64,000 bases of DNA from Nitrosomonas aestuarii (GTDB taxonomy: Bacteria > Pseudomonadota > Gammaproteobacteria > Burkholderiales > Nitrosomonadaceae). Positions within the stretch are counted from its first letter, which is position 1; the number at the start of each line of letters is the position of its first letter. Made by a program: the position numbers and the translations under genes. The notes under the pieces were generated by a model. It made no database searches. It was not told where the DNA came from and saw only the letters and a list, made by a program, of their open reading frames with translations. The DNA lies in assembly GCF_003046585.1 (NCBI RefSeq), contig NZ_QAAE01000003.1:1-64000 (forward strand), in the 5' to 3' direction. Below, one piece after another: positions 1 to 64,000 of this stretch.

Positions 1-1445
1 GCAACTTGAGGATGATTTTCATCACCATAGGTCTTGAGGCCGCTTGCCAGCGCCTGTTCATAATATTCAATGGCCTTGTGGTGTTCGCCTAATGAGTCCC
101 ACGCCCCGCCCAGGTTGTTTCGGGTTGTCGCGACACTGGGATGCTTCTCGCCATAGGTGTTGACGAGGCTTGCCAGCGCCTGTTTAAAATATTTAATGGC
201 CTTGTGGTGTTTGCCTAATGAATCCCACGCCAGGCCCAGGTTGTTTCGGGTTGTTGCGATATGGGGATGATTTTCACCATAGGTCTTGAGGTCGCTTGCC
301 AGTGCCTGCTCAAAATATTCAATGGCCTTGTGGTATTCGCCTAATGAATCCCACGCCAGGCCCAGGTTGTTTCGGGTTGTTGCGATATGGGGATGATTTT
401 CACCATAGGTCTTGAGGCCGCTTGCCAGTGCCTGCTCAAAATATTCAATGGCCTTGTGGTATTCGCCTAATGAATGCCACGCCATGCCCAGGTTGTTTCG
501 GGTTGTCGCGACACTGGGATGCTTCTCGCCATAGGTGTTGACGAGGCTTGCCAGCGCCTGTTCATAATATTTAATGGCCTTGTGGTGTTCGCCTAATGAA
601 TCCCACGCCAGGCCCAGGTTGTTTCGGGTTGTTGCGACATGGGGATGATTCTCGCCATAGGTGTTGACGAAGCTTGCCAGCGCCTGCTCATAATATTCAA
701 TGGCCTTGTGGTATTCACCCAATTGACGCCACGCCTCGCCCAGGTTGTTTCGGTCTCTGGCAACACTGGGATGATTCTCGCCATAGGTTTTGAGGTCGCT
801 TGCCAGCGCCTGTTCATAATAGTCGATGGCCTTGTGGTATTCGCCTAATGAATCCCACGCCAGGCCCAGGTTGTTTCGGTATAGTGCAACTTGAGGATGA
901 TTCTCGCCATAGGTATTGAGGTCGCTTGCCAGCGCCTGTTCATAATATTCAATGGCCTTGTGGTATTCACCCAATTGATGCCATGCCTCGCCCAGGTTGC
1001 TTCGGTCTCTGGCAACACTGGGATGATTCTCGCCATAGGTTTTGAGGTCGCTTGCCAGCGCCTGCTCATAATATTCAATGGCCTTGTGATATTCACCTAA
1101 TTGACGCCACGCCCAGCCCAGGTTGTTTCGGGTTGTCGCGACACTGGGGTGATTCTCGCCATAGGTGTTGACGAGGCTTGCCAGCGCCTGCTCATAATAT
1201 TCAATGGCCTTGTGGTGTTCGCCTAATGAATCCCACGCCGAGCCCAGGTTGTTTCGGTATAGTGCAACTTGAGGATGATTCTCGCCATAGGTTTTGAGGT
1301 CGCTTGCCAGCGCCTGCTCATAATATTCAATGGCCTTATGATATTCACCCAATTGACGCCACGCCTCGCCCAGGTTGTTTCGGTATAGTGCAACTTGAGG
1401 ATGATTTTCATCACCATAGGTGTTGAGATCGCTTGCCAGCGCGAG
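1..1445 (-). repeat. Tandem 126-nt repeats inside the TPR gene
   Basis: A block beginning GGTTGTTTCGG recurs at 113, 239, 365, 491, 617, 743, 869, 995, 1121, 1247 and 1373, exactly 126 nt apart each time, with the copies nearly identical. Each copy encodes 42 residues, one TPR pair element. Differences cluster at a few codons (for example GDENHP against GENHP near 20 and 1390, where one copy gains 3 nt). The high DNA identity points to recent duplication or gene conversion rather than old repeats. Confidence 0.95.
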
Positions 1446-2162
1446 CTCTAAATACTCAATGGCCTTCCTGTGATTGGAGAGCGTATGATGTAATATACCC
1501 GCTTCATTTAAATACAGCGCATTGTTCTTCTGCAACCGGACGGCTTTCTCATAATGCTCAAGTGCGTCTGTATATCGAATAGCGTCTTGTGCAATCTTGC
1601 CACGCTGAAAGGCTGCTTCGGCAACTCGCTTGATATTACCTTCCCCTTCATCTTCGATTTGCTTGAACAGACGATCCGCTGTATCGGTTTCACCCTGCTG
1701 TAAGGCTTCAATCGCCTGATCTATTAATCTATCCGGAAATTCACCGCGCAGTTGTTCCAATTGCGCAATGCGTTCTTTTAGATCGGCAATATGCGCTTCA
1801 TAACTCGCTTGCGTGTCCTGTAACCGTTGCTCAATGACCCCGAGCTCTCTCTCAAGTAACTGTTGTTTAGATTCAGATAACTGTCGTTCAGTATCAAGTA
1901 GCTGTTGTTTAGAAGCTAAGATTCTTTCTAGATCTGTACGGACTTCTGCTTCGCGTTCTTTAAGTCCTTGTTCGTATTTTTCTTGGGTAATGCCGAAGGT
2001 TCTATTATCATTGTAAGTGTTGTTTTCACCCTGTTGGTTAACTGTATTGCCACCACTGATGTCTTGAGTAATGATGTTTCCAGTATTAATAGACCACACA
2101 CTCAACCCACTCAGGGCGGCGAATATCACGCCTGCCAGTGTTTTCATTTTAGATTTGCTCAT
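1..2162 (-). CDS. Membrane-anchored coiled-coil and tetratricopeptide (kinesin-light-chain type) repeat protein, 3' end outside window
   Basis: One frame stays open from an ATG at 2162 to the window edge, so about 720 residues are visible and the C-terminus is missing. The N-terminus has a single hydrophobic segment (residues about 8-25), then an Asn/Gly-rich stretch, then a coiled coil rich in Glu, Gln and Leu (about 50-130), then TPR helices. From about residue 240 a 42-residue unit repeats, with the pattern AIEYYEQALAS, TYGENHP and NNLG, which is the TPR_12 / kinesin-light-chain form. Such repeats bind other proteins; the partner here is unknown. It is transcribed away from the WGR and kfrA-like genes. 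No catalytic domain is visible, though one could lie beyond the edge. Confidence 0.85.
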   Translation of the reverse strand, partial: MSKSKMKTLAGVIFAALSGLSVWSINTGNIITQDISGGNTVNQQGENNTYNDNRTFGITQEKYEQGLKEREAEVRTDLERILASKQQLLDTERQLSESKQQLLERELGVIEQRLQDTQASYEAHIADLKERIAQLEQLRGEFPDRLIDQAIEALQQGETDTADRLFKQIEDEGEGNIKRVAEAAFQRGKIAQDAIRYTDALEHYEKAVRLQKNNALYLNEAGILHHTLSNHRKAIEYLELALASDLNTYGDENHPQVALYRNNLGEAWRQLGEYHKAIEYYEQALASDLKTYGENHPQVALYRNNLGSAWDSLGEHHKAIEYYEQALASLVNTYGENHPSVATTRNNLGWAWRQLGEYHKAIEYYEQALASDLKTYGENHPSVARDRSNLGEAWHQLGEYHKAIEYYEQALASDLNTYGENHPQVALYRNNLGLAWDSLGEYHKAIDYYEQALASDLKTYGENHPSVARDRNNLGEAWRQLGEYHKAIEYYEQALASFVNTYGENHPHVATTRNNLGLAWDSLGEHHKAIKYYEQALASLVNTYGEKHPSVATTRNNLGMAWHSLGEYHKAIEYFEQALASGLKTYGENHPHIATTRNNLGLAWDSLGEYHKAIEYFEQALASDLKTYGENHPHIATTRNNLGLAWDSLGKHHKAIKYFKQALASLVNTYGEKHPSVATTRNNLGGAWDSLGEHHKAIEYYEQALASGLKTYGDENHPQV

Positions 2163-2317
2163 AGCTCTCAACCAACTCAACATAATTAAATCTTTCTACA
2201 TTAGATTGACGGACAACCGTTACTTACAGGAATTGTAGCAGATAATTTTCTGCCTCTATTTCAATCAAGCACCTGAACCCATTTCGCCTGATTCACTTAA
2301 GTCTGTTGCACACAGTC

Positions 2318-2340
2318 TTATCCACAGATATTGTGGACAA
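2318..2340. other. Inverted pair of DnaA boxes next to an AT-rich tract (possible vestigial origin)
   Basis: TTATCCACA (2318-2326) matches the DnaA-box consensus exactly, and TGTGGACAA (2332-2340) is a second box on the other strand with one change, five bases away. About 50 bases further right begins a very AT-rich tract (about 2385-2460) that holds a perfect palindrome. The 323-base gap 2163-2485 contains no gene. The layout resembles a plasmid replication origin, but no replication-initiator gene is seen in the window, so this is a suggestion only. Confidence 0.45.
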
Positions 2341-2393
2341 GGCATCAGGCTGTTCGTGTGCACGTATTTTTTCAATATCCATTGCGGTGTTAT

Positions 2394-2420
2394 ATAGTAT
2401 AATAGTAGTAGTTATACTAT
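2394..2420. promoter_or_regulatory. 9-bp inverted repeat, candidate operator
   Basis: ATAGTATAA (2394-2402) and TTATACTAT (2412-2420) form a perfect inverted repeat with a 9-base spacer. It sits 66 bases before the WGR gene and its downstream kfrA-like gene. KfrA-type proteins bind their own promoters in IncP plasmids, so autoregulation is a reasonable guess; the site could also serve the divergent TPR gene. Confidence 0.45.
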
Positions 2421-2485
2421 TAATAGTTAGTAATATTATTTAACTGCAACAACTGATATTTATTTTCTAATATTGCACATTTACC

Positions 2486-2737
2486 ATGAACATACTCCTC
2501 AGAACCGACTTCAAAACAAATGCACGCGGCTATACCCTGCTGATCGCGCGCGACCTGTTTGGTGATTTGTCTGTGGTGCGCTGCTGGTATGGATTGCACA
2601 ATAACCGGGGCGGCCATAAACATGAGCCCTGTAATGACTGGCATGAAGCACTGAAAGCATACCAACGGATAACCGCCAGACGGCTACGCAGAGGCTATCA
2701 GGAAATAGCGCCGGTTGAAGTCGAGAACGCCGCCTGA
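2486..2737 (+). CDS. Small WGR-domain protein
   Basis: This 83-residue protein has the WGR fold signature: RDLFGDLSVVRCWYG in the first half, then RGGHKH, an aromatic/EAL stretch and a closing RRLRRGYQEI. WGR domains (also found in PARP proteins and in bacterial plasmid proteins) are thought to bind nucleic acid. Stand-alone copies are common on integrative elements and broad-host-range plasmids. It lies 33 bases before the kfrA-like gene and is probably co-transcribed with it. No clear Shine-Dalgarno sequence precedes the ATG. Confidence 0.7.
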   Translation: MNILLRTDFKTNARGYTLLIARDLFGDLSVVRCWYGLHNNRGGHKHEPCNDWHEALKAYQRITARRLRRGYQEIAPVEVENAA

Positions 2738-2770
2738 CCCCCCTTTTTTCAACACACACATCTGAACCCC

Positions 2771-3340
2771 ATGGAACGTAAGCCCAAGGTCACCCAACAG
2801 GCGGTTGACGCAGCCTGCGAAGAATTGCAGCAAGCGGGCAAGAATGCCACTGTGAACGCCGTCATTGCGATCACAGGCGGCTCTTTTTCGACTGTCGGTA
2901 CAATGGTCAAGGCCTGGCGCACGGAACAGCAAAAAAAAGCTGCACCGGCCATTGATATGCCGCAATCTATTGCCAATGCTATGTATCAGGCTACTGCCGT
3001 GGTCTGGGAGGCCGCAGCCAGTCTGGCCCACGAGAGAATTGAATCTGTGCGCACCGAAGCGCAGGAGGCACTGGAGCAATCCAGATCGGAATTGTCAGAA
3101 TACATGGACGCTATTGCCAGTCTTGAAGAACAGCTGGATAAAAACCGGCAATCGCTGGCCCTGGCAGAAAAGCGCCTGGCCATAGCGACAAGCGAGATTA
3201 CCCAGCTGAACACGCATAAAACAGCACTGGAAACACGCCTGGCGGATCGTGACAGCGCATTGCAACAGTTGCGGGATGATTACAGCAAACTACAGGCAGA
3301 TCTGGTTGTGATCGCTAAAATCGGCAAAGACAAGCAATAG
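2771..3340 (+). CDS. KfrA-like DNA-binding coiled-coil protein
   Basis: The protein has 189 residues. The N-terminal third (about 1-60) contains the KfrA_N type helix-turn-helix with TVNAVIAITGGSFSTVGTM, followed by an uninterrupted alpha-helical coiled coil rich in Glu, Ala and Leu to the end. KfrA of RK2/R751 binds an operator at its own promoter and forms filament-like structures linked to stable plasmid inheritance. This copy is shorter than the roughly 300-residue plasmid proteins. Its place in an element that also carries an IncP-like transfer region supports a plasmid ancestry. The 165-base gap to the next gene holds a 10-bp hairpin with one mismatch (3365-3374 with 3398-3407), between convergent genes. 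Confidence 0.75.
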   Translation: MERKPKVTQQAVDAACEELQQAGKNATVNAVIAITGGSFSTVGTMVKAWRTEQQKKAAPAIDMPQSIANAMYQATAVVWEAAASLAHERIESVRTEAQEALEQSRSELSEYMDAIASLEEQLDKNRQSLALAEKRLAIATSEITQLNTHKTALETRLADRDSALQQLRDDYSKLQADLVVIAKIGKDKQ

Positions 3341-3505
3341 TGCGGCTTGATTGACAGATGAAATCCCCCAGGGTCTGAAAGGGCAAAAGGAGTATCAACC
3401 CTGGAGGAGTACTGCTAGGTGTTACAGCTAGGGACTGCTAATTTATTTTCATAGACTGGTATCTATAATTAATGCATCGGCAGTCAAAAATGTTTCTTGA
3501 GCATT

Positions 3506-3916
3506 TTATTGCTTTAATCGCAGCAGTCTTGGCCAGCGGTCATGTATCCAGGCATATTCAGGTGGTGTATCGATGGTGACCACATAAACCCGCTGTTCTT
3601 TTTTTCGCTCAGCCAGTAATCCCTGAATCACCATCCTCTGATCCAGCGGTATCCAGTGCGATTGCTCGTCCTGGTCCTTTTCCATGAACTGGTCGGCGAC
3701 AATCAGTACCGGTCTTGGATGCCACGGCTTCCATTTGCCGGCATAGATGGAATTTAGCCGCGCCCAGCCGCCATTCGGGAAATTGCTGTTTGCCTCCTGC
3801 CTGCGGTTGCCCCAGGTCACCCAGGTCACATCGCCGCGGCGGTTACGCACCGGCAACCGTGCCTGTGGATTCGGGAAGTAAATTTTCTGGCCCTGGTATT
3901 CAATGCCGCCGCACAT
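3506..3916 (-). CDS. Short SRAP (YedK/HMCES)-like protein
   Basis: The protein is 136 residues and begins MCGG. In the SRAP family Cys2 becomes the N-terminal nucleophile that links to abasic sites in single-stranded DNA after removal of Met1. The motif WVTWGNRR and the later HWIPLD and TPPEYAWIHDRWPRLL segments fit the family core, but the protein is shorter than the usual 200-plus residues, so some active-site elements may be absent. It starts 13 bases after hipA and is probably part of the hipBA transcript. A protein that shields abasic sites in single-stranded DNA would make sense on an element that moves as single strands; that is inference. Confidence 0.55.
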   Translation of the reverse strand: MCGGIEYQGQKIYFPNPQARLPVRNRRGDVTWVTWGNRRQEANSNFPNGGWARLNSIYAGKWKPWHPRPVLIVADQFMEKDQDEQSHWIPLDQRMVIQGLLAERKKEQRVYVVTIDTPPEYAWIHDRWPRLLRLKQ

Positions 3917-3929
3917 AACCCACTATCCG

Positions 3930-5180
3930 CTATTGACTGCGCGTGTGCGCACGCTTCTGTTTGGCCATGGCAACCAGTCGCTGACTGTCTTCATGTTCAA
4001 ACGATGCAGCCATGCGCTTGATTTCATCGCTGCGCAGTTGATGACGTTTGGCGGTCGATTGCCAGTTACTCAGACTTTCTCCGATTCGTTTTAAAGTCAG
4101 ATCAATCACCGGTTTCCTGCTACAAAAGTACTCAGCCAGTTGCAGACAGGTATCCAGCGACGGTTTGGATCGATGATCAAACGCCAGTTGATGGGTTCGT
4201 TGGGTAAAAGGCTGTGGCGTCGGGTTTAAATCAAAAGCCGGCGCCAGTTGCCATCCCTGTACCGTGCGCAAAAATCCGTGATTGCGCAGGTGATCATCAA
4301 TATTGCCGGCCATGGCGTTAAATACCATGCGCCGCCATAATTCAAGGCGGTCCTGTTCCGGTTGCACCGATTCGCGGCTAATGGCATCGGCAACTTCAAG
4401 ATAGCTCGCGCCTGCTTTGCTATCTTCGGTGCGTCCGAGCATTGTCATGGCTGACATATAGGGAATGCGTTCAGACTGGTTGCGGTCAAAGCGCTTAACC
4501 AGTAAAACCGGTTGATCGTAACCGGCGCTTAAAGTGCTGAATGTGGCCACATCAATCCCGGCCTGCTGTGCCAGATCAAGCATGACCGCCTCCCATAAGC
4601 CGACACGTTCAGTATCGTTTTGTGATGCAAATTTGGCGATCCAGAGTTCGCCGGCATCTTCAATGGCAGCTTTTGGCCGCGCACCACCGAGTGAAGAACC
4701 CGGCTGTGCAAGTACGGCCAGATCGGCGTCGGTTTCCTGGCCGCGCTCAAGGTGCTGTATTGCGGTTTCCAGTTTACGGACATGGATCAATTTTGGAATA
4801 CGGGTATGTGCTGCTTCGTATTTGTCAGGGGTACTGTCATGGCTTAAGCGCAATGCGCCCATGCGCATCAAGTCACTCACCCCCAGCATATAATCGCTAT
4901 CGCTCAAATAATGCCCGGTTGCGCGTGTCTGTACCAGCCTGCCCCATCGGTCCGGTGAAATATCTTCAAAAGCGCCCCACAAGCGGCTATTCATAAACGG
5001 CACATCCGCCATCAGGGGTAGTTCCGGATCAATGGCAAAACGACCGGGATGCCTGATCCAGCTCTGTTCGTAGATAAAACGGTAGTTCTCCCGGCCACGG
5101 CTTTGATGAATCTCAAGGCGGCCGATACGGTGTAACGGCCCTTGCCAGTCTGTTGAAACCAGCAAATGCGCATCGCTCAT
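3930..5180 (-). CDS. hipA: HipA-family serine/threonine kinase toxin
   Basis: The 416-residue protein shows the HipA layout: an N-terminal domain with the RLWGAFEDISPDRWGR segment (about 67-81), the P-loop-like GSSLGGARPK (161-170), the FDRN motif (231-234), the catalytic-loop motif NIDDHLRNH (about 293-301) and the metal-binding APAFDLNP (about 313-320). HipA kinases phosphorylate translation factors such as glutamyl-tRNA synthetase and induce growth arrest. Its start overlaps the end of hipB by 4 bases (ATGA), so the pair is translationally coupled. All catalytic motifs are intact, so it is probably active. Confidence 0.9.
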   Translation of the reverse strand: MSDAHLLVSTDWQGPLHRIGRLEIHQSRGRENYRFIYEQSWIRHPGRFAIDPELPLMADVPFMNSRLWGAFEDISPDRWGRLVQTRATGHYLSDSDYMLGVSDLMRMGALRLSHDSTPDKYEAAHTRIPKLIHVRKLETAIQHLERGQETDADLAVLAQPGSSLGGARPKAAIEDAGELWIAKFASQNDTERVGLWEAVMLDLAQQAGIDVATFSTLSAGYDQPVLLVKRFDRNQSERIPYMSAMTMLGRTEDSKAGASYLEVADAISRESVQPEQDRLELWRRMVFNAMAGNIDDHLRNHGFLRTVQGWQLAPAFDLNPTPQPFTQRTHQLAFDHRSKPSLDTCLQLAEYFCSRKPVIDLTLKRIGESLSNWQSTAKRHQLRSDEIKRMAASFEHEDSQRLVAMAKQKRAHTRSQ

Positions 5181-5479
5181 TTGGGCACTCTGACCCGTTT
5201 GGGCAGTTTTTCATCCATCAGATCCAGACCCAGTACGTCATGGGTGCGATCCATGATCATTTCAAGTTCATCGGCTTTGCCGAGAATATGCAGTGCCATG
5301 GCGTAATTACCCATTCCGGTACTGGGTTCGCCCCGTTCTATATTGGCCACAGTAACCCGTGTCACACCCATGCGTTCAGCCATTAACTGCGCAGTGATAC
5401 CGCGCCGCTTTCGGGCGTCACGAATATCACTGCCGAGTTTTTTGAGAATACGTTCGACGCGAAATGATTTAACCGTCAT
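5177..5479 (-). CDS. hipB: HipB-like XRE-family antitoxin and repressor
   Basis: This 100-residue protein has a classical helix-turn-helix of the Cro/CI type: IRDARKRRGITAQLMAERMG followed by VTRVTVANIERGEPS (about residues 19-55). In HipBA systems HipB neutralises HipA and represses the operon. It lies directly before hipA with a 4-base overlap. Its 68-base upstream gap after traC is AT-rich and carries short palindromes that could be its operator. Confidence 0.88.
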   Translation of the reverse strand: MTVKSFRVERILKKLGSDIRDARKRRGITAQLMAERMGVTRVTVANIERGEPSTGMGNYAMALHILGKADELEMIMDRTHDVLGLDLMDEKLPKRVRVPK

Positions 5480-5494
5480 AGTGTATAACTAAAG

Positions 5495-5534
5495 ATTCAT
5501 AATGAATAATAATGTACCTTATAGTATACGCTAT
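5495..5534. promoter_or_regulatory. Short palindromes upstream of hipB, possible operator
   Basis: ATTCAT (5495-5500) and ATGAAT (5502-5507) form an inverted repeat around one base, and ATAG (5521-5524) faces CTAT (5531-5534) around a TATACG centre. The whole gap between hipB and traC is AT-rich. HipB proteins bind paired inverted repeats in their promoter, so the position fits, but these repeats are short and could be chance. Confidence 0.3.
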
Positions 5535-5547
5535 TATCAATAACTGA

Positions 5548-8388
5548 TCATCTGACCACAGCCCGTTGTTGTTGTCTACCCGCCAAACCTGGCTGCTGAC
5601 TATCCGCACGGGTCTGCAGCTTTTCAACTTTGGCCTGAACGAGAGCTTTGTCAACGACCGATCCAACCTGGCGCTTGACCGCATCGATTCCCAATGTGCT
5701 TTTACTGGCCAGATCGTTAAAGTCGCTCAATTTCTGTGCTACCTGTTCACCGGGTGCAAACACCGGAAACACCACAACACCATGCACCAGTCCGGCCGCT
5801 TCAATCGCTTTGTCCTTGCCGGCATTGATTTCATTGATCGATTCCAGATGTTGATCGTCATCACCGGCAATCACGATCACCTTGTCCGGATAGCGCGCAT
5901 GTAAAAGCTTTGCAACAGGCACAAGATTACCCGAATCAAATGCCGCCACCACCGGGCAATTTAAGGCGCTTGATACCGTATCTGCAGTCGCATAGCCTTC
6001 AGCGATCACAATGGCTTTTGTTCCATCCAGTGCAGCCAGGCCTTGATTATTGCTATCGACCACATAAAAGTGACCTTCCTTCTGACTGTTTGCCGCATAC
6101 AACTTGGTACCGCTCGGTTGTATGGTTTGTACACTGCGAATATTGCCATCCACATCATAAATCGGCAACAACAGATCACCGACGACAAATACCAGGTTGT
6201 CGGGGTGCTGCTCACGTACCGTTTTGACCGCCTGCCGGTCGCGGCAGATTTTAATCATTGAATCTTCCGCCACACTGTCAGGCACGACCTTCAAACCACC
6301 CGGTCTTGCCCCTTTGTCCTGCAGATAAGGATGATCAGCGTCAGCCTGTGGCGCGATGGTGAGCAGTTCCTCAATGGCATCTGCCACTTTGGTCTGCTGC
6401 GCATGAAGCGCCGCTTGCCGTTCCTGTTGTTTGATCGCAACCTGCGCAGCAAACGCGGCCTTTTGTGCGTCGGTCAGGGCATATCCCTTCGCCTTCCAGC
6501 GTATCTCGGATTTTGTACGGTTATTAATAAAATAGCCGGCAGGGTGGTTGTCCATGTGCGCGACATAAAAACCAGACTTTTGACCGGCCTTGTCGCCGGC
6601 CACCTTGATGCGGTGCTTGTGACCATCCATCAGCGGATGATTACCGTCAATAACACAGGCGTTGGCGCGCAGCAGTTCGGCAAACTCCACTTGCGGCGAT
6701 AGGGCGGGTTGCTGTTGTAGGGTAATATTCTCAGGAAACCAGCGCTGTAATGCACGGATATCTGCGTTCTTGCCTACGTACCATGCTTTGGCTACTTTAT
6801 CCCAGCGTGCACCGGCTGCCTTGGCCTGGTCTTTCTCAGCGTAGGGGACAGCCAGATATTGACGGGTATTGCCGGTCAGTGACGCCTGTGCTTTAGGTGT
6901 GCGGATGTCGGCTTGTATGTTTTGCGGTTGCTTGTTTTCAGCGTCCGGATTGTGGCCGTTTTTAAGTGCAACCATGCGTGCAAGTTTGGCCGCCTTTTCA
7001 TGCTCATTGCGTTCTGCCACGGCATCAATCAAGGTCAGCTTTTCTGCAGCATCCTGCGCATGCAGTGCCACTTCAAAATCCGCCACCCAGGCCCAGGTGC
7101 GATCTAGAAGCTGGACACTGATATTCCAGAATTCAGGTTCAACCCCCAGTTTTTCTGCCGAAACCACATGACCGGAACCCTTATCATTCATTTCAACCAC
7201 ACTGCCTTGTATCTCGACACGGCCGTTCCAGTCGGCCGGCAATTTAAGCCTGAGCTTATCTTCTGCGATTTCCTCAAATGCCAGATTATCGATACTGGCG
7301 TTTCTATAGAATTTGAGTGCGTCGGCGACCAGGTAGATGGCGTCCCGGTCTTTGGGTGACATGTTTTCGGTCAGTTTTTGTAACTGCTGGATATTGTGCT
7401 GTGCCACCGTCGCCAGATCAGGCGCCAGGTTTACTGTATAGCGTGCGATGTTCTGTTTGATTTCATCCATTCTGACGGCCTCCTGTTCTACGATGTCCTG
7501 CTGTTGTACAAACCCTAGTACATATTCCTGAATCTTTTCCGCATCGGCTGCTGCACGGAATATTTCTAAAGGATCTTCCTCCAGTGCCTTGATCCATGCG
7601 CCAACATACGCCACATGCTGGCCGGGATCATGACCAATGCCAAGTTCGGTCCCAAGCAGCATGCTGGCAATCTCCGCACGTAACTCTTCCCTGGCATAAC
7701 CTTCACTGCCAAAGGGGTGCACCAGATCGCGGTTTAAGCGCGATTCATAGCCCGTCCAGTGACCCAGTTCATGCAAGGCGGTGGCATAATAGCGATCCGG
7801 CGTTTCAAACTGGTGCTGGTGTGGCAGGTGAATGCTGTCTGTTTTGACCCGGTAAAATGCACGGTCATGTTGACCATGTTGAATCACAGCACCGGATGCC
7901 TGCAGGATTGCTTCAGCACGCTCGATTGGATGCCACTGCGGCGGATCGATAATCAGGTCCGGCAGGTTATCGATCTGGGCGGCATTAAAAACAGTGGCAT
8001 AAAATACTCTGGGACGCTCCAGCTTAAACTGCTCCTTGACCGGTTTGCCGTCATTGTTCAAAACGGGCTTGCCGTGTTCATCCTTTTTGATACGCTCATC
8101 GGTGAATTTCCAGTACTGGATCAGGGTGCTTTTTTCACCTTTACGTACCTGTGCACCCATATTGGATGCCTGTTTATAGGTCAGCCAGCGCGGGTCCTGA
8201 TATCCCTGACTCATCAGATACAAGGCATTAATCCCTTTGTAGCGTTTTTGCGTGGTCGGATTGTTCGGAAACGACAACAATGGATCGCCGGGCTGCCACG
8301 GCTTTTGCCACGGTGCTGTGCCTTGCTTTAACTGTGCAATCAGGTTTTCGGCGACGGTTTGATGATAGGGTTTTCTGGATTTGTCCAT
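5548..8388 (-). CDS. traC: TraC-like conjugative DNA primase with N-terminal ArdC antirestriction domain
   Basis: An ATG at 8388 with GGGGGG eight bases upstream is preferred over one 54 bases earlier, giving 946 residues. The N-terminal part is ArdC-like: a single-stranded-DNA-binding region, then the metallopeptidase motif HELGHW (about 206-211). A DUF5710-type segment (YLAVPYAEKDQAKAAGARWD, about 511) follows, and the C-terminal third carries a Toprim domain with IVIAEGYATAD (about 788) and VIAGDDD, as in TraC of RP4. TraC proteins enter the recipient with the transferred strand and prime its complement. It is the last gene of the minus-strand transfer operon. The ArdC fusion may protect entering DNA from restriction. 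Confidence 0.85.
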   Translation of the reverse strand: MDKSRKPYHQTVAENLIAQLKQGTAPWQKPWQPGDPLLSFPNNPTTQKRYKGINALYLMSQGYQDPRWLTYKQASNMGAQVRKGEKSTLIQYWKFTDERIKKDEHGKPVLNNDGKPVKEQFKLERPRVFYATVFNAAQIDNLPDLIIDPPQWHPIERAEAILQASGAVIQHGQHDRAFYRVKTDSIHLPHQHQFETPDRYYATALHELGHWTGYESRLNRDLVHPFGSEGYAREELRAEIASMLLGTELGIGHDPGQHVAYVGAWIKALEEDPLEIFRAAADAEKIQEYVLGFVQQQDIVEQEAVRMDEIKQNIARYTVNLAPDLATVAQHNIQQLQKLTENMSPKDRDAIYLVADALKFYRNASIDNLAFEEIAEDKLRLKLPADWNGRVEIQGSVVEMNDKGSGHVVSAEKLGVEPEFWNISVQLLDRTWAWVADFEVALHAQDAAEKLTLIDAVAERNEHEKAAKLARMVALKNGHNPDAENKQPQNIQADIRTPKAQASLTGNTRQYLAVPYAEKDQAKAAGARWDKVAKAWYVGKNADIRALQRWFPENITLQQQPALSPQVEFAELLRANACVIDGNHPLMDGHKHRIKVAGDKAGQKSGFYVAHMDNHPAGYFINNRTKSEIRWKAKGYALTDAQKAAFAAQVAIKQQERQAALHAQQTKVADAIEELLTIAPQADADHPYLQDKGARPGGLKVVPDSVAEDSMIKICRDRQAVKTVREQHPDNLVFVVGDLLLPIYDVDGNIRSVQTIQPSGTKLYAANSQKEGHFYVVDSNNQGLAALDGTKAIVIAEGYATADTVSSALNCPVVAAFDSGNLVPVAKLLHARYPDKVIVIAGDDDQHLESINEINAGKDKAIEAAGLVHGVVVFPVFAPGEQVAQKLSDFNDLASKSTLGIDAVKRQVGSVVDKALVQAKVEKLQTRADSQQPGLAGRQQQRAVVR

Positions 8389-8389
8389 G

Positions 8390-8620
8390 TCAGTGCCCCC
8401 CAGCCGTAAATTGCGGTTGATCAATGCAGCTCTCCAGTGCATCGGTCTCGCTCAACGCATCTTCAAAGAACGCTCCAAGCAGTTGCGCTTCATCGGGATC
8501 AAATTCAGCCTGGAATCCCGGTGTTTGCGCATCAACTAACTTTTCAAGGACAACCGGGTCCTGAGTAGCCGGGTCATTCAAATGATCAGGATGTGTTTCA
8601 TCATTGACGGGTTTTTTCAT
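8390..8620 (-). CDS. Small acidic protein in the traD position
   Basis: The 76-residue protein is strongly acidic, with a run of Asp and Glu and the segment [19 protein letters not shown]. It overlaps the end of traF by 4 bases and its stop codon is directly before the traC start, so it belongs to the transfer operon. In RP4 the small gene traD occupies a similar place near traC. Sequence alone does not prove homology to TraD, and no function can be assigned. Confidence 0.65.
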
Positions 8621-9177
8621 GGTGATGACTCCTTGTTGTGGGAATTCCAGATGAATTGCGCACGCACGACATGCAGAATCTGTGACTGATGCGATGGGCC
8701 GAAATAGCGTGCATCGAGTGAATGGGGATGCAGGTCTGCTAACAGCAGGTATTCGAATTCATTGAGTACCGTATCCAGCGTGTATTGCGGTAACTGGATG
8801 ACTGCCGGATTGGTTGTTACCTGCGCAGTGTTGGGCAGCAGTTCGCCATTGATACTTATACCTTTGCGATCGATGCGAACATGATCGTTTTCAACCGCAT
8901 AAACCTGTTTGAGCAGTTGGCCGTAACCACCCGGACAATTGCCTGAGAACAGCACGCCGCTTTTCACTGCCTTGCTAAAACCGTCCATCTGTGGCGGACA
9001 GAATGCAACATAAGCACCTTTTGCAATGGGTGCATCCACAATCTTGTAAAACCCCACCGGCAGACTTGCCGTGGTGTTGAGATAAATACCGGAAACACGC
9101 AGCACAATACTCAGTACAAACAAACCCGCGCTGATGGTGAGTACAGAAACAGCCAGTATCTTAAGTGGTTTTGTCAT
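8617..9177 (-). CDS. traF: TraF-like conjugation signal peptidase (S26 family)
   Basis: The 186-residue protein has one N-terminal membrane segment (about 8-27), then [11 protein letters not shown], which contains the candidate nucleophile Ser, then [13 protein letters not shown] with the candidate general-base Lys, then SLDARYFGP, a conserved S26 box. In RP4 TraF (178 residues) cyclises the TrbC pilin in the periplasm. No pilin gene is visible in this window, so its substrate must be encoded elsewhere. It overlaps both neighbours by 4 bases. Confidence 0.85.
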
Positions 9178-11039
9178 GACAGCAATCCTGTCGTATCAGC
9201 GGCTGTCAGGCGGTCGCTAAAACCCGGCGGATTTACCTTTGCACGTGCCGCAAAGGTTTCATCCTGGAAATACAATGGCTGCACGCCGTAGATTGCCGGA
9301 TAGCCTGCGGCATAAATAATCATGTCGCCAGGCTTTGTAATTCTGCCGCTGGCATCCTTGGCGGCGCCGGGCAGGCGCATGCATTCATCGGGCGTCAATA
9401 ACGCGCGCTGCGTCTCCTGCAGCGTGCGGGTGACATGACCATGCATCATGGATGCGCGTTTGCCGCTGGTGGTAATCTGCTCCCTGATCACCGTGGTCTG
9501 TCCCGTCAGCTTTGATAAGTGTTCTGCCGTTTCAATACGGTTCGGGGCAAACGCTGACTGAATATGACAGTTCGACGTAATCGCCTCATCATGTCCGTAA
9601 CCGGACTCGCGGCTTTTAAGCTGGTTGATGTCCTGGCAGATCAGATACGCTTTGATACCGTAACCGGCGATAAATGCCAGAGATTCCTGAAAGATCTCCA
9701 GTTTGCCAAGGCCTGGAAATTCATCGAGCATCAGCAGCAACCGGTGTCTGTAGTGTGCGATCGACTCACCATTCCTGAACGACATCTGATCTGCGAGTTT
9801 ACGCACGATCATATTGAGCAGGATGCGGATTAACGGGCGCAGCCGTGATTTGTCATTCGGGTGTGACACAATGTACAGACTGACAGGGCTGTCATGGTGC
9901 ATGAGATCGCGAATACAGAAATCCGAATCGCCGATATTGTTTGCCACGATCGGATCGCGGTACAAGGACAGATAGGACTTGGCGGTGGATAATACCGAAC
10001 CGGCTTCTTCTTCGGGGCGGTCAAGCATATCGCGGGCAGCGGCCGCGATTACCGGATGTGTCTGGCCATCCAGATAATCCTGCGTCACCATTTCCATCCA
10101 CAGTTCCTGAATGTCGCGGTCAGGATCGGACAATAACGCATCGACAGCAGGCAATGTCGCCGGTATGCCTTCACGCTGCGATTTGTACAGTACATGCAGG
10201 ATCAGGCCGACCAGCAGCGCCTGCGCGGTCTTTTGCCAGTGTGTCTCCAGTCCCTTGCCGTCCGGGTCAACAATCAGATTGGTCAGATTCTGCACATCGG
10301 CCACCTCAGTGCCGCTGCCGATGATGATTTCATCAAGCGGGTTCCAGTGACAGCTTATTGTGGATGCCGGATCAAAGCGCAGTACCTTGTTGTGAGCATG
10401 CTGTTTGCGCCATCCGGCAGTCAGTGCCCACAGCTCGCCTTTAAGGTCGGTAATAACCGCGCTTTGGGTCCAGGATAACAAAGTAGGGATTACCAGGCTA
10501 ACACCTTTGCCCGAACGGGTCGGGGCAAAACACAATACATGTTCCGGCCCGCTGTGTTTGAGATAATGCGTTTTACCGGATTTATCGCGCCAGGCGCCGA
10601 CATAGACAGCATCATGACGCGCATTCTGCCGGGTGGGTAATAATCCTGCCGCCTCAATATCGTCTTTGATTGCCCATCGGGCTGAACCATACAGTTTTTG
10701 ATTGGTTCTCGAAGAATTGGCCATCACCATCTTGATGACCAGCACCAGTATCAACCCGACACTGGAAAACAACACCCCGTAACCGGCCGCCAGATCAAAG
10801 ATGTCTGAATGCCTGTCATACCATTGATTGCGCCACACCAGAATCGACCAGGGTGCATAGAGTTGATTGAACTGTGCACCCAGTTGCGCCTGATAATGAA
10901 ACTGGTGTGCAAAATACTGGGTGGCAAGCTGAAACCCGCCAATCAGAAAGACAGCGGCGAGCAGGCGAATCATCCAGCTATTGCTTGACGTATCCTGGTT
11001 TTGATCGAAAGGCCTGTTATGCCTGTTGTCTGGACTCAT
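9174..11039 (-). CDS. traG: TraG/VirD4-family type IV coupling protein
   Basis: The protein has 621 residues (RP4 TraG has 635). Two N-terminal membrane segments (about 25-45 and 82-105) anchor it in the inner membrane. The Walker A motif APTRSGKGVS is at about 172-181 and the Walker B motif LLLMLDEFPGLGK is near 430. These hexameric ATPases bring the relaxase-DNA complex to the secretion channel. It overlaps traF and traI by 4 bases each, giving a tightly coupled transfer operon. Confidence 0.93.
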   Translation of the reverse strand: MSPDNRHNRPFDQNQDTSSNSWMIRLLAAVFLIGGFQLATQYFAHQFHYQAQLGAQFNQLYAPWSILVWRNQWYDRHSDIFDLAAGYGVLFSSVGLILVLVIKMVMANSSRTNQKLYGSARWAIKDDIEAAGLLPTRQNARHDAVYVGAWRDKSGKTHYLKHSGPEHVLCFAPTRSGKGVSLVIPTLLSWTQSAVITDLKGELWALTAGWRKQHAHNKVLRFDPASTISCHWNPLDEIIIGSGTEVADVQNLTNLIVDPDGKGLETHWQKTAQALLVGLILHVLYKSQREGIPATLPAVDALLSDPDRDIQELWMEMVTQDYLDGQTHPVIAAAARDMLDRPEEEAGSVLSTAKSYLSLYRDPIVANNIGDSDFCIRDLMHHDSPVSLYIVSHPNDKSRLRPLIRILLNMIVRKLADQMSFRNGESIAHYRHRLLLMLDEFPGLGKLEIFQESLAFIAGYGIKAYLICQDINQLKSRESGYGHDEAITSNCHIQSAFAPNRIETAEHLSKLTGQTTVIREQITTSGKRASMMHGHVTRTLQETQRALLTPDECMRLPGAAKDASGRITKPGDMIIYAAGYPAIYGVQPLYFQDETFAARAKVNPPGFSDRLTAADTTGLLS

Positions 11040-12631
11040 AGCGATATTCCTCTGGAAGTACGGGTTTTAGTGAAGCGCTGCTGTTGCATGCACTGTCGGC
11101 GGTACTGTTCAAGTGTCTTGTCTTCGAAGGTAACGCGAATGCCGTGCTGCACGGCAGCCTGCGCAATCGCTTTTTTAAAATCATCGTCACCGTTGATTGC
11201 CAGCCGGTTGCCGTATCGTTTGACGGCTACCTGCAGAATGCCGGCAAAGGATGCGTCTGCAGCATTGGATGGAATATGCAGTCGCCTGCCGTCATCGCGT
11301 ATCGTTGTACTACCCATTCGGTAAATCACGGTACCGCTTCTGGTGATCGATTCGATACGGCCCATGCCGGACCGATTGCCTCGTGTTCGTTTGCCGCAAA
11401 CAGAATTGCCGGTCACTTCACTGTCGGCTTTTCTGGCGCGCAGCACCGCAAGCGCTTCATCATGGCCGTTGCTCGCTTCAATAGCCAGCCAGTCAAGCCA
11501 GGCCATTTTGGGATAACGGGCTTTGGAGCTGGCATAATCGCGGCGGTAGTCGCTCTTGATGATCGTCAGCGCTGTTTTGAATTGCAGGCTGACCGTTGCA
11601 TACAGTGCTTTCTTACCCAGTTTGCCGGCAGCAAGGTTTCTGATGATGCTGCGCTTAAGCCGGGCTTTTTGTTTGGCGCGGTCAATCAGCCGGTCACGTT
11701 GATTGCGCAGCATCACCCACGCAGTTTGTCGTACACCGGCTGCCTGGCTTTGTGCCTGCTGGTATCGTGTATAAAGCTTTGACGTGTCCATGCGACTTTG
11801 CAGCGGTCTGGGCTGGTAGTGTTTGCGTTTTGATAGGGATGTTTTTGCGGTTTCTTGAGTATGCGCAGCCTGTTCAAATGTACCCAGCCGTTTCACAAGA
11901 CTGTTTTTGGACAGCGACCGGTCAACCGAACTGGCTTTAACCGCGACTCCACTTTTCGACACAAACACTAGGCCGTTGCCGCGTTCCCTGATTTCAAGAC
12001 CATGGCTTTGAAGAACTGCATGCAAATCCTGCCAGCTGTCAGCGCTTTTGATTTCAGCAAGGCACTCGCGCCTGATCCAGCCAAGCAGGCTCTCAGTACC
12101 GGCCTTGTTCTCGATGTCCTGTATGACCCGGTCGGTCTGATCAATTCTGGTTTCGTGATTGACTTTGGTCAGACCATATTCCTGCTCGATCTGCTCGCAA
12201 AGTGTCGCAACCTTTTTGTAGTCGTAGTAAGGATTATGAATAGTGAGTTTTGCGGGATGAATCTTGTTGATGGCAATGTGGACGTGCAGATTGTTGGTGT
12301 CGTCATGCACCACACTGATGCGTTGGTGGCCGCAGAAGCCCAATGTCTCACAGAATCGTTCCTCAATCGCAGCCAGATCGGCATTGGATAACCGCTCACC
12401 TTCAGGGAAACTCAGTACCAGGTGACAGGTTTTATCGGATCGGGCGCGTTTGTTCATGTCCTGCGTGTTCTGGATCTCAAGCAGTGCAGCGGTCAGTTCA
12501 TCCGTATAGCAGTTTGTAACCGTCACCTGACCGATGCGCTCGCGCTTGCCCTGGGGATCGGTCAGATACTTCACAAGTGTTGTGAAACTGCTCTTGCGGA
12601 GTGATTTGATGGGGATGATTTTAGCGATCAT
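11036..12631 (-). CDS. traI: TraI-like MOBP relaxase
   Basis: The 531-residue protein starts with the relaxase domain: motif I tyrosine at Tyr22 in KYLTD, motif II around SFPEGERLS (about 74-82), and motif III HDDTNNLHVHIAINKIHP (109-126), whose histidines bind the metal. This nicks oriT and stays linked to the 5' end. The C-terminal region (about 425-520) resembles a large-polyvalent-protein domain of the LPD7 type. RP4 TraI is longer (732 residues). It starts 40 bases after traJ. An intact catalytic set suggests a working relaxase. Confidence 0.9.
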   Translation of the reverse strand: MIAKIIPIKSLRKSSFTTLVKYLTDPQGKRERIGQVTVTNCYTDELTAALLEIQNTQDMNKRARSDKTCHLVLSFPEGERLSNADLAAIEERFCETLGFCGHQRISVVHDDTNNLHVHIAINKIHPAKLTIHNPYYDYKKVATLCEQIEQEYGLTKVNHETRIDQTDRVIQDIENKAGTESLLGWIRRECLAEIKSADSWQDLHAVLQSHGLEIRERGNGLVFVSKSGVAVKASSVDRSLSKNSLVKRLGTFEQAAHTQETAKTSLSKRKHYQPRPLQSRMDTSKLYTRYQQAQSQAAGVRQTAWVMLRNQRDRLIDRAKQKARLKRSIIRNLAAGKLGKKALYATVSLQFKTALTIIKSDYRRDYASSKARYPKMAWLDWLAIEASNGHDEALAVLRARKADSEVTGNSVCGKRTRGNRSGMGRIESITRSGTVIYRMGSTTIRDDGRRLHIPSNAADASFAGILQVAVKRYGNRLAINGDDDFKKAIAQAAVQHGIRVTFEDKTLEQYRRQCMQQQRFTKTRTSRGISL

Positions 12632-12671
12632 GGGTTTTAAGCGGCTTAAGTCAAAATGGTTATTCCGAAGG

Positions 12672-13031
12672 CTATTTTTTGAGTTTCATGATTTCATTCA
12701 GCATTACATTTTGTGTTTCACGGATACTGTCGAGCGTCATATGCAGCTGTGATTTGCCAATGAGTCTGGTGCGCTTGTCGTTAGTCAGCCACAGCTTGAT
12801 CAATCCACCCAGTCGCCCCAGGTCAGCATTGATTTTAAGCAAGGCATCCACATGCCGGTTATCGATCACACTGGGAACGTGATAGCCTAAACCCAGGTTG
12901 CGCAGATATTCGGCAACCGTTAATCCGGATTCCTGTGCTTTACTTTTTATGGCCATCTCTTCTACCGGCAGCACAGGGACCCTGAGTTTCTTGTCTCTTT
13001 TTTCACATCCAATTCCACGATTTCTTCTCAC
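12672..13031 (-). CDS. traJ: TraJ-like oriT-recognition protein
   Basis: A GTG start at 13031 with AAAGGA six bases upstream gives 119 residues, close to RP4 TraJ (123). An upstream ATG at 13217 would add an unsupported 62-residue extension that runs through oriT. The protein aligns well with my memory of RP4 TraJ: a RHH-like N-terminus with RVPVLPVEE, then GLGYHVPSVIDNRHVDAL, then KINADLGRLGGLIKLWLT. TraJ binds one arm of the inverted repeat beside nic and recruits TraI. The gene lies immediately beside the predicted oriT, as in RP4. Confidence 0.88.
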   Translation of the reverse strand: MRRNRGIGCEKRDKKLRVPVLPVEEMAIKSKAQESGLTVAEYLRNLGLGYHVPSVIDNRHVDALLKINADLGRLGGLIKLWLTNDKRTRLIGKSQLHMTLDSIRETQNVMLNEIMKLKK

Positions 13032-13086
13032 GATTTTTCCTTTGTCACCATTCTTTATGGCGTTCTGCAACTGTTTTCTATGCTTA

Positions 13087-13170
13087 CCTCGTAGAGCAAG
13101 ATTAACGTTGAGCACATTTTGTGCGAATAAGTTTGCGTGGAGATGGCCATCTCCACATATCTTGCCCTGT
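13087..13170 (+). other. oriT: IncP-type origin of transfer (oriT) with predicted nic at 13164/13165
   Basis: The order of elements matches RK2/RP4 oriT: CCTCGTAGAGCA (13087-13098), CGTTGAGCAC (13106-13115), GTGCGAATAA (13121-13130), an inverted repeat, then the nick region. GCACA-TTT-TGTGC (13112-13124) is a small hairpin. GTGGAGATGG (13137-13146) and CCATCTCCAC (13147-13156) make a perfect 20-bp palindrome. TATCTTG followed by CCC (13158-13167) corresponds to the RK2 nick sequence TATCCTG/CC with one change. It lies between divergent traJ and traK, as in RP4. The rest of the 409-base gap holds a second repeat, TTGAAAG (13264-13270) and CTTTCAA (13277-13283), and several GAAAC copies that could bind TraK. 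Confidence 0.85.
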
Positions 13171-13440
13171 TGTGTGAATTGTTTGAAATATACTACCACT
13201 ATATTATAAGTTTGCAAACACTAAATATTCGTTATATTATAACTTCAACTGCTTTAAAAATACTTGAAAGCAGCTTCTTTCAACGAAATAACAGTGCGCC
13301 TGAAACAAAAAGAAAGGAAAAGCAGGCAAAAGAAACGAGTTGAAACGGAAAGCAACCCGAGGCAAGTAAGAGAAACTTAAAAACTGAAACAAAACAATAA
13401 AAATATTTTTCGCCAAAAAATAAATTTATACGGCACAAAA

Positions 13441-13767
13441 GTGATGACCCAATCTTTATCAGAACGTATCGCGCTTTTTACAGATAGAAACAGACATGCC
13501 GGCAAACAGTTTTTACCGGCGTTCATCGCATTGAAGCCGGATATCGAGCAGGCATTACAGGATGGCTGGACGGTGAGACAAGTCTGGAACACATTGCATG
13601 ATGAAGGAAAGATTAAATGTTCCTATCAATGGTTCAGGACACTGGTTAACCGGCATATCAACGGGGATAGAAAACAGCATTCGCGCACTGATCAATTAAA
13701 AACTGCCGGAAATGATCAGGAAGGATTTCGTTTTAATTCTGTAACTGAGAAAGAGGAGCTCATCTGA
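13441..13767 (+). CDS. traK: TraK-like oriT-binding transfer protein
   Basis: The protein has 108 residues from a GTG at 13441; the ATG at 13444 is an equally possible start. It is basic and helical with an NRHAGKQFLPAFIALKPDI segment and a helix-turn-helix-like stretch ending SYQWFRTLVNRHI. In RP4 TraK (134 residues) binds and bends oriT on the side away from traJ. It occupies the same place here, first in the divergent transcript. Identification rests on position, size and the following traL and traM. Confidence 0.75.
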   Translation: MMTQSLSERIALFTDRNRHAGKQFLPAFIALKPDIEQALQDGWTVRQVWNTLHDEGKIKCSYQWFRTLVNRHINGDRKQHSRTDQLKTAGNDQEGFRFNSVTEKEELI

Positions 13768-14498
13768 TGGCTAAAATACATATGATTCTGCAGGGTAAGG
13801 GCGGGGTAGGTAAATCGTTTATATCATCGACGCTGGCACAGCATAAGATCACCAAGGGCAAAAATCCTTTGTGCATTGACACCGATCCGGTCAATGCCAC
13901 TTTCTATGGCTTTAAGCAGCTCAATGTGTGCCAGATTAATGTGATGAACAATGACGAGATTGATCCGAGAAAGTTTGACGATCTCATTGAACTCATTGCC
14001 AAAGCAGAGTCGGATGTCATTATTGACAACGGTGCCAGCACCTTCGTGCCGATGTCGCATTATCTGATCAGTAACCAGATTCCGGCATTACTTTTAGACA
14101 TGGGGCACGAACTGATCATTCATACCGTGATTACCGGCAGTCAGGCACTGCTGGATACCCTGAATGGCTTTGTGCATCTGATTAAACAATTTCCCAAAGA
14201 AGCACTGTTTGTTGTCTGGCTCAACCCCTATTGGGGTGAAATTACCATGCATGGCAAACAGTTCGAGGAAATGAAAGCGTATGTGGACAACAAAACACGC
14301 GTATCGGCCATTATCCGGATTCCACACTACAAGCCTGAAACCTTCGGCAAGGATTTAAGCGAAATCCTGCAATCGAAATTCACGTTCGATGAAGCACTAA
14401 AAAACAGCGCTTTACCGGTCATGGTGCGCCAAAGATTAACCATTATACGCAGACAACTGTTTACCAATCTTGAGAATGTGGCTGCGATTCTGACATGA
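13767..14498 (+). CDS. traL: TraL-like ParA/MinD-type ATPase of the transfer region
   Basis: The protein has 243 residues; RP4 TraL has 241. It begins with a deviant Walker A motif, MILQGKGGVGKS (about residues 5-16), followed by FISSTLAQ, CIDTDP and a VIIDNGASTFVP segment, all typical of the ParA/CobQ fold. It overlaps traK by 1 base and traM by 4. TraL is part of the IncP Tra1 region and has an unclear accessory role in transfer. Confidence 0.87.
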   Translation: MAKIHMILQGKGGVGKSFISSTLAQHKITKGKNPLCIDTDPVNATFYGFKQLNVCQINVMNNDEIDPRKFDDLIELIAKAESDVIIDNGASTFVPMSHYLISNQIPALLLDMGHELIIHTVITGSQALLDTLNGFVHLIKQFPKEALFVVWLNPYWGEITMHGKQFEEMKAYVDNKTRVSAIIRIPHYKPETFGKDLSEILQSKFTFDEALKNSALPVMVRQRLTIIRRQLFTNLENVAAILT

Positions 14499-14923
14499 AC
14501 AACGACAAACTGGACGCATTGATCAAACGGATCGCGTCAGAACACGGCATCGTTTTGACCAAAGATGATCCGGTATTGATGATGCATACCCTGAATGAAG
14601 CATTGTTGGAACAAAATGAGAAGGCACATGCTGAACTGCTCAATAAATATCAGGAAATCCTGGAAAACAGCTTTAATCAATGGACAGAATGTTCAATCAA
14701 GAAATCGAATGCCATTCTCAGTGCATCTGTGAATAACGCCAATATATCAAAAAAGCAGCTCTTTGAAAGTTGTACGCAAATGATCCATGAAAAAATCAGA
14801 AGCGCGGTCAGTCAGGAAATTTATGAACTGACCAGAATTTCCAGGCAGGCGGCCATTATGAATTTACTGGCTTCTATTCTTGTGCTGCTGTCAGCGGTCA
14901 TTGTTTCGTTCATGCTGTTATAG
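14495..14923 (+). CDS. traM: TraM-like transfer protein with C-terminal membrane anchor
   Basis: The 142-residue protein (RP4 TraM 145) is mostly alpha-helical and acidic in its first part and ends with one hydrophobic segment, LLASILVLLSAVIVSFMLL (about 123-141). It overlaps traL by 4 bases and completes the traKLM order of IncP plasmids. Its role in transfer is not well understood. Confidence 0.82.
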   Translation: MNNDKLDALIKRIASEHGIVLTKDDPVLMMHTLNEALLEQNEKAHAELLNKYQEILENSFNQWTECSIKKSNAILSASVNNANISKKQLFESCTQMIHEKIRSAVSQEIYELTRISRQAAIMNLLASILVLLSAVIVSFMLL

Positions 14924-14949
14924 CATTTTACTAAAAGGTTGGACGGCTT

Positions 14950-15279
14950 ATGAAAACCTTAAATCTTACGGAAGCGGCCCAGTTTCTTAAATTGCATCCC
15001 GAAGAAGTGCGTCGACGCGCCAAAGCCGGAGTCATTCCAGGCGCCAAATTAGGAAAACGCTGGACATTTATTGAAGATGACCTTGCCGATCATATCCGCT
15101 CGTTATATGCTTGTACGCGGCAAGCGTTGCAAGTGGGACATGAGGAGAAAAAATTATGTCACTCTTTAAACGCGGTAAAACGTGGTGGATTAGATTCACC
15201 GCACCAAGCGGCGAGCGCATTAGATGCTCTGCTGCAACAGAAGACAAAACCCAGGCGCAAGAATTTCACGACAAGCTAA
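14950..15279 (+). CDS. Excisionase-like helix-turn-helix protein
   Basis: The 109-residue protein begins with a winged-helix of the HTH_17/MerR kind: LNLTEAAQFLKLHPEEVRRR, then GVIPGAKLGKRWTF, then a DDLADHIRS helix. Such proteins often act as recombination directionality factors or set integrase expression. Its last 124 bases overlap the integrase gene in another frame, so the C-terminal 40 residues lie over integrase codons and have no family similarity that I can see. The real function of that tail is unclear. Confidence 0.75.
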   Translation: MKTLNLTEAAQFLKLHPEEVRRRAKAGVIPGAKLGKRWTFIEDDLADHIRSLYACTRQALQVGHEEKKLCHSLNAVKRGGLDSPHQAASALDALLQQKTKPRRKNFTTS

Positions 15280-16169
15280 AAGCGGAAGCGTGGAGAATTG
15301 CAAAAGTTGGCGAAAAACCAAAATATACCTGGGATGAAGCTGCTTATAAATGGCTGATGGAAACGCAGCACAAAAAAACACAGCATGATGATGTTTCCAA
15401 AATTAGTTGGCTCCAGCAATTTTTCAGGGGCAAATATCTTCATGAGATTACCCGTGAAGAAATTGCAAGAATAGGGGCGTTAAAGTTAAAAACAACCACT
15501 CCGGCTACGGCAAATCGATTGCTGGCACTGATTCGTTCTATTTTCCGGCGGGCTGCTCTCGACTGGGCATGGATTGATAAAGTGCCAACTATCAAACTGT
15601 ACCGGGAGCCAAAGCGACGGATACGTTATTTGAGTGTTGAAGAAGCCAATAAGCTTATGCAGGAATTGCCGGTCCATTTGGCGGATATTGTGCGATTCTC
15701 ACTGGCTACGGGTTTGCGGCGAGCAAATGTTACAAAACTTGAATGGTCACAAGTCGACATGGAGCGCAATGTTGCATGGATACATGGCGATCAGGCAAAA
15801 GCCGGGAAGCCGATTCATGTGTCACTTAATTCTACGGCTATTGATGTGTTAGCGAGACAAATTGGAAAACATCCCAAAACAGTATTTACTTATAAAGGCA
15901 TGCCCATTAATCAAGTAAATACTAGAGCTTGGCGTAAGGCATTAAGACGGGCTGGTATTGAAGATTTTCGCTGGCATGATTTGCGCCATACCTGGGCGAG
16001 TTGGTTAACCCAGAATGGTGTGCCATTAAATGTCATTCAGGAGATGGGGGCATGGGAATCTGCAGAGATGGTTCGACGGTATGCGCATCTAGCACCAGCT
16101 CAGTTTACAATACATGCTCGTGTCGTAGATGCCATGTTTTCTGGCACAAATTTGACACAATCAAAATAA
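15156..16169 (+). CDS. int: Tyrosine-recombinase integrase of the tRNA-Thr element
   Basis: The ATG at 15156 follows GAGGAG and gives 337 residues. The full catalytic set is visible: Arg188 in TGLRRANV, Lys215 in DQAKAGK, His274 and Arg277 in HDLRHTW, Trp300 in MGAWES and Tyr309 in RRYAHL. The N-terminal DNA-binding part starts SLFKRGKTWWIRFTAPSG, as in phage-type integrases. It ends 36 bases from the 3' end of the tRNA-Thr gene, so this junction is the attachment site and the enzyme is likely active. Confidence 0.93.
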   Translation: MSLFKRGKTWWIRFTAPSGERIRCSAATEDKTQAQEFHDKLKAEAWRIAKVGEKPKYTWDEAAYKWLMETQHKKTQHDDVSKISWLQQFFRGKYLHEITREEIARIGALKLKTTTPATANRLLALIRSIFRRAALDWAWIDKVPTIKLYREPKRRIRYLSVEEANKLMQELPVHLADIVRFSLATGLRRANVTKLEWSQVDMERNVAWIHGDQAKAGKPIHVSLNSTAIDVLARQIGKHPKTVFTYKGMPINQVNTRAWRKALRRAGIEDFRWHDLRHTWASWLTQNGVPLNVIQEMGAWESAEMVRRYAHLAPAQFTIHARVVDAMFSGTNLTQSK

Positions 16170-16204
16170 TGCTTATGCAGCTGTGCTTCTAAGTCATTGA
16201 TTAA

Positions 16205-16280
<76 letters not shown>

Positions 16281-16309
16281 TCGACAACTCATATGCCAAA
16301 AAGCTGGTT

Positions 16310-16338
16310 ATTATAGTTGCTTGTGATGGAGCGGGCAA
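16310..16338 (-). promoter_or_regulatory. Promoter of tRNA-Thr
   Basis: On the minus strand, TTGCCC (16333-16338) and TATAAT (16310-16315) are separated by 17 bases. The start of transcription would fall about 23 bases before the tRNA. The remaining gap to aroQ (to 16588) is AT-rich and shows no gene or clear hairpin. Confidence 0.6.
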
Positions 16339-16588
16339 ATCGTTGATTTAATTTTACAGAATTCCTGCTTTGGCAATGTAATAATCCCTTCGATTGTTTA
16401 TTATTGTATTCAAAAAGATCGTATATTTCTGGAGCATTCTGTTTTAGGGTGAGGCTGGTGCGGAAGCAGAAGTTTTAAAGTGATAGTAAGTGTATTTTTC
16501 TGAACGACTCAGTTTTTATGGGTGTTGCTAAGTTCGGTTAATTTCGTTAAAAACTGTACTTTAAGGCAATAAAATGCAATAATCTGTC

Positions 16589-17047
16589 ATGAATACGAAA
16601 AACACGGGTGCGACCAATATTCTGGTTATTCATGGGCCCAATTTAAATCTTCTTGGAATGCGTGAGCCGGAGATATATGGTCATGAAAGTTTGCAGGATA
16701 TTAACAGAGAATTAAGTCGACTTGCGAATAAAGTTCAGGCGGGTGTTGTTTTTTTTCAAAGTAATGCGGAGTCTTTGCTGGTTGACAGGATTCAGCAGGC
16801 CATGACTGATGGTACCGATTTTATTATTATCAATCCGGCGGCTTATACACATACCAGCGTTGCAATGCGTGATGCATTGGCAGCGGTGCGAATACCATTT
16901 ATTGAAGTCCATCTATCGAATATTTTTTCTCGAGAGGCTTTTCGTCATCATTCCTATTTTTCAGACATGGCTGTTGGTGTGATTAGTGGTCTGGGTTCAA
17001 AAGGTTATGAATTGGCGCTGGAATATGCCTTAATGATTCGGCGTTAA
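16589..17047 (+). CDS. aroQ: 3-dehydroquinate dehydratase, type II
   Basis: The 152-residue enzyme removes water from 3-dehydroquinate in the shikimate pathway. The family motifs are clear: [19 protein letters not shown] near the N-terminus with the catalytic Tyr, [11 protein letters not shown] with the active-site Asn, and [17 protein letters not shown] with the substrate-binding His. Type II enzymes form dodecamers of about 150-residue chains, so the length is normal. It heads the aroQ-accB-accC-prmA set common in betaproteobacteria. Confidence 0.95.
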
Positions 17048-17347
17048 TAAACAATGTGATTTTGCATATTATTTTTATATTGTCATCATGAAAATTCGGT
17101 GAGCGTTTTATCTATATATATTTCGGGAGTTTATTGTAATGTTAAAGGCTTTATTTCGATTGGCATGAGTTTGCTGACAAATGCCAGCAGGCTGTCCGAA
17201 ATTTTTGATTGTATATTTAAATCAAATAACTTTTCCACAGTAGGATGGTTTATTCTTGGTGAGTTTCCTGTTACCAGGAAATGTATTGGTAGTTATCTTT
17301 TTGAAATAATCCCGGATTAGTTGGGATGATGTTGCGAGGGGTTTGAT
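17048..17347. other. Gap between aroQ and accB with no supported gene
   Basis: These 300 bases are AT-rich. A 73-codon frame (17099-17320) exists but has no start signal, no family resemblance and biased composition, so I do not call it a gene. The promoter of accBC probably lies here, but no strong consensus is visible. Confidence 0.5.
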
Positions 17348-17836
17348 ATGGATTTAAGAAAGCTTAAAAAACTAATTGAGCTGGTTGAAGAGTCTGGTAT
17401 TGCTGAATTAGAGATTACTGAAGGAGAAGAGAAGGTCCGCATCAGTAAATCAGGCCCTGCGGTGCCCGGCTATGCCTGGATGCCACCCATGCAGCAAAGT
17501 GTGGCTCCATATCCTCAAGGGCAATGTCAACCAGCGCCGGATGCGACGCCCAATGATTCGAAAACATCTGATCCATCTAATGTAAAGAAAGATACACCGG
17601 AAGGGCATCTGGTCAAGTCGCCCATGGTAGGGACTTTTTACCGTTCATCATCACCCGGGTCCAGTCCCTTTGTCGATGTAGGCCAGACCGTGAAAGTGGG
17701 TGATACCTTGTGCATTATAGAAGCCATGAAGCTGCTCAATGAGATCGAAGCCGATAAAAATGGCGTGATTAAGGCCATACTGGTAGAAAATGGTCAACCT
17801 GTTGAATACGGGGAACATTTGTTTGTCATTCAATAA
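17348..17836 (+). CDS. accB: Biotin carboxyl carrier protein of acetyl-CoA carboxylase
   Basis: The protein has 162 residues with the usual plan: an N-terminal helical part ([17 protein letters not shown]), a Pro/Gln-rich linker (about 40-85) and a C-terminal biotinyl domain from about 86. The biotin attachment motif [12 protein letters not shown] places the modified Lys at 128; EAMKL instead of EAMKM is a common variant. It carries the carboxyl group between AccC and the AccAD transferase in fatty-acid synthesis. A GAGGGG motif lies before the ATG. Confidence 0.95.
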
Positions 17837-17934
17837 TGCATTAAAAGATAGTCTGATAATCTATATCGATAAAGGTTACATAGTTAGCCTGCCTGATATT
17901 TTTTGACGGCCAAGTTTATCTCTTGTGAGTTTAT

Positions 17935-19293
17935 ATGTTTGAGAAAATTCTTATCGCAAATCGTGGTGAAATTGCCCTGCGTATTCAGCGTGCATGCCGT
18001 GCCATGGGTATAAAAACAGTTGCAGTTTATTCGGAAGCGGATTCTGAGGCCAAATATGTCAAATTGGCGGATGAATCGGTTTGCATTGGTCCTGCACCCG
18101 TTGCCCAAAGCTATTTAAACATACCTGCAATTATCAGCTCGGCTGAAGTAACGGATGCGGAAGCAATACACCCCGGTTATGGATTTCTTTCAGAAAATGC
18201 CGATTTTGCTGAGCGCGTAGAAAAAAGCGGTTTTGTTTTTATTGGCCCACGACCGGAAACGATTCGTTTGATGGGAGACAAGGTAAGTGCGAAAAACGCA
18301 ATGAAAACAGCCGGTGTGCCATGTGTGCCGGGTTCAGAGGGAGCGTTGCCAGAAGGTATTGATGCAATAAAAAAGATAGTCAAGGAAATTGGCTATCCAA
18401 TCATAATCAAAGCGGCTGGCGGGGGTGGTGGACGCGGTATGCGCGTCGTGCATACCGAAGCTGCGCTGCCCAATGCAGTCATTATGACGCGTAATGAGGC
18501 TCAGGCGGCTTTTGGTAATCCAGTCGTATATGCTGAAAAATATTTAGAAAATCCGCGCCATATTGAATTTCAATTACTGATTGACGAACAAGGTAATGCA
18601 GTGCATTTGGGTGAACGTGATTGTTCACTTCAACGGCGGCATCAAAAAATTCTGGAAGAAGCACCAGCCCCCGGTATTTCTGAAAAGCTGCGCAATAAAA
18701 TAGGGGAGCGGTGTGCCGATGCTTGTCGCCGGATCAAATATCGTGGGGTAGGTACATTTGAATTTTTGTTCGAAAATAATGAATTTTATTTCATTGAAAT
18801 GAATACCCGATTGCAGGTCGAGCACCCTGTGACTGAGTCAGTGACCGGTATTGATCTTGTGCAGGCCCAGATTAATGTAGCGGCGGGAAAGAAATTATCA
18901 TTTCAGCAAAGCGATATCGTATTCAAGGGGCATGCTATCGAATGTCGCGTGAATGCTGAGGATGCATATAAATTAACACCATCAGCCGGTCGAATTACAC
19001 AATATCATGCACCGGGTGGTCCCGGTGTGCGCGTGGATTCACACGTATATCATAATTATATGGTGCCGCCCTATTATGATTCGATGATCGGCAAAATAAT
19101 TACTTTTGGCGATACGCGTGAGCAAGCTATTGCGCGCATGCGTATTGCGCTATCCGAAATGGTGGTGCAAGGGATTAAAACCAATATTCCACTGCATCTT
19201 GACTTGCTTTCAGATGCAACTTTTCTAAGCGGACAATACTCGATCCATTACCTTGAACACAAACTTGCCTTGCATAATCAACAAACTGTCTGA
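17935..19293 (+). CDS. accC: Biotin carboxylase subunit of acetyl-CoA carboxylase
   Basis: The 452-residue protein has the ATP-grasp architecture of AccC: N-terminal [30 protein letters not shown], the glycine-rich ATP loop [13 protein letters not shown] (about 161-173), RHIEFQ, and the catalytic region [14 protein letters not shown]. It carboxylates biotin on AccB. Length matches E. coli AccC (449). It follows accB by 98 bases, and the two are almost certainly one operon. Confidence 0.96.
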
Positions 19294-19410
19294 TTCATTA
19301 AACCTGTTATAACCTGCTGTCAACTTTGCCATTTAACCTGATCTGCCGGATCACATGGAATTGCTGGTTTGGATTGATGGCAAGTAACTAAATTTTAGCG
19401 ATCACCGCGT

Positions 19411-20337
19411 ATGTCTTGGAACAAAATCATTATAAAAACGGATAATGCTTCTGCGGATCGTTTGAGTGAAGCGTTGTTGGAGCATGGCGCTTTATCGGTG
19501 GATATACATGACGCAGAAGCCGGTACCGATGCGGAACAGCCATTATACGGCGAACCTGGATTGCCTGCAGAACAGGTATGGCAGAAAGCAGAAGTAACCG
19601 GACTGTTCGATAAGGATACCGATCTGGATGCTATTATGCAGTCTGTCAAGGAGGCAGCGCAGCTATCGCAAATGCCCAGCTATCGAACGGAGATAGTTGA
19701 AGCACAGGACTGGGTGCGATTAACACAGGCACAGTTTGAACCCATTCAGATTTCCGCTCGCTTATGGATTGTGCCCACATGGCATCAACCGCCTGATCCG
19801 GCCGCGATAAATTTGATTCTTGATCCGGGTTTGGCATTTGGTACAGGCAGCCATCCAACGACGCAACTATGTCTTGTCTGGCTCGATCAGCATTTAAAGC
19901 GGGAAGAAACGCTACTGGATTATGGTTGCGGTTCGGGTATTCTTGCCATAGCGGCATTAAAGCTGGGCGCCGGTCATGTAACCGGCATAGATATTGATCC
20001 GCATGCGGTCAAGGCAAGCCAGGCAAATGCGTTGCTGAACGATTGCGATCAATCAAAACTATTTTTTTCGACACATTATCAGCCCGGAAGCAACCCGGAC
20101 GATAAAACCGTTGTGGCTGGTCAGGTTGATGTTGTGATAGCAAACATATTATCCAATCCACTGATCATGCTTGCCCCCATTCTTGCGCAAGCAGCACGCA
20201 GAGGGGGGCAGATTGTTTTGTCCGGTATTTTGCAAGCGCAAGCAGATGAAGTGAAGGCGTCTTATCAAAATTGGTTTGATATGCAATTATCTGAAGCACA
20301 GGACGGTTGGGTATTATTAACTGGAATAAAAAAATAA
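19411..20337 (+). CDS. prmA: Ribosomal protein L11 methyltransferase
   Basis: The 308-residue protein ends with a SAM-dependent methyltransferase domain: [13 protein letters not shown], then the SAM-binding [16 protein letters not shown] (about 169-184), GIDIDPHAV and the NILSNPL motif. PrmA trimethylates L11 in the ribosomal stalk. It commonly follows accC in betaproteobacteria, as here. Confidence 0.95.
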
Positions 20338-20452
20338 ACGTATACGAGCGTTGGAACCAGTCTTTTTAAAAAGGTAAGACGGCAATAATCAGCATTAAGC
20401 AATTTTTAATCGCTATAATTTTTATTTTTCCTGTGCTTAAATGGAGTAGCTG

Positions 20453-21355
20453 ATGGCACTTGTGACATTATGTCCGGGTTGTGGAACTACTTACAAAATT
20501 ATTCCAGAGCAATTGCAATCCCAAAGTGGTCTGGTGCGATGCGGAGAATGCCAGGTTATCTTCAACGGATTCGCTACGTTAATTACAATTGACGAGTCCG
20601 AGATTCAATACCAGTCGACGTTTGTTGAAAAAACGACAGCATCTGACAATTCTGATGAAATCAAAGAAAGTGTCCATTTGGCAGATACTTCTCACTGTGA
20701 ACTGCAAGCAGACACGAGTGCTGCATTTCAGTCTGATCATGTGCAAGATGAAGCTGTAAAAACGACTGAATCGTCAGAATCTGGAGTGGGTATAGAGCCC
20801 TCGTACTCACTGGTGCCCTCACCGTATAATGTATCAAGTAGTGATTTCTTATCGGAAGTATCTCAAAAATCACCTCAACATTGGGGCTGGAAATTCGGCA
20901 ATATTGCCTTATTCATTCTGTTGATAGCTCAGGTCATTTATATGTATCGTGCAGATTTGGCAATTATCGCGCCGCAATCCAGGCCATATCTGGAACAATA
21001 TTGTAATATTCTGGGATGTACAGTGCCGCTCCCCGGGAATGTTCAGCTGTTAAGTATTGTGTCGTCAGATATGACAGTGAGAGATCCTGAGACTCAACCG
21101 GAAGTAGCGACTTTAACTGCAGTTGTTCGTAACCACGCACCTGTTACGCAGGCATTGCCAGCTTTAAAATTATTGTTAACAGATATGCATAATCAATTGC
21201 TGGCCAGTCGAATTTTTACCACAACTGATTATCTAACCAAAGCACAGATTCAAAAAACAGCCATTCAACCGAATCAAGAAATTATTATTCAGATTTATCT
21301 GGATAATAGCCAATTAAAATCGACCGGTTATCATTTGGAATTGTTATATTTATGA
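20453..21355 (+). CDS. Zinc-ribbon and DUF3426 membrane protein
   Basis: This 300-residue protein starts with an MJ0042-type zinc ribbon: CPGCGTTYKI and then VRCGECQVIF, giving two CxxC pairs (about residues 8-34). A low-complexity acidic linker follows, then one membrane segment (IALFILLIAQVIYMYRADL, about 150-170) and a C-terminal DUF3426 domain that should be periplasmic. Genes of this type follow prmA in many betaproteobacteria. The function is unknown. Confidence 0.85.
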   Translation: MALVTLCPGCGTTYKIIPEQLQSQSGLVRCGECQVIFNGFATLITIDESEIQYQSTFVEKTTASDNSDEIKESVHLADTSHCELQADTSAAFQSDHVQDEAVKTTESSESGVGIEPSYSLVPSPYNVSSSDFLSEVSQKSPQHWGWKFGNIALFILLIAQVIYMYRADLAIIAPQSRPYLEQYCNILGCTVPLPGNVQLLSIVSSDMTVRDPETQPEVATLTAVVRNHAPVTQALPALKLLLTDMHNQLLASRIFTTTDYLTKAQIQKTAIQPNQEIIIQIYLDNSQLKSTGYHLELLYL

Positions 21356-21472
21356 CTATATATCATAAAGTTACTGATAATTCAAAGAGGTCGGCCTGGC
21401 TCGGTTTCGGTATGGATCGGCTGGTAGGGTATAATAAATCGCTTTATATTAAATTCAAAAGCACTTAACGTA

Positions 21473-24400
21473 ATGAATAAAGATCTTCGCACGACCCTGT
21501 TAGAAAGTTCCATTGCCAACCGTATTATGATTCTCGATGGTGCAATGGGGACAATGATACAAACCTTTAAACTCGAAGAAGCCGATTTCCGAGGCGAGCG
21601 CTTTGCAGATTTTCCGCATGATTTGAAAGGTAATAATGATTTGTTGACGTTGACACGTCCGGACGTGATCCGCTCAATTCACGACGATTATCTTGAAGCC
21701 GGAGCGGATATCATAGAAACCAACACATTTAACTCCAATGCGGTTTCAATGGCGGATTATCATATGCAGGATTTGGTATATGAGCTCAATGCGTCTGCGG
21801 CAAAACTGGCGCGAGAAGCCGCACAGGCAATCGAGAAAAAAATACCTGACAAACCCCGTTTCGTCGCTGGCGTCATCGGGCCGACAACAAAAACAGCTTC
21901 AATCTCGCCTGATGTCAATGACCCCGGTTTCCGTAATATCACCTTTGATCAACTGGTAGCCGACTATACTGAATCAATCCGCGGACTGGTTGATGGCGGT
22001 GTCGATATACTGATGGTTGAAACCATATTTGATTCCTTGAATTCCAAGGCGGCGTTATTTGCAATTGATCAGTTTTTTGAAGTAAACAATGTTCGATTGC
22101 CTATCATGATTTCAGTCACCATAACGGATGCTTCAGGCCGGACGTTGTCCGGACAGACGCCGGAAGCATTCTGGAATTCAGTCCGGCATGCAAATCCATT
22201 ATCGGTCGGTATTAACTGTGCATTGGGTGCTGAACTCATGCGTCCATACATTGAAGAGCTCTCCGATGTGGCGGAAGTCTACGTCAGCGTGCATCCGAAT
22301 GCCGGGCTGCCGAATCCTTTGTCGGAAACCGGCTATGATGAAACGCCGGAATATACCGCGCGTCAACTCAAGGATTTCGCGCAGTCCGGTTTTGTGAATA
22401 TAGTCGGAGGGTGTTGTGGCACCACGCCTGCACATATTAAAGCCATCGCTGAAGCCGTCAGTCCGCTGCCGACGAGAAAAATACCGGAACTTCCAAAAAA
22501 ACTCAGACTGTCAGGTTTGGAGCCGCTCAGCATTGATGATGATTCACTCTTCGTCAATGTCGGCGAACGCACCAATGTTACCGGTTCACGCGCATTTGCA
22601 CGATTGATTCTGGGCGATCAGTACGCTGAGGCATTGGATGTGGCGCGCAGTCAGGTTGAAAACGGTGCGCAGATCATCGACATCAATATGGACGAAGCCA
22701 TGCTGGATTCACAAAAAGCCATGGTGACTTTTCTGAAGCTGATTGCCACCGAGCCGGATATCTGCCGTGTACCGATAATGCTCGATTCGAGCAAGTGGAC
22801 GGTGATAGAAGCGGGACTCAAATGCATACAGGGCAAATCCATAATCAACTCTATCAGCATGAAAGAAGGCGAGGAAGAGTTTATTATGCATGCCAGACTG
22901 GCGCGCCGTTATGGTGCTGCCGTGATTGTCATGGCTTTTGATGAAGAAGGTCAGGCGGATACACTTGCCCGTAAAGTTGAAATATGTACGCGCAGTTATC
23001 GCTTGCTGGTCGATAAAGTTGGCTTTCCACCGGAAGATATTATTTTTGATCCGAATATTTTCGCCATTGCCACCGGTATTGAAGAACACAATAACTATGG
23101 CGTTGATTTTATTGACGCCACACGTGAGATTAAAAAAACGCTGCCGCATGCCAAGATCAGCGGCGGTGTGTCCAATGTTTCGTTCTCTTTCCGCGGCAAC
23201 GATCCAATTCGAGAAGCCATTCATACCGCTTTTCTTTATCATGCCATTAAAGCGGGTATGACCATGGGAATTGTGAATGCCGGGCAATTGGGTGTTTATT
23301 CGGATATTCCGGCGGATTTGCTGGAGTACGTGGAAGATGTGATACTTAACCGTCGTGAAGACGCGACTGAGCGTCTGGTTGATTTTGCGGAAAACTACAA
23401 GGGTAAGAAAAAAGAACAGATTGAAGATTTAAGCTGGCGTGAACAGCCTTTGCAGGATCGACTGACGCATGCGTTGGTCAAGGGAATCTCCACCTATGTT
23501 GTTGAGGATACGGAAGAAGCACGTCTGGAAATCAAGCAAAAAGGTGGACGTCCAATTCAGGTGATTGAAGGGCCGTTGATGGATGGGATGGGTGTAGTAG
23601 GTGATTTATTTGGTGCCGGCAAGATGTTTTTGCCGCAAGTGGTTAAGTCCGCACGAGTGATGAAACAGGCCGTCGCCCATTTATTGCCATTTATCGAGGA
23701 AGAGAAGAAACTGCTCGGCGATTCACGGCCTAAAGGCAAGATTGTTGTCGCAACCGTCAAAGGTGATGTGCATGACATCGGTAAAAATATTGTCGCTGTA
23801 GTGTTGCAATGTAATAACTACGAAGTCATCAATATGGGCGTGATGGTACCCAGCGCACAAATACTGGAAACAGCGAGAAAGGAAAATGCAGATATTATCG
23901 GTCTCTCCGGATTGATTACGCCATCGCTTGAAGAAATGGCGCATGTGGCCAAAGAAATGAAACGTGAGGGCTTTACCATTCCGCTGTTAATTGGCGGAGC
24001 GACAACTTCACGTGTACATACCGCCGTTAAAATCGCCCCGCATTATGACGGATCGGTTGTATGGGTACCGGACGCAAGCCGCGCTGTAGGTGTCTGCAGC
24101 AATCTGATGTCGGAAGACATGCAGGCCGATTATGTTCAAGGCATCAAAGCGGAATATGAAAAGGTTCGCACACAGCATAAAAACAAGAAAGGGCCTTCTA
24201 AAATCCTGCCGATAGCTGACGCACGTGCAAATGCGTTTAAAGTTGACTGGGAGCAGTACGAACCGCCGCAACCGGAATTATTGGGCATCCGTACCTTGAA
24301 TAATTATCCACTGGAAAAAATTGTACCGTTTATCGACTGGACGCCGTTTTTCCAGGCATGGGAACTTGCCGGTCGTTATCCTGCAATTCTGGATGATGAA

Positions 24401-25183
24401 GTGGTGGGAGAGACAGCACGTAATTTGTTCCGCGATGCACAGGCAATGCTGAAAAAAATAGTTGAGCAGAAATGGCTCTCCGCCAATGCGGTCATCGGAC
24501 TGTTTCCGGCCAACGCTGTCGGGGATGATATTGAAATCTATACCGATGAAAGTCGAAACCAGATTGCCATGACCTGGCACTGCTTGCGTCAGCAAACGCA
24601 AAAACCAACCGGGAAGCCGAATCGATGCCTGTCGGATTTTATTGCACCCAAGGAAACGGGACTCAAAGATGCCATTGGCTTGTTTGCAGTGGGTGCGGGT
24701 TTCGGCATTGACGAACGTATCAAAGCGTTTGAAGATGCTAATGATGACTATAGTGCCATTGTACTCAAAGCGCTGGCTGACCGTCTGGCGGAAGCATTTG
24801 CCGAACATATGCATATGCGGGTCAGACGGGAATTCTGGGGTTATGCCAAAGATGAAACGCTTGAAAATCAGCAATTGATTAACGAAGAATATCTTGGCAT
24901 TCGGCCAGCGCCGGGTTATCCGGCGTGCCCGGATCATACCGAAAAAGGGTCTTTGTTTAAGTTGCTGGACGCTCAGAATAGAGCCGGTATTATTATTACG
25001 GAGTCTTATGCCATGGTGCCGACGGCGGCGGTATCCGGTTTTTGTATTGCGCACCCCGAATCTACATTTTTTGCTGTTGGCAAAATTGGTAAGGATCAAG
25101 TGGAAGATTATGCCAAACGCAAAGATTGGACGGTTGAAGAGGCGGAGAGGTGGCTGGCGCCAGTGTTGGCTTATGAACGCTAG
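21473..25183 (+). CDS. metH: Cobalamin-dependent methionine synthase
   Basis: The 1236-residue protein has all four MetH modules. The homocysteine domain (about 10-330) carries the zinc ligands in [11 protein letters not shown]; the methyltetrahydrofolate domain (about 350-650) has [14 protein letters not shown]; the cobalamin domain has [16 protein letters not shown], whose His is the lower axial ligand; the C-terminal AdoMet-binding reactivation domain ends with PGYPACPDH. It transfers methyl from methyltetrahydrofolate to homocysteine. The 117-base upstream gap is too short for a full cobalamin riboswitch and none is apparent. Start at ATG 21473. Confidence 0.97.
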
Positions 25184-25353
25184 AGATCTAAATTCCATTG
25201 CGTTTGCAATTTCGGTGTTAAAAGTAAATGAAAAAATGGAATTTATCCTAAGTAAATGAGTATTTTGAATTAATTTTTACCTTGACATTGGCTCCCGTTC
25301 TTAACAATTTTGAACAGTCTGTTTATACTTATTTGTTTTGGGGAAGATTGGAG

Positions 25354-25667
25354 ATGAGTTTTCTCGATAAAGCAAAAGAACTGTCAAGCGGTGTTGCTGA
25401 CAAAATCGTTGAATTCAGCAGTGATGAAGTCATTGCCAGTAACATTATCTAGGCAGTAGAAAAACAGGAAAAAGTCAATGCTATTCTAAAAGCGCGTGGT
25501 TCAAACTGTCACATCGGCAGTTTGAATCTGGGAATGGGTATTCCACCCAACGTGACTTTTTTGGAATCTGGCGTATGCAAGAATCAGAGGAATCAGGAGA
25601 CAATGAGGAATCACCGGATATCGGCAAACTTTCTGTGCCCATCGTCGTTTCACAGGATGGGATTTAA
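25354..25667 (+). pseudogene. Broken small gene between metH and trpC (in-frame stop plus frameshift)
   Basis: An ATG at 25354 after GGGGAAGATTGGAG begins MSFLDKAKELSSGVADKIV. An in-frame TAG interrupts it at 25450-25452, yet sensible coding resumes at once (AVEKQEKVNAILKARGSN and then LGMGIPPNVTF). At a run of six T near 25556 the frame shifts; the other frame then continues with an acidic stretch (MQESEESGDNEES) and closes at a TAA at 25665-25667. The two lesions indicate a recently dead gene. I do not recognise the family. Confidence 0.7.
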
Positions 25668-25911
25668 TGCCGCGGATAAAAGTATGAGAATGGTGGCTCA
25701 ATGAATCTGACGACCCTGAAAATTGCCACATATCTGGATATAATGGATATGCTATTCGTGGACGCCCGTAGTTTATTTACGGGTAAGCACGCCAGTTTTG
25801 CCATACGTGGTAAGAACGCGCTTAGCGGCCTTTATGAAACGTTTGGTTTACGCCTTATCCGAGACAAGCCAGGCAGAGTAGGAAACCATCTACGGTAAAC
25901 AAATTTAAGCC
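25668..25911. other. Short gap before trpC, probable further gene remnants
   Basis: A 65-codon plus-strand frame (25701-25898) runs through this stretch, but no family, ribosome site or conserved motif is seen. Since it follows directly on the broken gene, decayed coding sequence is the likeliest explanation. Confidence 0.35.
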
Positions 25912-26781
25912 TTAATTTGCAAATAATCGTGCCAGTTCAGCACCTGGATCGTCGGCGCGCATAAACGCTTCACCGACCAGGAATGCATTAACGTTGTTGT
26001 GGCGCATCAGCTCAACATCTTCCGGTGCATGAATGCCGCTTTCGGTGACAATAATGCGTCCGGCGGGTATCTGTTGCAGCAGTTGCAGGGTGGTGTTGAG
26101 GCTGGTTTCAAAGGTGCGCAAATTGCGGTTGTTGATACCGATCAAAGGTGTATTGAGTTGTAGCGCGAGTGCCAGTTCTTCGGCATTATGCACTTCCACC
26201 AATACCGACATGCCCAGTTCATGGGCTTGTGCTTCCAGTTTTAGCATTTGCCTGAGTGGATCTTGTTCAAAGTTATCCAGACTTTCTTCGCCAAAGTCAT
26301 TTTTCATGGTAAACGCTGCAACGATGAGCAGAATGCAATCGGCACCCATGGCGCGGGCTTCCGCGACCTGATATTCATCAATAATGAAGTCCTTGCGAAT
26401 CACTGGCAATTGGCAGGCAGCACGGGCTTGCTGCAGGTATTCCGGACTGCCCATGAAGTACTGGCGATCCGTCAGCACGGATAAGCAGGCTGCACCATGT
26501 TTTTCGTAGGATTCTGCAATTTCGGCAGGATTAAAACTTAGATGTGAAGCATGTGGCGATTTGGGGCCGCGCAATATGCCTTTACTGGGGCTGGCCTGCT
26601 TGATTTCTGCAATTACGGCTGATTGACCTGCTGTAACTTTGTTTTGAATGACTGCAGTAAAATTTCTTGCAGGTGCGGCATCTCCAGCTTCTGCCATGAC
26701 CTCAGAAAATGTTTTTTCAGTTTTGGCTGCTCTTATTTCCTGTACCTTGGTAGCGAGTATTTTATTGAGAATATCTGACAT
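25912..26781 (-). CDS. trpC: Indole-3-glycerol phosphate synthase
   Basis: The 289-residue TIM-barrel enzyme closes the indole ring in tryptophan synthesis. Motifs are [16 protein letters not shown] with the catalytic Lys and Ser-Pro-Ser-Lys, [34 protein letters not shown] and VTESGIH. It is longer than the typical 260-270 residues by a small insertion near [13 protein letters not shown]. It lies 9 bases after trpD in one operon. Confidence 0.96.
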
Positions 26782-26790
26782 GTTTTTTGG

Positions 26791-27837
26791 TTATGCTGTT
26801 GCCGGATTCTGGTTCTGATTATATTGCTTGGATAGCGCAACCAGTTCATGCAGCTTCTGGAGAGCTGCACCGCTTTCAATTGCTCTTTGTGCAGCCTGAA
26901 CACCCTGTGCAAGTGAATCTGCAATACCTGAAACATAGATGGCTGCACCGGCATTGAGCAATACGATGTCGCGAGCTGGTCCCTTGGTGTTTTTCAACAC
27001 GGACACCAGCATGGCTTTCGCCTGGTCGCTGTCGCTGACCTGTATGGATGTAATGGGTGCGGACTGCAGGCCAAAATCTTCCGGCTTAATAGTGTATTCG
27101 GTGACTTTGTCTTGTTTTAATTCGCCGACATATGTTTCACCGCTGATGGTGATTTCATCCAGGCCGTCTTTGCCGTTGACAATCATGACATGTTTGCTGC
27201 CCAAATGTTGCAATACATGTGCTAAAAGTGCTACCAGTTTTGCGTCAAATACCCCCAGTACCTGATTTTTTGCAGCCGCCGGATTAGTCAGTGGTCCGAG
27301 AACATTAAAAATGGTTTTGATGCCGAGTTCACGCCGAACCGGTGCTGCATACTTCATTGCACTATGGTAATTCGGTGCGAACATAAAGCCTACGCCGATT
27401 TTGCCGATGCTATCGGCGACTTGTTCGGGTGTTTGATTCAGATTGACGCCCAGTGCTTCAAGAACATCGGCGCTACCCGATTTGCTGGATACCGAACGTC
27501 CACCATGCTTAGCAACCTGAACGCCCGCTGCTGCGCTGACAAAGGCTGCTGCAGTAGAAATGTTGAAGGTATGGGTTGCATCACCACCTGTGCCGCAAGT
27601 GTCGATTAAATGATGGCGATTGGCGACATGAACCGGCGTTGCAAATTCACGCATGACTTTGGCTGCTGCGGTGATTTCGCCGATTGTTTCTTTTTTGACG
27701 CGTAATCCGGTAATAATGGCGGAAATCAAAACGGGTGATACTTCTCCCTGCATGATTTGACGCATGATTGACAGCATGTCGTCATGATGAATTTCTTCAT
27801 GATTGATAATTCTATTTAAAGCTTCTTGCGGTTTCAT
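26791..27837 (-). CDS. trpD: Anthranilate phosphoribosyltransferase
   Basis: The 348-residue enzyme joins anthranilate to phosphoribosyl pyrophosphate. It shows [17 protein letters not shown] (the PRPP-binding glycine loop), [30 protein letters not shown] and the GKDGLDEIT region, all in the normal order. It sits between trpG and trpC with short spacing. Confidence 0.96.
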
Positions 27838-27850
27838 AAAAATGAATAAA

Positions 27851-28423
27851 TCAGTGTTGCGATTGGTTTAAAAAGTTTTTTAACATGTCGTGACCATATT
27901 CGCTCAGGATGGACTCCGGGTGAAATTGTATACCTTCGATATGGAGCGTTTTATGCCTGATGCCCATGATCTCATCGTCCTCTGTCCAGGCTGTTATTTC
28001 GAGACAATCCGGTAATGAGGCACGATCAATAACGAGAGAATGGTACCGAGTTGCAATAAAGGGATTGGGTAAATCATGAAACACGCCTGAGTTATTGTGA
28101 TAAATCGGTGATGTTTTACCATGCATAAGCTGTTTGGCATGAATAATTTTTCCGCCAAATGCCTGTCCGATACTCTGATGACCCAGGCAAACTCCGAGTA
28201 CAGGCATTTTTTCGCTGAACTGCTTAATGACTGACAAGGAGATCCCTGCTTCATTTGGTGTGCAGGGGCCTGGAGAAATCACGATACGTTCAGGTGCTAG
28301 TTGTTTAATCTTTTCCAATGTGATTTCATCATTGCGGTATACGACAACCTCTTCTCCCAGCTCGGATAAATATTGCACCAGGTTATAAGTAAAGGAGTCG
28401 TAATTATCAATCATTAATAACAT
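27851..28423 (-). CDS. trpG: Anthranilate synthase glutamine amidotransferase subunit
   Basis: The 190-residue class I glutaminase has [14 protein letters not shown] at the start, the nucleophile Cys in [15 protein letters not shown] (about residue 79) and the His-Glu pair in IQFHPESIL. It supplies ammonia to TrpE and may serve PabB too. It heads the trpGDC transcript. trpE, which usually precedes trpG, is not adjacent and must be elsewhere. Confidence 0.93.
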
Positions 28424-28667
28424 GTTTTTGTAATTCTATGTTTAACGGGCATTTTTATTGGTGCTGGAATTTAAATCCCAGGTTGATATTTAAATTCTAA
28501 TAAATCAGCAGATTTTAACAGTTCAACCGGTATTCATGGTGTTGATTCTTCGTGTAAATGAAAAAATTAAGTCATGCTGATGCTGAATATGATCCGCTGC
28601 TAATCGTTTTTTAATGGTGGTTGCTAATGTTTGTAGATTTTATTTTCTATTAAACAAAGAAGTTTAT
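28424..28667. other. Gap between divergent trpG and rpsF
   Basis: This AT-rich stretch has no supported gene. It should hold the leader and promoter of trpGDC on the minus strand. I see no run of Trp codons or attenuator hairpin near the trpG start. Confidence 0.4.
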
Positions 28668-28696
28668 TTGATGTTATTGCCGTAATTCAGTAAAAT
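28668..28696 (+). promoter_or_regulatory. Promoter of the rpsF ribosomal-protein operon
   Basis: TTGATG (28668-28673) and TAAAAT (28691-28696) are separated by exactly 17 bases, about 75 bases before rpsF. This is a plausible sigma-70 promoter. Confidence 0.55.
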
Positions 28697-28715
28697 CCAT
28701 CCTTTTTAAACCCTT

Positions 28716-28740
28716 GTCTTACCATACGTTTATGGAAGAC
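28716..28740 (+). promoter_or_regulatory. Hairpin in the rpsF leader
   Basis: GTCTT and CCATA (28716-28726) pair with TATGG and AAGAC (28731-28740) around a CGTT loop, with a single bulged A. It lies between the promoter and the rpsF ribosome site. S6:S18 leaders that give feedback control exist in many bacteria, but I do not see their typical CCG bulge, so a role is only possible. Confidence 0.4.
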
Positions 28741-28770
28741 TTTACCCAAAAGGAATAGCAAAAAGATATT

Positions 28771-29250
28771 ATGCGACATTATGAAATCGTATTTATAGTA
28801 CATCCTGATCAGAGCGAGCAGGTACCAGCGATGATAGAACGTTATCGCAATATTGTGACTGCAAAGAACGGCACAATCCACCGTCTGGAAGACTGGGGAA
28901 GGCGTCAGCTGGCATATCTGATACAGAAAGTACACAAAGCGCATTATGTATTAATGAATATTGAATGTGACCAGGAGACACTCAATGATCTGGAGCATGC
29001 GTTTAAATTTAGTGATGCCATTTTACGTCATTTGACGATTAGAATGGATGGCCCGGTAACCGAGGCTTCACCCATGATGCAGCAAAGAGAAAGTGATGAC
29101 ACAGCTGCACGTCCATCTGATGAATCGGCAGTGAGAACTGAATCTGTCCAAAAAATAGAGCCTGAAACATCCGGTGAATCCGCTGATAAAGCGGAATCCA
29201 AAGAAACCGAAGAATCTGAAGCGGCCGATAGCACCAGTCCCGCAACATAA
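28771..29250 (+). CDS. rpsF: 30S ribosomal protein S6
   Basis: The first 95 residues are a standard S6 ([21 protein letters not shown], then [13 protein letters not shown], then [18 protein letters not shown]). The protein has 159 residues because of a C-terminal tail rich in Glu, Ser and Asp from about residue 108. Acidic tails occur in S6, where RimK adds glutamates in some bacteria, but this one is unusually long. AAGGAAT precedes the start. First gene of the rpsF-priB-rpsR-rplI operon. Confidence 0.95.
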
Positions 29251-29257
29251 TAATCAG

Positions 29258-29554
29258 GTGGAATGTAATCAGGCGATTATCTGTGGAGAAGCCATTCGCA
29301 TTGGCGTTTTACGATATACCCCGGCAGGAGTGCCTGTCATAAATTTTGTTGTAAGGCACACATCGCGTCAGATGGAAGCCAACATCACCCGGCAAATCAA
29401 TTGTGAGTTGCCAACTGTAGCGATGGGTGCGACGGCAAAAACCATATCTGAAATGCGCAATGGCAATAATATTAAGGTAACTGGATTTCTCAATAGAAAA
29501 AGCCATACAAACCAACAACTGGTATTACATGTAGATAGCATCACTCAAATTTAA
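29258..29554 (+). CDS. priB: Primosomal replication protein N
   Basis: A GTG at 29258, seven bases after the rpsF stop, gives a 98-residue protein of the usual PriB size; an ATG inside rpsF in the same frame would add an improbable extension. The OB-fold signature is LRYTPAGVPVINFVVRH followed by RQINCELPTVAMG and the C-terminal LVLHVDSI. PriB helps reload the replicative helicase on stalled forks. Its place between rpsF and rpsR is typical of beta- and gammaproteobacteria. Confidence 0.9.
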   Translation: MECNQAIICGEAIRIGVLRYTPAGVPVINFVVRHTSRQMEANITRQINCELPTVAMGATAKTISEMRNGNNIKVTGFLNRKSHTNQQLVLHVDSITQI

Positions 29555-29576
29555 TTGAAAACAGGAAAGAAAGAAC

Positions 29577-29858
29577 ATGGCACGTATAAACAGGCGAAAA
29601 GACGGTAAAGATAAGGAAAAAGAAAAAAGAGCAAATCGCCCTTTGTTCAAGCGCAAGAAGTTTTGCCGTTTTACGGTTGAGGGCGTTAAAACAATCGATT
29701 ATAAAGATATCGAAGTTTTAAAAGATTTTGTCAGTGAAAATGGAAAGATTATTCCCGCGCGCATTACGGGTACCAAATCGTTTTACCAAAGACAGCTTGG
29801 CACAGCGATTGAGCGTGCGCGCTTTCTCGCGTTATTGCCTTACACGGATCGTCATTAA
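29577..29858 (+). CDS. rpsR: 30S ribosomal protein S18
   Basis: The 93-residue basic protein has [21 protein letters not shown]-like S18 core sequence, then [15 protein letters not shown] and [17 protein letters not shown], which is diagnostic. The first 20 residues are very rich in Lys and Arg. AGGAAAG precedes the start. Confidence 0.96.
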
Positions 29859-29868
29859 GGAGTGAAAT

Positions 29869-30324
29869 ATGCAGATTATATTAATGGAAACAATTGCTAA
29901 GCTGGGACGATTAGGTGACATTGTAAATGTGAAAAGCGGTTATGCAAGAAATTACCTGATTCCGCAAGGAAAAGCGCACCGTGCAACGGAAAACGCGATT
30001 GCAGAATTTGAAACAAAACGTGCTGAGCTTGAACAAAAGCAGGCAGACACACAGGCGTCGGCACAGGCAATGGCCGGAAAATTGGAAGGTTTGATGCTGC
30101 AAATCACGCAAAAAACCAGTAACGATGGCAAGTTGTTTGGTTCCGTTACCAATGCTAATATCGCTGATGCACTGAGTGAACAGGGGTTTGTTATCGAAAA
30201 ATCCATGATACGTATGCCGCATGGTCAATTAAAACAAGTTGGCGATTATCCAATCAAAGTGGTTTTGCATGGTGATGTTTCGGCGCAAATTACCGTTTCC
30301 GTATTAGGTGAAGCAGCGATTTAA
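29869..30324 (+). CDS. rplI: 50S ribosomal protein L9
   Basis: The 151-residue protein has the classic L9 N-terminus ([19 protein letters not shown] with [16 protein letters not shown]), a long connecting helix (about 40-75) and a C-terminal domain with [21 protein letters not shown]. It follows rpsR by 10 bases and an AAGGAG ribosome site. A strong terminator follows. Confidence 0.97.
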
Positions 30325-30343
30325 CTTTGAGTAGTTTCCTAAC

Positions 30344-30371
30344 AAAAAAGGACTCTGACGAGTCCTTTTTT
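30344..30371 (+). terminator. Rho-independent terminator after rplI
   Basis: GGACTC (30350-30355) pairs with GAGTCC (30360-30365) around a TGAC loop, flanked by six A and six T, so it can work in both directions. It closes the rpsF operon. Confidence 0.9.
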
Positions 30372-30444
30372 ATTTTCTTTTTTCATCTTCAGTCGAGTAA
30401 GTGCTAAAATTCAGGATCTGTATTTTAGTCTCCGCTGGATATCC

Positions 30445-31833
30445 ATGGCTCAATCCACTCTTAGCATCAATACCGGCGAAACGCTGGACACCTATAAAAC
30501 ACCGCCGCACTCTATCGAGACCGAACAATCGGTTCTGGGCGGACTTATGCTTGACAATCAAGCCTGGGATAAAATCGCGGACATCATTACGGATGAAGAT
30601 TTTTACCGTCATGATCATCGCTTGATATACCATCATATCTGCAGATTAATCGAGCAGAATAAACCGGCTGACGTTATCACGGTTGCGGAATCACTGGAGT
30701 CATCAGCCGAATTACAATCGGTAGGCGGACTTTCTTATATAGGTAACATAGTACAAAATACACCCTCGGCGGCTAATATCAAACGTTACGCTGAAATCGT
30801 GCGTGAACGTTCAATCATGCGTAACCTTGCCCAGGTTGGCGTGAAGATTACAGAATCAACTTATAGTCCTGCCGGACGTTCGGCTACAGATCTGCTGGAT
30901 GAGGCCGAATCCCGGGTATTCGAAATAGCCGAAGAAGGTGCACGCGGCAAGCAAGGCTTTGTCGATATTCAACCTTTGTTGAAAGAGGTGGTCGAGCGCA
31001 TTGAATTACTCTATAGCCGGGATAATCTCAGTGATGTTACCGGGATTGCCTCAGGATTTCATGATCTTGATCAGAAAACTTCCGGCTTCCAGCCCGGTGA
31101 TTTGATTATTGTTGCCGGTAGACCTTCCATGGGAAAGACGGCGTTCTCATTAAATATAGCCGAACACGTCGCACTGGAACTGGATAAGCCGGTTGCCGTC
31201 TTCAGTATGGAAATGGGCGGTGCGCAGCTGGCTATGCGTATGCTGGGTTCAGTTGGGCGGCTGGATCAACATAAAGTACGTACAGGCCGCCTGGAGGATG
31301 ATGACTGGCCAAAACTCACCCATGCATTGGGTAAGCTTAATGATGCACCTATCCATATTGACGAAAGTGCGGCATTGAATGCGCTGGAGGTCAGAGCAAG
31401 GGCAAGACGTTTATACCGCCAATATGGTGGCCTTGGACTGATTGTTGTTGATTACCTGCAATTGATGTCTTCCAGTCATCCGGGTGAAAACAGAGCCACG
31501 GAAATATCCGAGATTTCCCGTGCGCTGAAAAGCCTTGCCAAGGAACTAAAAGTTCCGGTAATTGCATTATCACAACTGAACCGCAGTCTTGAGCAGCGTC
31601 CGAATAAACGTCCGGTGATGTCGGATTTGCGCGAATCTGGCGCCATCGAGCAGGATGCCGATGTGATACTGTTTATTTATCGTGATGAAGTGTATAACCC
31701 GGAAACGCAGGATAAAGGCATCGCCGAAATTATCATTGGTAAACAGCGTAATGGGCCGATTGGCAAAGTAAATTTGACATTCCTTGGCGAATACACGCGG
31801 TTTGAGAGTCACGCTAAAATGGAATATTATTGA
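30445..31833 (+). CDS. dnaB: Replicative DNA helicase DnaB
   Basis: The 462-residue protein has the N-terminal DnaB domain (TPPHSIETEQSVLGGLMLD), the hinge, and the RecA-like motor with Walker A GRPSMGKTAFSLN (about 220-232), the Walker B region LIVVDYLQLMSS and SDLRESGAIEQDADVI. It unwinds DNA at the fork as a hexamer. No intein is present. It follows the ribosomal operon, as in many proteobacteria. Confidence 0.97.
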   Translation: MAQSTLSINTGETLDTYKTPPHSIETEQSVLGGLMLDNQAWDKIADIITDEDFYRHDHRLIYHHICRLIEQNKPADVITVAESLESSAELQSVGGLSYIGNIVQNTPSAANIKRYAEIVRERSIMRNLAQVGVKITESTYSPAGRSATDLLDEAESRVFEIAEEGARGKQGFVDIQPLLKEVVERIELLYSRDNLSDVTGIASGFHDLDQKTSGFQPGDLIIVAGRPSMGKTAFSLNIAEHVALELDKPVAVFSMEMGGAQLAMRMLGSVGRLDQHKVRTGRLEDDDWPKLTHALGKLNDAPIHIDESAALNALEVRARARRLYRQYGGLGLIVVDYLQLMSSSHPGENRATEISEISRALKSLAKELKVPVIALSQLNRSLEQRPNKRPVMSDLRESGAIEQDADVILFIYRDEVYNPETQDKGIAEIIIGKQRNGPIGKVNLTFLGEYTRFESHAKMEYY

Positions 31834-32051
31834 GTAGCCGTAAAGGTTATCACGGAAATTCATCATTTTTAACACAGATATGCAGTGCTTTCTAACCATT
31901 GATGGATTTGAAGCAATAGCGGATTAGAATATATTCATAATCCGTTCACCATTAACCCCTATCAAAGCGGCGCTTTTCGGGTTATAATCTCCGCCTTTGC
32001 GAAAGGCATGCGGTAATAGTAAGGCACTGTAAGTAAAGATATATTTTTATT

Positions 32052-32139
32052 GCCCGGGTGGTGAAATTGGTAGACACAAGGGACTTAAAATCCCTCGGAC
32101 ATTGCGTCCGTGCCGGTTCGACTCCGGCCCCGGGCACCA
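32052..32139 (+). tRNA. tRNA-Leu (anticodon UAA)
   Basis: The 88-base gene has acceptor arms GCCCGGG and CCCGGGC, a class II long variable arm, anticodon loop CTTAAAA, T-arm GGTTCGACTCC and an encoded CCA. A P4-type integrase remnant starts about 165 bases downstream. Confidence 0.96.
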
Positions 32140-32303
32140 CCTTGGGTTTTCATGAAGTCTCGTAACACATCAAACCCCTCTTATTTATTACGTTCTCGCT
32201 AATTTAATCGTATCAGAAGATTGCATAACATCTTTTGACACACCAACAAATAGTTGGTACTTTTGATGGTACTTTTAGATACCAGCAAGTGAGGTACCAA
32301 CAA

Positions 32304-32975
32304 ATGCTTACCGATATTACGGTAAGTCAAACCAAATCAAGGCACAAACCCTACAAAGTCAGTGATAGTGGCGGGTTGTATTTGCTGATTAAGTCTACTG
32401 GGAAATGTTGGCGTATGAATTACCGCTTTGCAGGTAAGCAAAAAACGCTTGCAGTTGGTGTCTATCCAACGGTGTCATTGGTAGAAGCCAGAAAAAAGCG
32501 TGATACAGCAAAAGACCACCTCGCAAAAGATACCGATCCGTCTCTACGCAAAGCTATAAGGAAACAGGCAACACTTCATGTGGCTGAAAATACCTTCCAA
32601 GCCATAGCGCTTGAATGGCACACAAAACATATCCATACCTGGGCAGCTTCCACCGCGCATAGTATCAAGCGCTATCTTGAAAAGGATATTTTTCCTTGTC
32701 TGGGTAATCGTCTTATCAAAGATATAACCGCACCGGAATTGCTGGCGGTATTGCGTAGAGTAGAAAGCCGTGGAGCGCACGAGAAAGTGCAGCGTTGCCG
32801 TAAATATGCCGGGTGGATAGGGTTGTTATATGCTGCGGCAACTGGATGCGCTGAATGTGATCCTGGCGGCGATTTAAGGGGCGCATTGATACCTGTCAAA
32901 GTACAACATCATCCCAGTATTACCGATCCACAAGGCGTAGGGGCATTAAATTTAATTGTGTTTCTGCCAGATTAA
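32304..32975 (+). pseudogene. Truncated P4-family integrase behind tRNA-Leu
   Basis: The best start is the ATG at 32304 (MLTDITVSQTKSRHKPYKVS), the usual P4-integrase N-terminus with SDSGGLYLLIKSTGKCWRM; a start 69 bases earlier is possible but atypical. Family sequence runs through the DUF4102 domain and core-binding domain to ATGCAECDPGGDLRGAL and SITDPQGVGAL, then the frame falls into unrelated sequence and stops. The whole catalytic half, including the Arg-His-Arg-Tyr residues, is missing. It is a scar of an element that used this tRNA and then lost its cargo. Confidence 0.85.
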
Positions 32976-33025
32976 GTTTGAGTCAGTACAGGTTAGACTT
33001 GACCAGAACAAACTGCGGTATTCAG

Positions 33026-33051
33026 GTCTCCAACTTTCCGGGGCCACTTCA
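33026..33051. repeat. Possible insertion-sequence end remnant
   Basis: The stretch that reads TGAAGTGGCCCCGGAAAGTT on the minus strand resembles the terminal inverted repeats of IS3-family elements. It lies just past the broken integrase, and no transposase is present. This would explain the integrase truncation, but the match is from memory and weak. Confidence 0.25.
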
Positions 33052-33195
33052 CGCCGCTTTTACTAAATTAATCCCTATTGTTGCAATCACCATATTGGGT
33101 ACTTGTCTCTTTTAAGTGAATTTTTGCTGCAACACTATTCTGGGACTTCGATGCCGTTTAGGTTAGTAAGCGTACATTACACAGCCCGTGTTAGA

Positions 33196-34092
33196 TTATT
33201 TTTGCAGCAATTTATGATAAAAATTAAACCGTTTGGTGCTGATCTTTTTTTCGCTTGTCGCTTGAATTAACATACAACCAGGTTCGTTGACATGCCGGCA
33301 ATCGTTAAATTTACACTGTCCGATATACGGATGAAATTCGGTAAAACCCCATGCCAGGTTTTCATCCCCGATATGATTTAACCCGAATGCTTGAATACCC
33401 GGAGAATCAATGATGTCACTGTTGGCATCGATATGATAAAGGTGTGCATGCGTCGTGGTATGACAGCCCGAATTTAACGCGACCGAAATTTCAGCTGTTG
33501 CACGTTGCGCTTCCGGAATCAATGCGTTGAGAATAGTCGATTTGCCCATACCTGACTGGCCTGCAAGTACACTTACATGGCCTTGAAGATAAGATTTAAG
33601 CGCTGAAATATCCTGAACAGCACTGATTTTTATCAAGGGGTAGCCAAGTGATTCATAAAGCGATAATTCCTTGATCGCAGCTTTTGTCGGTTCAGCCAGA
33701 TCGGTTTTATTGAGCACGATAATGGCTTGAATGCGCTGACTTTCTGCGGCGACCAGGCAACGGTTGATGAGTTCTTCGCTGAAACCGGGTACGGCGGCAA
33801 CCACGATAATGATTTGCGTGACATTTGCAGCAATGATTTTTTCCTTAAAAGCATCGCTGCGGTAGAGCAGACTTTTACGTAATAAAATTTTCTCAATCAC
33901 ACCTTGCCCGGGCGTGGTAAATTTTATTTCAACTTGGTCGCCACAGGCGACGCCACCTTTTTTGCCGCGCATGACACATGACAGCGCTTCTCCATTCGTT
34001 GTCTCTACAGTGTAGTGCCTGCCGTATACAGCGATGATCTGACCTGTATGATGAGGAAATATGACTTTGCTTTGTTGAAGAGGAATGCTCAA
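33196..34092 (-). CDS. rsgA: Small ribosomal subunit biogenesis GTPase RsgA
   Basis: The 298-residue protein has an N-terminal OB-fold, then GTPase motifs in the circularly permuted order of this family: NKTD (G4) first, then GQSGMGKSTILNAL (G1), then DSPGIQAFG (G3). The C-terminal zinc knuckle has CKFNDCRHVNEPGC. It matures the 30S subunit. It overlaps the pterin dehydratase gene by 4 bases. Confidence 0.95.
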   Translation of the reverse strand: MSIPLQQSKVIFPHHTGQIIAVYGRHYTVETTNGEALSCVMRGKKGGVACGDQVEIKFTTPGQGVIEKILLRKSLLYRSDAFKEKIIAANVTQIIIVVAAVPGFSEELINRCLVAAESQRIQAIIVLNKTDLAEPTKAAIKELSLYESLGYPLIKISAVQDISALKSYLQGHVSVLAGQSGMGKSTILNALIPEAQRATAEISVALNSGCHTTTHAHLYHIDANSDIIDSPGIQAFGLNHIGDENLAWGFTEFHPYIGQCKFNDCRHVNEPGCMLIQATSEKKISTKRFNFYHKLLQK

Positions 34093-34418
34093 TCGTTGAA
34101 CAACTTGTCAACTTTGGCAGCACAAATGAAGTCATTTTCAGACAAGCCGCCAATGGCATGGGTTGTATAGGTGATATCGCAGCGGTTATAGCCAACGACC
34201 ATGTCAGGATGATGATCTTCCCGGTGAGATATCCACGCTACAGCGTTTACAAAGGCCATGGTCTGGTAATAATTTTTGAATGAATAACACTTGTTGATTT
34301 GATTATCCTGTAATTGCCATCCATCCAGTTGCTGCAGTAATATTGTCGCAGCATCAACAGTCAGCGGTGCGACCAAACCTTCACAGGGTTTACATTTTTG
34401 ATTTGTGAGTTCTATCAT
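34089..34418 (-). CDS. phhB: Pterin-4a-carbinolamine dehydratase
   Basis: The 109-residue protein has the family signature HREDHHPDMVVGYNRC with the catalytic histidines, preceded by FVNAVAWIS, and the closing GLSENDFICAAKVD. It regenerates the pterin cofactor. Free-standing copies also occur where no phenylalanine hydroxylase is present, and none is seen here. It lies between the M48 peptidase and rsgA in one transcript. Confidence 0.93.
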   Translation of the reverse strand: MIELTNQKCKPCEGLVAPLTVDAATILLQQLDGWQLQDNQINKCYSFKNYYQTMAFVNAVAWISHREDHHPDMVVGYNRCDITYTTHAIGGLSENDFICAAKVDKLFND

Positions 34419-34445
34419 GGTCTAGTCCTTTTAAATTATATTCGT

Positions 34446-35699
34446 TCATTGCGTTTGATTTTGTAAATGAGCTACCCGGATGGCAGCCGGTGGGTGCGAA
34501 TCATAAAAGGTGGAATGAAGCGGATCAGGTGTGAGCGTGGCTGCATTATCCTGATAGAGCTTGACTAATGCACGGATCAAGTCATCAGCAGATGCGTTTT
34601 GTGCAGCATAGGCGTCGGCTTCAAATTCATGCTTGCGCGAGAAAATGCTCGATATAGGGTGAAATAAAAATGTAAACACTGGCATGACGAGGAAAAATAA
34701 CAGCAACGCCATAGCAGTCGCAGGTACGGCATCAATCGTAACGCCTAAGCTCTCATAGAACCAAGTCTGGTTCATAAGATAACCGAGAAGCCAGAAGAAC
34801 GCCAGACTCATGATGAATGAGATGATGATGTGTTTGATGACGTGGCGGTGCTTGAAATGACCTAGTTCATGTGCAAGAACGGCTTCTATTTCAGCTGGTT
34901 CCAGGCGCGAAAGCAGAGTGTCAAAGAAAACAATTCGCTTTGTTTTACCGAAACCGGTGAAATAGGCATTGCCGTGATTGCTGCGGCGTGACCCGTCCAT
35001 GACAAAAAGCCCGCTGGATTTGAAACCACATTTTTTCAGTAATTGTTCAATACGTGTTTTAAGCGCTGCATCTTCAAGTGGCGTGAATTTGTTAAACAGT
35101 GGTGCAATCCAGGTGGGAAAAATGGCTAACAGAAATAAATTAAACGTAATCCATGCCGCCCAGGCGTAAAGCCACCAGTTTTCACCCATTTTTTCCATCA
35201 GCCATAGGATTCCAAATAACAGCGGGGCGCCCAGCAACAACATCAGGGTTGCCTGTTTGACCAGGTCAGCGAAAAACATGCCGCGGGTCATTTTATTGAA
35301 ACCGAATTGCTCTTCTATGACGAAAGTACGGTAATAACTCATAGGAATTTCCGCCAGCCCCATAATCAGGAACGTGCTGATGATGAGTGCCATGCCGTGG
35401 AAGATAGGATCGGTGAACCAGTCAGTCCAGAAGTTGCTTAACGCATTTAAACCACCACCCAGCGTGAGAATCAGCAATATAACAGTATGTAAAAAAATAC
35501 CTGGATAACCTGCGCGCGTTTTGGCACAAGTATAATTAGCTGCTTTGTGGTGGTCGGCCAGACTGATTTGACTGGCGAATTTTTCAGGTACCTTGTCCTG
35601 GTGTGCGCGGATATGACGAATATGCCTTGATGACAGCCACACTTGAATCAACGTCATGAGTAACAGGGCGGTAATAAAAATCAAGGTAAAAGATTGCAT
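34446..35699 (-). CDS. M48-family membrane metallopeptidase (Ste24/CAAX-protease-like)
   Basis: The 417-residue integral membrane protein has several hydrophobic helices and the zinc-binding motif LAHELGHFKHRH, followed by a downstream EADAYA that supplies the third zinc ligand. The N-terminal Peptidase_M48_N region (FVIEEQFGFNKMTRGMFFAD) marks the Ste24 type. In bacteria these enzymes take part in membrane-protein quality control. It is transcribed away from orn and followed by phhB and rsgA. Confidence 0.92.
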   Translation of the reverse strand: MQSFTLIFITALLLMTLIQVWLSSRHIRHIRAHQDKVPEKFASQISLADHHKAANYTCAKTRAGYPGIFLHTVILLILTLGGGLNALSNFWTDWFTDPIFHGMALIISTFLIMGLAEIPMSYYRTFVIEEQFGFNKMTRGMFFADLVKQATLMLLLGAPLLFGILWLMEKMGENWWLYAWAAWITFNLFLLAIFPTWIAPLFNKFTPLEDAALKTRIEQLLKKCGFKSSGLFVMDGSRRSNHGNAYFTGFGKTKRIVFFDTLLSRLEPAEIEAVLAHELGHFKHRHVIKHIIISFIMSLAFFWLLGYLMNQTWFYESLGVTIDAVPATAMALLLFFLVMPVFTFLFHPISSIFSRKHEFEADAYAAQNASADDLIRALVKLYQDNAATLTPDPLHSTFYDSHPPAAIRVAHLQNQTQ

Positions 35700-35819
35700 A
35701 ATGGATGTCCGTATTTTAAGTAATCAATAATGAAAAGTGACGATTTGGTACCAAATATGACAAAATAAAACAAATTACATTCACCTAAGATTGCGTTACA
35801 TTATTATATTTTATTAATT

Positions 35820-36371
35820 ATGACACAAGAAAACAATAATCATCACCTCATCTGGATTGATATGGAGATGACCGGGCTTGAACCGGATAAGGATCGTATC
35901 ATTGAGGTTGCGATCGTCATTACCGATTCGCAATTGAGCACCATTGCTGAGGGTCCTGTTCTGGTCGTTTCTCAGGCAAACGAGGTGCTCAATGGCATGG
36001 ATAAGTGGAACCAGTCTACACACGCCAAATCGGGCCTGATTGACAAGGTCAAGGCTTCGAGACTGACGGAAGCTGAGGTCGAGACGCAAATGCTTGCTTT
36101 TTTGCAACAGCATGTTCCTTCAGGCGTTTCGCCCATGTGTGGTAATTCAATTTGCCAGGATAGACGTTTTATGGCGCGTTGGATGCCGCAACTGGAAGCG
36201 TATTTTCATTACCGTAATCTGGATGTCAGTACTTTCAAAGAACTGGTCAAACGTTGGAAGCCTGAGATCGCATCCGGTCTAAAGAAGGAAAGCAAGCATG
36301 AAGCGTTAGCAGATATTTATGATTCCATTAACGAACTTAAATATTATCGCGAGCATTTTATCGTGGCATAG
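35820..36371 (+). CDS. orn: Oligoribonuclease
   Basis: The 183-residue DEDDh exonuclease begins with [20 protein letters not shown] (first Asp and Glu), then [17 protein letters not shown] (second Asp) and ends with [19 protein letters not shown] (His and last Asp). It degrades dinucleotides and other very short RNAs to mononucleotides. Length is typical. Confidence 0.97.
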
Positions 36372-36378
36372 CACTAGA

Positions 36379-36425
36379 AAACTCACCTTCCTGAATTGTC
36401 AGGAACTGTTCAGGAAGGTGAGTTT
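36379..36425 (+). terminator. Long hairpin after orn
   Basis: A perfect 17-bp inverted repeat (36379-36395 with 36409-36425) reads AAACTCACCTTCCTGAA on the left arm, with a 13-base loop. The right arm ends in GTTT. It probably ends orn transcription, although the T run is short. Confidence 0.65.
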
Positions 36426-36495
36426 ACAATTAAAACTTGTAAGCGTATTCTTGTTTATACACTTTTATCATATAACCGAATGTTGAGGAGAAAAA

Positions 36496-37077
36496 ATGTC
36501 CCATCAAAAAAAATGGATTTCTGTTGCGACTATCAGCGCTTCGTTTTTATTTGTACTCAGCGCTGCGCCTGTAATCGCACATGGTCCAGGCCATGACGAC
36601 GATCACGGTCATGATCAATGCCGACATTGCGAAAAGAAATTGTCGAAAATGGACACTGATAAAGACGGTAAAATCAGTCGAAGAGAGTTTATGAAATTTC
36701 ATGGCGAGAAATTTGACAAACATGATCTAAATGATGATCGTTTCCTGGATATGGACGAAATCCATTGGATGATGGAAGATATGCACAAGCATATGAAAGG
36801 CGATGATCACGGCAAAGACCACGGCAAAGACCACGGCAAAGACCACGGCAAAGACCACGGCAAAGACCACGGCAAAGACCACGGCAAAGATCATGGACAC
36901 GGACACGGACACGGACACGGACACGGACACGGACACGGACATGGTGATGATCACGGCAAAGATCATGGCCAAGGTCATGGTCATGATGATGAAGAAATCG
37001 AGAATTCACCGCATGGAAGTCATGGCGAGGCGACATATGACAGTGATGATAAAGAAGATGCGCACGCGAATCATTAA
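36496..37077 (+). CDS. Exported EF-hand protein with Asp-His-Gly-Lys and His-Gly repeats
   Basis: The 193-residue protein has a signal peptide (about 1-29, cleaved after VIAHG-like sequence) and GAGGAG before the start. Two EF-hands follow: DTDKDGKISRREF is canonical, while DLNDDRFLDMDEI has Phe-Leu where Gly and a hydrophobic residue are expected and is degenerate. Then come about seven DHGK units, about nine HG dipeptides and an acidic His-rich tail. Both calcium (EF-hand) and transition-metal (His) binding are likely, in the periplasm. The function is unknown; metal storage or buffering is inference. Confidence 0.85.
   Translation: MSHQKKWISVATISASFLFVLSAAPVIAHGPGHDDDHGHDQCRHCEKKLSKMDTDKDGKISRREFMKFHGEKFDKHDLNDDRFLDMDEIHWMMEDMHKHMKGDDHGKDHGKDHGKDHGKDHGKDHGKDHGKDHGHGHGHGHGHGHGHGHGDDHGKDHGQGHGHDDEEIENSPHGSHGEATYDSDDKEDAHANH
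36804..36947 (+). repeat. 12-nt and 6-nt codon repeats in the EF-hand gene
   Basis: GACCACGGCAAA is repeated about six or seven times without change, followed by GGACAC repeated seven times. The bases, not only the residues, are conserved, which marks recent slippage expansion. The number of units is likely to vary between strains. Confidence 0.93.
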
Positions 37078-37114
37078 AAAAATATCTCAAGTAGTTGTAA
37101 AGTATGCCTCGTTA

Positions 37115-37143
37115 AAATACCACCGGCTATGCCGGCGGTATTT
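37115..37143 (+). terminator. Terminator after the EF-hand gene
   Basis: AAATACC and CCGGC (37115-37127) pair with GCCGG and GGTATTT (37131-37143) around a TAT loop with a single A-C mismatch. It is a strong stem between convergent genes. Confidence 0.75.
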
Positions 37144-37308
37144 GATATATAAATCTGATGGCAGGAACCGCTTTAGGAAATTCGAGTGTGGCTTCCTGCA
37201 TTGAAATGTGTTCTTGCTGAAGAAAGTTGTATTAGTAAGTGTTTTTGAAACCAACACATTTGATCATGCATCGGCAGCTTCAAAAACGTTTTTTTACCGG
37301 TTTGTTTG

Positions 37309-38700
37309 TTAATGTCTTAATTCTGCAGGTGTTTTAACAGGCTGCGTCTGCTCGATCGGTTGCGGATCAAGTACAGCAACAGTTAAACTGTCGTCAACTA
37401 AATATTTTTTTGCCACCGCTCGAATCTGATCTGCGGTAACTGCTTGTAATTTTTCCAGAATGATATCGATATCCCGATATGACAACCCAATGCTTTCCAA
37501 CCTGCCGATTTGCATGGCTTGTGCGAATATGGAATCCAATTGATAAACATGGCCGGCGACAACTTGCGCTTTCACGCGGCTCAATTCTTCTTCGGTGACA
37601 TTTTCCTCGATAACTTTCTCGATCTCAGTACGCAGGGCTCGTTCCAGTTCTTCAACCGTTTTGCCGGGACTAGGAGTACCACTGAGCATAAACATGCCTT
37701 GGCCGCGACCTGTTGCGTTATAGCTTGCGCCTGCTGAGTTAGCTATTCTAAGATCACGTACCAAGGATTTATTCAGTCTGGCTGACGCATGGCCGTCAAG
37801 TATACCTCCGAGCATTTCCAGCGCGAACGGTTCCCAGTCTTCCGCGGTGTCTCGGATAACCGGTGTATGGTAGCCCATGATCAGATAGGGCAACTCTGCG
37901 GGCGCTTTGACGGTAATGCGCTTAATTCCAAGCTGATGCGGCTCAATTTGCGGTTTCCGCTCATCAATGGGAAGTATCGGACGTTTCGGAATATTGCCGT
38001 AGTGCTTTTGTGCCAGCGCTATAACTGCATCAGCGCTGATATCACCCACAATGACAAGAATGGCATTGTTCGGTGCATACCAGCGGTCATACCATTCTTG
38101 CGCGTCTTCCACGCGCATATGTTCCAGATCGTTCATCCAGCCAATGACCGGGCGTCTGTATGGGTGCGATTGGTACGCTGTTGCCATCATTTTTTCAAAA
38201 AGCAGCGAACGAGCCTGATCATCGGTACGCAAACGCCGTTCTTCCATGACCACATTGATTTCCATGGAATATGCTTCCTCTGTCAGTCTCAGATTATGCA
38301 TGCGATCAGATTCCAGTTCCATGGCCAGTGGCAGATGATCTTTATGCAACTGTTGGAAATATCCTGTGTAATCTCGACTGGTAAAAGCATTTTCCCGGCC
38401 ACCTGCCGACGCAATACGCTTGGAAAATTCTCCGCCAGGTACTTTCTCAGTTCCTTTGAACATCATATGCTCTAGTACATGCGCGATACCCGTAGTGCCA
38501 TTTAATTCATCAATACTGCCGGCTTTATACATAAGCAGTGATACGATTACAGGTGATCGATGATCTTCTTTGACAATCAATTTTAGACCGTTATCGAGCA
38601 TGAATTCATGCGGGTTGGCGATTGCAGCAGGTACAACTGCGAGCATAAACACTATCAACAGATAATTGATCGAGAAAGTTTTTGAGTAAACTGGATTCAT
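37309..38700 (-). CDS. M16-family zinc peptidase, exported
   Basis: The ATG at 38700 gives 463 residues with a proper signal peptide (FSINYLLIVFMLAVVPAAIA); a frame starting at 38952 would extend across ftsY and is not credible. The inverted zinc motif HVLEH occurs in TTGIAHVLEHMMFKGTEK, and the third ligand region is MEINVVMEERR. The rest is the two-domain M16 fold. Bacterial pairs often have a second, inactive partner gene next door; none is here. It is divergent from ftsY. Confidence 0.92.
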   Translation of the reverse strand: MNPVYSKTFSINYLLIVFMLAVVPAAIANPHEFMLDNGLKLIVKEDHRSPVIVSLLMYKAGSIDELNGTTGIAHVLEHMMFKGTEKVPGGEFSKRIASAGGRENAFTSRDYTGYFQQLHKDHLPLAMELESDRMHNLRLTEEAYSMEINVVMEERRLRTDDQARSLLFEKMMATAYQSHPYRRPVIGWMNDLEHMRVEDAQEWYDRWYAPNNAILVIVGDISADAVIALAQKHYGNIPKRPILPIDERKPQIEPHQLGIKRITVKAPAELPYLIMGYHTPVIRDTAEDWEPFALEMLGGILDGHASARLNKSLVRDLRIANSAGASYNATGRGQGMFMLSGTPSPGKTVEELERALRTEIEKVIEENVTEEELSRVKAQVVAGHVYQLDSIFAQAMQIGRLESIGLSYRDIDIILEKLQAVTADQIRAVAKKYLVDDSLTVAVLDPQPIEQTQPVKTPAELRH

Positions 38701-38781
38701 TTTTGCTAACCTAAGAGTGACTAAACAGAATAAAATTAAAGATTGTGAAATCTTAAAGCAACCAGGATAGAGCCTACCAGA

Positions 38782-39924
38782 ATGTTTAATTTTTTTAAAT
38801 CCAAAAAGAAACAACCAGAGCAACTGGAGCAACCCGAAACAACTGAAGAAACGCAGAATAAAACGGAAACGACAAATAAAACAACAGCAGATGCGCAACG
38901 GACACCCGAGGCTCAGTCTGCAACTGGAGACATGTCTGGCACAGAATCGCAACCTGATTCCGGTCCCGATACAATAGAAGAAACCCAGTCACTCAGTTTT
39001 GCAAACAAAATCCGACTTGGGCTTTCACGTACGCGCCAAAATCTGGGTAAACAGTTATCCGGATTGTTTAGCGGCGGTGGAAAAATTGATGAAGCGCTTT
39101 ATGAGGAACTTGAAACTATTTTGCTTACGGCAGATACAGGCGTTAGTGCAACTCATCAATTACTTGAGGATCTGCGTAAACAGGTAAAAAAGAACGGACT
39201 GACAGATGCTGCGGACTTAAAGTCGGCGCTTAAGCGATCACTTGTTGATATGCTCAGGCCGCTTGAAAAATCACTGGATACTACGGCAGATAAACCTTTT
39301 GTTATTATGATTACCGGCGTCAATGGAGTTGGCAAAACAACATCAATCGGCAAGCTGGCCAAATATTTTCAGTCCCAGGGTAAATCCGTTTTGCTCGCTG
39401 CCGGGGATACTTTCCGTGCCGCTGCACGTGAACAGCTGATAGCCTGGGGAGAGCGTAACAATGTCACTGTAATTGCACCGGACAGTAGCGGAGATAAAAA
39501 GAGTGATCCGGCTGCCGTTATTTTTGATGCGATCAATGCGGCCAAAGCGCGTGAAATTGATATTGTTCTGGCGGATACAGCAGGACGTTTAACGACCCAA
39601 TTACACCTGATGGAAGAAATTAAAAAAGTCAAACGTGTGATTGCCAAAGCCATGTCTAATGCGCCGCACGAGGTATTGCTGGTGCTGGATGCCAATACCG
39701 GACAGAACGCGGTGACACAGGTGCAGGCTTTTGATGAAGCACTGAATGTGTCAGGATTGATTTTAACCAAACTCGATGGTACGGCAAAGGGTGGCGTAGT
39801 TGCTGCAATCTGTGGTCAGTATCCACAAAATCCGCCCGCGTTGCGCTTTATCGGTGTAGGTGAAGGCGTGGATGACTTGCGGCCATTTAATGCCGAAGAA
39901 TTTGTTGATGCCATGTTTGATTGA
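38782..39924 (+). CDS. ftsY: Signal recognition particle receptor FtsY
   Basis: The 380-residue protein begins with an acidic, Thr/Gln/Glu-rich A domain (about 1-70) that contacts the membrane, followed by the N domain and the G domain. G-domain motifs are ITGVNGVGKTTSIGKLA (about 175-191), DTFRAAAREQL, DTAGRL and TKLDGTAKGG. It docks ribosome-Ffh complexes at the translocon. Its neighbourhood with ftsEX and rpoH is the standard proteobacterial one. Confidence 0.96.
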   Translation: MFNFFKSKKKQPEQLEQPETTEETQNKTETTNKTTADAQRTPEAQSATGDMSGTESQPDSGPDTIEETQSLSFANKIRLGLSRTRQNLGKQLSGLFSGGGKIDEALYEELETILLTADTGVSATHQLLEDLRKQVKKNGLTDAADLKSALKRSLVDMLRPLEKSLDTTADKPFVIMITGVNGVGKTTSIGKLAKYFQSQGKSVLLAAGDTFRAAAREQLIAWGERNNVTVIAPDSSGDKKSDPAAVIFDAINAAKAREIDIVLADTAGRLTTQLHLMEEIKKVKRVIAKAMSNAPHEVLLVLDANTGQNAVTQVQAFDEALNVSGLILTKLDGTAKGGVVAAICGQYPQNPPALRFIGVGEGVDDLRPFNAEEFVDAMFD

Positions 39925-40089
39925 TGTATTGCTAAAAATCAAGAGCGTTGACAATATCTATTATTAACAATGCCTTAAAATACGTATGAAACTGTTGTCA
40001 TTCTGTTTTCATCGCTTTTTTACGGTTTTGTCTTGTCTCACACTTGAATCTTCCGTTAAGTATTTTTATATCCAGTGGGTGGACACTCA

Positions 40090-40743
40090 ATGATTCAATT
40101 CAAGCATGTCAGTAAGCGTTTTCCGGATGGATACTTTGCGTTGAATAATATTGATCTGAATATAGCTGCGGGTGAGATGGTTTATGTGACCGGGCATTCG
40201 GGTGCGGGCAAAAGTACATTGCTGAAGTTAATCGCCGCAATAGAACGCCCGACTGCAGGCAGTATTTCAATCAGCGGACAAAATATTGCTCAGCTTAAGC
40301 CAGGTATTGTGCCTTTTTTGCGCCGTAAAATCGGTTTCGTTTTCCAAGACCATAAATTGTTGTTTGATCGAAATGTTTTTGACAACGTATTGTTGCCGTT
40401 ACAGATCAGTGGCTTTGATAACAGAGTTGTCGCCAGCCGGGTTCGGGCCGCACTTGATAAAGTGGGTTTATTAAAAAAGGAAAAAGTCATGCCCATTACA
40501 CTTTCGGGCGGGGAAAGACAGCGGCTATGTATAGCCCGTGCTGTTGTGCATCGGCCATCAATCTTGATTGCCGATGAACCAACCGGGAATCTTGATATAG
40601 CGTATGCGCGGGATATCATGGCGATGTTTTATGCTTTCCATCAGGTAGGTGTGACCGTATTGATAGCTACGCATGATGTAGCTTTATTGGAGGATACGCG
40701 GCATCGCATCTTATCATTGCAGCAAGGAAAACTGGCGGCATGA
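40090..40743 (+). CDS. ftsE: Cell-division ABC transporter ATP-binding protein FtsE
   Basis: The ATG at 40090, behind GGGTGGAC, gives 217 residues (MIQFKHVSKRFPDGYFAL), the normal FtsE size; a GTG 15 bases upstream is less likely. Walker A is GHSGAGKSTLLKL, the signature is LSGGERQRLCIARA, and Walker B is ILIADEPTGNLD. With FtsX it controls septal peptidoglycan hydrolases. The start of ftsX overlaps by 4 bases. Confidence 0.96.
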   Translation: MIQFKHVSKRFPDGYFALNNIDLNIAAGEMVYVTGHSGAGKSTLLKLIAAIERPTAGSISISGQNIAQLKPGIVPFLRRKIGFVFQDHKLLFDRNVFDNVLLPLQISGFDNRVVASRVRAALDKVGLLKKEKVMPITLSGGERQRLCIARAVVHRPSILIADEPTGNLDIAYARDIMAMFYAFHQVGVTVLIATHDVALLEDTRHRILSLQQGKLAA

Positions 40744-41651
40744 TAAAAGCCTGGTTTGGTCAGCACTTGTTTGTTTTGTTCCAGTCGCTTAAACGGCTTA
40801 TGTCTGCGCCTGTTACAAGTTTGCTTAGTATTCTGGTGATGGGGATTGCCTTCAGTCTGCCAGCAGGAATTTATACGCTGATGGAAAATCTGCATGCATT
40901 TTCCGGACAAACTGGCACCACGCCACAAATGAGTCTTTTTCTAAAACAAAATTCAAATCAGCTTGATATCGATAAAGTTAGACAGCTTCTGGAAGCAAAC
41001 GAACAGGTTTTACGTTTTGAATTTGTTTCTAAAGATAAAGCTTTGCGCCAAATACAACAAAACAGTGGACTAAGCGATGTTATGCGTAGTATGACGCATA
41101 ATCCATTGCCTGATGCATTTACCGTTGATATGCGGGATACAAACGTTGAAGTATTTGATCAGTTGCGAGAAACCATGCAGGCATGGCCGGAAGTTGAATA
41201 CGTACAATTTGATTCAGCCTGGACAAAGCGGCTGAATGCCTTATTGACTTTTGGCCGCGTCATTGCTTTGTTGCTGTTTGCTTTATTAAGTGTTGCTATT
41301 GTTGCGGTGATGTTTAATACCATCCGCTTGCAGATTTTAACCAAACAGGATGAAATTGAGGTGTCCAAACTGATCGGTGCAACGGATAGTTTTATCCGGC
41401 GCCCTTTTCTATACTTTGGAGCCATACAAGGCCTGGCCAGTGGTGTTACGGCCTGGCTGATTATTGCGCTGGCATTGCAAATGATGAACGATGAGCTTAG
41501 AGCGCTGGCAAGTCTTTATTCTATGGATTTACATTTGAAACACCTTTCTAACGCTGACAGTATCAGTTTGTTGCTTTTTGCAACATGGCTGGGGTGGCTG
41601 GGTGCGCGCATATCCGTAGCGAGTCATTTATGGCAGATAGAGCCAAAATAG
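40740..41651 (+). CDS. ftsX: Cell-division permease-like protein FtsX
   Basis: The 303-residue protein has the FtsX plan: one N-terminal membrane helix (SLLSILVMGIAFSLPAGIYTL), a periplasmic domain (about 45-165) and three more helices near the C-terminus. It overlaps ftsE by 4 bases (ATGA), so the two are translationally coupled. Confidence 0.94.
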   Translation: MIKAWFGQHLFVLFQSLKRLMSAPVTSLLSILVMGIAFSLPAGIYTLMENLHAFSGQTGTTPQMSLFLKQNSNQLDIDKVRQLLEANEQVLRFEFVSKDKALRQIQQNSGLSDVMRSMTHNPLPDAFTVDMRDTNVEVFDQLRETMQAWPEVEYVQFDSAWTKRLNALLTFGRVIALLLFALLSVAIVAVMFNTIRLQILTKQDEIEVSKLIGATDSFIRRPFLYFGAIQGLASGVTAWLIIALALQMMNDELRALASLYSMDLHLKHLSNADSISLLLFATWLGWLGARISVASHLWQIEPK

Positions 41652-41725
41652 TCGTTATACAATTTTGTAGGTGAGTATCGAACAGGCGCAAACGATTTGA
41701 CATAACGTTGAACTTACTCATTGGA

Positions 41726-41752
41726 TTCGCACTCTAACGCTGAGAGTGCTAA
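41726..41752. promoter_or_regulatory. CIRCE element (HrcA operator) upstream of rpoH
   Basis: TTCGCACTC (41726-41734), nine bases, GAGTGCTAA (41744-41752) matches the CIRCE consensus TTAGCACTC-N9-GAGTGCTAA at 17 of 18 positions. It lies 48 bases before the rpoH start. HrcA control of rpoH by CIRCE has been proposed for betaproteobacteria by comparative genomics. Confidence 0.9.
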
Positions 41753-41799
41753 AATAAGTATAATAATGGTCATTTAAAAGAGAAACGGAGGAGAATATT

Positions 41800-42642
41800 A
41801 TGACGAATGCTTTAACGATACCTGCTGTTGGAGGAAGTCTCGAGAGCTATATCCAGTCAGCTAATTCTTTCCCTATATTATCTCAGGAAGAAGAGGATAA
41901 ACTGGCAAGGCGCTTACGGGATCAAGGCGATATTAAAGCAGCGCAGCAGCTGATATTGTCCCACTTGCGTTTTGTGGTGACGATTGCACGCGGTTATAAA
42001 GGCTACGGCCTGCCGCAAGCAGATTTGATTCAAGAAGGTAACGTGGGTTTAATGAAGGCCGTTAAACGTTTTGATCCTGAACGCGGCGTAAGGCTGGTAT
42101 CGTTTGCAGTGCACTGGATTAAGGCTGAAATTCATGAGTTTATAATGCGTAACTGGCGCTTGGTTAAAATCGCAACCACTAAACAGCAACGCAAACTGTT
42201 TTTTAACCTGCGCAGTATGAAAAAAGGGCTGGAAACCATGAGTCCACAGGAAGTGGATATCATTGCTGAGCAATTGAATGTTAAGCCCGAAGAAGTAGTT
42301 GAAATGGAAAAGCGTTTTAGTGGAAATGATATTTCTCTTGAACCTTTATCAGAGGAGGAAAACGAGCATTATAGTCCGATTGCATATCTGACAGATGGAT
42401 CGGATCCTTCGCAAGTATTAGAGGCGGAGCAGGACAGGGCGTTGCGCGGCGAAGGTTTACAGCAATCACTTGCCAGTCTGGATGAACGCAGCCGTCATAT
42501 TATTGAAGCGCGCTGGCTGCGGGAAGAAGACACTGCGACATTACACGAGCTGGCTGATGAATTAGGCGTTTCAGCTGAGCGTGTCCGCCAAATTGAAGCC
42601 AAAGCCATCCAGAAAATACGTCATGTTATGACAGCGCAGTAA
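41800..42642 (+). CDS. rpoH: Heat-shock sigma factor RpoH (sigma-32)
   Basis: The 280-residue sigma-70 family protein shows region 2 (RFDPERGVRLVSFAVHWIKAE), the RpoH box QRKLFFNLR that separates it from other sigma factors, and region 4 with LADELGVSAERVRQIEAKA. It directs transcription of chaperone and protease genes. GGAGGAG lies seven bases before the ATG. A CIRCE site upstream suggests that HrcA represses it, linking the two heat-shock systems. Confidence 0.96.
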   Translation: MTNALTIPAVGGSLESYIQSANSFPILSQEEEDKLARRLRDQGDIKAAQQLILSHLRFVVTIARGYKGYGLPQADLIQEGNVGLMKAVKRFDPERGVRLVSFAVHWIKAEIHEFIMRNWRLVKIATTKQQRKLFFNLRSMKKGLETMSPQEVDIIAEQLNVKPEEVVEMEKRFSGNDISLEPLSEEENEHYSPIAYLTDGSDPSQVLEAEQDRALRGEGLQQSLASLDERSRHIIEARWLREEDTATLHELADELGVSAERVRQIEAKAIQKIRHVMTAQ

Positions 42643-42672
42643 TCACCTGAATTTGAATCAATCAGAGTTTAA

Positions 42673-42700
42673 AAAACCCTCAGGTAACTGAGGGTTTTTA
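42673..42700. terminator. Bidirectional terminator between rpoH and smbP
   Basis: ACCCTCAG (42676-42683) pairs with CTGAGGGT (42688-42695) around a GTAA loop, with A and T runs on the two sides. It serves both convergent genes. Confidence 0.88.
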
Positions 42701-42714
42701 AATTAAGGGTTAAA

Positions 42715-43059
42715 TTAATGGGCTGATTCGCGAATATGCTGCATCGCTTCCTTCATATGCTTCGCGCCTTCATCTGCGTGTCCCATTTTGCCATGTTTGA
42801 TAGATTCTTCTATATGTTTAATTGCCTCGGTCATATGTTTATGCGCATCGGCATGTGCTTTTTCAGCTGCCTTGGCATGGTGCAGGCTTTTTTCAGCATG
42901 TTTTACCAGTTCGCTCGCATGACCGTCTTCACCATGGGCGAGTGCTTGTCCTGCATGTTCCATTGTTTCAGACGTATGCCCTGCGTCGGATGCCAAAGCC
43001 TGGCTGCTGAGGAAAAGTGCTAAGATTCCAATTGCAAATGTAGTTGATACCTGCTTCAT
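42715..43059 (-). CDS. smbP: Small histidine-rich periplasmic metal-binding protein SmbP
   Basis: The 114-residue precursor has a signal peptide (about 1-23, ending in SSQALA) and a mature part made of heptad-like repeats such as HAEKSLHHAK, HADAHKHMTEAIKH and HMKEAMQHIRES. It contains about 17 His and no Cys. This matches the small metal-binding protein first described from Nitrosomonas europaea, a four-helix bundle that binds copper and other divalent metals. A strong AAGGAGA ribosome site precedes the ATG. Copper management fits a copper-dependent ammonia oxidiser. Confidence 0.9.
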   Translation of the reverse strand: MKQVSTTFAIGILALFLSSQALASDAGHTSETMEHAGQALAHGEDGHASELVKHAEKSLHHAKAAEKAHADAHKHMTEAIKHIEESIKHGKMGHADEGAKHMKEAMQHIRESAH

Positions 43060-43336
43060 AATAATCTCCTTCCTTTTTTGCGAATTAGTAATGAAATTAC
43101 ATTACAAAGATAGCCCGTAATACATGTACTTGCATTTGTTGTCCTCCCTATACTGGTCAGGAGATATGGCTTTGCAAATACATTGTATTTAGTTATAACA
43201 CAAAGCAGAAAAGAAGAACATAAGTATATTTACGTATATAGGGACCATAGACTATGGCTACTCACCATCAATCACCACGGTTTTGATTATTATATATTTT
43301 GAAATGAATGTGAATTTTATAATAGATACGTCACAT

Positions 43337-44338
43337 CTAATCATTTTGCGGCTGTGGAATGAAGAAGATTTCATTGATTCGGCTAAATGACGCGCCAGGC
43401 GTCGGACCGCCGCCAATTGCGTAAAGACGTTCGTTGACGACAGCGACCCCTAAGCCATGACGTGCCGTTGGCATGGGTGTCATCGTCATCCAGCGGTCTT
43501 CGTCGGGATAGTATTTTTCATTATTGTCGAACGTGCCTTCTTCAGATTCTCCACCGAGTACATAGATTTGTTCATTGATTGTTCCAGCACTGATGCCGCT
43601 GCGGGCAGTAGGCAGATTCGCTACGGTTTGCCATTGGTTGGTTGTGGGATCATACGCTTCTACCATACTTGTATTTTGACGGTATTTCAGATTAGAACGG
43701 CCACCAATTGCGTAGATTCTGGAACCAACGGTGGCGACTGCCAGATGATCACGAGGTGCCAGCAATGGCGCACCCGTCGACCAGCTATCCGTTTGGGGAT
43801 CATAAATTTCAGTTGCGCCTGAATTTTGTTCGCCATCATAACCGCCGATGGCATATAGTCGTCCCTGATAAGATGCTATTCCCAGTGCGCCACGGGATGT
43901 CGGCATTGGCGCACGTTCACGCCATGCTTGTGTTGCGGGATTATATTGATAAACGGTATTGACTGCATGCCATATAGTCAGTCCTGATTTGGCGAATCCG
44001 CCAATGATATATAAAAAACCATCGAGGGTAGCGATACCGGCATGGTGTCTCCCTTCAGGCAGCGGTGTTGTTACGGACCAGTTGTCTGTTGCCGGATCAT
44101 AAACCTCAACATCGCGGCTTATAGCAAAATCAAGTATGTTTGAAATACTTGGTTTGCTAAAGCCGCCTATTGCGTATATTTTGCCATCAAGGGCCGTTGC
44201 AGCTATTTCAGTGCGTTTGGTCGGTGCAGGTGCGCCTTGAGTCCATGTGCCTAGTCGAGGTTCGGCTGACACCAGCGATATATTTACAAAAAATAAGAAG
44301 AGAAGCTGTGATGTAGTAATCAATCTGGGTATGAACAT
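43337..44338 (-). CDS. Exported Kelch-repeat protein
   Basis: The 333-residue protein has a signal peptide (LLFLFFVNISLVSA) and then about six Kelch blades with the repeated pattern of IYAIGG, a YDP-T-NW segment and a PLPTAR-like loop. Such six-blade propellers include sialate mutarotase-like proteins and general binding scaffolds. There is no catalytic domain to point to a reaction. It is followed by a 277-base gap before smbP on the same strand. Confidence 0.85.
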   Translation of the reverse strand: MFIPRLITTSQLLFLFFVNISLVSAEPRLGTWTQGAPAPTKRTEIAATALDGKIYAIGGFSKPSISNILDFAISRDVEVYDPATDNWSVTTPLPEGRHHAGIATLDGFLYIIGGFAKSGLTIWHAVNTVYQYNPATQAWRERAPMPTSRGALGIASYQGRLYAIGGYDGEQNSGATEIYDPQTDSWSTGAPLLAPRDHLAVATVGSRIYAIGGRSNLKYRQNTSMVEAYDPTTNQWQTVANLPTARSGISAGTINEQIYVLGGESEEGTFDNNEKYYPDEDRWMTMTPMPTARHGLGVAVVNERLYAIGGGPTPGASFSRINEIFFIPQPQND

Positions 44339-44517
44339 CGAAAGATTTCCTCATTAAGATTTTCTACGTTGGATGAGATACTACAAGATTAAAACGTTAC
44401 AAAGCCCGGCAGATTGAGGTTGCCGTGATTGTTTGATCGGCAAGACAAGTGCAGCAGCATTTGACATTGTAACCCGTATTGGCAAAATAGCATTTGCTGT
44501 TGATTACTGGTTGCAGT

Positions 44518-45414
44518 CTATACCCAGTTTTTTCCGATTAAAAAGTCAGTGTAGAGCTTGTTTTCCACGCTTCCAGCCTGGGGCTTCCAGTCGTAGCGCC
44601 ATTTGACAATCGGCGGCAGTGACATCAGAATCGATTCCGTACGACCACCGGTTTGTAACCCAAAAAGTGTGCCCCTGTCCCAGACCAGATTAAATTCAAC
44701 ATAGCGTCCTCGTCGATAGGCTTGAAAATCACGCTCACGTTCACCATAAGGGGTGTCCTTACGTTTTTCCAGAATCGGGCGATATGCTGTCAGAAAATTG
44801 TTGCCTACGTTTTTGGTCAAATGAAAGCAGGATTGAAAATCCGGTCGGTTCCAGTCGTCAAAAAATACACCGCCGATGCCGCGCGGCTCGTTACGATGTT
44901 TTAAAAAAAAATATTCATCGCACCATTTTTTGAGACGTGGATAGCAGTCATCTCCAAAAGGCTGCAGGGTGTCTTTACACACTTGATGAAAATGCACTGC
45001 GTCTTCCTCATAACCATAATAAGGTGTTAAGTCCATGCCACCGCCAAACCACCAGACAGGATCAGCATTTTCTTTGCGTGCTTCGAAGTAGCGTATATTC
45101 ATGTGAACTGTAGGCGCATAGGGATTACGTGGATGTAAAACCAGTGAGACGCCCATAGCTTCGAATGACCGGCCTGATAACTCCGGGCGTGCCGCTGTTG
45201 CAGATGGAGGAAGTCCATTGCCGTAGACATGAGAAAAATTAACGCCGCCGCGTTCCAGTACGTTACCTTCTTCAATCACCGCACTTGCTCCCCCGCCGCC
45301 GCCCGGACGATCCCATTGATCACGCCGAAAACTTTTACCGTCAACCTGTTCCAATGCGGCAACTATGCTGTCTTGTAAATTAATCAAAAATTCCTTTATT
45401 TGTGATGTACTCAT
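44518..45414 (-). CDS. hemF: Oxygen-dependent coproporphyrinogen III oxidase
   Basis: The 298-residue enzyme has the HemF hallmarks: [58 protein letters not shown], and [20 protein letters not shown]. It converts coproporphyrinogen III to protoporphyrinogen IX. It matches an aerobic, heme-rich lifestyle. Confidence 0.96.
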
Positions 45415-45710
45415 TCAGTCTCCTGTTAGTCCGTATATTTTTTTAAAGCAGGGTGTAAAGATCTACCTGTCTTTCACGGTTTGATATTTAGCTTCGATAA
45501 GTCTGTGTTGCGAGACTTTAACGTTATTATCCTGTTTTAATGCGTTTATAATAGCGAATTGATTATTCTGCTGCATTTTACTCGTTATATAACATGATTA
45601 AAGCATCATTTGCTTGAATTACCTCAAGTTAACATGTGCATTAAATGTGTTTATATGTGATGTGCAGATTTTATAAACGCTTAGAAAACACGTATAGGAA
45701 TACTCCCGGA

Positions 45711-46883
45711 ATGTCTGGTAATTCATTTGGCAAACTTTTTAGCGTCACATCTTTTGGTGAATCACATGGTCCGGCAATCGGCTGTGTTGTCGATGGCTGT
45801 CCGCCTGGCCTGGTACTTAGTGTGAAGGATATACAACATGAGCTGGATAGACGCAAGCCCGGCACCTCACGCCATGTTACGCAGCGGCGTGAATCCGATA
45901 CCGTTGAAATTCTGTCGGGTGTGTTTGAAGGTGAAACCACGGGCACCTCGATTGGTTTGCTGATTCGTAATGAAGATCAGCGCAGTAAGGATTACAGCAA
46001 AATCATGGATTCTTTCCGCCCGGGCCATGCCGACTATACTTATTGGCAGAAATACGGTATCCGTGATTACCGTGGAGGAGGGCGGTCGTCAGCCCGCGAG
46101 ACGGCCGTGCGGGTTGCCGCCGGTGCAATCGCCAAGAAGTGGCTTCTCGAAAAATTTGGCATTGTCATACGAGGTTATATGTCGCAACTAGGGCCGATAG
46201 AAATACCTTTCAAACAATGGGAAGATGTCGACCAGAACCCTTTTTTTGTAGCCGACGGCAGCTATGTGGCGCAACTGGAAGCCTTCATGGATCAGTTACG
46301 AAAATCCGGTGATTCGGTCGGCGCAAAAATCAGTGTTGTAGCAGATAATATGCCGGTTGGATGGGGAGAGCCCGTTTATGACCGCCTAGATGCTGCTATA
46401 GCCTATGCCATGATGAGTATTAATGCAGCTAAAGGCGTTGAAATTGGGGCGGGATTTGCAAGTGTTACCCAGAAAGGAACTGAGCATTCTGATGAAATGA
46501 CGCCGGAAGGATTTCTTAGCAATAACGCGGGTGGTATATTGGGGGGCATTACCAGTGGCCAACCGATTGCAGTCAATGTAGCGATCAAGCCGACATCAAG
46601 CATCCGTTTGGGACGTCGCTCCATCAATAAAAACGGTGATCCTGTTATTGTGGAGACGCATGGCCGGCACGACCCATGCGTAGGCATTCGTGCAACACCG
46701 ATTGTGGAGGCCATGCTTGCTTTGGTACTAATCGATCATGCGCTGCGTCACCGTGCGCAAAATGCAGATGTCGTCTGTACAACCCCGAAGATAAAGGGAA
46801 GTATTGGAAATACATCGGATGTTTTTGAGCAAAATGCTGACGGCATACCTTTAAAAGAAGATCCGGAGCCTGAAGAAAGTTAA
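45711..46883 (+). CDS. aroC: Chorismate synthase
   Basis: The ATG at 45711 gives 390 residues and the standard N-terminus [20 protein letters not shown]. The frame continues upstream for 22 codons without family similarity. Other signatures are [20 protein letters not shown] and the C-terminal [19 protein letters not shown]. It makes chorismate from EPSP with reduced FMN. The last step of the pathway begun by aroQ in this window. Confidence 0.96.
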
Positions 46884-47126
46884 ATTCAGGTTATAGACGG
46901 CAATTCAATCGAATTTTTAAGTGAATCCGGAATTTTTCCTTGACAAGACACGCCAAATAAACCATTATCGCCCCCGCAAATAAAATTGAGACAATTATCA
47001 GTAGCAAAACAAACGATCAGACTGATAGCATCGGTTCGCGGTGACTAGAGCGGTTCGGTTTGTTTCATGGCATCCGATCATAAAAATAAATAAAAAGTTC
47101 GTAGCCCGCTACCTGCTTCAATCTGC

Positions 47127-47132
47127 TATAAT
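47127..47132 (+). promoter_or_regulatory. -10 element for tRNA-Arg and tRNA-Phe
   Basis: A perfect TATAAT at 47127-47132 stands 46 bases before tRNA-Arg, followed by a GC-rich CCACCCGAC. No good -35 box is placed 17 bases upstream. A separate TTGACA (46941-46946) with CATTAT 17 bases on is also in this gap of about 290 bases, which has no gene. Confidence 0.5.
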
Positions 47133-47177
47133 CCACCCGACTGTGAGATGCAGTCTGGACATAACAGATTGCACCAA

Positions 47178-47254
47178 GCGCCCGTAGCTCAGTTGGATAG
47201 AGTACTTGGCTACGAACCAAGGGGTCGTGGGTTCGAATCCTGCCGGGCGCGCCA
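47178..47254 (+). tRNA. tRNA-Arg (anticodon ACG)
   Basis: The 77-base cloverleaf has acceptor arms GCGCCCG and CGGGCGC, D-loop AGTTGGATAGA, anticodon loop CTACGAA, T-arm GGTTCGAATCC and encoded CCA. It is 25 bases before tRNA-Phe and probably co-transcribed. Confidence 0.95.
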
Positions 47255-47279
47255 TCAAATTGTCTTCAATTTCTAAAAT

Positions 47280-48863
<1,584 letters not shown>

Positions 48864-48874
<11 letters not shown>

Positions 48875-49181
48875 TTTTTTGACCTTTTTTGTGAGTGTCG
48901 GCAGCCTGATCAAATTCGGGCGCATCTTGAGACTCTAGCAACTTTTCAGAATCCGGTGCAACTTCTGCGTAAATATCAGGCAATAAAATCTGCACGGTAT
49001 CAACGCCCCAGCCGATGTCGACCATTGTGCTCATGATTGCCCAGAGTGAAGACAGCAATTCATTTTGCTGGTCTTGTGTCAGGTCAAACTCATCAAGATG
49101 ATGCCGGTAAGCATCTGGCTCTAGTTTTAATGGTGCAGCGCTATCCTTTGTTATATTGGCATTTATAGTTTTATCGTGCAT
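48864..49181 (-). CDS. Conserved small protein of the mobile element, unknown function
   Basis: The ATG at 49181 follows GGAGG by seven bases and gives 105 residues; the upstream ATG at 49202 lacks such a site. The protein is acidic, with the core AYRHHLDEFDLTQDQQNELLSSLW and MVDIGWGVDTVQILL. Similar short proteins sit next to recombinases in alphaproteobacterial integrative elements as I remember them. It overlaps the recombinase start by 11 bases, so the two are co-expressed. Confidence 0.7.
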
Positions 49182-49246
49182 TTCACATCCTCCTTTATCC
49201 AAGGCCTTGCCTTGTGGTGTTATGGGTTCGTTTTGGTGTCCTCTTC

Positions 49247-49285
49247 TTTGTTCAAAAACGCAATAAAAGTGAACAAACAGAGAAC
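49247..49285. promoter_or_regulatory. Inverted repeat and GAAC direct repeat, candidate operator
   Basis: TTTGTTCA (49247-49254) and TGAACAAA (49270-49277) form a perfect 8-bp inverted repeat with a 15-base spacer. GAAC (49271-49274) and GAAC (49282-49285) are 7 bases apart, the spacing of the alphaproteobacterial LexA box GAAC-N7-GAAC. The site lies upstream of the recombinase operon. SOS-type control would fit an integrative element, but the short direct repeat could be chance. Confidence 0.4.
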
Positions 49286-49384
49286 ATATTTTTCACCGGC
49301 GGGCAATTAAAAAATGCATCATCCGCCGCGTTTTATTGGGAAAAACCTTTTCATTTTTCTTTGTAAAAAAATTGTCAATCCGAG

Positions 49385-49852
49385 CTAGCGCTGCGGTGCA
49401 TGCTGCTCTTTGGCCTTTCTGGCCCATTCTCTTTCCATGCCTTTTGCGGATTGTTCAATCGCTTGCTGCTGAATGGCATTGTGTTGTTCGCGCTCACGCT
49501 GGCGCTCTAATTCAGCCAAACGCGCCTCGCGTTGCTCACGCAGCCATGCGCGGTTAAAGGCTTGACGGATGGGGGCTTGCTCATGTTTAGGACGCAATTC
49601 TGGGAACGGCTTGTTCAGCTTCACCATTTCAGAGCCGCGGCCACTGCGTTCACTTTCGCCGCGCCGCTGCGCTTCGGTTTGCTCCATGGCTTTAAGCTGC
49701 AAACTGATATAGCGGTCACGCGCATGGTCAAACTCCCGTCGGTTGGGCGGCGCTGCGCGAAAGCTATCAGGCATATCTCCGGCCAGTTCCGGGCGTTTCC
49801 CCGCAAAACTTGTTGTTCGCGGGGAAACATTCCTGTTATCGTTGCGGGCCAT
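49385..49852 (-). CDS. Basic coiled-coil protein of the transfer region
   Basis: The 155-residue protein is rich in Arg, Glu and Gln, with a long helical C-terminal half (REQREARLAELERQREREQ). It overlaps the upstream gene by 17 bases. Composition and position fit a small accessory protein of the transfer region, but no family is recognised. Confidence 0.65.
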   Translation of the reverse strand: MARNDNRNVSPRTTSFAGKRPELAGDMPDSFRAAPPNRREFDHARDRYISLQLKAMEQTEAQRRGESERSGRGSEMVKLNKPFPELRPKHEQAPIRQAFNRAWLREQREARLAELERQREREQHNAIQQQAIEQSAKGMEREWARKAKEQHAPQR

Positions 49853-50114
49853 AATCTGGCGCTTGGCCTTTATTTACCGGCTGGCGCGTATCGCGTTCCT
49901 CCTGATAATCCTGCATCCGTTGATCACGTTGTTCGCGTAAGGTTATGCGCCCATCTATCGGCATACTTTCTAAAATAAGATCGCTGCCGCGCCCGTCCTT
50001 ATGATTCCATACTGCGCCGACCCGGTTCCAGTATCCTTTTCCGTCTGGCGTATCTTTTACCGAATAAGCGATCTGATCGGGTTTGCGGCCCGTATTTGCA
50101 TTGTCATCATTCAT
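49836..50114 (-). CDS. Small conserved conjugation-associated protein, unknown function
   Basis: The 92-residue protein has a compact core, AYSVKDTPDGKGYWNRVGAV, followed by WNHKDGRGSDLILESMPIDGRI. This pattern is shared by small proteins on alphaproteobacterial plasmids and integrative elements as I remember them. The role is unknown. It overlaps the following coiled-coil gene and is likely coupled to it. Confidence 0.68.
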   Translation of the reverse strand: MNDDNANTGRKPDQIAYSVKDTPDGKGYWNRVGAVWNHKDGRGSDLILESMPIDGRITLREQRDQRMQDYQEERDTRQPVNKGQAPDYGPQR

Positions 50115-50205
50115 GGTTATTTCCTTATAAAAAATTCCTGCATGTTTTTAACAACCACCCGGTTGCAGGCGGGCCGGGTATCCGTGCACAATCATTTCTC
50201 AAGGG

Positions 50206-50487
50206 TTAATGCATAGCCCGCCGGTCAAAAATCACAATCACCGGGCAGTTATCGCCGTCATTGATTTCAACCAGCCCGCCGCCGCCCAGATAAACGCATT
50301 CATTCATGCTTTTATATGCGCCGTAATTGGTGTAGCTGTACCAAACCAGCACATGCGGCCCCGTGGGAAAAATAATCAGCGCTGCGATCAAAATCAAAAA
50401 CCAGTGGCGCAGCAGATAAACGATGCCGCGCAGCAGCGTTGAGGCCCATAGCAGCGGGCGGAATTTTCTGGGGGAATAGGTTTTCAT
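50206..50487 (-). CDS. Small membrane protein
   Basis: The 93-residue protein starts with a basic stretch and a long hydrophobic segment (LLRHWFLILIAALIIFPTG, about 25-43), then a Gly- and Tyr-containing tail with two Cys. It begins 12 bases after the coupling protein gene and is likely in its operon. No family is recognised. Confidence 0.65.
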   Translation of the reverse strand: MKTYSPRKFRPLLWASTLLRGIVYLLRHWFLILIAALIIFPTGPHVLVWYSYTNYGAYKSMNECVYLGGGGLVEINDGDNCPVIVIFDRRAMH

Positions 50488-50499
50488 GGGTTCGTTCTC

Positions 50500-52254
50500 C
50501 TATAATCTGATCTTCACTTTCTTCTTGAAGGGCTTGCCGTGGAACGGATTGATCCCAACCTGCGCGCGCCACGGCTGGATTTCGGCGTATGAAACCGGTT
50601 CAAACAAAATCGGGAGGTGCTGGCGCACGAATAAAATCCCTGCAAGTAATCGTCTGATCTCATCGGGCGTGGCGAGCGGGCGGCCTGCTTCGCTTAAATT
50701 CTCACTTAATCCGGGTTGCTCATTGGATCGGCTGGTGCCAATGGCCATCATGGTTTGATCCCCCAGCATTTGTTTGGAGATGAGTTCCAGTGTTTTAGGC
50801 GAGCGCTGACCGGGTAGGAATTGTTTAATCTCAGTTTCACTCAACAAGGTATCCAGTGCGGTTTTGCCGTAAGTGCGCTCAAACGCAGCCAAATCCTGAA
50901 AGATCAGATGCAGGCGCAGTCCATACGACCGGCCCCATGTGAGTAAATTTTCAAGGCCGTTTACTTTGTAATTGGTGGCCTCATCCAAAATATAATGCAC
51001 AGGCCGCTCTTTATTATCATGGCGTTTCACAGCCGTCATACAGCACCACTGCATCAGACCAACAAAGGACTTATAGGCTTCCATCCGGCTGGCATCGGCC
51101 ACAATAAATAGCGTGGTTGGCCGTTTCCCCTCTTTTAAATCGCTCATCCTAAAAGTTGAGCGGCCCATGGCCGGTGCTAGCCTGCCAAATGCGAATGGGG
51201 CCAAGGCAATTTGCGATCCCGTGATGAAACTATCAAATGTGCGGTTATCCCCGCCAGACATAAGCGCAATGAGATTTTTTGCTCTGGCTCTGACTAATCC
51301 CGCAAACTCGGCCAAATCTTGCGGATCGTGTCCTTGCGCCCATTCGGTGCGTTCTATCGGAAACGGGCCTTCCGGGTGCGCTTTGCCCTCAAGATCAACT
51401 CCGGCCACCCATCGCGCCATGTCTTCAAGGCGGGTGCGGTTTTCGATTAACAGCGCGACAGATGAGAGCGTGGCATCGAATAAATCCACCATGACTTCAA
51501 AAAAAATCGCATCGGTGATGAGCCGCCTACTCCCTTCACGAAAGTAGGAATTATCCGTTTCTTTATCACCGGGTTCCGGCAGGATTTGTGCGCACATTTC
51601 CCGCAAATCATCCATCACATCCCGTAATCCACTGGGGCGCGTTAGATCGTCAGCAATAATATCCAGTGGATTGTATGAATCACTTTGGCCGATAATGTTC
51701 TGCCATAAATTGCCGGGATTAAGAACGCGCACAATCTCACCGCGTTTTTCCAATGCAGCCTTGCACATGCACACCAACTCGCCCTTAAAATCAGCGATCA
51801 CCTTACTGTGCAAAATACTCATGATATTGGTCACAACGGTAAAAATACCTTTACCCGATCCGGCTGGCGCGATGGTCATCGCATTGGAAGCATAATCAAA
51901 GAAAAGAGCGGGCCGGGAGCCGTCCAAAGCGCGGCCCCAGAATGGGCCGCGTTTGCTTCTGCTTAGTGCGTCTTTGTATTCTTTGATTTTTGCCCATGCG
52001 GCGCTGCCGTGCTGGCCTGATGGTTTGCGGCTGGCCAAAAAGTCAATGAAGTGCGAGATATTTTCCAGCAAGCGAATAGCTGTGTGCAGACAAAACAATC
52101 CAGCCATGAAATAAACAAACGCCGAAAACCAATCCACATGGCCACCGGCCAGCGGCGCATCCAGTTGCAGCGCCCACCACACCAGTCCGCCCGCAATTGA
52201 AGCAATTGCCAGCAGGCTGGGTTGATTTTGATTGGGGGAGTATTGTGGATTCAT
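50500..52254 (-). CDS. VirD4/TraG-type coupling protein of the right-hand element
   Basis: The 584-residue protein has two N-terminal membrane segments (about 13-30 and 42-62), the Walker A motif APAGSGKGIF (about 128-137), and a Walker B segment VHYILDEATNY. It differs strongly from the TraG of the left element, for example with the motif FTVVTNIMSILHSKVIADFKG-like region after Walker A. Coupling proteins move relaxase-bound DNA to a type IV channel. No relaxase is visible in this element's portion of the window, so it is only partly represented here. Confidence 0.88.
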   Translation of the reverse strand: MNPQYSPNQNQPSLLAIASIAGGLVWWALQLDAPLAGGHVDWFSAFVYFMAGLFCLHTAIRLLENISHFIDFLASRKPSGQHGSAAWAKIKEYKDALSRSKRGPFWGRALDGSRPALFFDYASNAMTIAPAGSGKGIFTVVTNIMSILHSKVIADFKGELVCMCKAALEKRGEIVRVLNPGNLWQNIIGQSDSYNPLDIIADDLTRPSGLRDVMDDLREMCAQILPEPGDKETDNSYFREGSRRLITDAIFFEVMVDLFDATLSSVALLIENRTRLEDMARWVAGVDLEGKAHPEGPFPIERTEWAQGHDPQDLAEFAGLVRARAKNLIALMSGGDNRTFDSFITGSQIALAPFAFGRLAPAMGRSTFRMSDLKEGKRPTTLFIVADASRMEAYKSFVGLMQWCCMTAVKRHDNKERPVHYILDEATNYKVNGLENLLTWGRSYGLRLHLIFQDLAAFERTYGKTALDTLLSETEIKQFLPGQRSPKTLELISKQMLGDQTMMAIGTSRSNEQPGLSENLSEAGRPLATPDEIRRLLAGILFVRQHLPILFEPVSYAEIQPWRAQVGINPFHGKPFKKKVKIRL

Positions 52255-52265
52255 TGGTGGTTACA

Positions 52266-52300
52266 GATATAAATAAGCATTGAGATTGCTTATTTGTATC
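52266..52300. promoter_or_regulatory. Inverted repeat upstream of the coupling protein gene
   Basis: AAATAAGC (52271-52278) and GCTTATTT (52288-52295) are a perfect 8-bp inverted repeat with a 9-base spacer. Outside one mismatched pair, GATA (52266-52269) faces TATC (52297-52300), making 12 of 13 paired. It is 12 bases upstream of the gene start and is a good operator candidate. Confidence 0.5.
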
Positions 52301-52370
52301 ACTCACCAATTTTTATCGTGGGAAATACAGAAGTTTAATGCGAACCTAAATCAGGAGATTAAGGCCAGAG

Positions 52371-53303
52371 CTACATCTCAGCGCGAATCCTTTTTTGGAA
52401 ATAACAATTGGCATTATAGGGATCAAGCTCGAGCCCGGCTTTAAAAACTTCCTGTGCTTTGTCATCCAATCCTTTTTTCTTCAAGCATATTCCGGCATAA
52501 AGATAATCACGGGCAATATCCTGAATATCTTTTGAGGTCGGTATGTTTTGCGTGTCTCGCTCTCCCCATTCGGAGAGATCGACATCCAGATAGATTGCAA
52601 ACTGTTTCAATGCTTCGTCAAACTTACCTTCAATAAATAATATACGGACCCGCTTTGAATGTGTAGCAATCAGGAGGAACCTGTTCGGTGGATTTTGATT
52701 GAGATTTACAATATATGGCGGCGATTCCAGGAATTGGTCATTTCGTAGTTTCGCCTCCTTAATATTTTTCATATCAATAGCCAAGTCAAAAATATGGCTT
52801 TGTATGTTGTGTATCCATCCTTCACATAAGTGAGTTTCATTTCCTTGATTATTCAATGAGGCAAGTCTGTCCAGACTCTCTATCATTTCATCATATGCCT
52901 GCTCATAGGAAATTTCCTGTGCAAAAAGCTTTGCATGCATGGCTCTAAATTTTCCAATTTCAGCCCGCACCGGATCATTATTTAAATCAGCGTTTTTAGC
53001 GCTTTCTTCAAATAACGCTACAGCGCTTTGTGTCTCACATCTGAGAAATTTTATTGTGCCTAGCTCATATTGAATTTCTGATACATCGGCATAAGTAATA
53101 CCGGTATTGTTACGCAGCGATTCAAGATAAACGCTCAGAACTTTTTCATATCTTTCGGCAGCCTCTTTCAGTTTTCCTTTGCGACGATAGCGATCTCTAA
53201 TCTGCCCTGCATAACTTCGTAAAAGGCTTGTTTTCAACTTTCTAAGTTGTTCTATCGAAAAATCTTTTTGCTCAACCTCAATTTCATCCGTCATCACTTG
53301 CAT
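52371..53303 (-). CDS. TPR-rich protein partnered with the STAND ATPase
   Basis: The 310-residue protein is almost all alpha-helix, with TPR-type helix pairs including EAAERYEKVLSVYLESL, AVALFEESAKNADL and a final canonical unit, DKAQEVFKAGLELDPYNAN. There is no signal peptide or membrane segment. Its start overlaps the end of the ATPase gene by 20 bases, so the two are almost surely translated together. In STAND systems the TPR sensor region is normally fused to the ATPase; here it may be supplied as a separate chain. That pairing is inference. Confidence 0.8.
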   Translation of the reverse strand: MQVMTDEIEVEQKDFSIEQLRKLKTSLLRSYAGQIRDRYRRKGKLKEAAERYEKVLSVYLESLRNNTGITYADVSEIQYELGTIKFLRCETQSAVALFEESAKNADLNNDPVRAEIGKFRAMHAKLFAQEISYEQAYDEMIESLDRLASLNNQGNETHLCEGWIHNIQSHIFDLAIDMKNIKEAKLRNDQFLESPPYIVNLNQNPPNRFLLIATHSKRVRILFIEGKFDEALKQFAIYLDVDLSEWGERDTQNIPTSKDIQDIARDYLYAGICLKKKGLDDKAQEVFKAGLELDPYNANCYFQKRIRAEM

Positions 53304-55434
53304 GCTCGCATATTATTTTAAAAATTAGGTGATCATATCTTTTTATAAACTTACGACCCCGGTTTCCAGAGCAGTGCTTGTCTGTATCTCCAGGTCTGCT
53401 GTCCTCGTTTGTAAAAATCGATGTGATTTCTTTATTGCTTATAATAGTGTTTGTCTCATTCTCTATATCAACGATATTCTTGATAAAATCGGTGAGGATT
53501 TTATCCAGTTGTTCTTGAGGATAGTTTTTATTCGACATCTGCGTATACATCTGCGCAAGATAATCGATTATTTTCCATTCTCCACGGTCTATCAGGTTGA
53601 CATATTCTTTGCAGAACGTCCAATTTGTTAGGTAGGTTGACAGTTTGAGCATATCCTCTGACCTGAAAAGAGATTCAGGAATGAGTTTTATTGTTTCAAT
53701 CTGCATTTTTGACTGATGATGTTTTTTGTAAGTAATTCTCTTTGCTTCATTATCAAGAGCAATATCTTCAACAGTGCATTTTGCTAATTCTTCATATGAT
53801 TCCGGTCTGCTTTCTATCTTTTGTAGCTCAATGATGTGCTTGTTAATAAACTCATAAAATAGTTGGTGTGAAAATTTTAGATAGGCAATATTATCCAAAA
53901 TAATTTCGTCGATTAACCGGATGGCGATCCAGTTTTCAATCATAGCGTCAACTTTAATTTGCTTAAGTCCACATAGTGCAGAAAGATGATAAAGGGAAAT
54001 ATCGGGCTTAAAATGTAAAATCCCCGCCAAAATTATTTTTTTTACTTCTTTTATTTCTTTATTTTTTTCATCAGAAAAAAATCTGTCGTATTGTTTCTCA
54101 TAAAATTCTTCAATGCCTTGTGGCAGAGCGTCTATATCTTCAAACCCCGTAATATTCTGAAAGACGTGAAACAAATATAAAAAACGACATTCACTTTTTT
54201 TGTATAAAATCTCTGTGAATGAATTGGCATCAAGTTTATTCTTTTTAATCCAGCGCTTAACCTCGTCCAGCGCCGACTTTTCCTTTATATAATCGCGAAT
54301 ATCTTTTTTCTGATGTGGCTCTTTTTTGTCTAAAGAAAGGTTAAGCTGTTTTCCTGCGTAGACTTGTTTCTTTTTGTTTCTCGATGAAATCAAGAAAAAG
54401 ATGCTTTCCGGCAATTCTTGCTCGGGAATATAGAGTAAATTTCTATCGTCGCTTTGCTTTGTAATATCTTTATGAGAAATTTCATCAAGCGCATCGACAG
54501 CGATGAGTAACGGTCGTTTTGTCTGCAAAGCTACTGTTTGGATGAGTTTCTTTAGAAATGTTCCTGAAAGACTATGCCAAGCCGTTGGCAATCTATCATA
54601 ATCAGCTTTTAAAGAGGATAAATCATAGATTCTGTTCAACTGTTCATAAATACATTCGATGAAGTTGGTTGTATTATCGTGATCGGTTCCATGGCTTACA
54701 AAGTAGTAAACACAATTAAATTCATCTGATTTATTGTATTTTTTAACCGCATTGGCAAGAATGGCGCTTTTTCCTGTGCCGCCATCACCTCGAACGGTAA
54801 TAAATCCGCTGTCATTCTCTTGAAGGAATTTATCTATTTCTTTAAAAACATGTTTTCTTTCAAAAAAATCTATTGAAAGTTTTTCTATACGTGTTTGGAA
54901 GGGATCTATATAGGTATCTTTTGATAAAGAAATTGAGGCTGATTTGATTTCTAGTTGATGATTGTTTTCTGTTTTTTTAACTTGCTCCAAGTCGCTAGGA
55001 TTTGGAAATTCGTTGTGTTTGAGGCCAATTTTCGTATAAAAATTTCTAATATCATCCGGATGATCATGCCAAAGCCAAGCTAAAAGGTATGGCCAATATG
55101 TTTTAGTATGACCACGTTTCAATTCTGCTATGGCATTACCAATTAAATTTCCTTTTAGGGTAGTCTTATATTTTTTATCTTGTTCTTTTTTTAAATCTTG
55201 AAAACCTTGCTGCTCCATACCCAAAGCAGGAACAATGCCTATTTCATCGTGAAGATAGTTATAAAACATTTGGTTATCGTTGCCCCACTTTTCCTCTCGA
55301 AGGCGGATTACTATCTTCCATAATTCAAATGTAGGTTTTGTTTTTTGACCGCTACTATCAAAATCCAACCGTTGATGTTTGCGGATACATTTAGCATCGT
55401 ATATGTAAAGATTATATAAGCTGTTATCTGCCAT
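53284..55434 (-). CDS. NACHT/STAND-like P-loop ATPase, candidate defence protein
   Basis: The 716-residue protein has an unrecognised N-terminal region (about 1-160), then an ATPase core with Walker A VRGDGGTGKSAIL (about 214-226) and a Walker B of the NACHT form, PLLIAVDALDEI (308-319), then an SSRNKK sensor-like segment and a helical C-terminal region with LKFSHQLFYEFI, typical of the winged-helix part of STAND proteins. Such ATPases act as switches that assemble when a trigger binds; many bacterial relatives (Avs-type) sense phage proteins. Base composition is clearly AT-rich against the transfer genes around it, suggesting separate acquisition. The effector and trigger are not apparent. 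Confidence 0.8.
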   Translation of the reverse strand: MADNSLYNLYIYDAKCIRKHQRLDFDSSGQKTKPTFELWKIVIRLREEKWGNDNQMFYNYLHDEIGIVPALGMEQQGFQDLKKEQDKKYKTTLKGNLIGNAIAELKRGHTKTYWPYLLAWLWHDHPDDIRNFYTKIGLKHNEFPNPSDLEQVKKTENNHQLEIKSASISLSKDTYIDPFQTRIEKLSIDFFERKHVFKEIDKFLQENDSGFITVRGDGGTGKSAILANAVKKYNKSDEFNCVYYFVSHGTDHDNTTNFIECIYEQLNRIYDLSSLKADYDRLPTAWHSLSGTFLKKLIQTVALQTKRPLLIAVDALDEISHKDITKQSDDRNLLYIPEQELPESIFFLISSRNKKKQVYAGKQLNLSLDKKEPHQKKDIRDYIKEKSALDEVKRWIKKNKLDANSFTEILYKKSECRFLYLFHVFQNITGFEDIDALPQGIEEFYEKQYDRFFSDEKNKEIKEVKKIILAGILHFKPDISLYHLSALCGLKQIKVDAMIENWIAIRLIDEIILDNIAYLKFSHQLFYEFINKHIIELQKIESRPESYEELAKCTVEDIALDNEAKRITYKKHHQSKMQIETIKLIPESLFRSEDMLKLSTYLTNWTFCKEYVNLIDRGEWKIIDYLAQMYTQMSNKNYPQEQLDKILTDFIKNIVDIENETNTIISNKEITSIFTNEDSRPGDTDKHCSGNRGRKFIKRYDHLIFKIICEHASDDG

Positions 55435-55486
55435 ACAAGTAATTCTATGGCAGACAGGAATTTAATGCTATCCGGATAGAAAATTC

Positions 55487-56098
55487 TTACTTTGGAAAAT
55501 CTAAATCGTTGGTGCTAGATTTAACAGTTACTTGATTGCCATGCCGATACCAGAGTTGCGTTTGAACAAGTCCGCTATCTTCACCACGCACTATTACTGC
55601 TGGCGCGTCACCCTCTCTGTGGAGTTTGCCATTGAGATACCATTCTTCACAAACAGCTATTCCTGAATCTGATTCTCTACGAATTATCGCTGCACCGTTA
55701 TGACGGTGGGGTTGGCCATTAACATACCACTGTTCATTGATAACCAAACCGGTTTCAATTGATTTATCGATTAGAGAAGGTGCATTTTCTCTATGTTCTT
55801 GGCCATTTTTATACCAAATTTCTACACTATAGCCACGATCATTGTATATAAATGCGGGCGCACCCTCACGGTGACGCTTTCCATTTTCATACCATTCCTG
55901 AACAGTAACTTCACCGGAATCCTCATCATAGCGAGTAATGGCTGGCCCACCAACACGATGAAGAACACCATTTTTTTTCCAAATTTCTGAGACACAAGGG
56001 GTAGGATCGTAATCTAAATCACTGCCTTCTTCGGACAGATCAAGGCTGTTATAAATAACCTCCACGGTGTACGACCCTAATTCAGGCAACCTTCCCAA
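55487..56098 (-). CDS. MORN-like repeat protein (WY-NG-HR type)
   Basis: The 203-residue protein has about six copies of a unit around 25-30 residues long with the pattern WYxNGxxHR followed by a Pro-Ala/Ile segment, for example EWYENGKRHREGAPAFI, IWYKNGQEHRENAPSLI and QWYVNGQPHRHNGAAII. This is the MORN-variant repeat found in diverse bacteria and some large viruses. No signal peptide is seen. It lies 52 bases before the ATPase gene on the same strand, so it heads the candidate three-gene cargo unit. Function is unknown. Confidence 0.78.
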   Translation of the reverse strand: MGRLPELGSYTVEVIYNSLDLSEEGSDLDYDPTPCVSEIWKKNGVLHRVGGPAITRYDEDSGEVTVQEWYENGKRHREGAPAFIYNDRGYSVEIWYKNGQEHRENAPSLIDKSIETGLVINEQWYVNGQPHRHNGAAIIRRESDSGIAVCEEWYLNGKLHREGDAPAVIVRGEDSGLVQTQLWYRHGNQVTVKSSTNDLDFPK

Positions 56099-56350
56099 CT
56101 ACTTTTCTTTCTCTTAACTAAATCACCTAACCTATTAATAGTTATATATTTTATTTCTATAACCGTCAAATAAATTATTTTCCGTAGCCCCATAGTTTTT
56201 TTACATGGATAAAACATGTAAATCACAGAAACCCTACGACTTCGCACATGGATCAATCATTGAGACACTGATTTGACTGAGCAGGACGCTCTCAGCGACA
56301 GAGAACCCGGGTTCTCCATTCCAACTAGTTCCCAAATGGAGGACAAAAAA

Positions 56351-56710
56351 ATGCAATATAAGAAAAAGAGAATTGTCTTTGTAACAGAGGCAGAAAAATT
56401 CAAAAGCCCTCATCGTAGAAAACGTTTGTGGCTGGCGGCACGGAATTTGAAGATTTCACGGCGTAATTGGCCAGATGAAATAGCCGATTCTATATACAAT
56501 TTTGATGGCGATATTATAGTTGGCAGTATACGGTGGCCCATACCTGATATTGATAATATCCTAGGCGACCCGCGTTGGTTTTCTTATTATTTTGAAGAAG
56601 ATGAGGAAGGTGAGCCGCGCCGCGATGTGCGATTGCTCGAGCGTTTAAGGCTCATCGATTTGTATTTCAAAATTAAGCATCCCAATATAGCCAGACATTT
56701 CGACAGGTAA
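56351..56710 (+). CDS. Small basic protein, unknown function
   Basis: The ATG at 56351 is preceded by GGAGGA at eight bases and gives 119 residues; the frame is open further upstream to 56273 without a comparable ribosome site. The protein has a basic start (MQYKKKRIVF), an RRKRLWLAARNLK segment and an acidic EEDEEGEPRRD near the end. No family is recognised. A strong terminator follows, so it is a single-gene transcript between the cargo block and the membrane-protein operon. Confidence 0.6.
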   Translation: MQYKKKRIVFVTEAEKFKSPHRRKRLWLAARNLKISRRNWPDEIADSIYNFDGDIIVGSIRWPIPDIDNILGDPRWFSYYFEEDEEGEPRRDVRLLERLRLIDLYFKIKHPNIARHFDR

Positions 56711-56713
56711 CAA

Positions 56714-56763
56714 CAACGGGCATGTCAGATTAAATTTTCTGACATGCCCGTTGTTTTTTTTCA
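56714..56763 (+). terminator. Strong rho-independent terminator
   Basis: CAACGGGCATGTCAG (56714-56728) pairs perfectly with CTGACATGCCCGTTG (56739-56753) around a 10-base loop and is followed by a run of T. It separates the small upstream gene from the operon starting at 56856. Confidence 0.92.
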
Positions 56764-56855
56764 TTCCCTGTTTCCCAAAGCATAAAAACATCATCTCTAT
56801 GATGTTCAATGCTCAGCGCATAAGTGCTGCGCCATAGATACAAGGAGATTAATTT

Positions 56856-57902
56856 ATGGCTACAACAAAACCCAAATCCAAAATAAAAAAGCAAAATTTT
56901 GCCGCCTCATTGATTGAGTCCGGCAATAAGAAAATCGGTAGAAGAGCGCCATCATCAACGCCGCCTGAGTTTTCCCAAAGGTTAATTCATCATCCCGACG
57001 GGGAAGCTGCCGCTGCATTGATTAAGGAGCAAGCCGCTTTTGAAGCCGATTTGAAATTCGGCGCGGAACTGGCGCAGGTGAAGCTGGATACCGAAAATAT
57101 CGACACCAGATTCAAGGCCGCTCACAAATTGCTCGGTGATCTTGAAATCAAAAAAGCGAATACTGCGCGATATATCAAAAGCGGGGCTTTGCACAGTACC
57201 GGTAAAAAAGATGCCAGCGATATTCAATGGAAAGATTGGCGGCGCAAAGACCAGATTTTGCTGTGCGTATTGCTGTCCTTCCTCGTTATTGCCGCTGGTC
57301 TGGGCATGGGTAATGTCTATGCCAATCTGGTTGCTTCCGGCAATGCTGTGTTCATTGAAAAACCATGGCTGGCGCTGATGATTTCAGCATTAATGCCTAT
57401 CGCCTCTGTGTCAGTCAAGTTTGTGACCAACTTCATGACCTATGACAGCTCGCGCAAGACTTACGCCAAATGCATCTATGCCGCCACCGGCATTGCCTTT
57501 CTATTCTGGGGCAGCATGTTTGGCGTGATTCACACCGGCGTTGCCGGATCGATTGACTGGGATTCTTTCGGTGAAAGCGCCGATCCGGGATTTGCGTTCA
57601 TCTGGTCACAATTGCTGGTCGAGATGCTGGCCGCCAGTGCCCTGTTCCTTGCAGTGGAAGACATCTATATGCGCTATTCACCGGATGTCTATGTTGAGAA
57701 TCTCGAATTTATCGAAATCGAAAAAGCGCTCAAGGAACATCACGCAACTCATGAAGTTTTGCGTGAAAAACGCGGGCAGCTCCATGGCCGCCGGGTCGAG
57801 CTAGAGGCCGAGCGTGAAGCCTTTATCAACGAGCGGATCGTGGAATATATCAGCCTGCGGGCACGTCATATCGCCACGATGAACTCCCATGCTGGCCGTT
57901 AA
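56856..57902 (+). CDS. Multi-pass membrane protein with coiled-coil ends
   Basis: The 348-residue protein has a basic, soluble N-terminus (about 1-128), then four likely membrane helices (around ILLCVLLSFLVIAAGLGMG, PWLALMISALMPIASV, IYAATGIAFLFWGSMFG and FIWSQLLVEMLAASALFL), and a C-terminal coiled coil rich in Glu and Arg. AAGGAGA precedes the start. It overlaps or abuts the next gene and is probably part of the element's envelope functions. No family is recognised. Confidence 0.75.
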   Translation: MATTKPKSKIKKQNFAASLIESGNKKIGRRAPSSTPPEFSQRLIHHPDGEAAAALIKEQAAFEADLKFGAELAQVKLDTENIDTRFKAAHKLLGDLEIKKANTARYIKSGALHSTGKKDASDIQWKDWRRKDQILLCVLLSFLVIAAGLGMGNVYANLVASGNAVFIEKPWLALMISALMPIASVSVKFVTNFMTYDSSRKTYAKCIYAATGIAFLFWGSMFGVIHTGVAGSIDWDSFGESADPGFAFIWSQLLVEMLAASALFLAVEDIYMRYSPDVYVENLEFIEIEKALKEHHATHEVLREKRGQLHGRRVELEAEREAFINERIVEYISLRARHIATMNSHAGR

Positions 57903-57918
57903 TTTTAAGGAGGTTCGT

Positions 57919-59220
57919 ATGTATAAAAATACCTTGTTGTTCTGCACCATACTCATTATGTGGCTGTTAGCTGCTCAAGCAGCTTCGGCCCGCAATCTGG
58001 TTGTGGCGGTTTCGCCTTACTATACGCCGGATGAAGCCCGGCGGCATTCCATTACGTTATTGCAACAGCTCACGGAGCTGAACCAAGGCAGCCGGGTGAC
58101 GCTGCTTGATGGTTATAATTTGTCAATCATTGGGGAGTTCAACATTCCCGATAATCCGGCCTATAACAATCCTAAAGCCAGACTGGGTGTAAACCGCAAG
58201 GCTGCAACCGCGCTCAAGCGTTTTGCCGATCAATCTGTCGCGCCGGGCGGAAAAGGTCATCCATCCATATCCGGCGCTGTGCGCCTGCCGCAACTTTTGC
58301 GCTATGTCGCCAATAACTTTGAGCGAGACGGTGGGCTGGATGTAATTATTTTGGGTTCGCCTTTATATGACGACCCAAGAGAGCCGGTCTTTTCTATGGC
58401 TGGCGGGCGCTTTCCTTCCGATGGTCATTTGTTCGCCTCGCAGGGCAAAACGCCGTTTGGCGCTGCCGGTCATTCCGGCTTACTTAAAAATGTCATCGTC
58501 CATATCGGCTATGGCAGCGACAATATCATGCAAGGCGACCGGCATGCTTATTTCGTCAAACGCTTTTGGACGCTTTATGCTGAATTACTTGGCGGCAAGC
58601 TGGGCGGTTTTGTCGGCGATGTGCCGACAGTGTTCCGAAGCGTTTCAAGTAATGCCGCGCCGCCTGCTCATGCTTTCAAGCCCGTAAAGTCAAACAAGCT
58701 GGAGATGGTCATCCTGCCCCCGGTGGAAAGCAGGCAATCCATATTCGAGCGGCCCGTCAGTGAAACCGTTTTGGCTCAGGCGCAAATACGCCGTGCAGAA
58801 AACGTGCAGATCGGCATATCATGGCAATGCGCCTTGTGCGATTTGGATTTATACGCTCAGGCAATGCCCGGTGCGCCGGTGCTGTATTTCGGACGCATTG
58901 TCACGCCGCATGGGCGCTACTGGAAAGATTACCGCAATTCTCCCGGCCCAACCAACGGTTATGAAACCATTGGTTTTGATGTGCCGCTGGATTTGCGCAC
59001 ATTGACTATCGCCATCAATTTTTATGAGGGTCAAGCGCCGCAAGGTGTGTCAGGTGAGTTGCGGCTATCGATTGATGGCCATACTTATGCTTCAACCTTT
59101 CATATTGCGGCTACTACAGGCAATCAAGGCAAGGGCGCATTGGAAGCTATTGAATCAGGCCATGCAAACCAGCCTCAATCCATCATTATCAATCCTTTAC
59201 GCGTAGTGGGATTGCAATAA
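57919..59220 (+). CDS. Exported protein with a C-terminal YfaP/TerD-like beta domain
   Basis: The ATG at 57919 follows AAGGAGG and gives 433 residues with a signal peptide (LLFCTILIMWLLAAQAASA); a frame start at 57889 lies in the previous gene. The N-terminal half (about 25-230) contains DVIILGSPLYDD and VHIGYGSDN and looks like a diverged Rossmann/von Willebrand-type fold. The C-terminal part has IGISWQCALCDLDLYAQA, then YWKDYRNSPGPTNGYETIGF, resembling the YfaP or TerD beta-sandwich. Its substrate is unknown. It follows the membrane protein by 16 bases. Confidence 0.75.
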   Translation: MYKNTLLFCTILIMWLLAAQAASARNLVVAVSPYYTPDEARRHSITLLQQLTELNQGSRVTLLDGYNLSIIGEFNIPDNPAYNNPKARLGVNRKAATALKRFADQSVAPGGKGHPSISGAVRLPQLLRYVANNFERDGGLDVIILGSPLYDDPREPVFSMAGGRFPSDGHLFASQGKTPFGAAGHSGLLKNVIVHIGYGSDNIMQGDRHAYFVKRFWTLYAELLGGKLGGFVGDVPTVFRSVSSNAAPPAHAFKPVKSNKLEMVILPPVESRQSIFERPVSETVLAQAQIRRAENVQIGISWQCALCDLDLYAQAMPGAPVLYFGRIVTPHGRYWKDYRNSPGPTNGYETIGFDVPLDLRTLTIAINFYEGQAPQGVSGELRLSIDGHTYASTFHIAATTGNQGKGALEAIESGHANQPQSIIINPLRVVGLQ

Positions 59221-59402
59221 TCCCACGTCACAATTCCAGCGTCCCGGTTGGGACGCTTGGAACGCAAAACGCGATACTAAAATTCAGATAAACACCAAGC
59301 AATTAACCGCTTATTAACCTGTTCCTGTTAGGGTAAAAGGGCAATTTTGTGTGTGTGATAACGCTTTCAAGCCAATACTCTACTAACCGGGAGGCAGGGA
59401 CA

Positions 59403-59534
59403 ATGGGGCGCAGTGTGCCTGAAATTTCATTAGCAGTGATTGAGAATAACGCTGTTATTCTCAATCTTCGGGAGGCGATAGTATACCGAAGCGTTTCGGC
59501 GGCACCGTCCCAAAGCGGGGCCGCCAATGGTTAA
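59403..59534 (+). CDS. Possible 43-residue small protein
   Basis: An ATG at 59403 follows GGGAGGCAGG and opens a 43-codon frame (MGRSVPEISLAVIENN) that overlaps the next gene start by 8 bases, which suggests coupling. The middle of the frame is made of a perfect DNA hairpin, so the frame could instead be an accident of a structured leader. The rest of the gap after 59220 has no gene. Confidence 0.4.
   Translation: MGRSVPEISLAVIENNAVILNLREAIVYRSVSAAPSQSGAANG
59438..59466. repeat. Perfect 13-bp hairpin
   Basis: GATTGAGAATAAC (59438-59450) and GTTATTCTCAATC (59454-59466) are perfectly complementary around a GCT loop, followed closely by GGGAGG. It has no T run, so it is not a standard terminator. 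It may be an operator, an RNA control hairpin for the gene at 59527, or part of a transfer origin. Confidence 0.7.
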
Positions 59535-60324
59535 GCCAACGGACGAAAGCTTACGGGTTTCCGGCGGATTAACGAATATTTTCATTCATTGCGATGCGTG
59601 TTTGTCAGACGCAGAATTTAACCGTCTGCGCGGACATGAACTCGCCGAAATTGAAACCAAAATTCTACATGGGCAGCTCAGCGATTCCGTCAGCGGTGTC
59701 ATGGAGCGCGGTTCTGTCGTTAGCAACAACGAGTCCAAACAAGACCAAGAACGCAAAACCAAAGAGCGTAGAACGGCGCAGCTTGTCGAATTGGTTGAGC
59801 GAATCCGCGCCGATATGGAACAAATGAAAGCCCGTATCAAGGCGTTGGAAGATTCATTCCAACAGCGTGATGGTGATGCATGGCGGGAGAAACTGGCGCT
59901 TGAAATATTGGGCGCGGACGATATTCCGCAGCAGGAATCCGGCGAAAATATTGAAGCTTACCGCAAGCGGCTGGAAAAACACCTCATCGAAGAAATGCTG
60001 AATCCAGATGGCTCGATTAAAGGCAAATACCAAAACGATCCACAATATAGCGACTATGCAGAATGGGCGCAGAAACAATACCACTTGAGTAACGCCAAAG
60101 CGGTAGTTGCGGAATTGGATAATGACAGCACCAGCCCGCAGCGCCGGGAGCAAATCCTCCATGAAATGAAGGAACGTGGTTATGCCGAAGAAATGATGTT
60201 AGCCGCCCGAACGACAACCGATCAAAATACACAACATGAAATCAAAAATGCGGATGATAGCAATCAGGATATTGTTGCACAAAATGAACAGGTATCCGAA
60301 GTAAACGCTTTCCTCAAACTTTAA
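59527..60324 (+). CDS. Helical protein of unknown function
   Basis: The 265-residue protein has a short N-terminal globular part with HCDACLSDAEFNRL (a CxxC pair), a coiled coil from about 75 to 115 (RIRADMEQMKARIKALED), and a charged C-terminal region. It has no signal peptide. It is the last gene of the plus-strand run and converges on the next gene with 3 bases between them. No family is recognised. Confidence 0.68.
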   Translation: MVKPTDESLRVSGGLTNIFIHCDACLSDAEFNRLRGHELAEIETKILHGQLSDSVSGVMERGSVVSNNESKQDQERKTKERRTAQLVELVERIRADMEQMKARIKALEDSFQQRDGDAWREKLALEILGADDIPQQESGENIEAYRKRLEKHLIEEMLNPDGSIKGKYQNDPQYSDYAEWAQKQYHLSNAKAVVAELDNDSTSPQRREQILHEMKERGYAEEMMLAARTTTDQNTQHEIKNADDSNQDIVAQNEQVSEVNAFLKL

Positions 60325-60327
60325 TTC

Positions 60328-60771
60328 CTAATCGACACCAAAAAGCGGGTTGGTGTTTAATGCCCGCTTTGCAATTGAAGGAATTTGTTCCCTCACGTCG
60401 CCTATCAGGAATGGCCCTTCTAATCCGCCGCGCACATGTAGAAAAATAAGGTTAGCAGGCGCGTCATTTTGTTCGTAAAAGAATTTAATGTTATTCACGC
60501 CATGTTTCTTAAAATCGTGGGTGAGTACCATTTTTATTTGTTCATCGGTAACAGCGGGTTTCACGCCCATTCGCACGGCAACAGCAACGCCATTTTGGTT
60601 TTTCTCAGACCACTCACTTCCGGAAATTGTGACGCAAGGCTGTACATCACAAGAGATATAGTCATTTTTCACTGATGGTAACTCGCCCTGCGCAAACGCA
60701 ATTCCCGCGCCAAAAACCATACCCAAAACACAGAAAAACGCTATGTTTTTCAGTATCTTGCTTTGTGACAA
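60328..60771 (-). CDS. Exported protein of unknown function
   Basis: The 147-residue protein has a clear signal peptide (NIAFFCVLGMVFGAGIAFAQ, cleaved near residue 28). The mature part contains a Cys pair (SCDVQPC) that could form a disulfide and a mixed alpha/beta composition. No family is recognised. Its start region overlaps the inverted repeats that precede the resolvase gene. Confidence 0.68.
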   Translation of the reverse strand: MSQSKILKNIAFFCVLGMVFGAGIAFAQGELPSVKNDYISCDVQPCVTISGSEWSEKNQNGVAVAVRMGVKPAVTDEQIKMVLTHDFKKHGVNNIKFFYEQNDAPANLIFLHVRGGLEGPFLIGDVREQIPSIAKRALNTNPLFGVD

Positions 60772-60912
60772 AAGGGAACCATTTTGTCACAATTCACATA
60801 TTTCCTTGCGGCGGAATAATAGCCGATTTCGGGTGTTTTTTGCCGCAGTTTTTACATTTTTTAGTTGATCAGGAGCGCGTATGAAGGTAAGTCAGAAGGG
60901 TTCCCTTTTGTC
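60763..60912. other. Candidate res site of the resolvase
   Basis: TTGTGACAAAA (60763-60773) and TTTTGTCACAA (60782-60792) form a perfect 11-bp inverted repeat around GGGAACCA, 30 bp in all, the size of a resolvase dimer site. GACAAAAGGGAACC (60767-60780) recurs as its exact complement GGTTCCCTTTTGTC at 60899-60912. Both lie just upstream of the resolvase gene, where res sites usually are. The first arm overlaps the start of the neighbouring exported-protein gene. Confidence 0.5.
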
Positions 60913-60930
60913 TATCGCTAAAGGATTAAA

Positions 60931-61563
60931 ATGTACGAAAAGCACAATCACATGGTGGAAAATTCTGGCCGCATCATCGGTTACGCCCGTGTCTCTACGG
61001 AAGATCAGCATCTCGATCTGCAACTCAATGCTTTGAAATTGGCCGGATGCAGCGCTATTTTTGAGGATTGCGGCGTATCAGCCACCGCCAAACAACGGCC
61101 CGGTTTTGAGCAGGCTTTGGCTGGTTTGCAAGCGGGCGATGTTTTTGTCGTCTGGAAGATGGATCGCGCCTTTCGTTCACTTAAAAATGCGCTGGATATA
61201 TTGGAAGTCTTTGAAAACCGAAGCGTGGCGTTTCGCTGTTTAACCGAAAATATCGACACCAGCACCGCAATGGGTAAATGCATGTACCAAATACGTCATG
61301 CGTTTTCAGAGCTGGAACGTAATCTTATTCGCGAGCGCACCAAGGCCGGGATGGAAGCAGCGCGGCAGCGAGGTGTACATATCGGCAGACCAAGAAAGCT
61401 CTCACATATTCAGATTGCCTACATGCAAAACCTGCTACAGCATCAGCCCGGTATAACTCCGGGACAGATCGCAAATCAATTCGATGTGTCTTCACGTACC
61501 ATTTACCGCGCACTCTCGCACTATGCGACCGCTAAGGAAAGGCTGATCGTCAATGCCAGGTAA
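60931..61563 (+). CDS. Small serine resolvase/invertase (Tn3 resolvase type)
   Basis: The 210-residue protein has the catalytic Ser in IIGYARVSTEDQHLDLQL, the core VFVVWKMDRAFRSL, and NLIRERTKAGMEAARQRG linking to a C-terminal helix-turn-helix (QIANQFDVSSRTIYRAL). AAAGGA stands five bases before the ATG at 60931. Such enzymes resolve cointegrates or invert DNA. No Tn3-type transposase is visible, so it may be an orphan that now keeps the element monomeric. Confidence 0.92.
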   Translation: MYEKHNHMVENSGRIIGYARVSTEDQHLDLQLNALKLAGCSAIFEDCGVSATAKQRPGFEQALAGLQAGDVFVVWKMDRAFRSLKNALDILEVFENRSVAFRCLTENIDTSTAMGKCMYQIRHAFSELERNLIRERTKAGMEAARQRGVHIGRPRKLSHIQIAYMQNLLQHQPGITPGQIANQFDVSSRTIYRALSHYATAKERLIVNAR

Positions 61564-61723
61564 CCAAAACAAAATCCGTCACTATCGCGTCTACCTGAAA
61601 ATGTACGGTGAAATGATGCAAGATTTATCCCGCTGTTTGGCAAACCGTTCAGGGGAAAGACGCGATTGCGGCTTTAAAGTATGCAATTACTTTTATACCA
61701 ACGTAATCGGCTGTAACATGTAA
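61553..61723 (+). CDS. Possible 56-residue protein overlapping the resolvase end
   Basis: An ATG at 61553, 11 bases before the end of the resolvase gene, opens a 56-codon frame with a basic start and four Cys in its second half (RCLANRSGERRDCGFKVC). There is no clear ribosome site, but the overlap could allow coupling. No family is recognised and the evidence is thin. Confidence 0.3.
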   Translation: MPGNQNKIRHYRVYLKMYGEMMQDLSRCLANRSGERRDCGFKVCNYFYTNVIGCNM

Positions 61724-61797
61724 AAGAATGTGAAGCTTTTTCTGAATATGCATGTTAATGAAACCCGGCTATTACCAAACGTATCGCAGGAACCCCC

Positions 61798-62415
61798 ATG
61801 AGTCTTTTTGACGCTTTGGTGCTTTTTATCATCATGATAACGCTCGCCGCCATTCCCAGCACGAGTGTGGCTTTGGTTGTTGCTCGCTCGGCCACGATGA
61901 ATCTGGCCAATGGCGTTGCCGTTTCAATGGGCATCGTGGCTGGCGATTTGATATTTGTGATGCTGGCAATACTGGGTTTAACAGCCCTATCCGGAATGAT
62001 GGGCGGTTTATTTTTTGCGATCAAATTCGTAGCAGGCATTTACCTGATCTGGTTCGGTATAACCTTGATCAGAAGCAGAACGAAAAAAATAACCTTTGAA
62101 TATTCCCGCACCAGCAACGGAATATGCGCCAGTTTCCTCGCAGGCCTGTTTGTAACGCTTGGCGACGTTAAAGCAATTTTCTTTTATGCCAGCCTGTTTC
62201 CAGCATTTGTCGATGTATCTGCACTGACGTTACCGGACATATCTGTCATTTTACTCGTAACGGTTGTCACTGTCGGCGGTGTCAAATTGACCTATGCTTT
62301 TACGGCAACGAAAGTTATGCTTATGAGCAAAGGGCTGGCAATTGAGAATAAAGCCCGGCTAGCTTCGGGCGCTCTTATGGTTGGCGCGGGTACTTACCTG
62401 ATCGCCAAAAACTGA
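61798..62415 (+). CDS. LysE/RhtB-family exporter
   Basis: The 205-residue inner-membrane protein has about six hydrophobic helices and the family features PSTSVALVVARSATMNLANG near the N-terminus and FVAGIYLIWFGITLIRS in the middle. Members export amino acids or related small molecules; the substrate cannot be told from sequence. AGGA lies six bases before the ATG. It is a passenger gene of the element. Confidence 0.85.
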   Translation: MSLFDALVLFIIMITLAAIPSTSVALVVARSATMNLANGVAVSMGIVAGDLIFVMLAILGLTALSGMMGGLFFAIKFVAGIYLIWFGITLIRSRTKKITFEYSRTSNGICASFLAGLFVTLGDVKAIFFYASLFPAFVDVSALTLPDISVILLVTVVTVGGVKLTYAFTATKVMLMSKGLAIENKARLASGALMVGAGTYLIAKN

Positions 62416-62437
62416 AGAAGCACTATATCAGTCATTT

Positions 62438-62626
62438 TTGGCGCTCACTCTAATTGTCGATGGCTTAAAAGACGAGCACGCGCAACTCGAAAAATCTGGG
62501 CTTAATCCGGGAGATGTTGAGCCAGCACCATCGGTCAATCTCGTGCGGCTTCGCGATCTTGACGGCAATCTTGTTGTGCTCGTCCAACCGGGTAAAGTCT
62601 TAAACATAATAAGGAAAAACAAATGA
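62438..62626 (+). pseudogene. Remnant of a glyoxalase/VOC-family gene
   Basis: The frame encodes only the last third of a VOC domain: LKDEHAQLEKSGLNPGDVEP and then VRLRDLDGNLVVLVQP, the usual C-terminal metal-ligand strand. No ATG is present at the 5' end and the sequence before it is non-coding, so most of the gene is gone. Its stop overlaps the next start by 4 bases, which shows that the lost gene used to be translated with it. Confidence 0.7.
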
Positions 62627-62979
62627 GTTATATTCAAGGATTTCTTATACCAGTTCCCACCAAAAACAAAGACGCATATATAAAATTAGCAGAAAAATCC
62701 GCGCCCATTTTTCAAGAATATGGCGCTCTGAAAATCGTTGAGGCATGGGGTGAGAGTGTACCTGATGGCAAGGTTACGGATTTTAAACGCGCCGTGAAAG
62801 CTAAAGATGATGAAACAGTTGTGTTTTCTTGGATTGAATGGCCAGATAAAAAAACCTACGAAGCAGCGGCAAAAGAAATGGAATCTGACCCACGATGGAA
62901 AGAAATGCCAGAAATGCCGTTTGATGGTGCACGCATGATGTGGGCTGGCTTTGATCCAATTTTCGAGGCTGAGAGCTAA
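62623..62979 (+). CDS. DUF1428 family protein (YbaA-like)
   Basis: The 118-residue protein has the DUF1428 pattern: MSYIQGFLIPVPTKNKDAYI, then EAWGESVPDGKVTDFKRAVKAK, FSWIEWPDKKTYEAA and PFDGARMMWAGFDPI. The fold is a ferredoxin-like dimer of unknown role. It follows the VOC remnant with a 4-base overlap. The following 173 bases hold no supported gene. Confidence 0.88.
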   Translation: MSYIQGFLIPVPTKNKDAYIKLAEKSAPIFQEYGALKIVEAWGESVPDGKVTDFKRAVKAKDDETVVFSWIEWPDKKTYEAAAKEMESDPRWKEMPEMPFDGARMMWAGFDPIFEAES

Positions 62980-63152
62980 ACCTCTTCAAGCGTTTCAAAA
63001 GCAATTTTATTTTCTACGTCTTGATATATATGTAAGCATACATTACTAAACTCATCGACAATGACGGACTGGATGAGTTTTCAATTGAGTTGCGCAGCCT
63101 GATCGAGAAGTCTCCAGAGTTTTAAATGGTTCACCGGTTTCATATTGCCGCA

Positions 63153-64000
63153 CTAAAAACTCAGGCTGGCGGTATAAATTTTCTGCGGGTCTGCGCGGTT
63201 CTCATAGGTTTGCTCACTTTTTGGGGGCAAAGGATTATTTTCAATATAAGCGGCAACTTGATAAAGCGATCCGTCTTCCTTAAGCGATTCAAATTGTTGT
63301 TCAAATAAATCCGGAGACTGTTTGAGTTCAATCAATGACACCACTTCCGGCGGCATATCATCGACCATCGCGTTGGGGAGTCCGTTAAACGCAGCCGTTA
63401 AATCAATATTTGGCGTGTCCGGGCCCTTAAGCCAATTCCAAAGACTGGCAGTTTTCAGCGCAGCCATGTTGAGCGCGCCTGCAGCTTCATTGGAAATATG
63501 AAGAGCGCGGCCTTTAATCGCTGCAAAATTATCATAAACAAGCGCTGTAATCTCGCCGCTGGCAAGTCCGCCGCCGATGCCACCAACCACAGCGCCAACG
63601 GCGGTGCCGACACCGGGCATAACAGCCGTGCCTATGGCTGCGCCCGCCAATGCACCGCCCGCCGCGCCGATATTGGAAGTTGTTTCGATGAGGCCAGAGC
63701 GCTTCATGGCTTGTGGATCGCCGCGCAGCGCATCTATTTGCGTTTCACCATAAGGAATGGCTCCTTCATATAGAGCTTCTGCGGCTTCTGCTGTTGAACC
63801 ACCGGCAGCATACGTGAATGCGCTTGATAAAGTGCCAAAAGCTACACCTGCGATAAGGCCACCGTTTTTGCCAAGGCGTCCAAATGTTTCGGCCACTTTT
63901 CCAAGGGCGCTGCCTTTGGCATCAAGCTCACCCTTATAGGAAAACTGCTCTCTCAGTTCCGGTTTTACAAGCGTATTCAGATTGCCGTCATGGGCAGCGG
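63153..64000 (-). CDS. C-terminal part of a large glycine-zipper protein, 5' end outside window
   Basis: The frame stays open from the stop at 63153 to the right edge without a break, so the start lies beyond it; an internal GTG at 63896 is not needed. About 280 residues are visible. The middle has a glycine zipper of about 35 residues (from GAAGGALAGAAIG to VVGGIGGG), which could insert in a membrane, followed by soluble sequence ending ADPQKIYTASLSF. It may belong to the secretion machinery or be a large surface or toxin-like protein; the visible part does not decide. Confidence 0.7.
   Translation of the reverse strand, partial: AAHDGNLNTLVKPELREQFSYKGELDAKGSALGKVAETFGRLGKNGGLIAGVAFGTLSSAFTYAAGGSTAEAAEALYEGAIPYGETQIDALRGDPQAMKRSGLIETTSNIGAAGGALAGAAIGTAVMPGVGTAVGAVVGGIGGGLASGEITALVYDNFAAIKGRALHISNEAAGALNMAALKTASLWNWLKGPDTPNIDLTAAFNGLPNAMVDDMPPEVVSLIELKQSPDLFEQQFESLKEDGSLYQVAAYIENNPLPPKSEQTYENRADPQKIYTASLSF

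Follow-up and report, generated by a model that had tools for sequence, protein, structure and literature searches.

For a three-gene locus on the minus strand of the window (the whole 64,000-nucleotide stretch of Nitrosomonas aestuarii DNA analysed here), we see an even chance, judged from sequence comparison, that it is cargo of an integrative mobile element and encodes an NLR-like (STAND) immune switch in split form, akin to human immune receptors. The locus comprises a MORN-like gene (55487-56098, 203 aa), a STAND ATPase gene (53284-55434, 716 aa) and a TPR gene (52371-53303, 310 aa); a 20-base overlap (53284-53303) joins the ATPase gene to the TPR gene directly downstream, and the MORN-like stop lies 52 bases ahead of the ATPase start. 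This arrangement was found exactly as a preliminary description of the DNA had reported it. The same description had placed the trio, as an AT-rich block, between transfer genes. The base composition bore this out, with GC contents of 0.34 for the ATPase gene, 0.39 for the TPR gene and 0.43 for the MORN-like gene, compared with 0.51 in the left-hand VirD4-type gene and 0.50-0.54 in the 57-59 kb region, but transfer genes were recognised on the left only: the four right-hand ORFs at 56273-60324 matched no Pfam family above cut-off. The neighbouring genes are the MORN-like gene and an unmatched 145-aa ORF, with no caspase, trypsin, lipase or similar effector gene next to the ATPase.

The STAND ATPase and the TPR protein

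The ATPase was characterised by its ORF, Pfam searches and alignment with relatives. It scored 50.7 bits against NPHP3_N (Pfam cut-off 24.8) and 28.6 bits against NB-ARC (cut-off 23.5), and its NACHT score of 25 bits fell slightly under the cut-off of 26.7. A STAND core with a winged-helix-like part (residues 179-545, 53800-54900, minus strand) is common to plasmid STAND proteins. Six sequences were aligned over the motifs, namely the window ATPase and five plasmid relatives, with a broken Bradyrhizobium relative left out. The alignment revealed a Walker A motif GDGGTGKS (residues 216-223, 54766-54789) with invariant G219, G221 and K222, and a Walker B region PLLIAVDALDE (residues 308-318, 54481-54513) with invariant D314, L316, D317 and E318; the sensor arginine Arg352 and His523 of the winged-helix-like part were also invariant. 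These matches and residues mark the window ATPase as a genuine STAND NTPase whose key motifs and core are intact. Solved-structure searches returned only chance-like matches to the ATPase, a PHROGs search gave weak matches only, and no relatives were found in phage records searched with the ATPase and the MORN-like protein.

The TPR motifs of the TPR protein span residues 37-104 and 265-302, with Pfam scores all above cut-off (TPR_2, 32.8 against 27; TPR_11, 28.5 against 26.8; TPR_14, 27.6 against 23.5), and matched generic TPRs in the solved-structure search. That a STAND ATPase and a TPR protein are encoded by separate genes near a conjugation gene, as first proposed, is supported by these Pfam results together with the coupling protein and the contig defence genes described below. 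The TPR frame is closed upstream by a stop codon four codons ahead of its ATG, so that a simple frameshift split of one ATPase-TPR ORF was ruled out.

Residues 546-716 of the ATPase (53287-53799, minus strand) form a C-terminal extension, the final ~37 codons of which scored at background in a codon-usage scan, making the true C-terminus uncertain; the native C-terminus could have been lost, and decay is conceivable. The whole locus might be what is left, in decayed or disabled form and without function, of a STAND system that was once fused or larger, which we regard as unlikely. Besides the codon scores, this reading draws on the lack of a recognisable effector domain in the three proteins, on the single sighting of the locus, and on a same-genus contig in which the same STAND domain is copied inside a STAND-ankyrin protein with an altered Walker A, suggesting that such modules decay and recombine here; it is opposed by three ORFs that are all open, by the retained NTPase motifs, by the closed TPR frame, which is not that of a simple frameshifted half-ORF, and by four of six relatives being likewise split.

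Plasmid relatives and known systems

As the next gene downstream of the STAND gene, a separate repeat ('sensor') gene was found in those four of the six plasmid relatives, a count that leaves out two weaker plasmid matches (Streptomyces and Salinibacter); two of the repeat genes are of WD40 type and two of helical type. In Nostoc, a helical-repeat ORF, its repeats being judged by eye, begins 91 bases after an EAD4-STAND gene. An EAD10-STAND gene of Pseudanabaena has a WD40 gene (11 matched stretches) 41 bases behind it and a caspase gene two genes upstream, and in Chroococcidiopsis a WD40 gene lies at 19 bases from the STAND gene. Rhizobium johnstonii has a lipase-like gene that shares 1-4 bases with the STAND gene, and 37 bases after the STAND gene a separate gene for an 890-aa helical-repeat protein with PPR, APAF1_C and TPR matches, each under cut-off; the window TPR chain showed no BLAST similarity to this protein. 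A caspase or lipase gene thus lies upstream in two of the four split relatives. The R. jaguaris relative is a single 1025-aa protein, against the split habit, and the Bradyrhizobium relative, which is fragmented and flanked by insertion sequences, was scored as neither split nor fused. The layout with a split sensor had been put forward as undescribed; the four relatives contradict this, and a separate sensor gene is, by these comparisons, not unique to the locus, several distant relatives being split likewise. What appears specific to the window is an N-terminal domain without relatives and a MORN-like gene in place of an effector gene.

Among described systems, the EAD-STAND conflict systems of multicellular bacteria (PMC7159879, PMC8195603) are close: residues 179-545 of the window ATPase are homologous to the core of EAD4- and EAD10-STAND proteins, and its N-terminal domain sits at the EAD position. 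The EAD4 and EAD10 relatives also have separate repeat genes, one with a caspase gene, although the repeats of EAD-STAND proteins are typically fused to the NTPase in one polypeptide according to PMC8195603. The window differs in that its N-terminal domain matches no EAD family and in that a MORN-like gene stands instead of a caspase, trypsin or lipase partner gene. The CARD-NLR system LypABC (PMC13236601) likewise has three genes, TPR-like repeats and a ~190-residue region before the ATPase domain, but its TPRs are fused in LypB and its partners are peptidases (CARD-bearing and trypsin-like), whereas the TPRs of the window are separate and no peptidase family was found in the trio.

Among AVAST/Avs systems the nearest is Avs1, which shares a STAND ATPase and a repeat sensor near mobile-element genes; in the window, however, the sensor is a separate chain, and family searches detected no nuclease, Sir2 or protease families in the trio. 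Membership in a described Avs set, which the preliminary description had named as a refuting outcome, gave a mixed result: at E<=1 the window ATPase matched STAND_TPR and QatA but none of the Avs models, whereas five of five relatives scanned matched PADLOC Avs1b. The window ATPase thus lies at the margin of the clade that matches Avs1b.

The best PADLOC model was STAND_TPR (PDLC01173), matched by ATPase residues 183-326 with an E-value of 8.5e-8, the match being limited to 28.9 bits and 137 of 1114 model positions. By its description, this model combines an ATPase with Xre-HTH and TPR in one fused protein, but the window has no Xre-HTH match and its TPR is unfused. MalT and AfsR are STAND-type regulators, and the locus might likewise encode a transcription or stress regulator of the element instead of a defence system, which we consider very unlikely. 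The Xre-HTH in the description of the best model would fit such a role, as would a weak HTH_31 match in the Chroococcidiopsis relative (20.4 bits, cut-off 27) and the fact that bacterial STAND NTPases have mostly been studied as transcriptional regulators (PMC7159879); yet helix-turn-helix or other DNA-binding families were not found in the three window proteins, and three of the six relatives are associated with a caspase or lipase gene or with a trypsin-like domain.

The N-terminal domain and the MORN-like gene

The ATPase region of ~160 residues previously singled out as unrecognised corresponds to an N-terminal domain (residues 1-178, 54901-55434, minus strand), in which we indeed detected no Pfam family and no EAD family at E<=5. 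Its predicted model is helical over residues 36-135 and weak (mean pLDDT 50.6); the domain may be an EAD too diverged for Pfam recognition. It showed no relation to the N-terminal domain that two STAND-ankyrin proteins of the genus have in common (hhalign probability 0.1), nor to one upstream Pseudanabaena protein. The lone non-self match among 398 phylum genomes (E 4.9e-5, 34 residues) was judged to be chance since it is out of frame, lies where two unrelated long ORFs meet and contains internal stops.

The MORN-like ORF relies on a TTG start immediately 3' of a stop codon. Its product contains six evident W[YK]-type units (EWY-x-NG-x-x-HRE-type, ~29 residues each, period 26-30 residues) and carries no enzyme signature, and its predicted structure is unreliable (mean pLDDT 34.6). 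The short W-Y-x-x-G units resemble those of MORN_2 or YwqK-type repeat proteins; the protein differs from these in its weak MORN_2 match (19.3 bits, E 0.0012, under the Pfam cut-off of 29.6) and in that no toxin partner was recognised.

In two plasmid relatives the corresponding place is taken by a caspase or lipase gene, which makes the MORN-like gene the leading candidate for a partner of the N-terminal domain, as an effector, adaptor or target binder. Its membership is unproven because none of the other genomes searched had the trio; co-occurrence in related genomes had been set beforehand as a test, and the lack of a second copy in the searches made speaks against the trio as a conserved unit. 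With a probability somewhat short of even, the system would consist of two genes only, ATPase and TPR belonging together and the MORN-like gene being independent same-strand cargo such as a YwqK-like or orphan repeat protein. This would agree with the GC contrast between the MORN-like and ATPase genes and with the two MORN-like relatives on plasmids, neither of which adjoins a gene annotated as STAND or TPR and whose five scanned hypothetical neighbours matched no Pfam family. Moreover, MORN_2 was absent at E<=0.01 from four upstream neighbours of STAND relatives, and by BLAST from one more. Against such independence, the two genes share a strand, the short gap between them holds no terminator-like or promoter-like site, the third-position GC of the MORN-like gene is similarly low, and its place is that of the effector gene in two relatives. 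The fullest version, a three-chain NLR-like system in which TPR sensing, a STAND switch with a new adaptor fold and MORN-like output would all be separate polypeptides, and MORN-like repeats a new effector or effector scaffold in bacterial immunity, is distinctly unlikely in our estimate.

Relatives of the ATPase and TPR proteins were absent from genome contigs in a search that needed exact short peptide matches and hence covered near relatives only. Viral contigs searched with the ATPase, TPR protein, MORN-like protein and N-terminal domain gave no relatives, and the TPR protein and N-terminal domain had none in any material searched; the TPR gene was present in one of 85 genus genomes, the source genome itself. 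A profile search gave matches in four other genus genomes; one of these (G824) was examined more closely, and the matches in the other three are weak (E 1.5e-9 to 5.3e-11, frames of 1657-2072 aa).

Element context and proposed mechanism

To the left of the trio (50500-52254, minus strand) the host element encodes a conjugative coupling protein of VirD4/TraG type. A large serine recombinase gene (47291-48925, minus strand), whose ORF overlaps tRNA-Phe (47280-47355), probably serves to integrate the element. A search for repeats of the tRNA-Phe 3' end, which could mark the far end, found none, so the other defence genes are not proven to share the element of the trio. On the same contig are a type III restriction-modification system (Res, ResIII; Mod, MTase_III), a Gabija pair (GajA, E 1e-106; GajB, E 4e-56), a pentapeptide-TIR protein and a relaxase. 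In another genome of the genus, a sister element encodes a coupling protein 82% identical to that of the window, with an unrelated STAND-ankyrin gene ~3 kb away. Given this STAND-ankyrin gene and the type III restriction-modification, Gabija and relaxase genes further along the contig, a defence role for the locus is likely.

In the proposed split switch, the TPR chain would be the sensor, binding the C-terminal part of the ATPase and recognising a foreign protein of phage or plasmid origin. Once the ligand is bound, the ATPase would exchange nucleotide and assemble, and the helical N-terminal domain would act as an effector adaptor, gathering and activating an effector that brings about death or arrest of the cell; the identity of this effector is the least sure part of the proposal. 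If true, the locus would add to the bacterial NLR-relative branch a member whose ligand-sensing chain is unfused from the switch, with the N-terminal domain as a candidate new effector adaptor. Split receptors of this kind would let one switch pair with exchangeable sensors, and the coupling of sensor and ATPase would be testable by mixing and matching chains.

The gene trio and its ATPase

The minus-strand cluster at 52371-56098 consists of a MORN-like gene (55487-56098, 203 aa), a STAND ATPase gene (53284-55434, 716 aa) and a TPR protein gene (52371-53303, 310 aa), in that order, with a 52-base gap between the first two and a 20-base overlap between the last two. Third-position GC of the trio genes is 0.31-0.36, compared with 0.55 in the adjoining VirD4-type coupling protein gene, so the trio is probably of different origin from that gene. 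Both the gene arrangement and the compositional contrast agree with the preliminary description. The Pfam match of the TPR protein exceeds the cut-offs, and the ATPase is assigned as STAND above the Pfam cut-off through NPHP3_N and NB-ARC. The Pfam MORN match of the first protein lies under the cut-off, but its six repeat units, recurring every 26-30 residues, speak for the assignment. Upstream of the trio, a terminator-like stem of 18 pairs with a T-run (56712-56755) stands just past a divergent 145-aa ORF (56273-56710), which was unmatched in four libraries.

Proteins related to the ATPase were found in six plasmid records, none reaching 80% query coverage, and residues 179-545 are the part common to them. 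When five of them are aligned with the window ATPase, leaving out the broken sixth (Bradyrhizobium, L008), the residues for nucleotide binding and sensing do not vary: G219, G221, K222, D314, D317, E318, R352 and, in the winged-helix-like part, H523. Residues 1-178 gave no Pfam match above chance, no plasmid match at E ≤ 1, no match in viral contigs and, among 398 phylum genomes, only the own genome and a single further match, rejected as chance. A single-sequence model of this domain is weak (mean pLDDT 50.6) and has residues 36-135 as helical, and such a predicted helical bundle would hint at an adaptor more than an enzyme. At the other end of the ORF, the final ~37 codons (53304-53415) are at background for coding usage, and another frame outscores the ATPase frame there over a short stretch.

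Surroundings of the trio and related loci in the genus

At 47280-47355, tRNA-Phe is overlapped by the ORF of a large serine recombinase. The contig that the window opens (G000:C3) is 303,920 bases long. Further along this contig are type III Res and Mod genes (66.2-72.0 kb; Res matches ResIII above cut-off), a GajA/GajB Gabija pair (74.1-76.7 kb; E 1e-106 and 4e-56, respectively), a relaxase (84.6-85.9 kb) and a protein (86.8-87.8 kb, L040:6777-7835) of pentapeptide repeats and a C-terminal TIR domain, which matches PADLOC ThsB and PDC-S66. No repeat of the tRNA-Phe end was found, so membership of all these genes in one element is unproven. A UvrD-type helicase within 66.2-76.7 kb (L039:6217-16663) shows a weak, sub-threshold HigB-like match at its N-terminus. 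Across the window end (63153-64000 onward, L039:3153-4586), a 477-aa protein combines a RelA/SpoT-type region, barely above cut-off, with a weak match to a glycine zipper; it may serve the element as effector or toxin. A second mobile element at 9174-16280 carries a VirD4-type coupling protein, a MobA/VirD2-type relaxase and a tyrosine integrase adjoining tRNA-Thr.

The same-genus genome G010 holds a related element, with a coupling protein at 82% and a recombinase at 44% identity to those of the window, and a 1264-aa STAND-ankyrin protein is encoded ~3 kb from the coupling-protein gene (L030:3450-7244, G010:C60); this protein has no BLAST similarity to the window ATPase. In G824, a draft genome with 6% contamination, a STAND-ankyrin protein truncated by the contig end (L037:3261-6032, G824:C409) has a different coupling-protein gene ~0.9 kb away and comprises an N-terminal domain, a window-type STAND copy (29% identity over 208 residues, Walker A altered), the main STAND domain and ankyrin repeats. 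The G010 and G824 proteins have a common N-terminal domain (~33% identity), and their STAND-ankyrin parts are 62% identical over 566 positions. STAND genes are therefore found near coupling-protein genes at three loci of the genus, and their differing types look like exchangeable cargo.

Plasmid relatives and distribution

The split-off sensor had been proposed as an undescribed layout, a claim that does not hold, as a separate repeat gene directly follows the ATPase gene in 4 of the 6 plasmid relatives. These are WD40 genes in Pseudanabaena and Chroococcidiopsis (41 and 19 bases after the ATPase gene, respectively), an 890-aa helical-repeat gene in Rhizobium johnstonii (37 bases; PPR, APAF1_C and TPR matches all below cut-off) and, judged by eye, a tandem helical-repeat ORF in Nostoc linckia (91 bases), which extends across the record start and gave no repeat family at E ≤ 0.001 in the scanned part. 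The R. jaguaris relative is one unsplit 1025-aa protein, and that of Bradyrhizobium is in pieces flanked on both sides by insertion sequences, one piece being fused with a trypsin-like domain. In Pseudanabaena a caspase gene lies upstream of the STAND gene with one other gene in between. In R. johnstonii the overlap of a lipase-like gene with the ATPase gene is 1-4 bases, according to which start is chosen; the STAND and separate helical-repeat genes follow, so the layout is that of the window except that a lipase occupies the position of the MORN-like gene. On the Chroococcidiopsis plasmid, one WD40 gene lies between two STAND-type ATPase genes matching the window ATPase (L038:921-6137), possibly a double-switch, single-sensor layout.

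The full-length ATPase was matched in 2 of 61 relative genomes (the own genome and one weakly matching frame of 2232 aa) and 2 of 369 class genomes (the own genome and an 80-residue match). A profile of its shared part, own genome included, detected 5 of 85 genus genomes (E ≤ 1e-6) and, scoring a subset of first-look candidates, 2 of 219 class genomes (E ≤ 1e-10) and the own genome alone among 398 of the phylum (E ≤ 1e-15). The TPR protein was confined to the own genome among 85 of the genus and had no plasmid match; the MORN-like protein was likewise confined among 61 genomes and matched on two plasmids, in neither of which are neighbours annotated STAND or TPR. The trio is therefore a single example among the genomes and plasmids searched.

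Proposed working and relation to named systems

Intact STAND motifs, the separate TPR chain, nearby defence genes and the split in 4 of 6 relatives are the basis for reading the ATPase and TPR protein as a split receptor, to which we give about even odds. From STAND biology, the TPR chain would recognise a foreign protein and the ATPase would then assemble. Its N-terminal domain may relay the signal, by analogy with the CARD-NLR protein LypB, for which a model in PMC13236601 pairs residues 1-193 with the LypA CARD. That the MORN-like gene belongs to this system is rated slightly below an even chance; its product is an effector candidate by position, has no enzyme signature, and yielded a structure model too poor for use (mean pLDDT 34.6).

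PADLOC Avs1b was matched by all five scanned plasmid relatives (E 1e-14 to 1e-6) and not by the window ATPase at E ≤ 1. For each of the Avs, EAD-STAND and CARD-NLR systems a defining feature was tested and found lacking, so the trio is not classed with any of them. No paper naming the split STAND/repeat-gene layout was found in the accessible parts of the open-licence literature searched, PMC7159879, PMC8195603, PMC12799240, PMC12931631, PMC10907252 and PMC13236601 among them. As a kind, NLR-like STAND systems are known from sequence, and in some of them the repeat genes are separate; what the window adds is a member with an ATPase N-terminal domain without known relatives, together with a MORN-like first gene.
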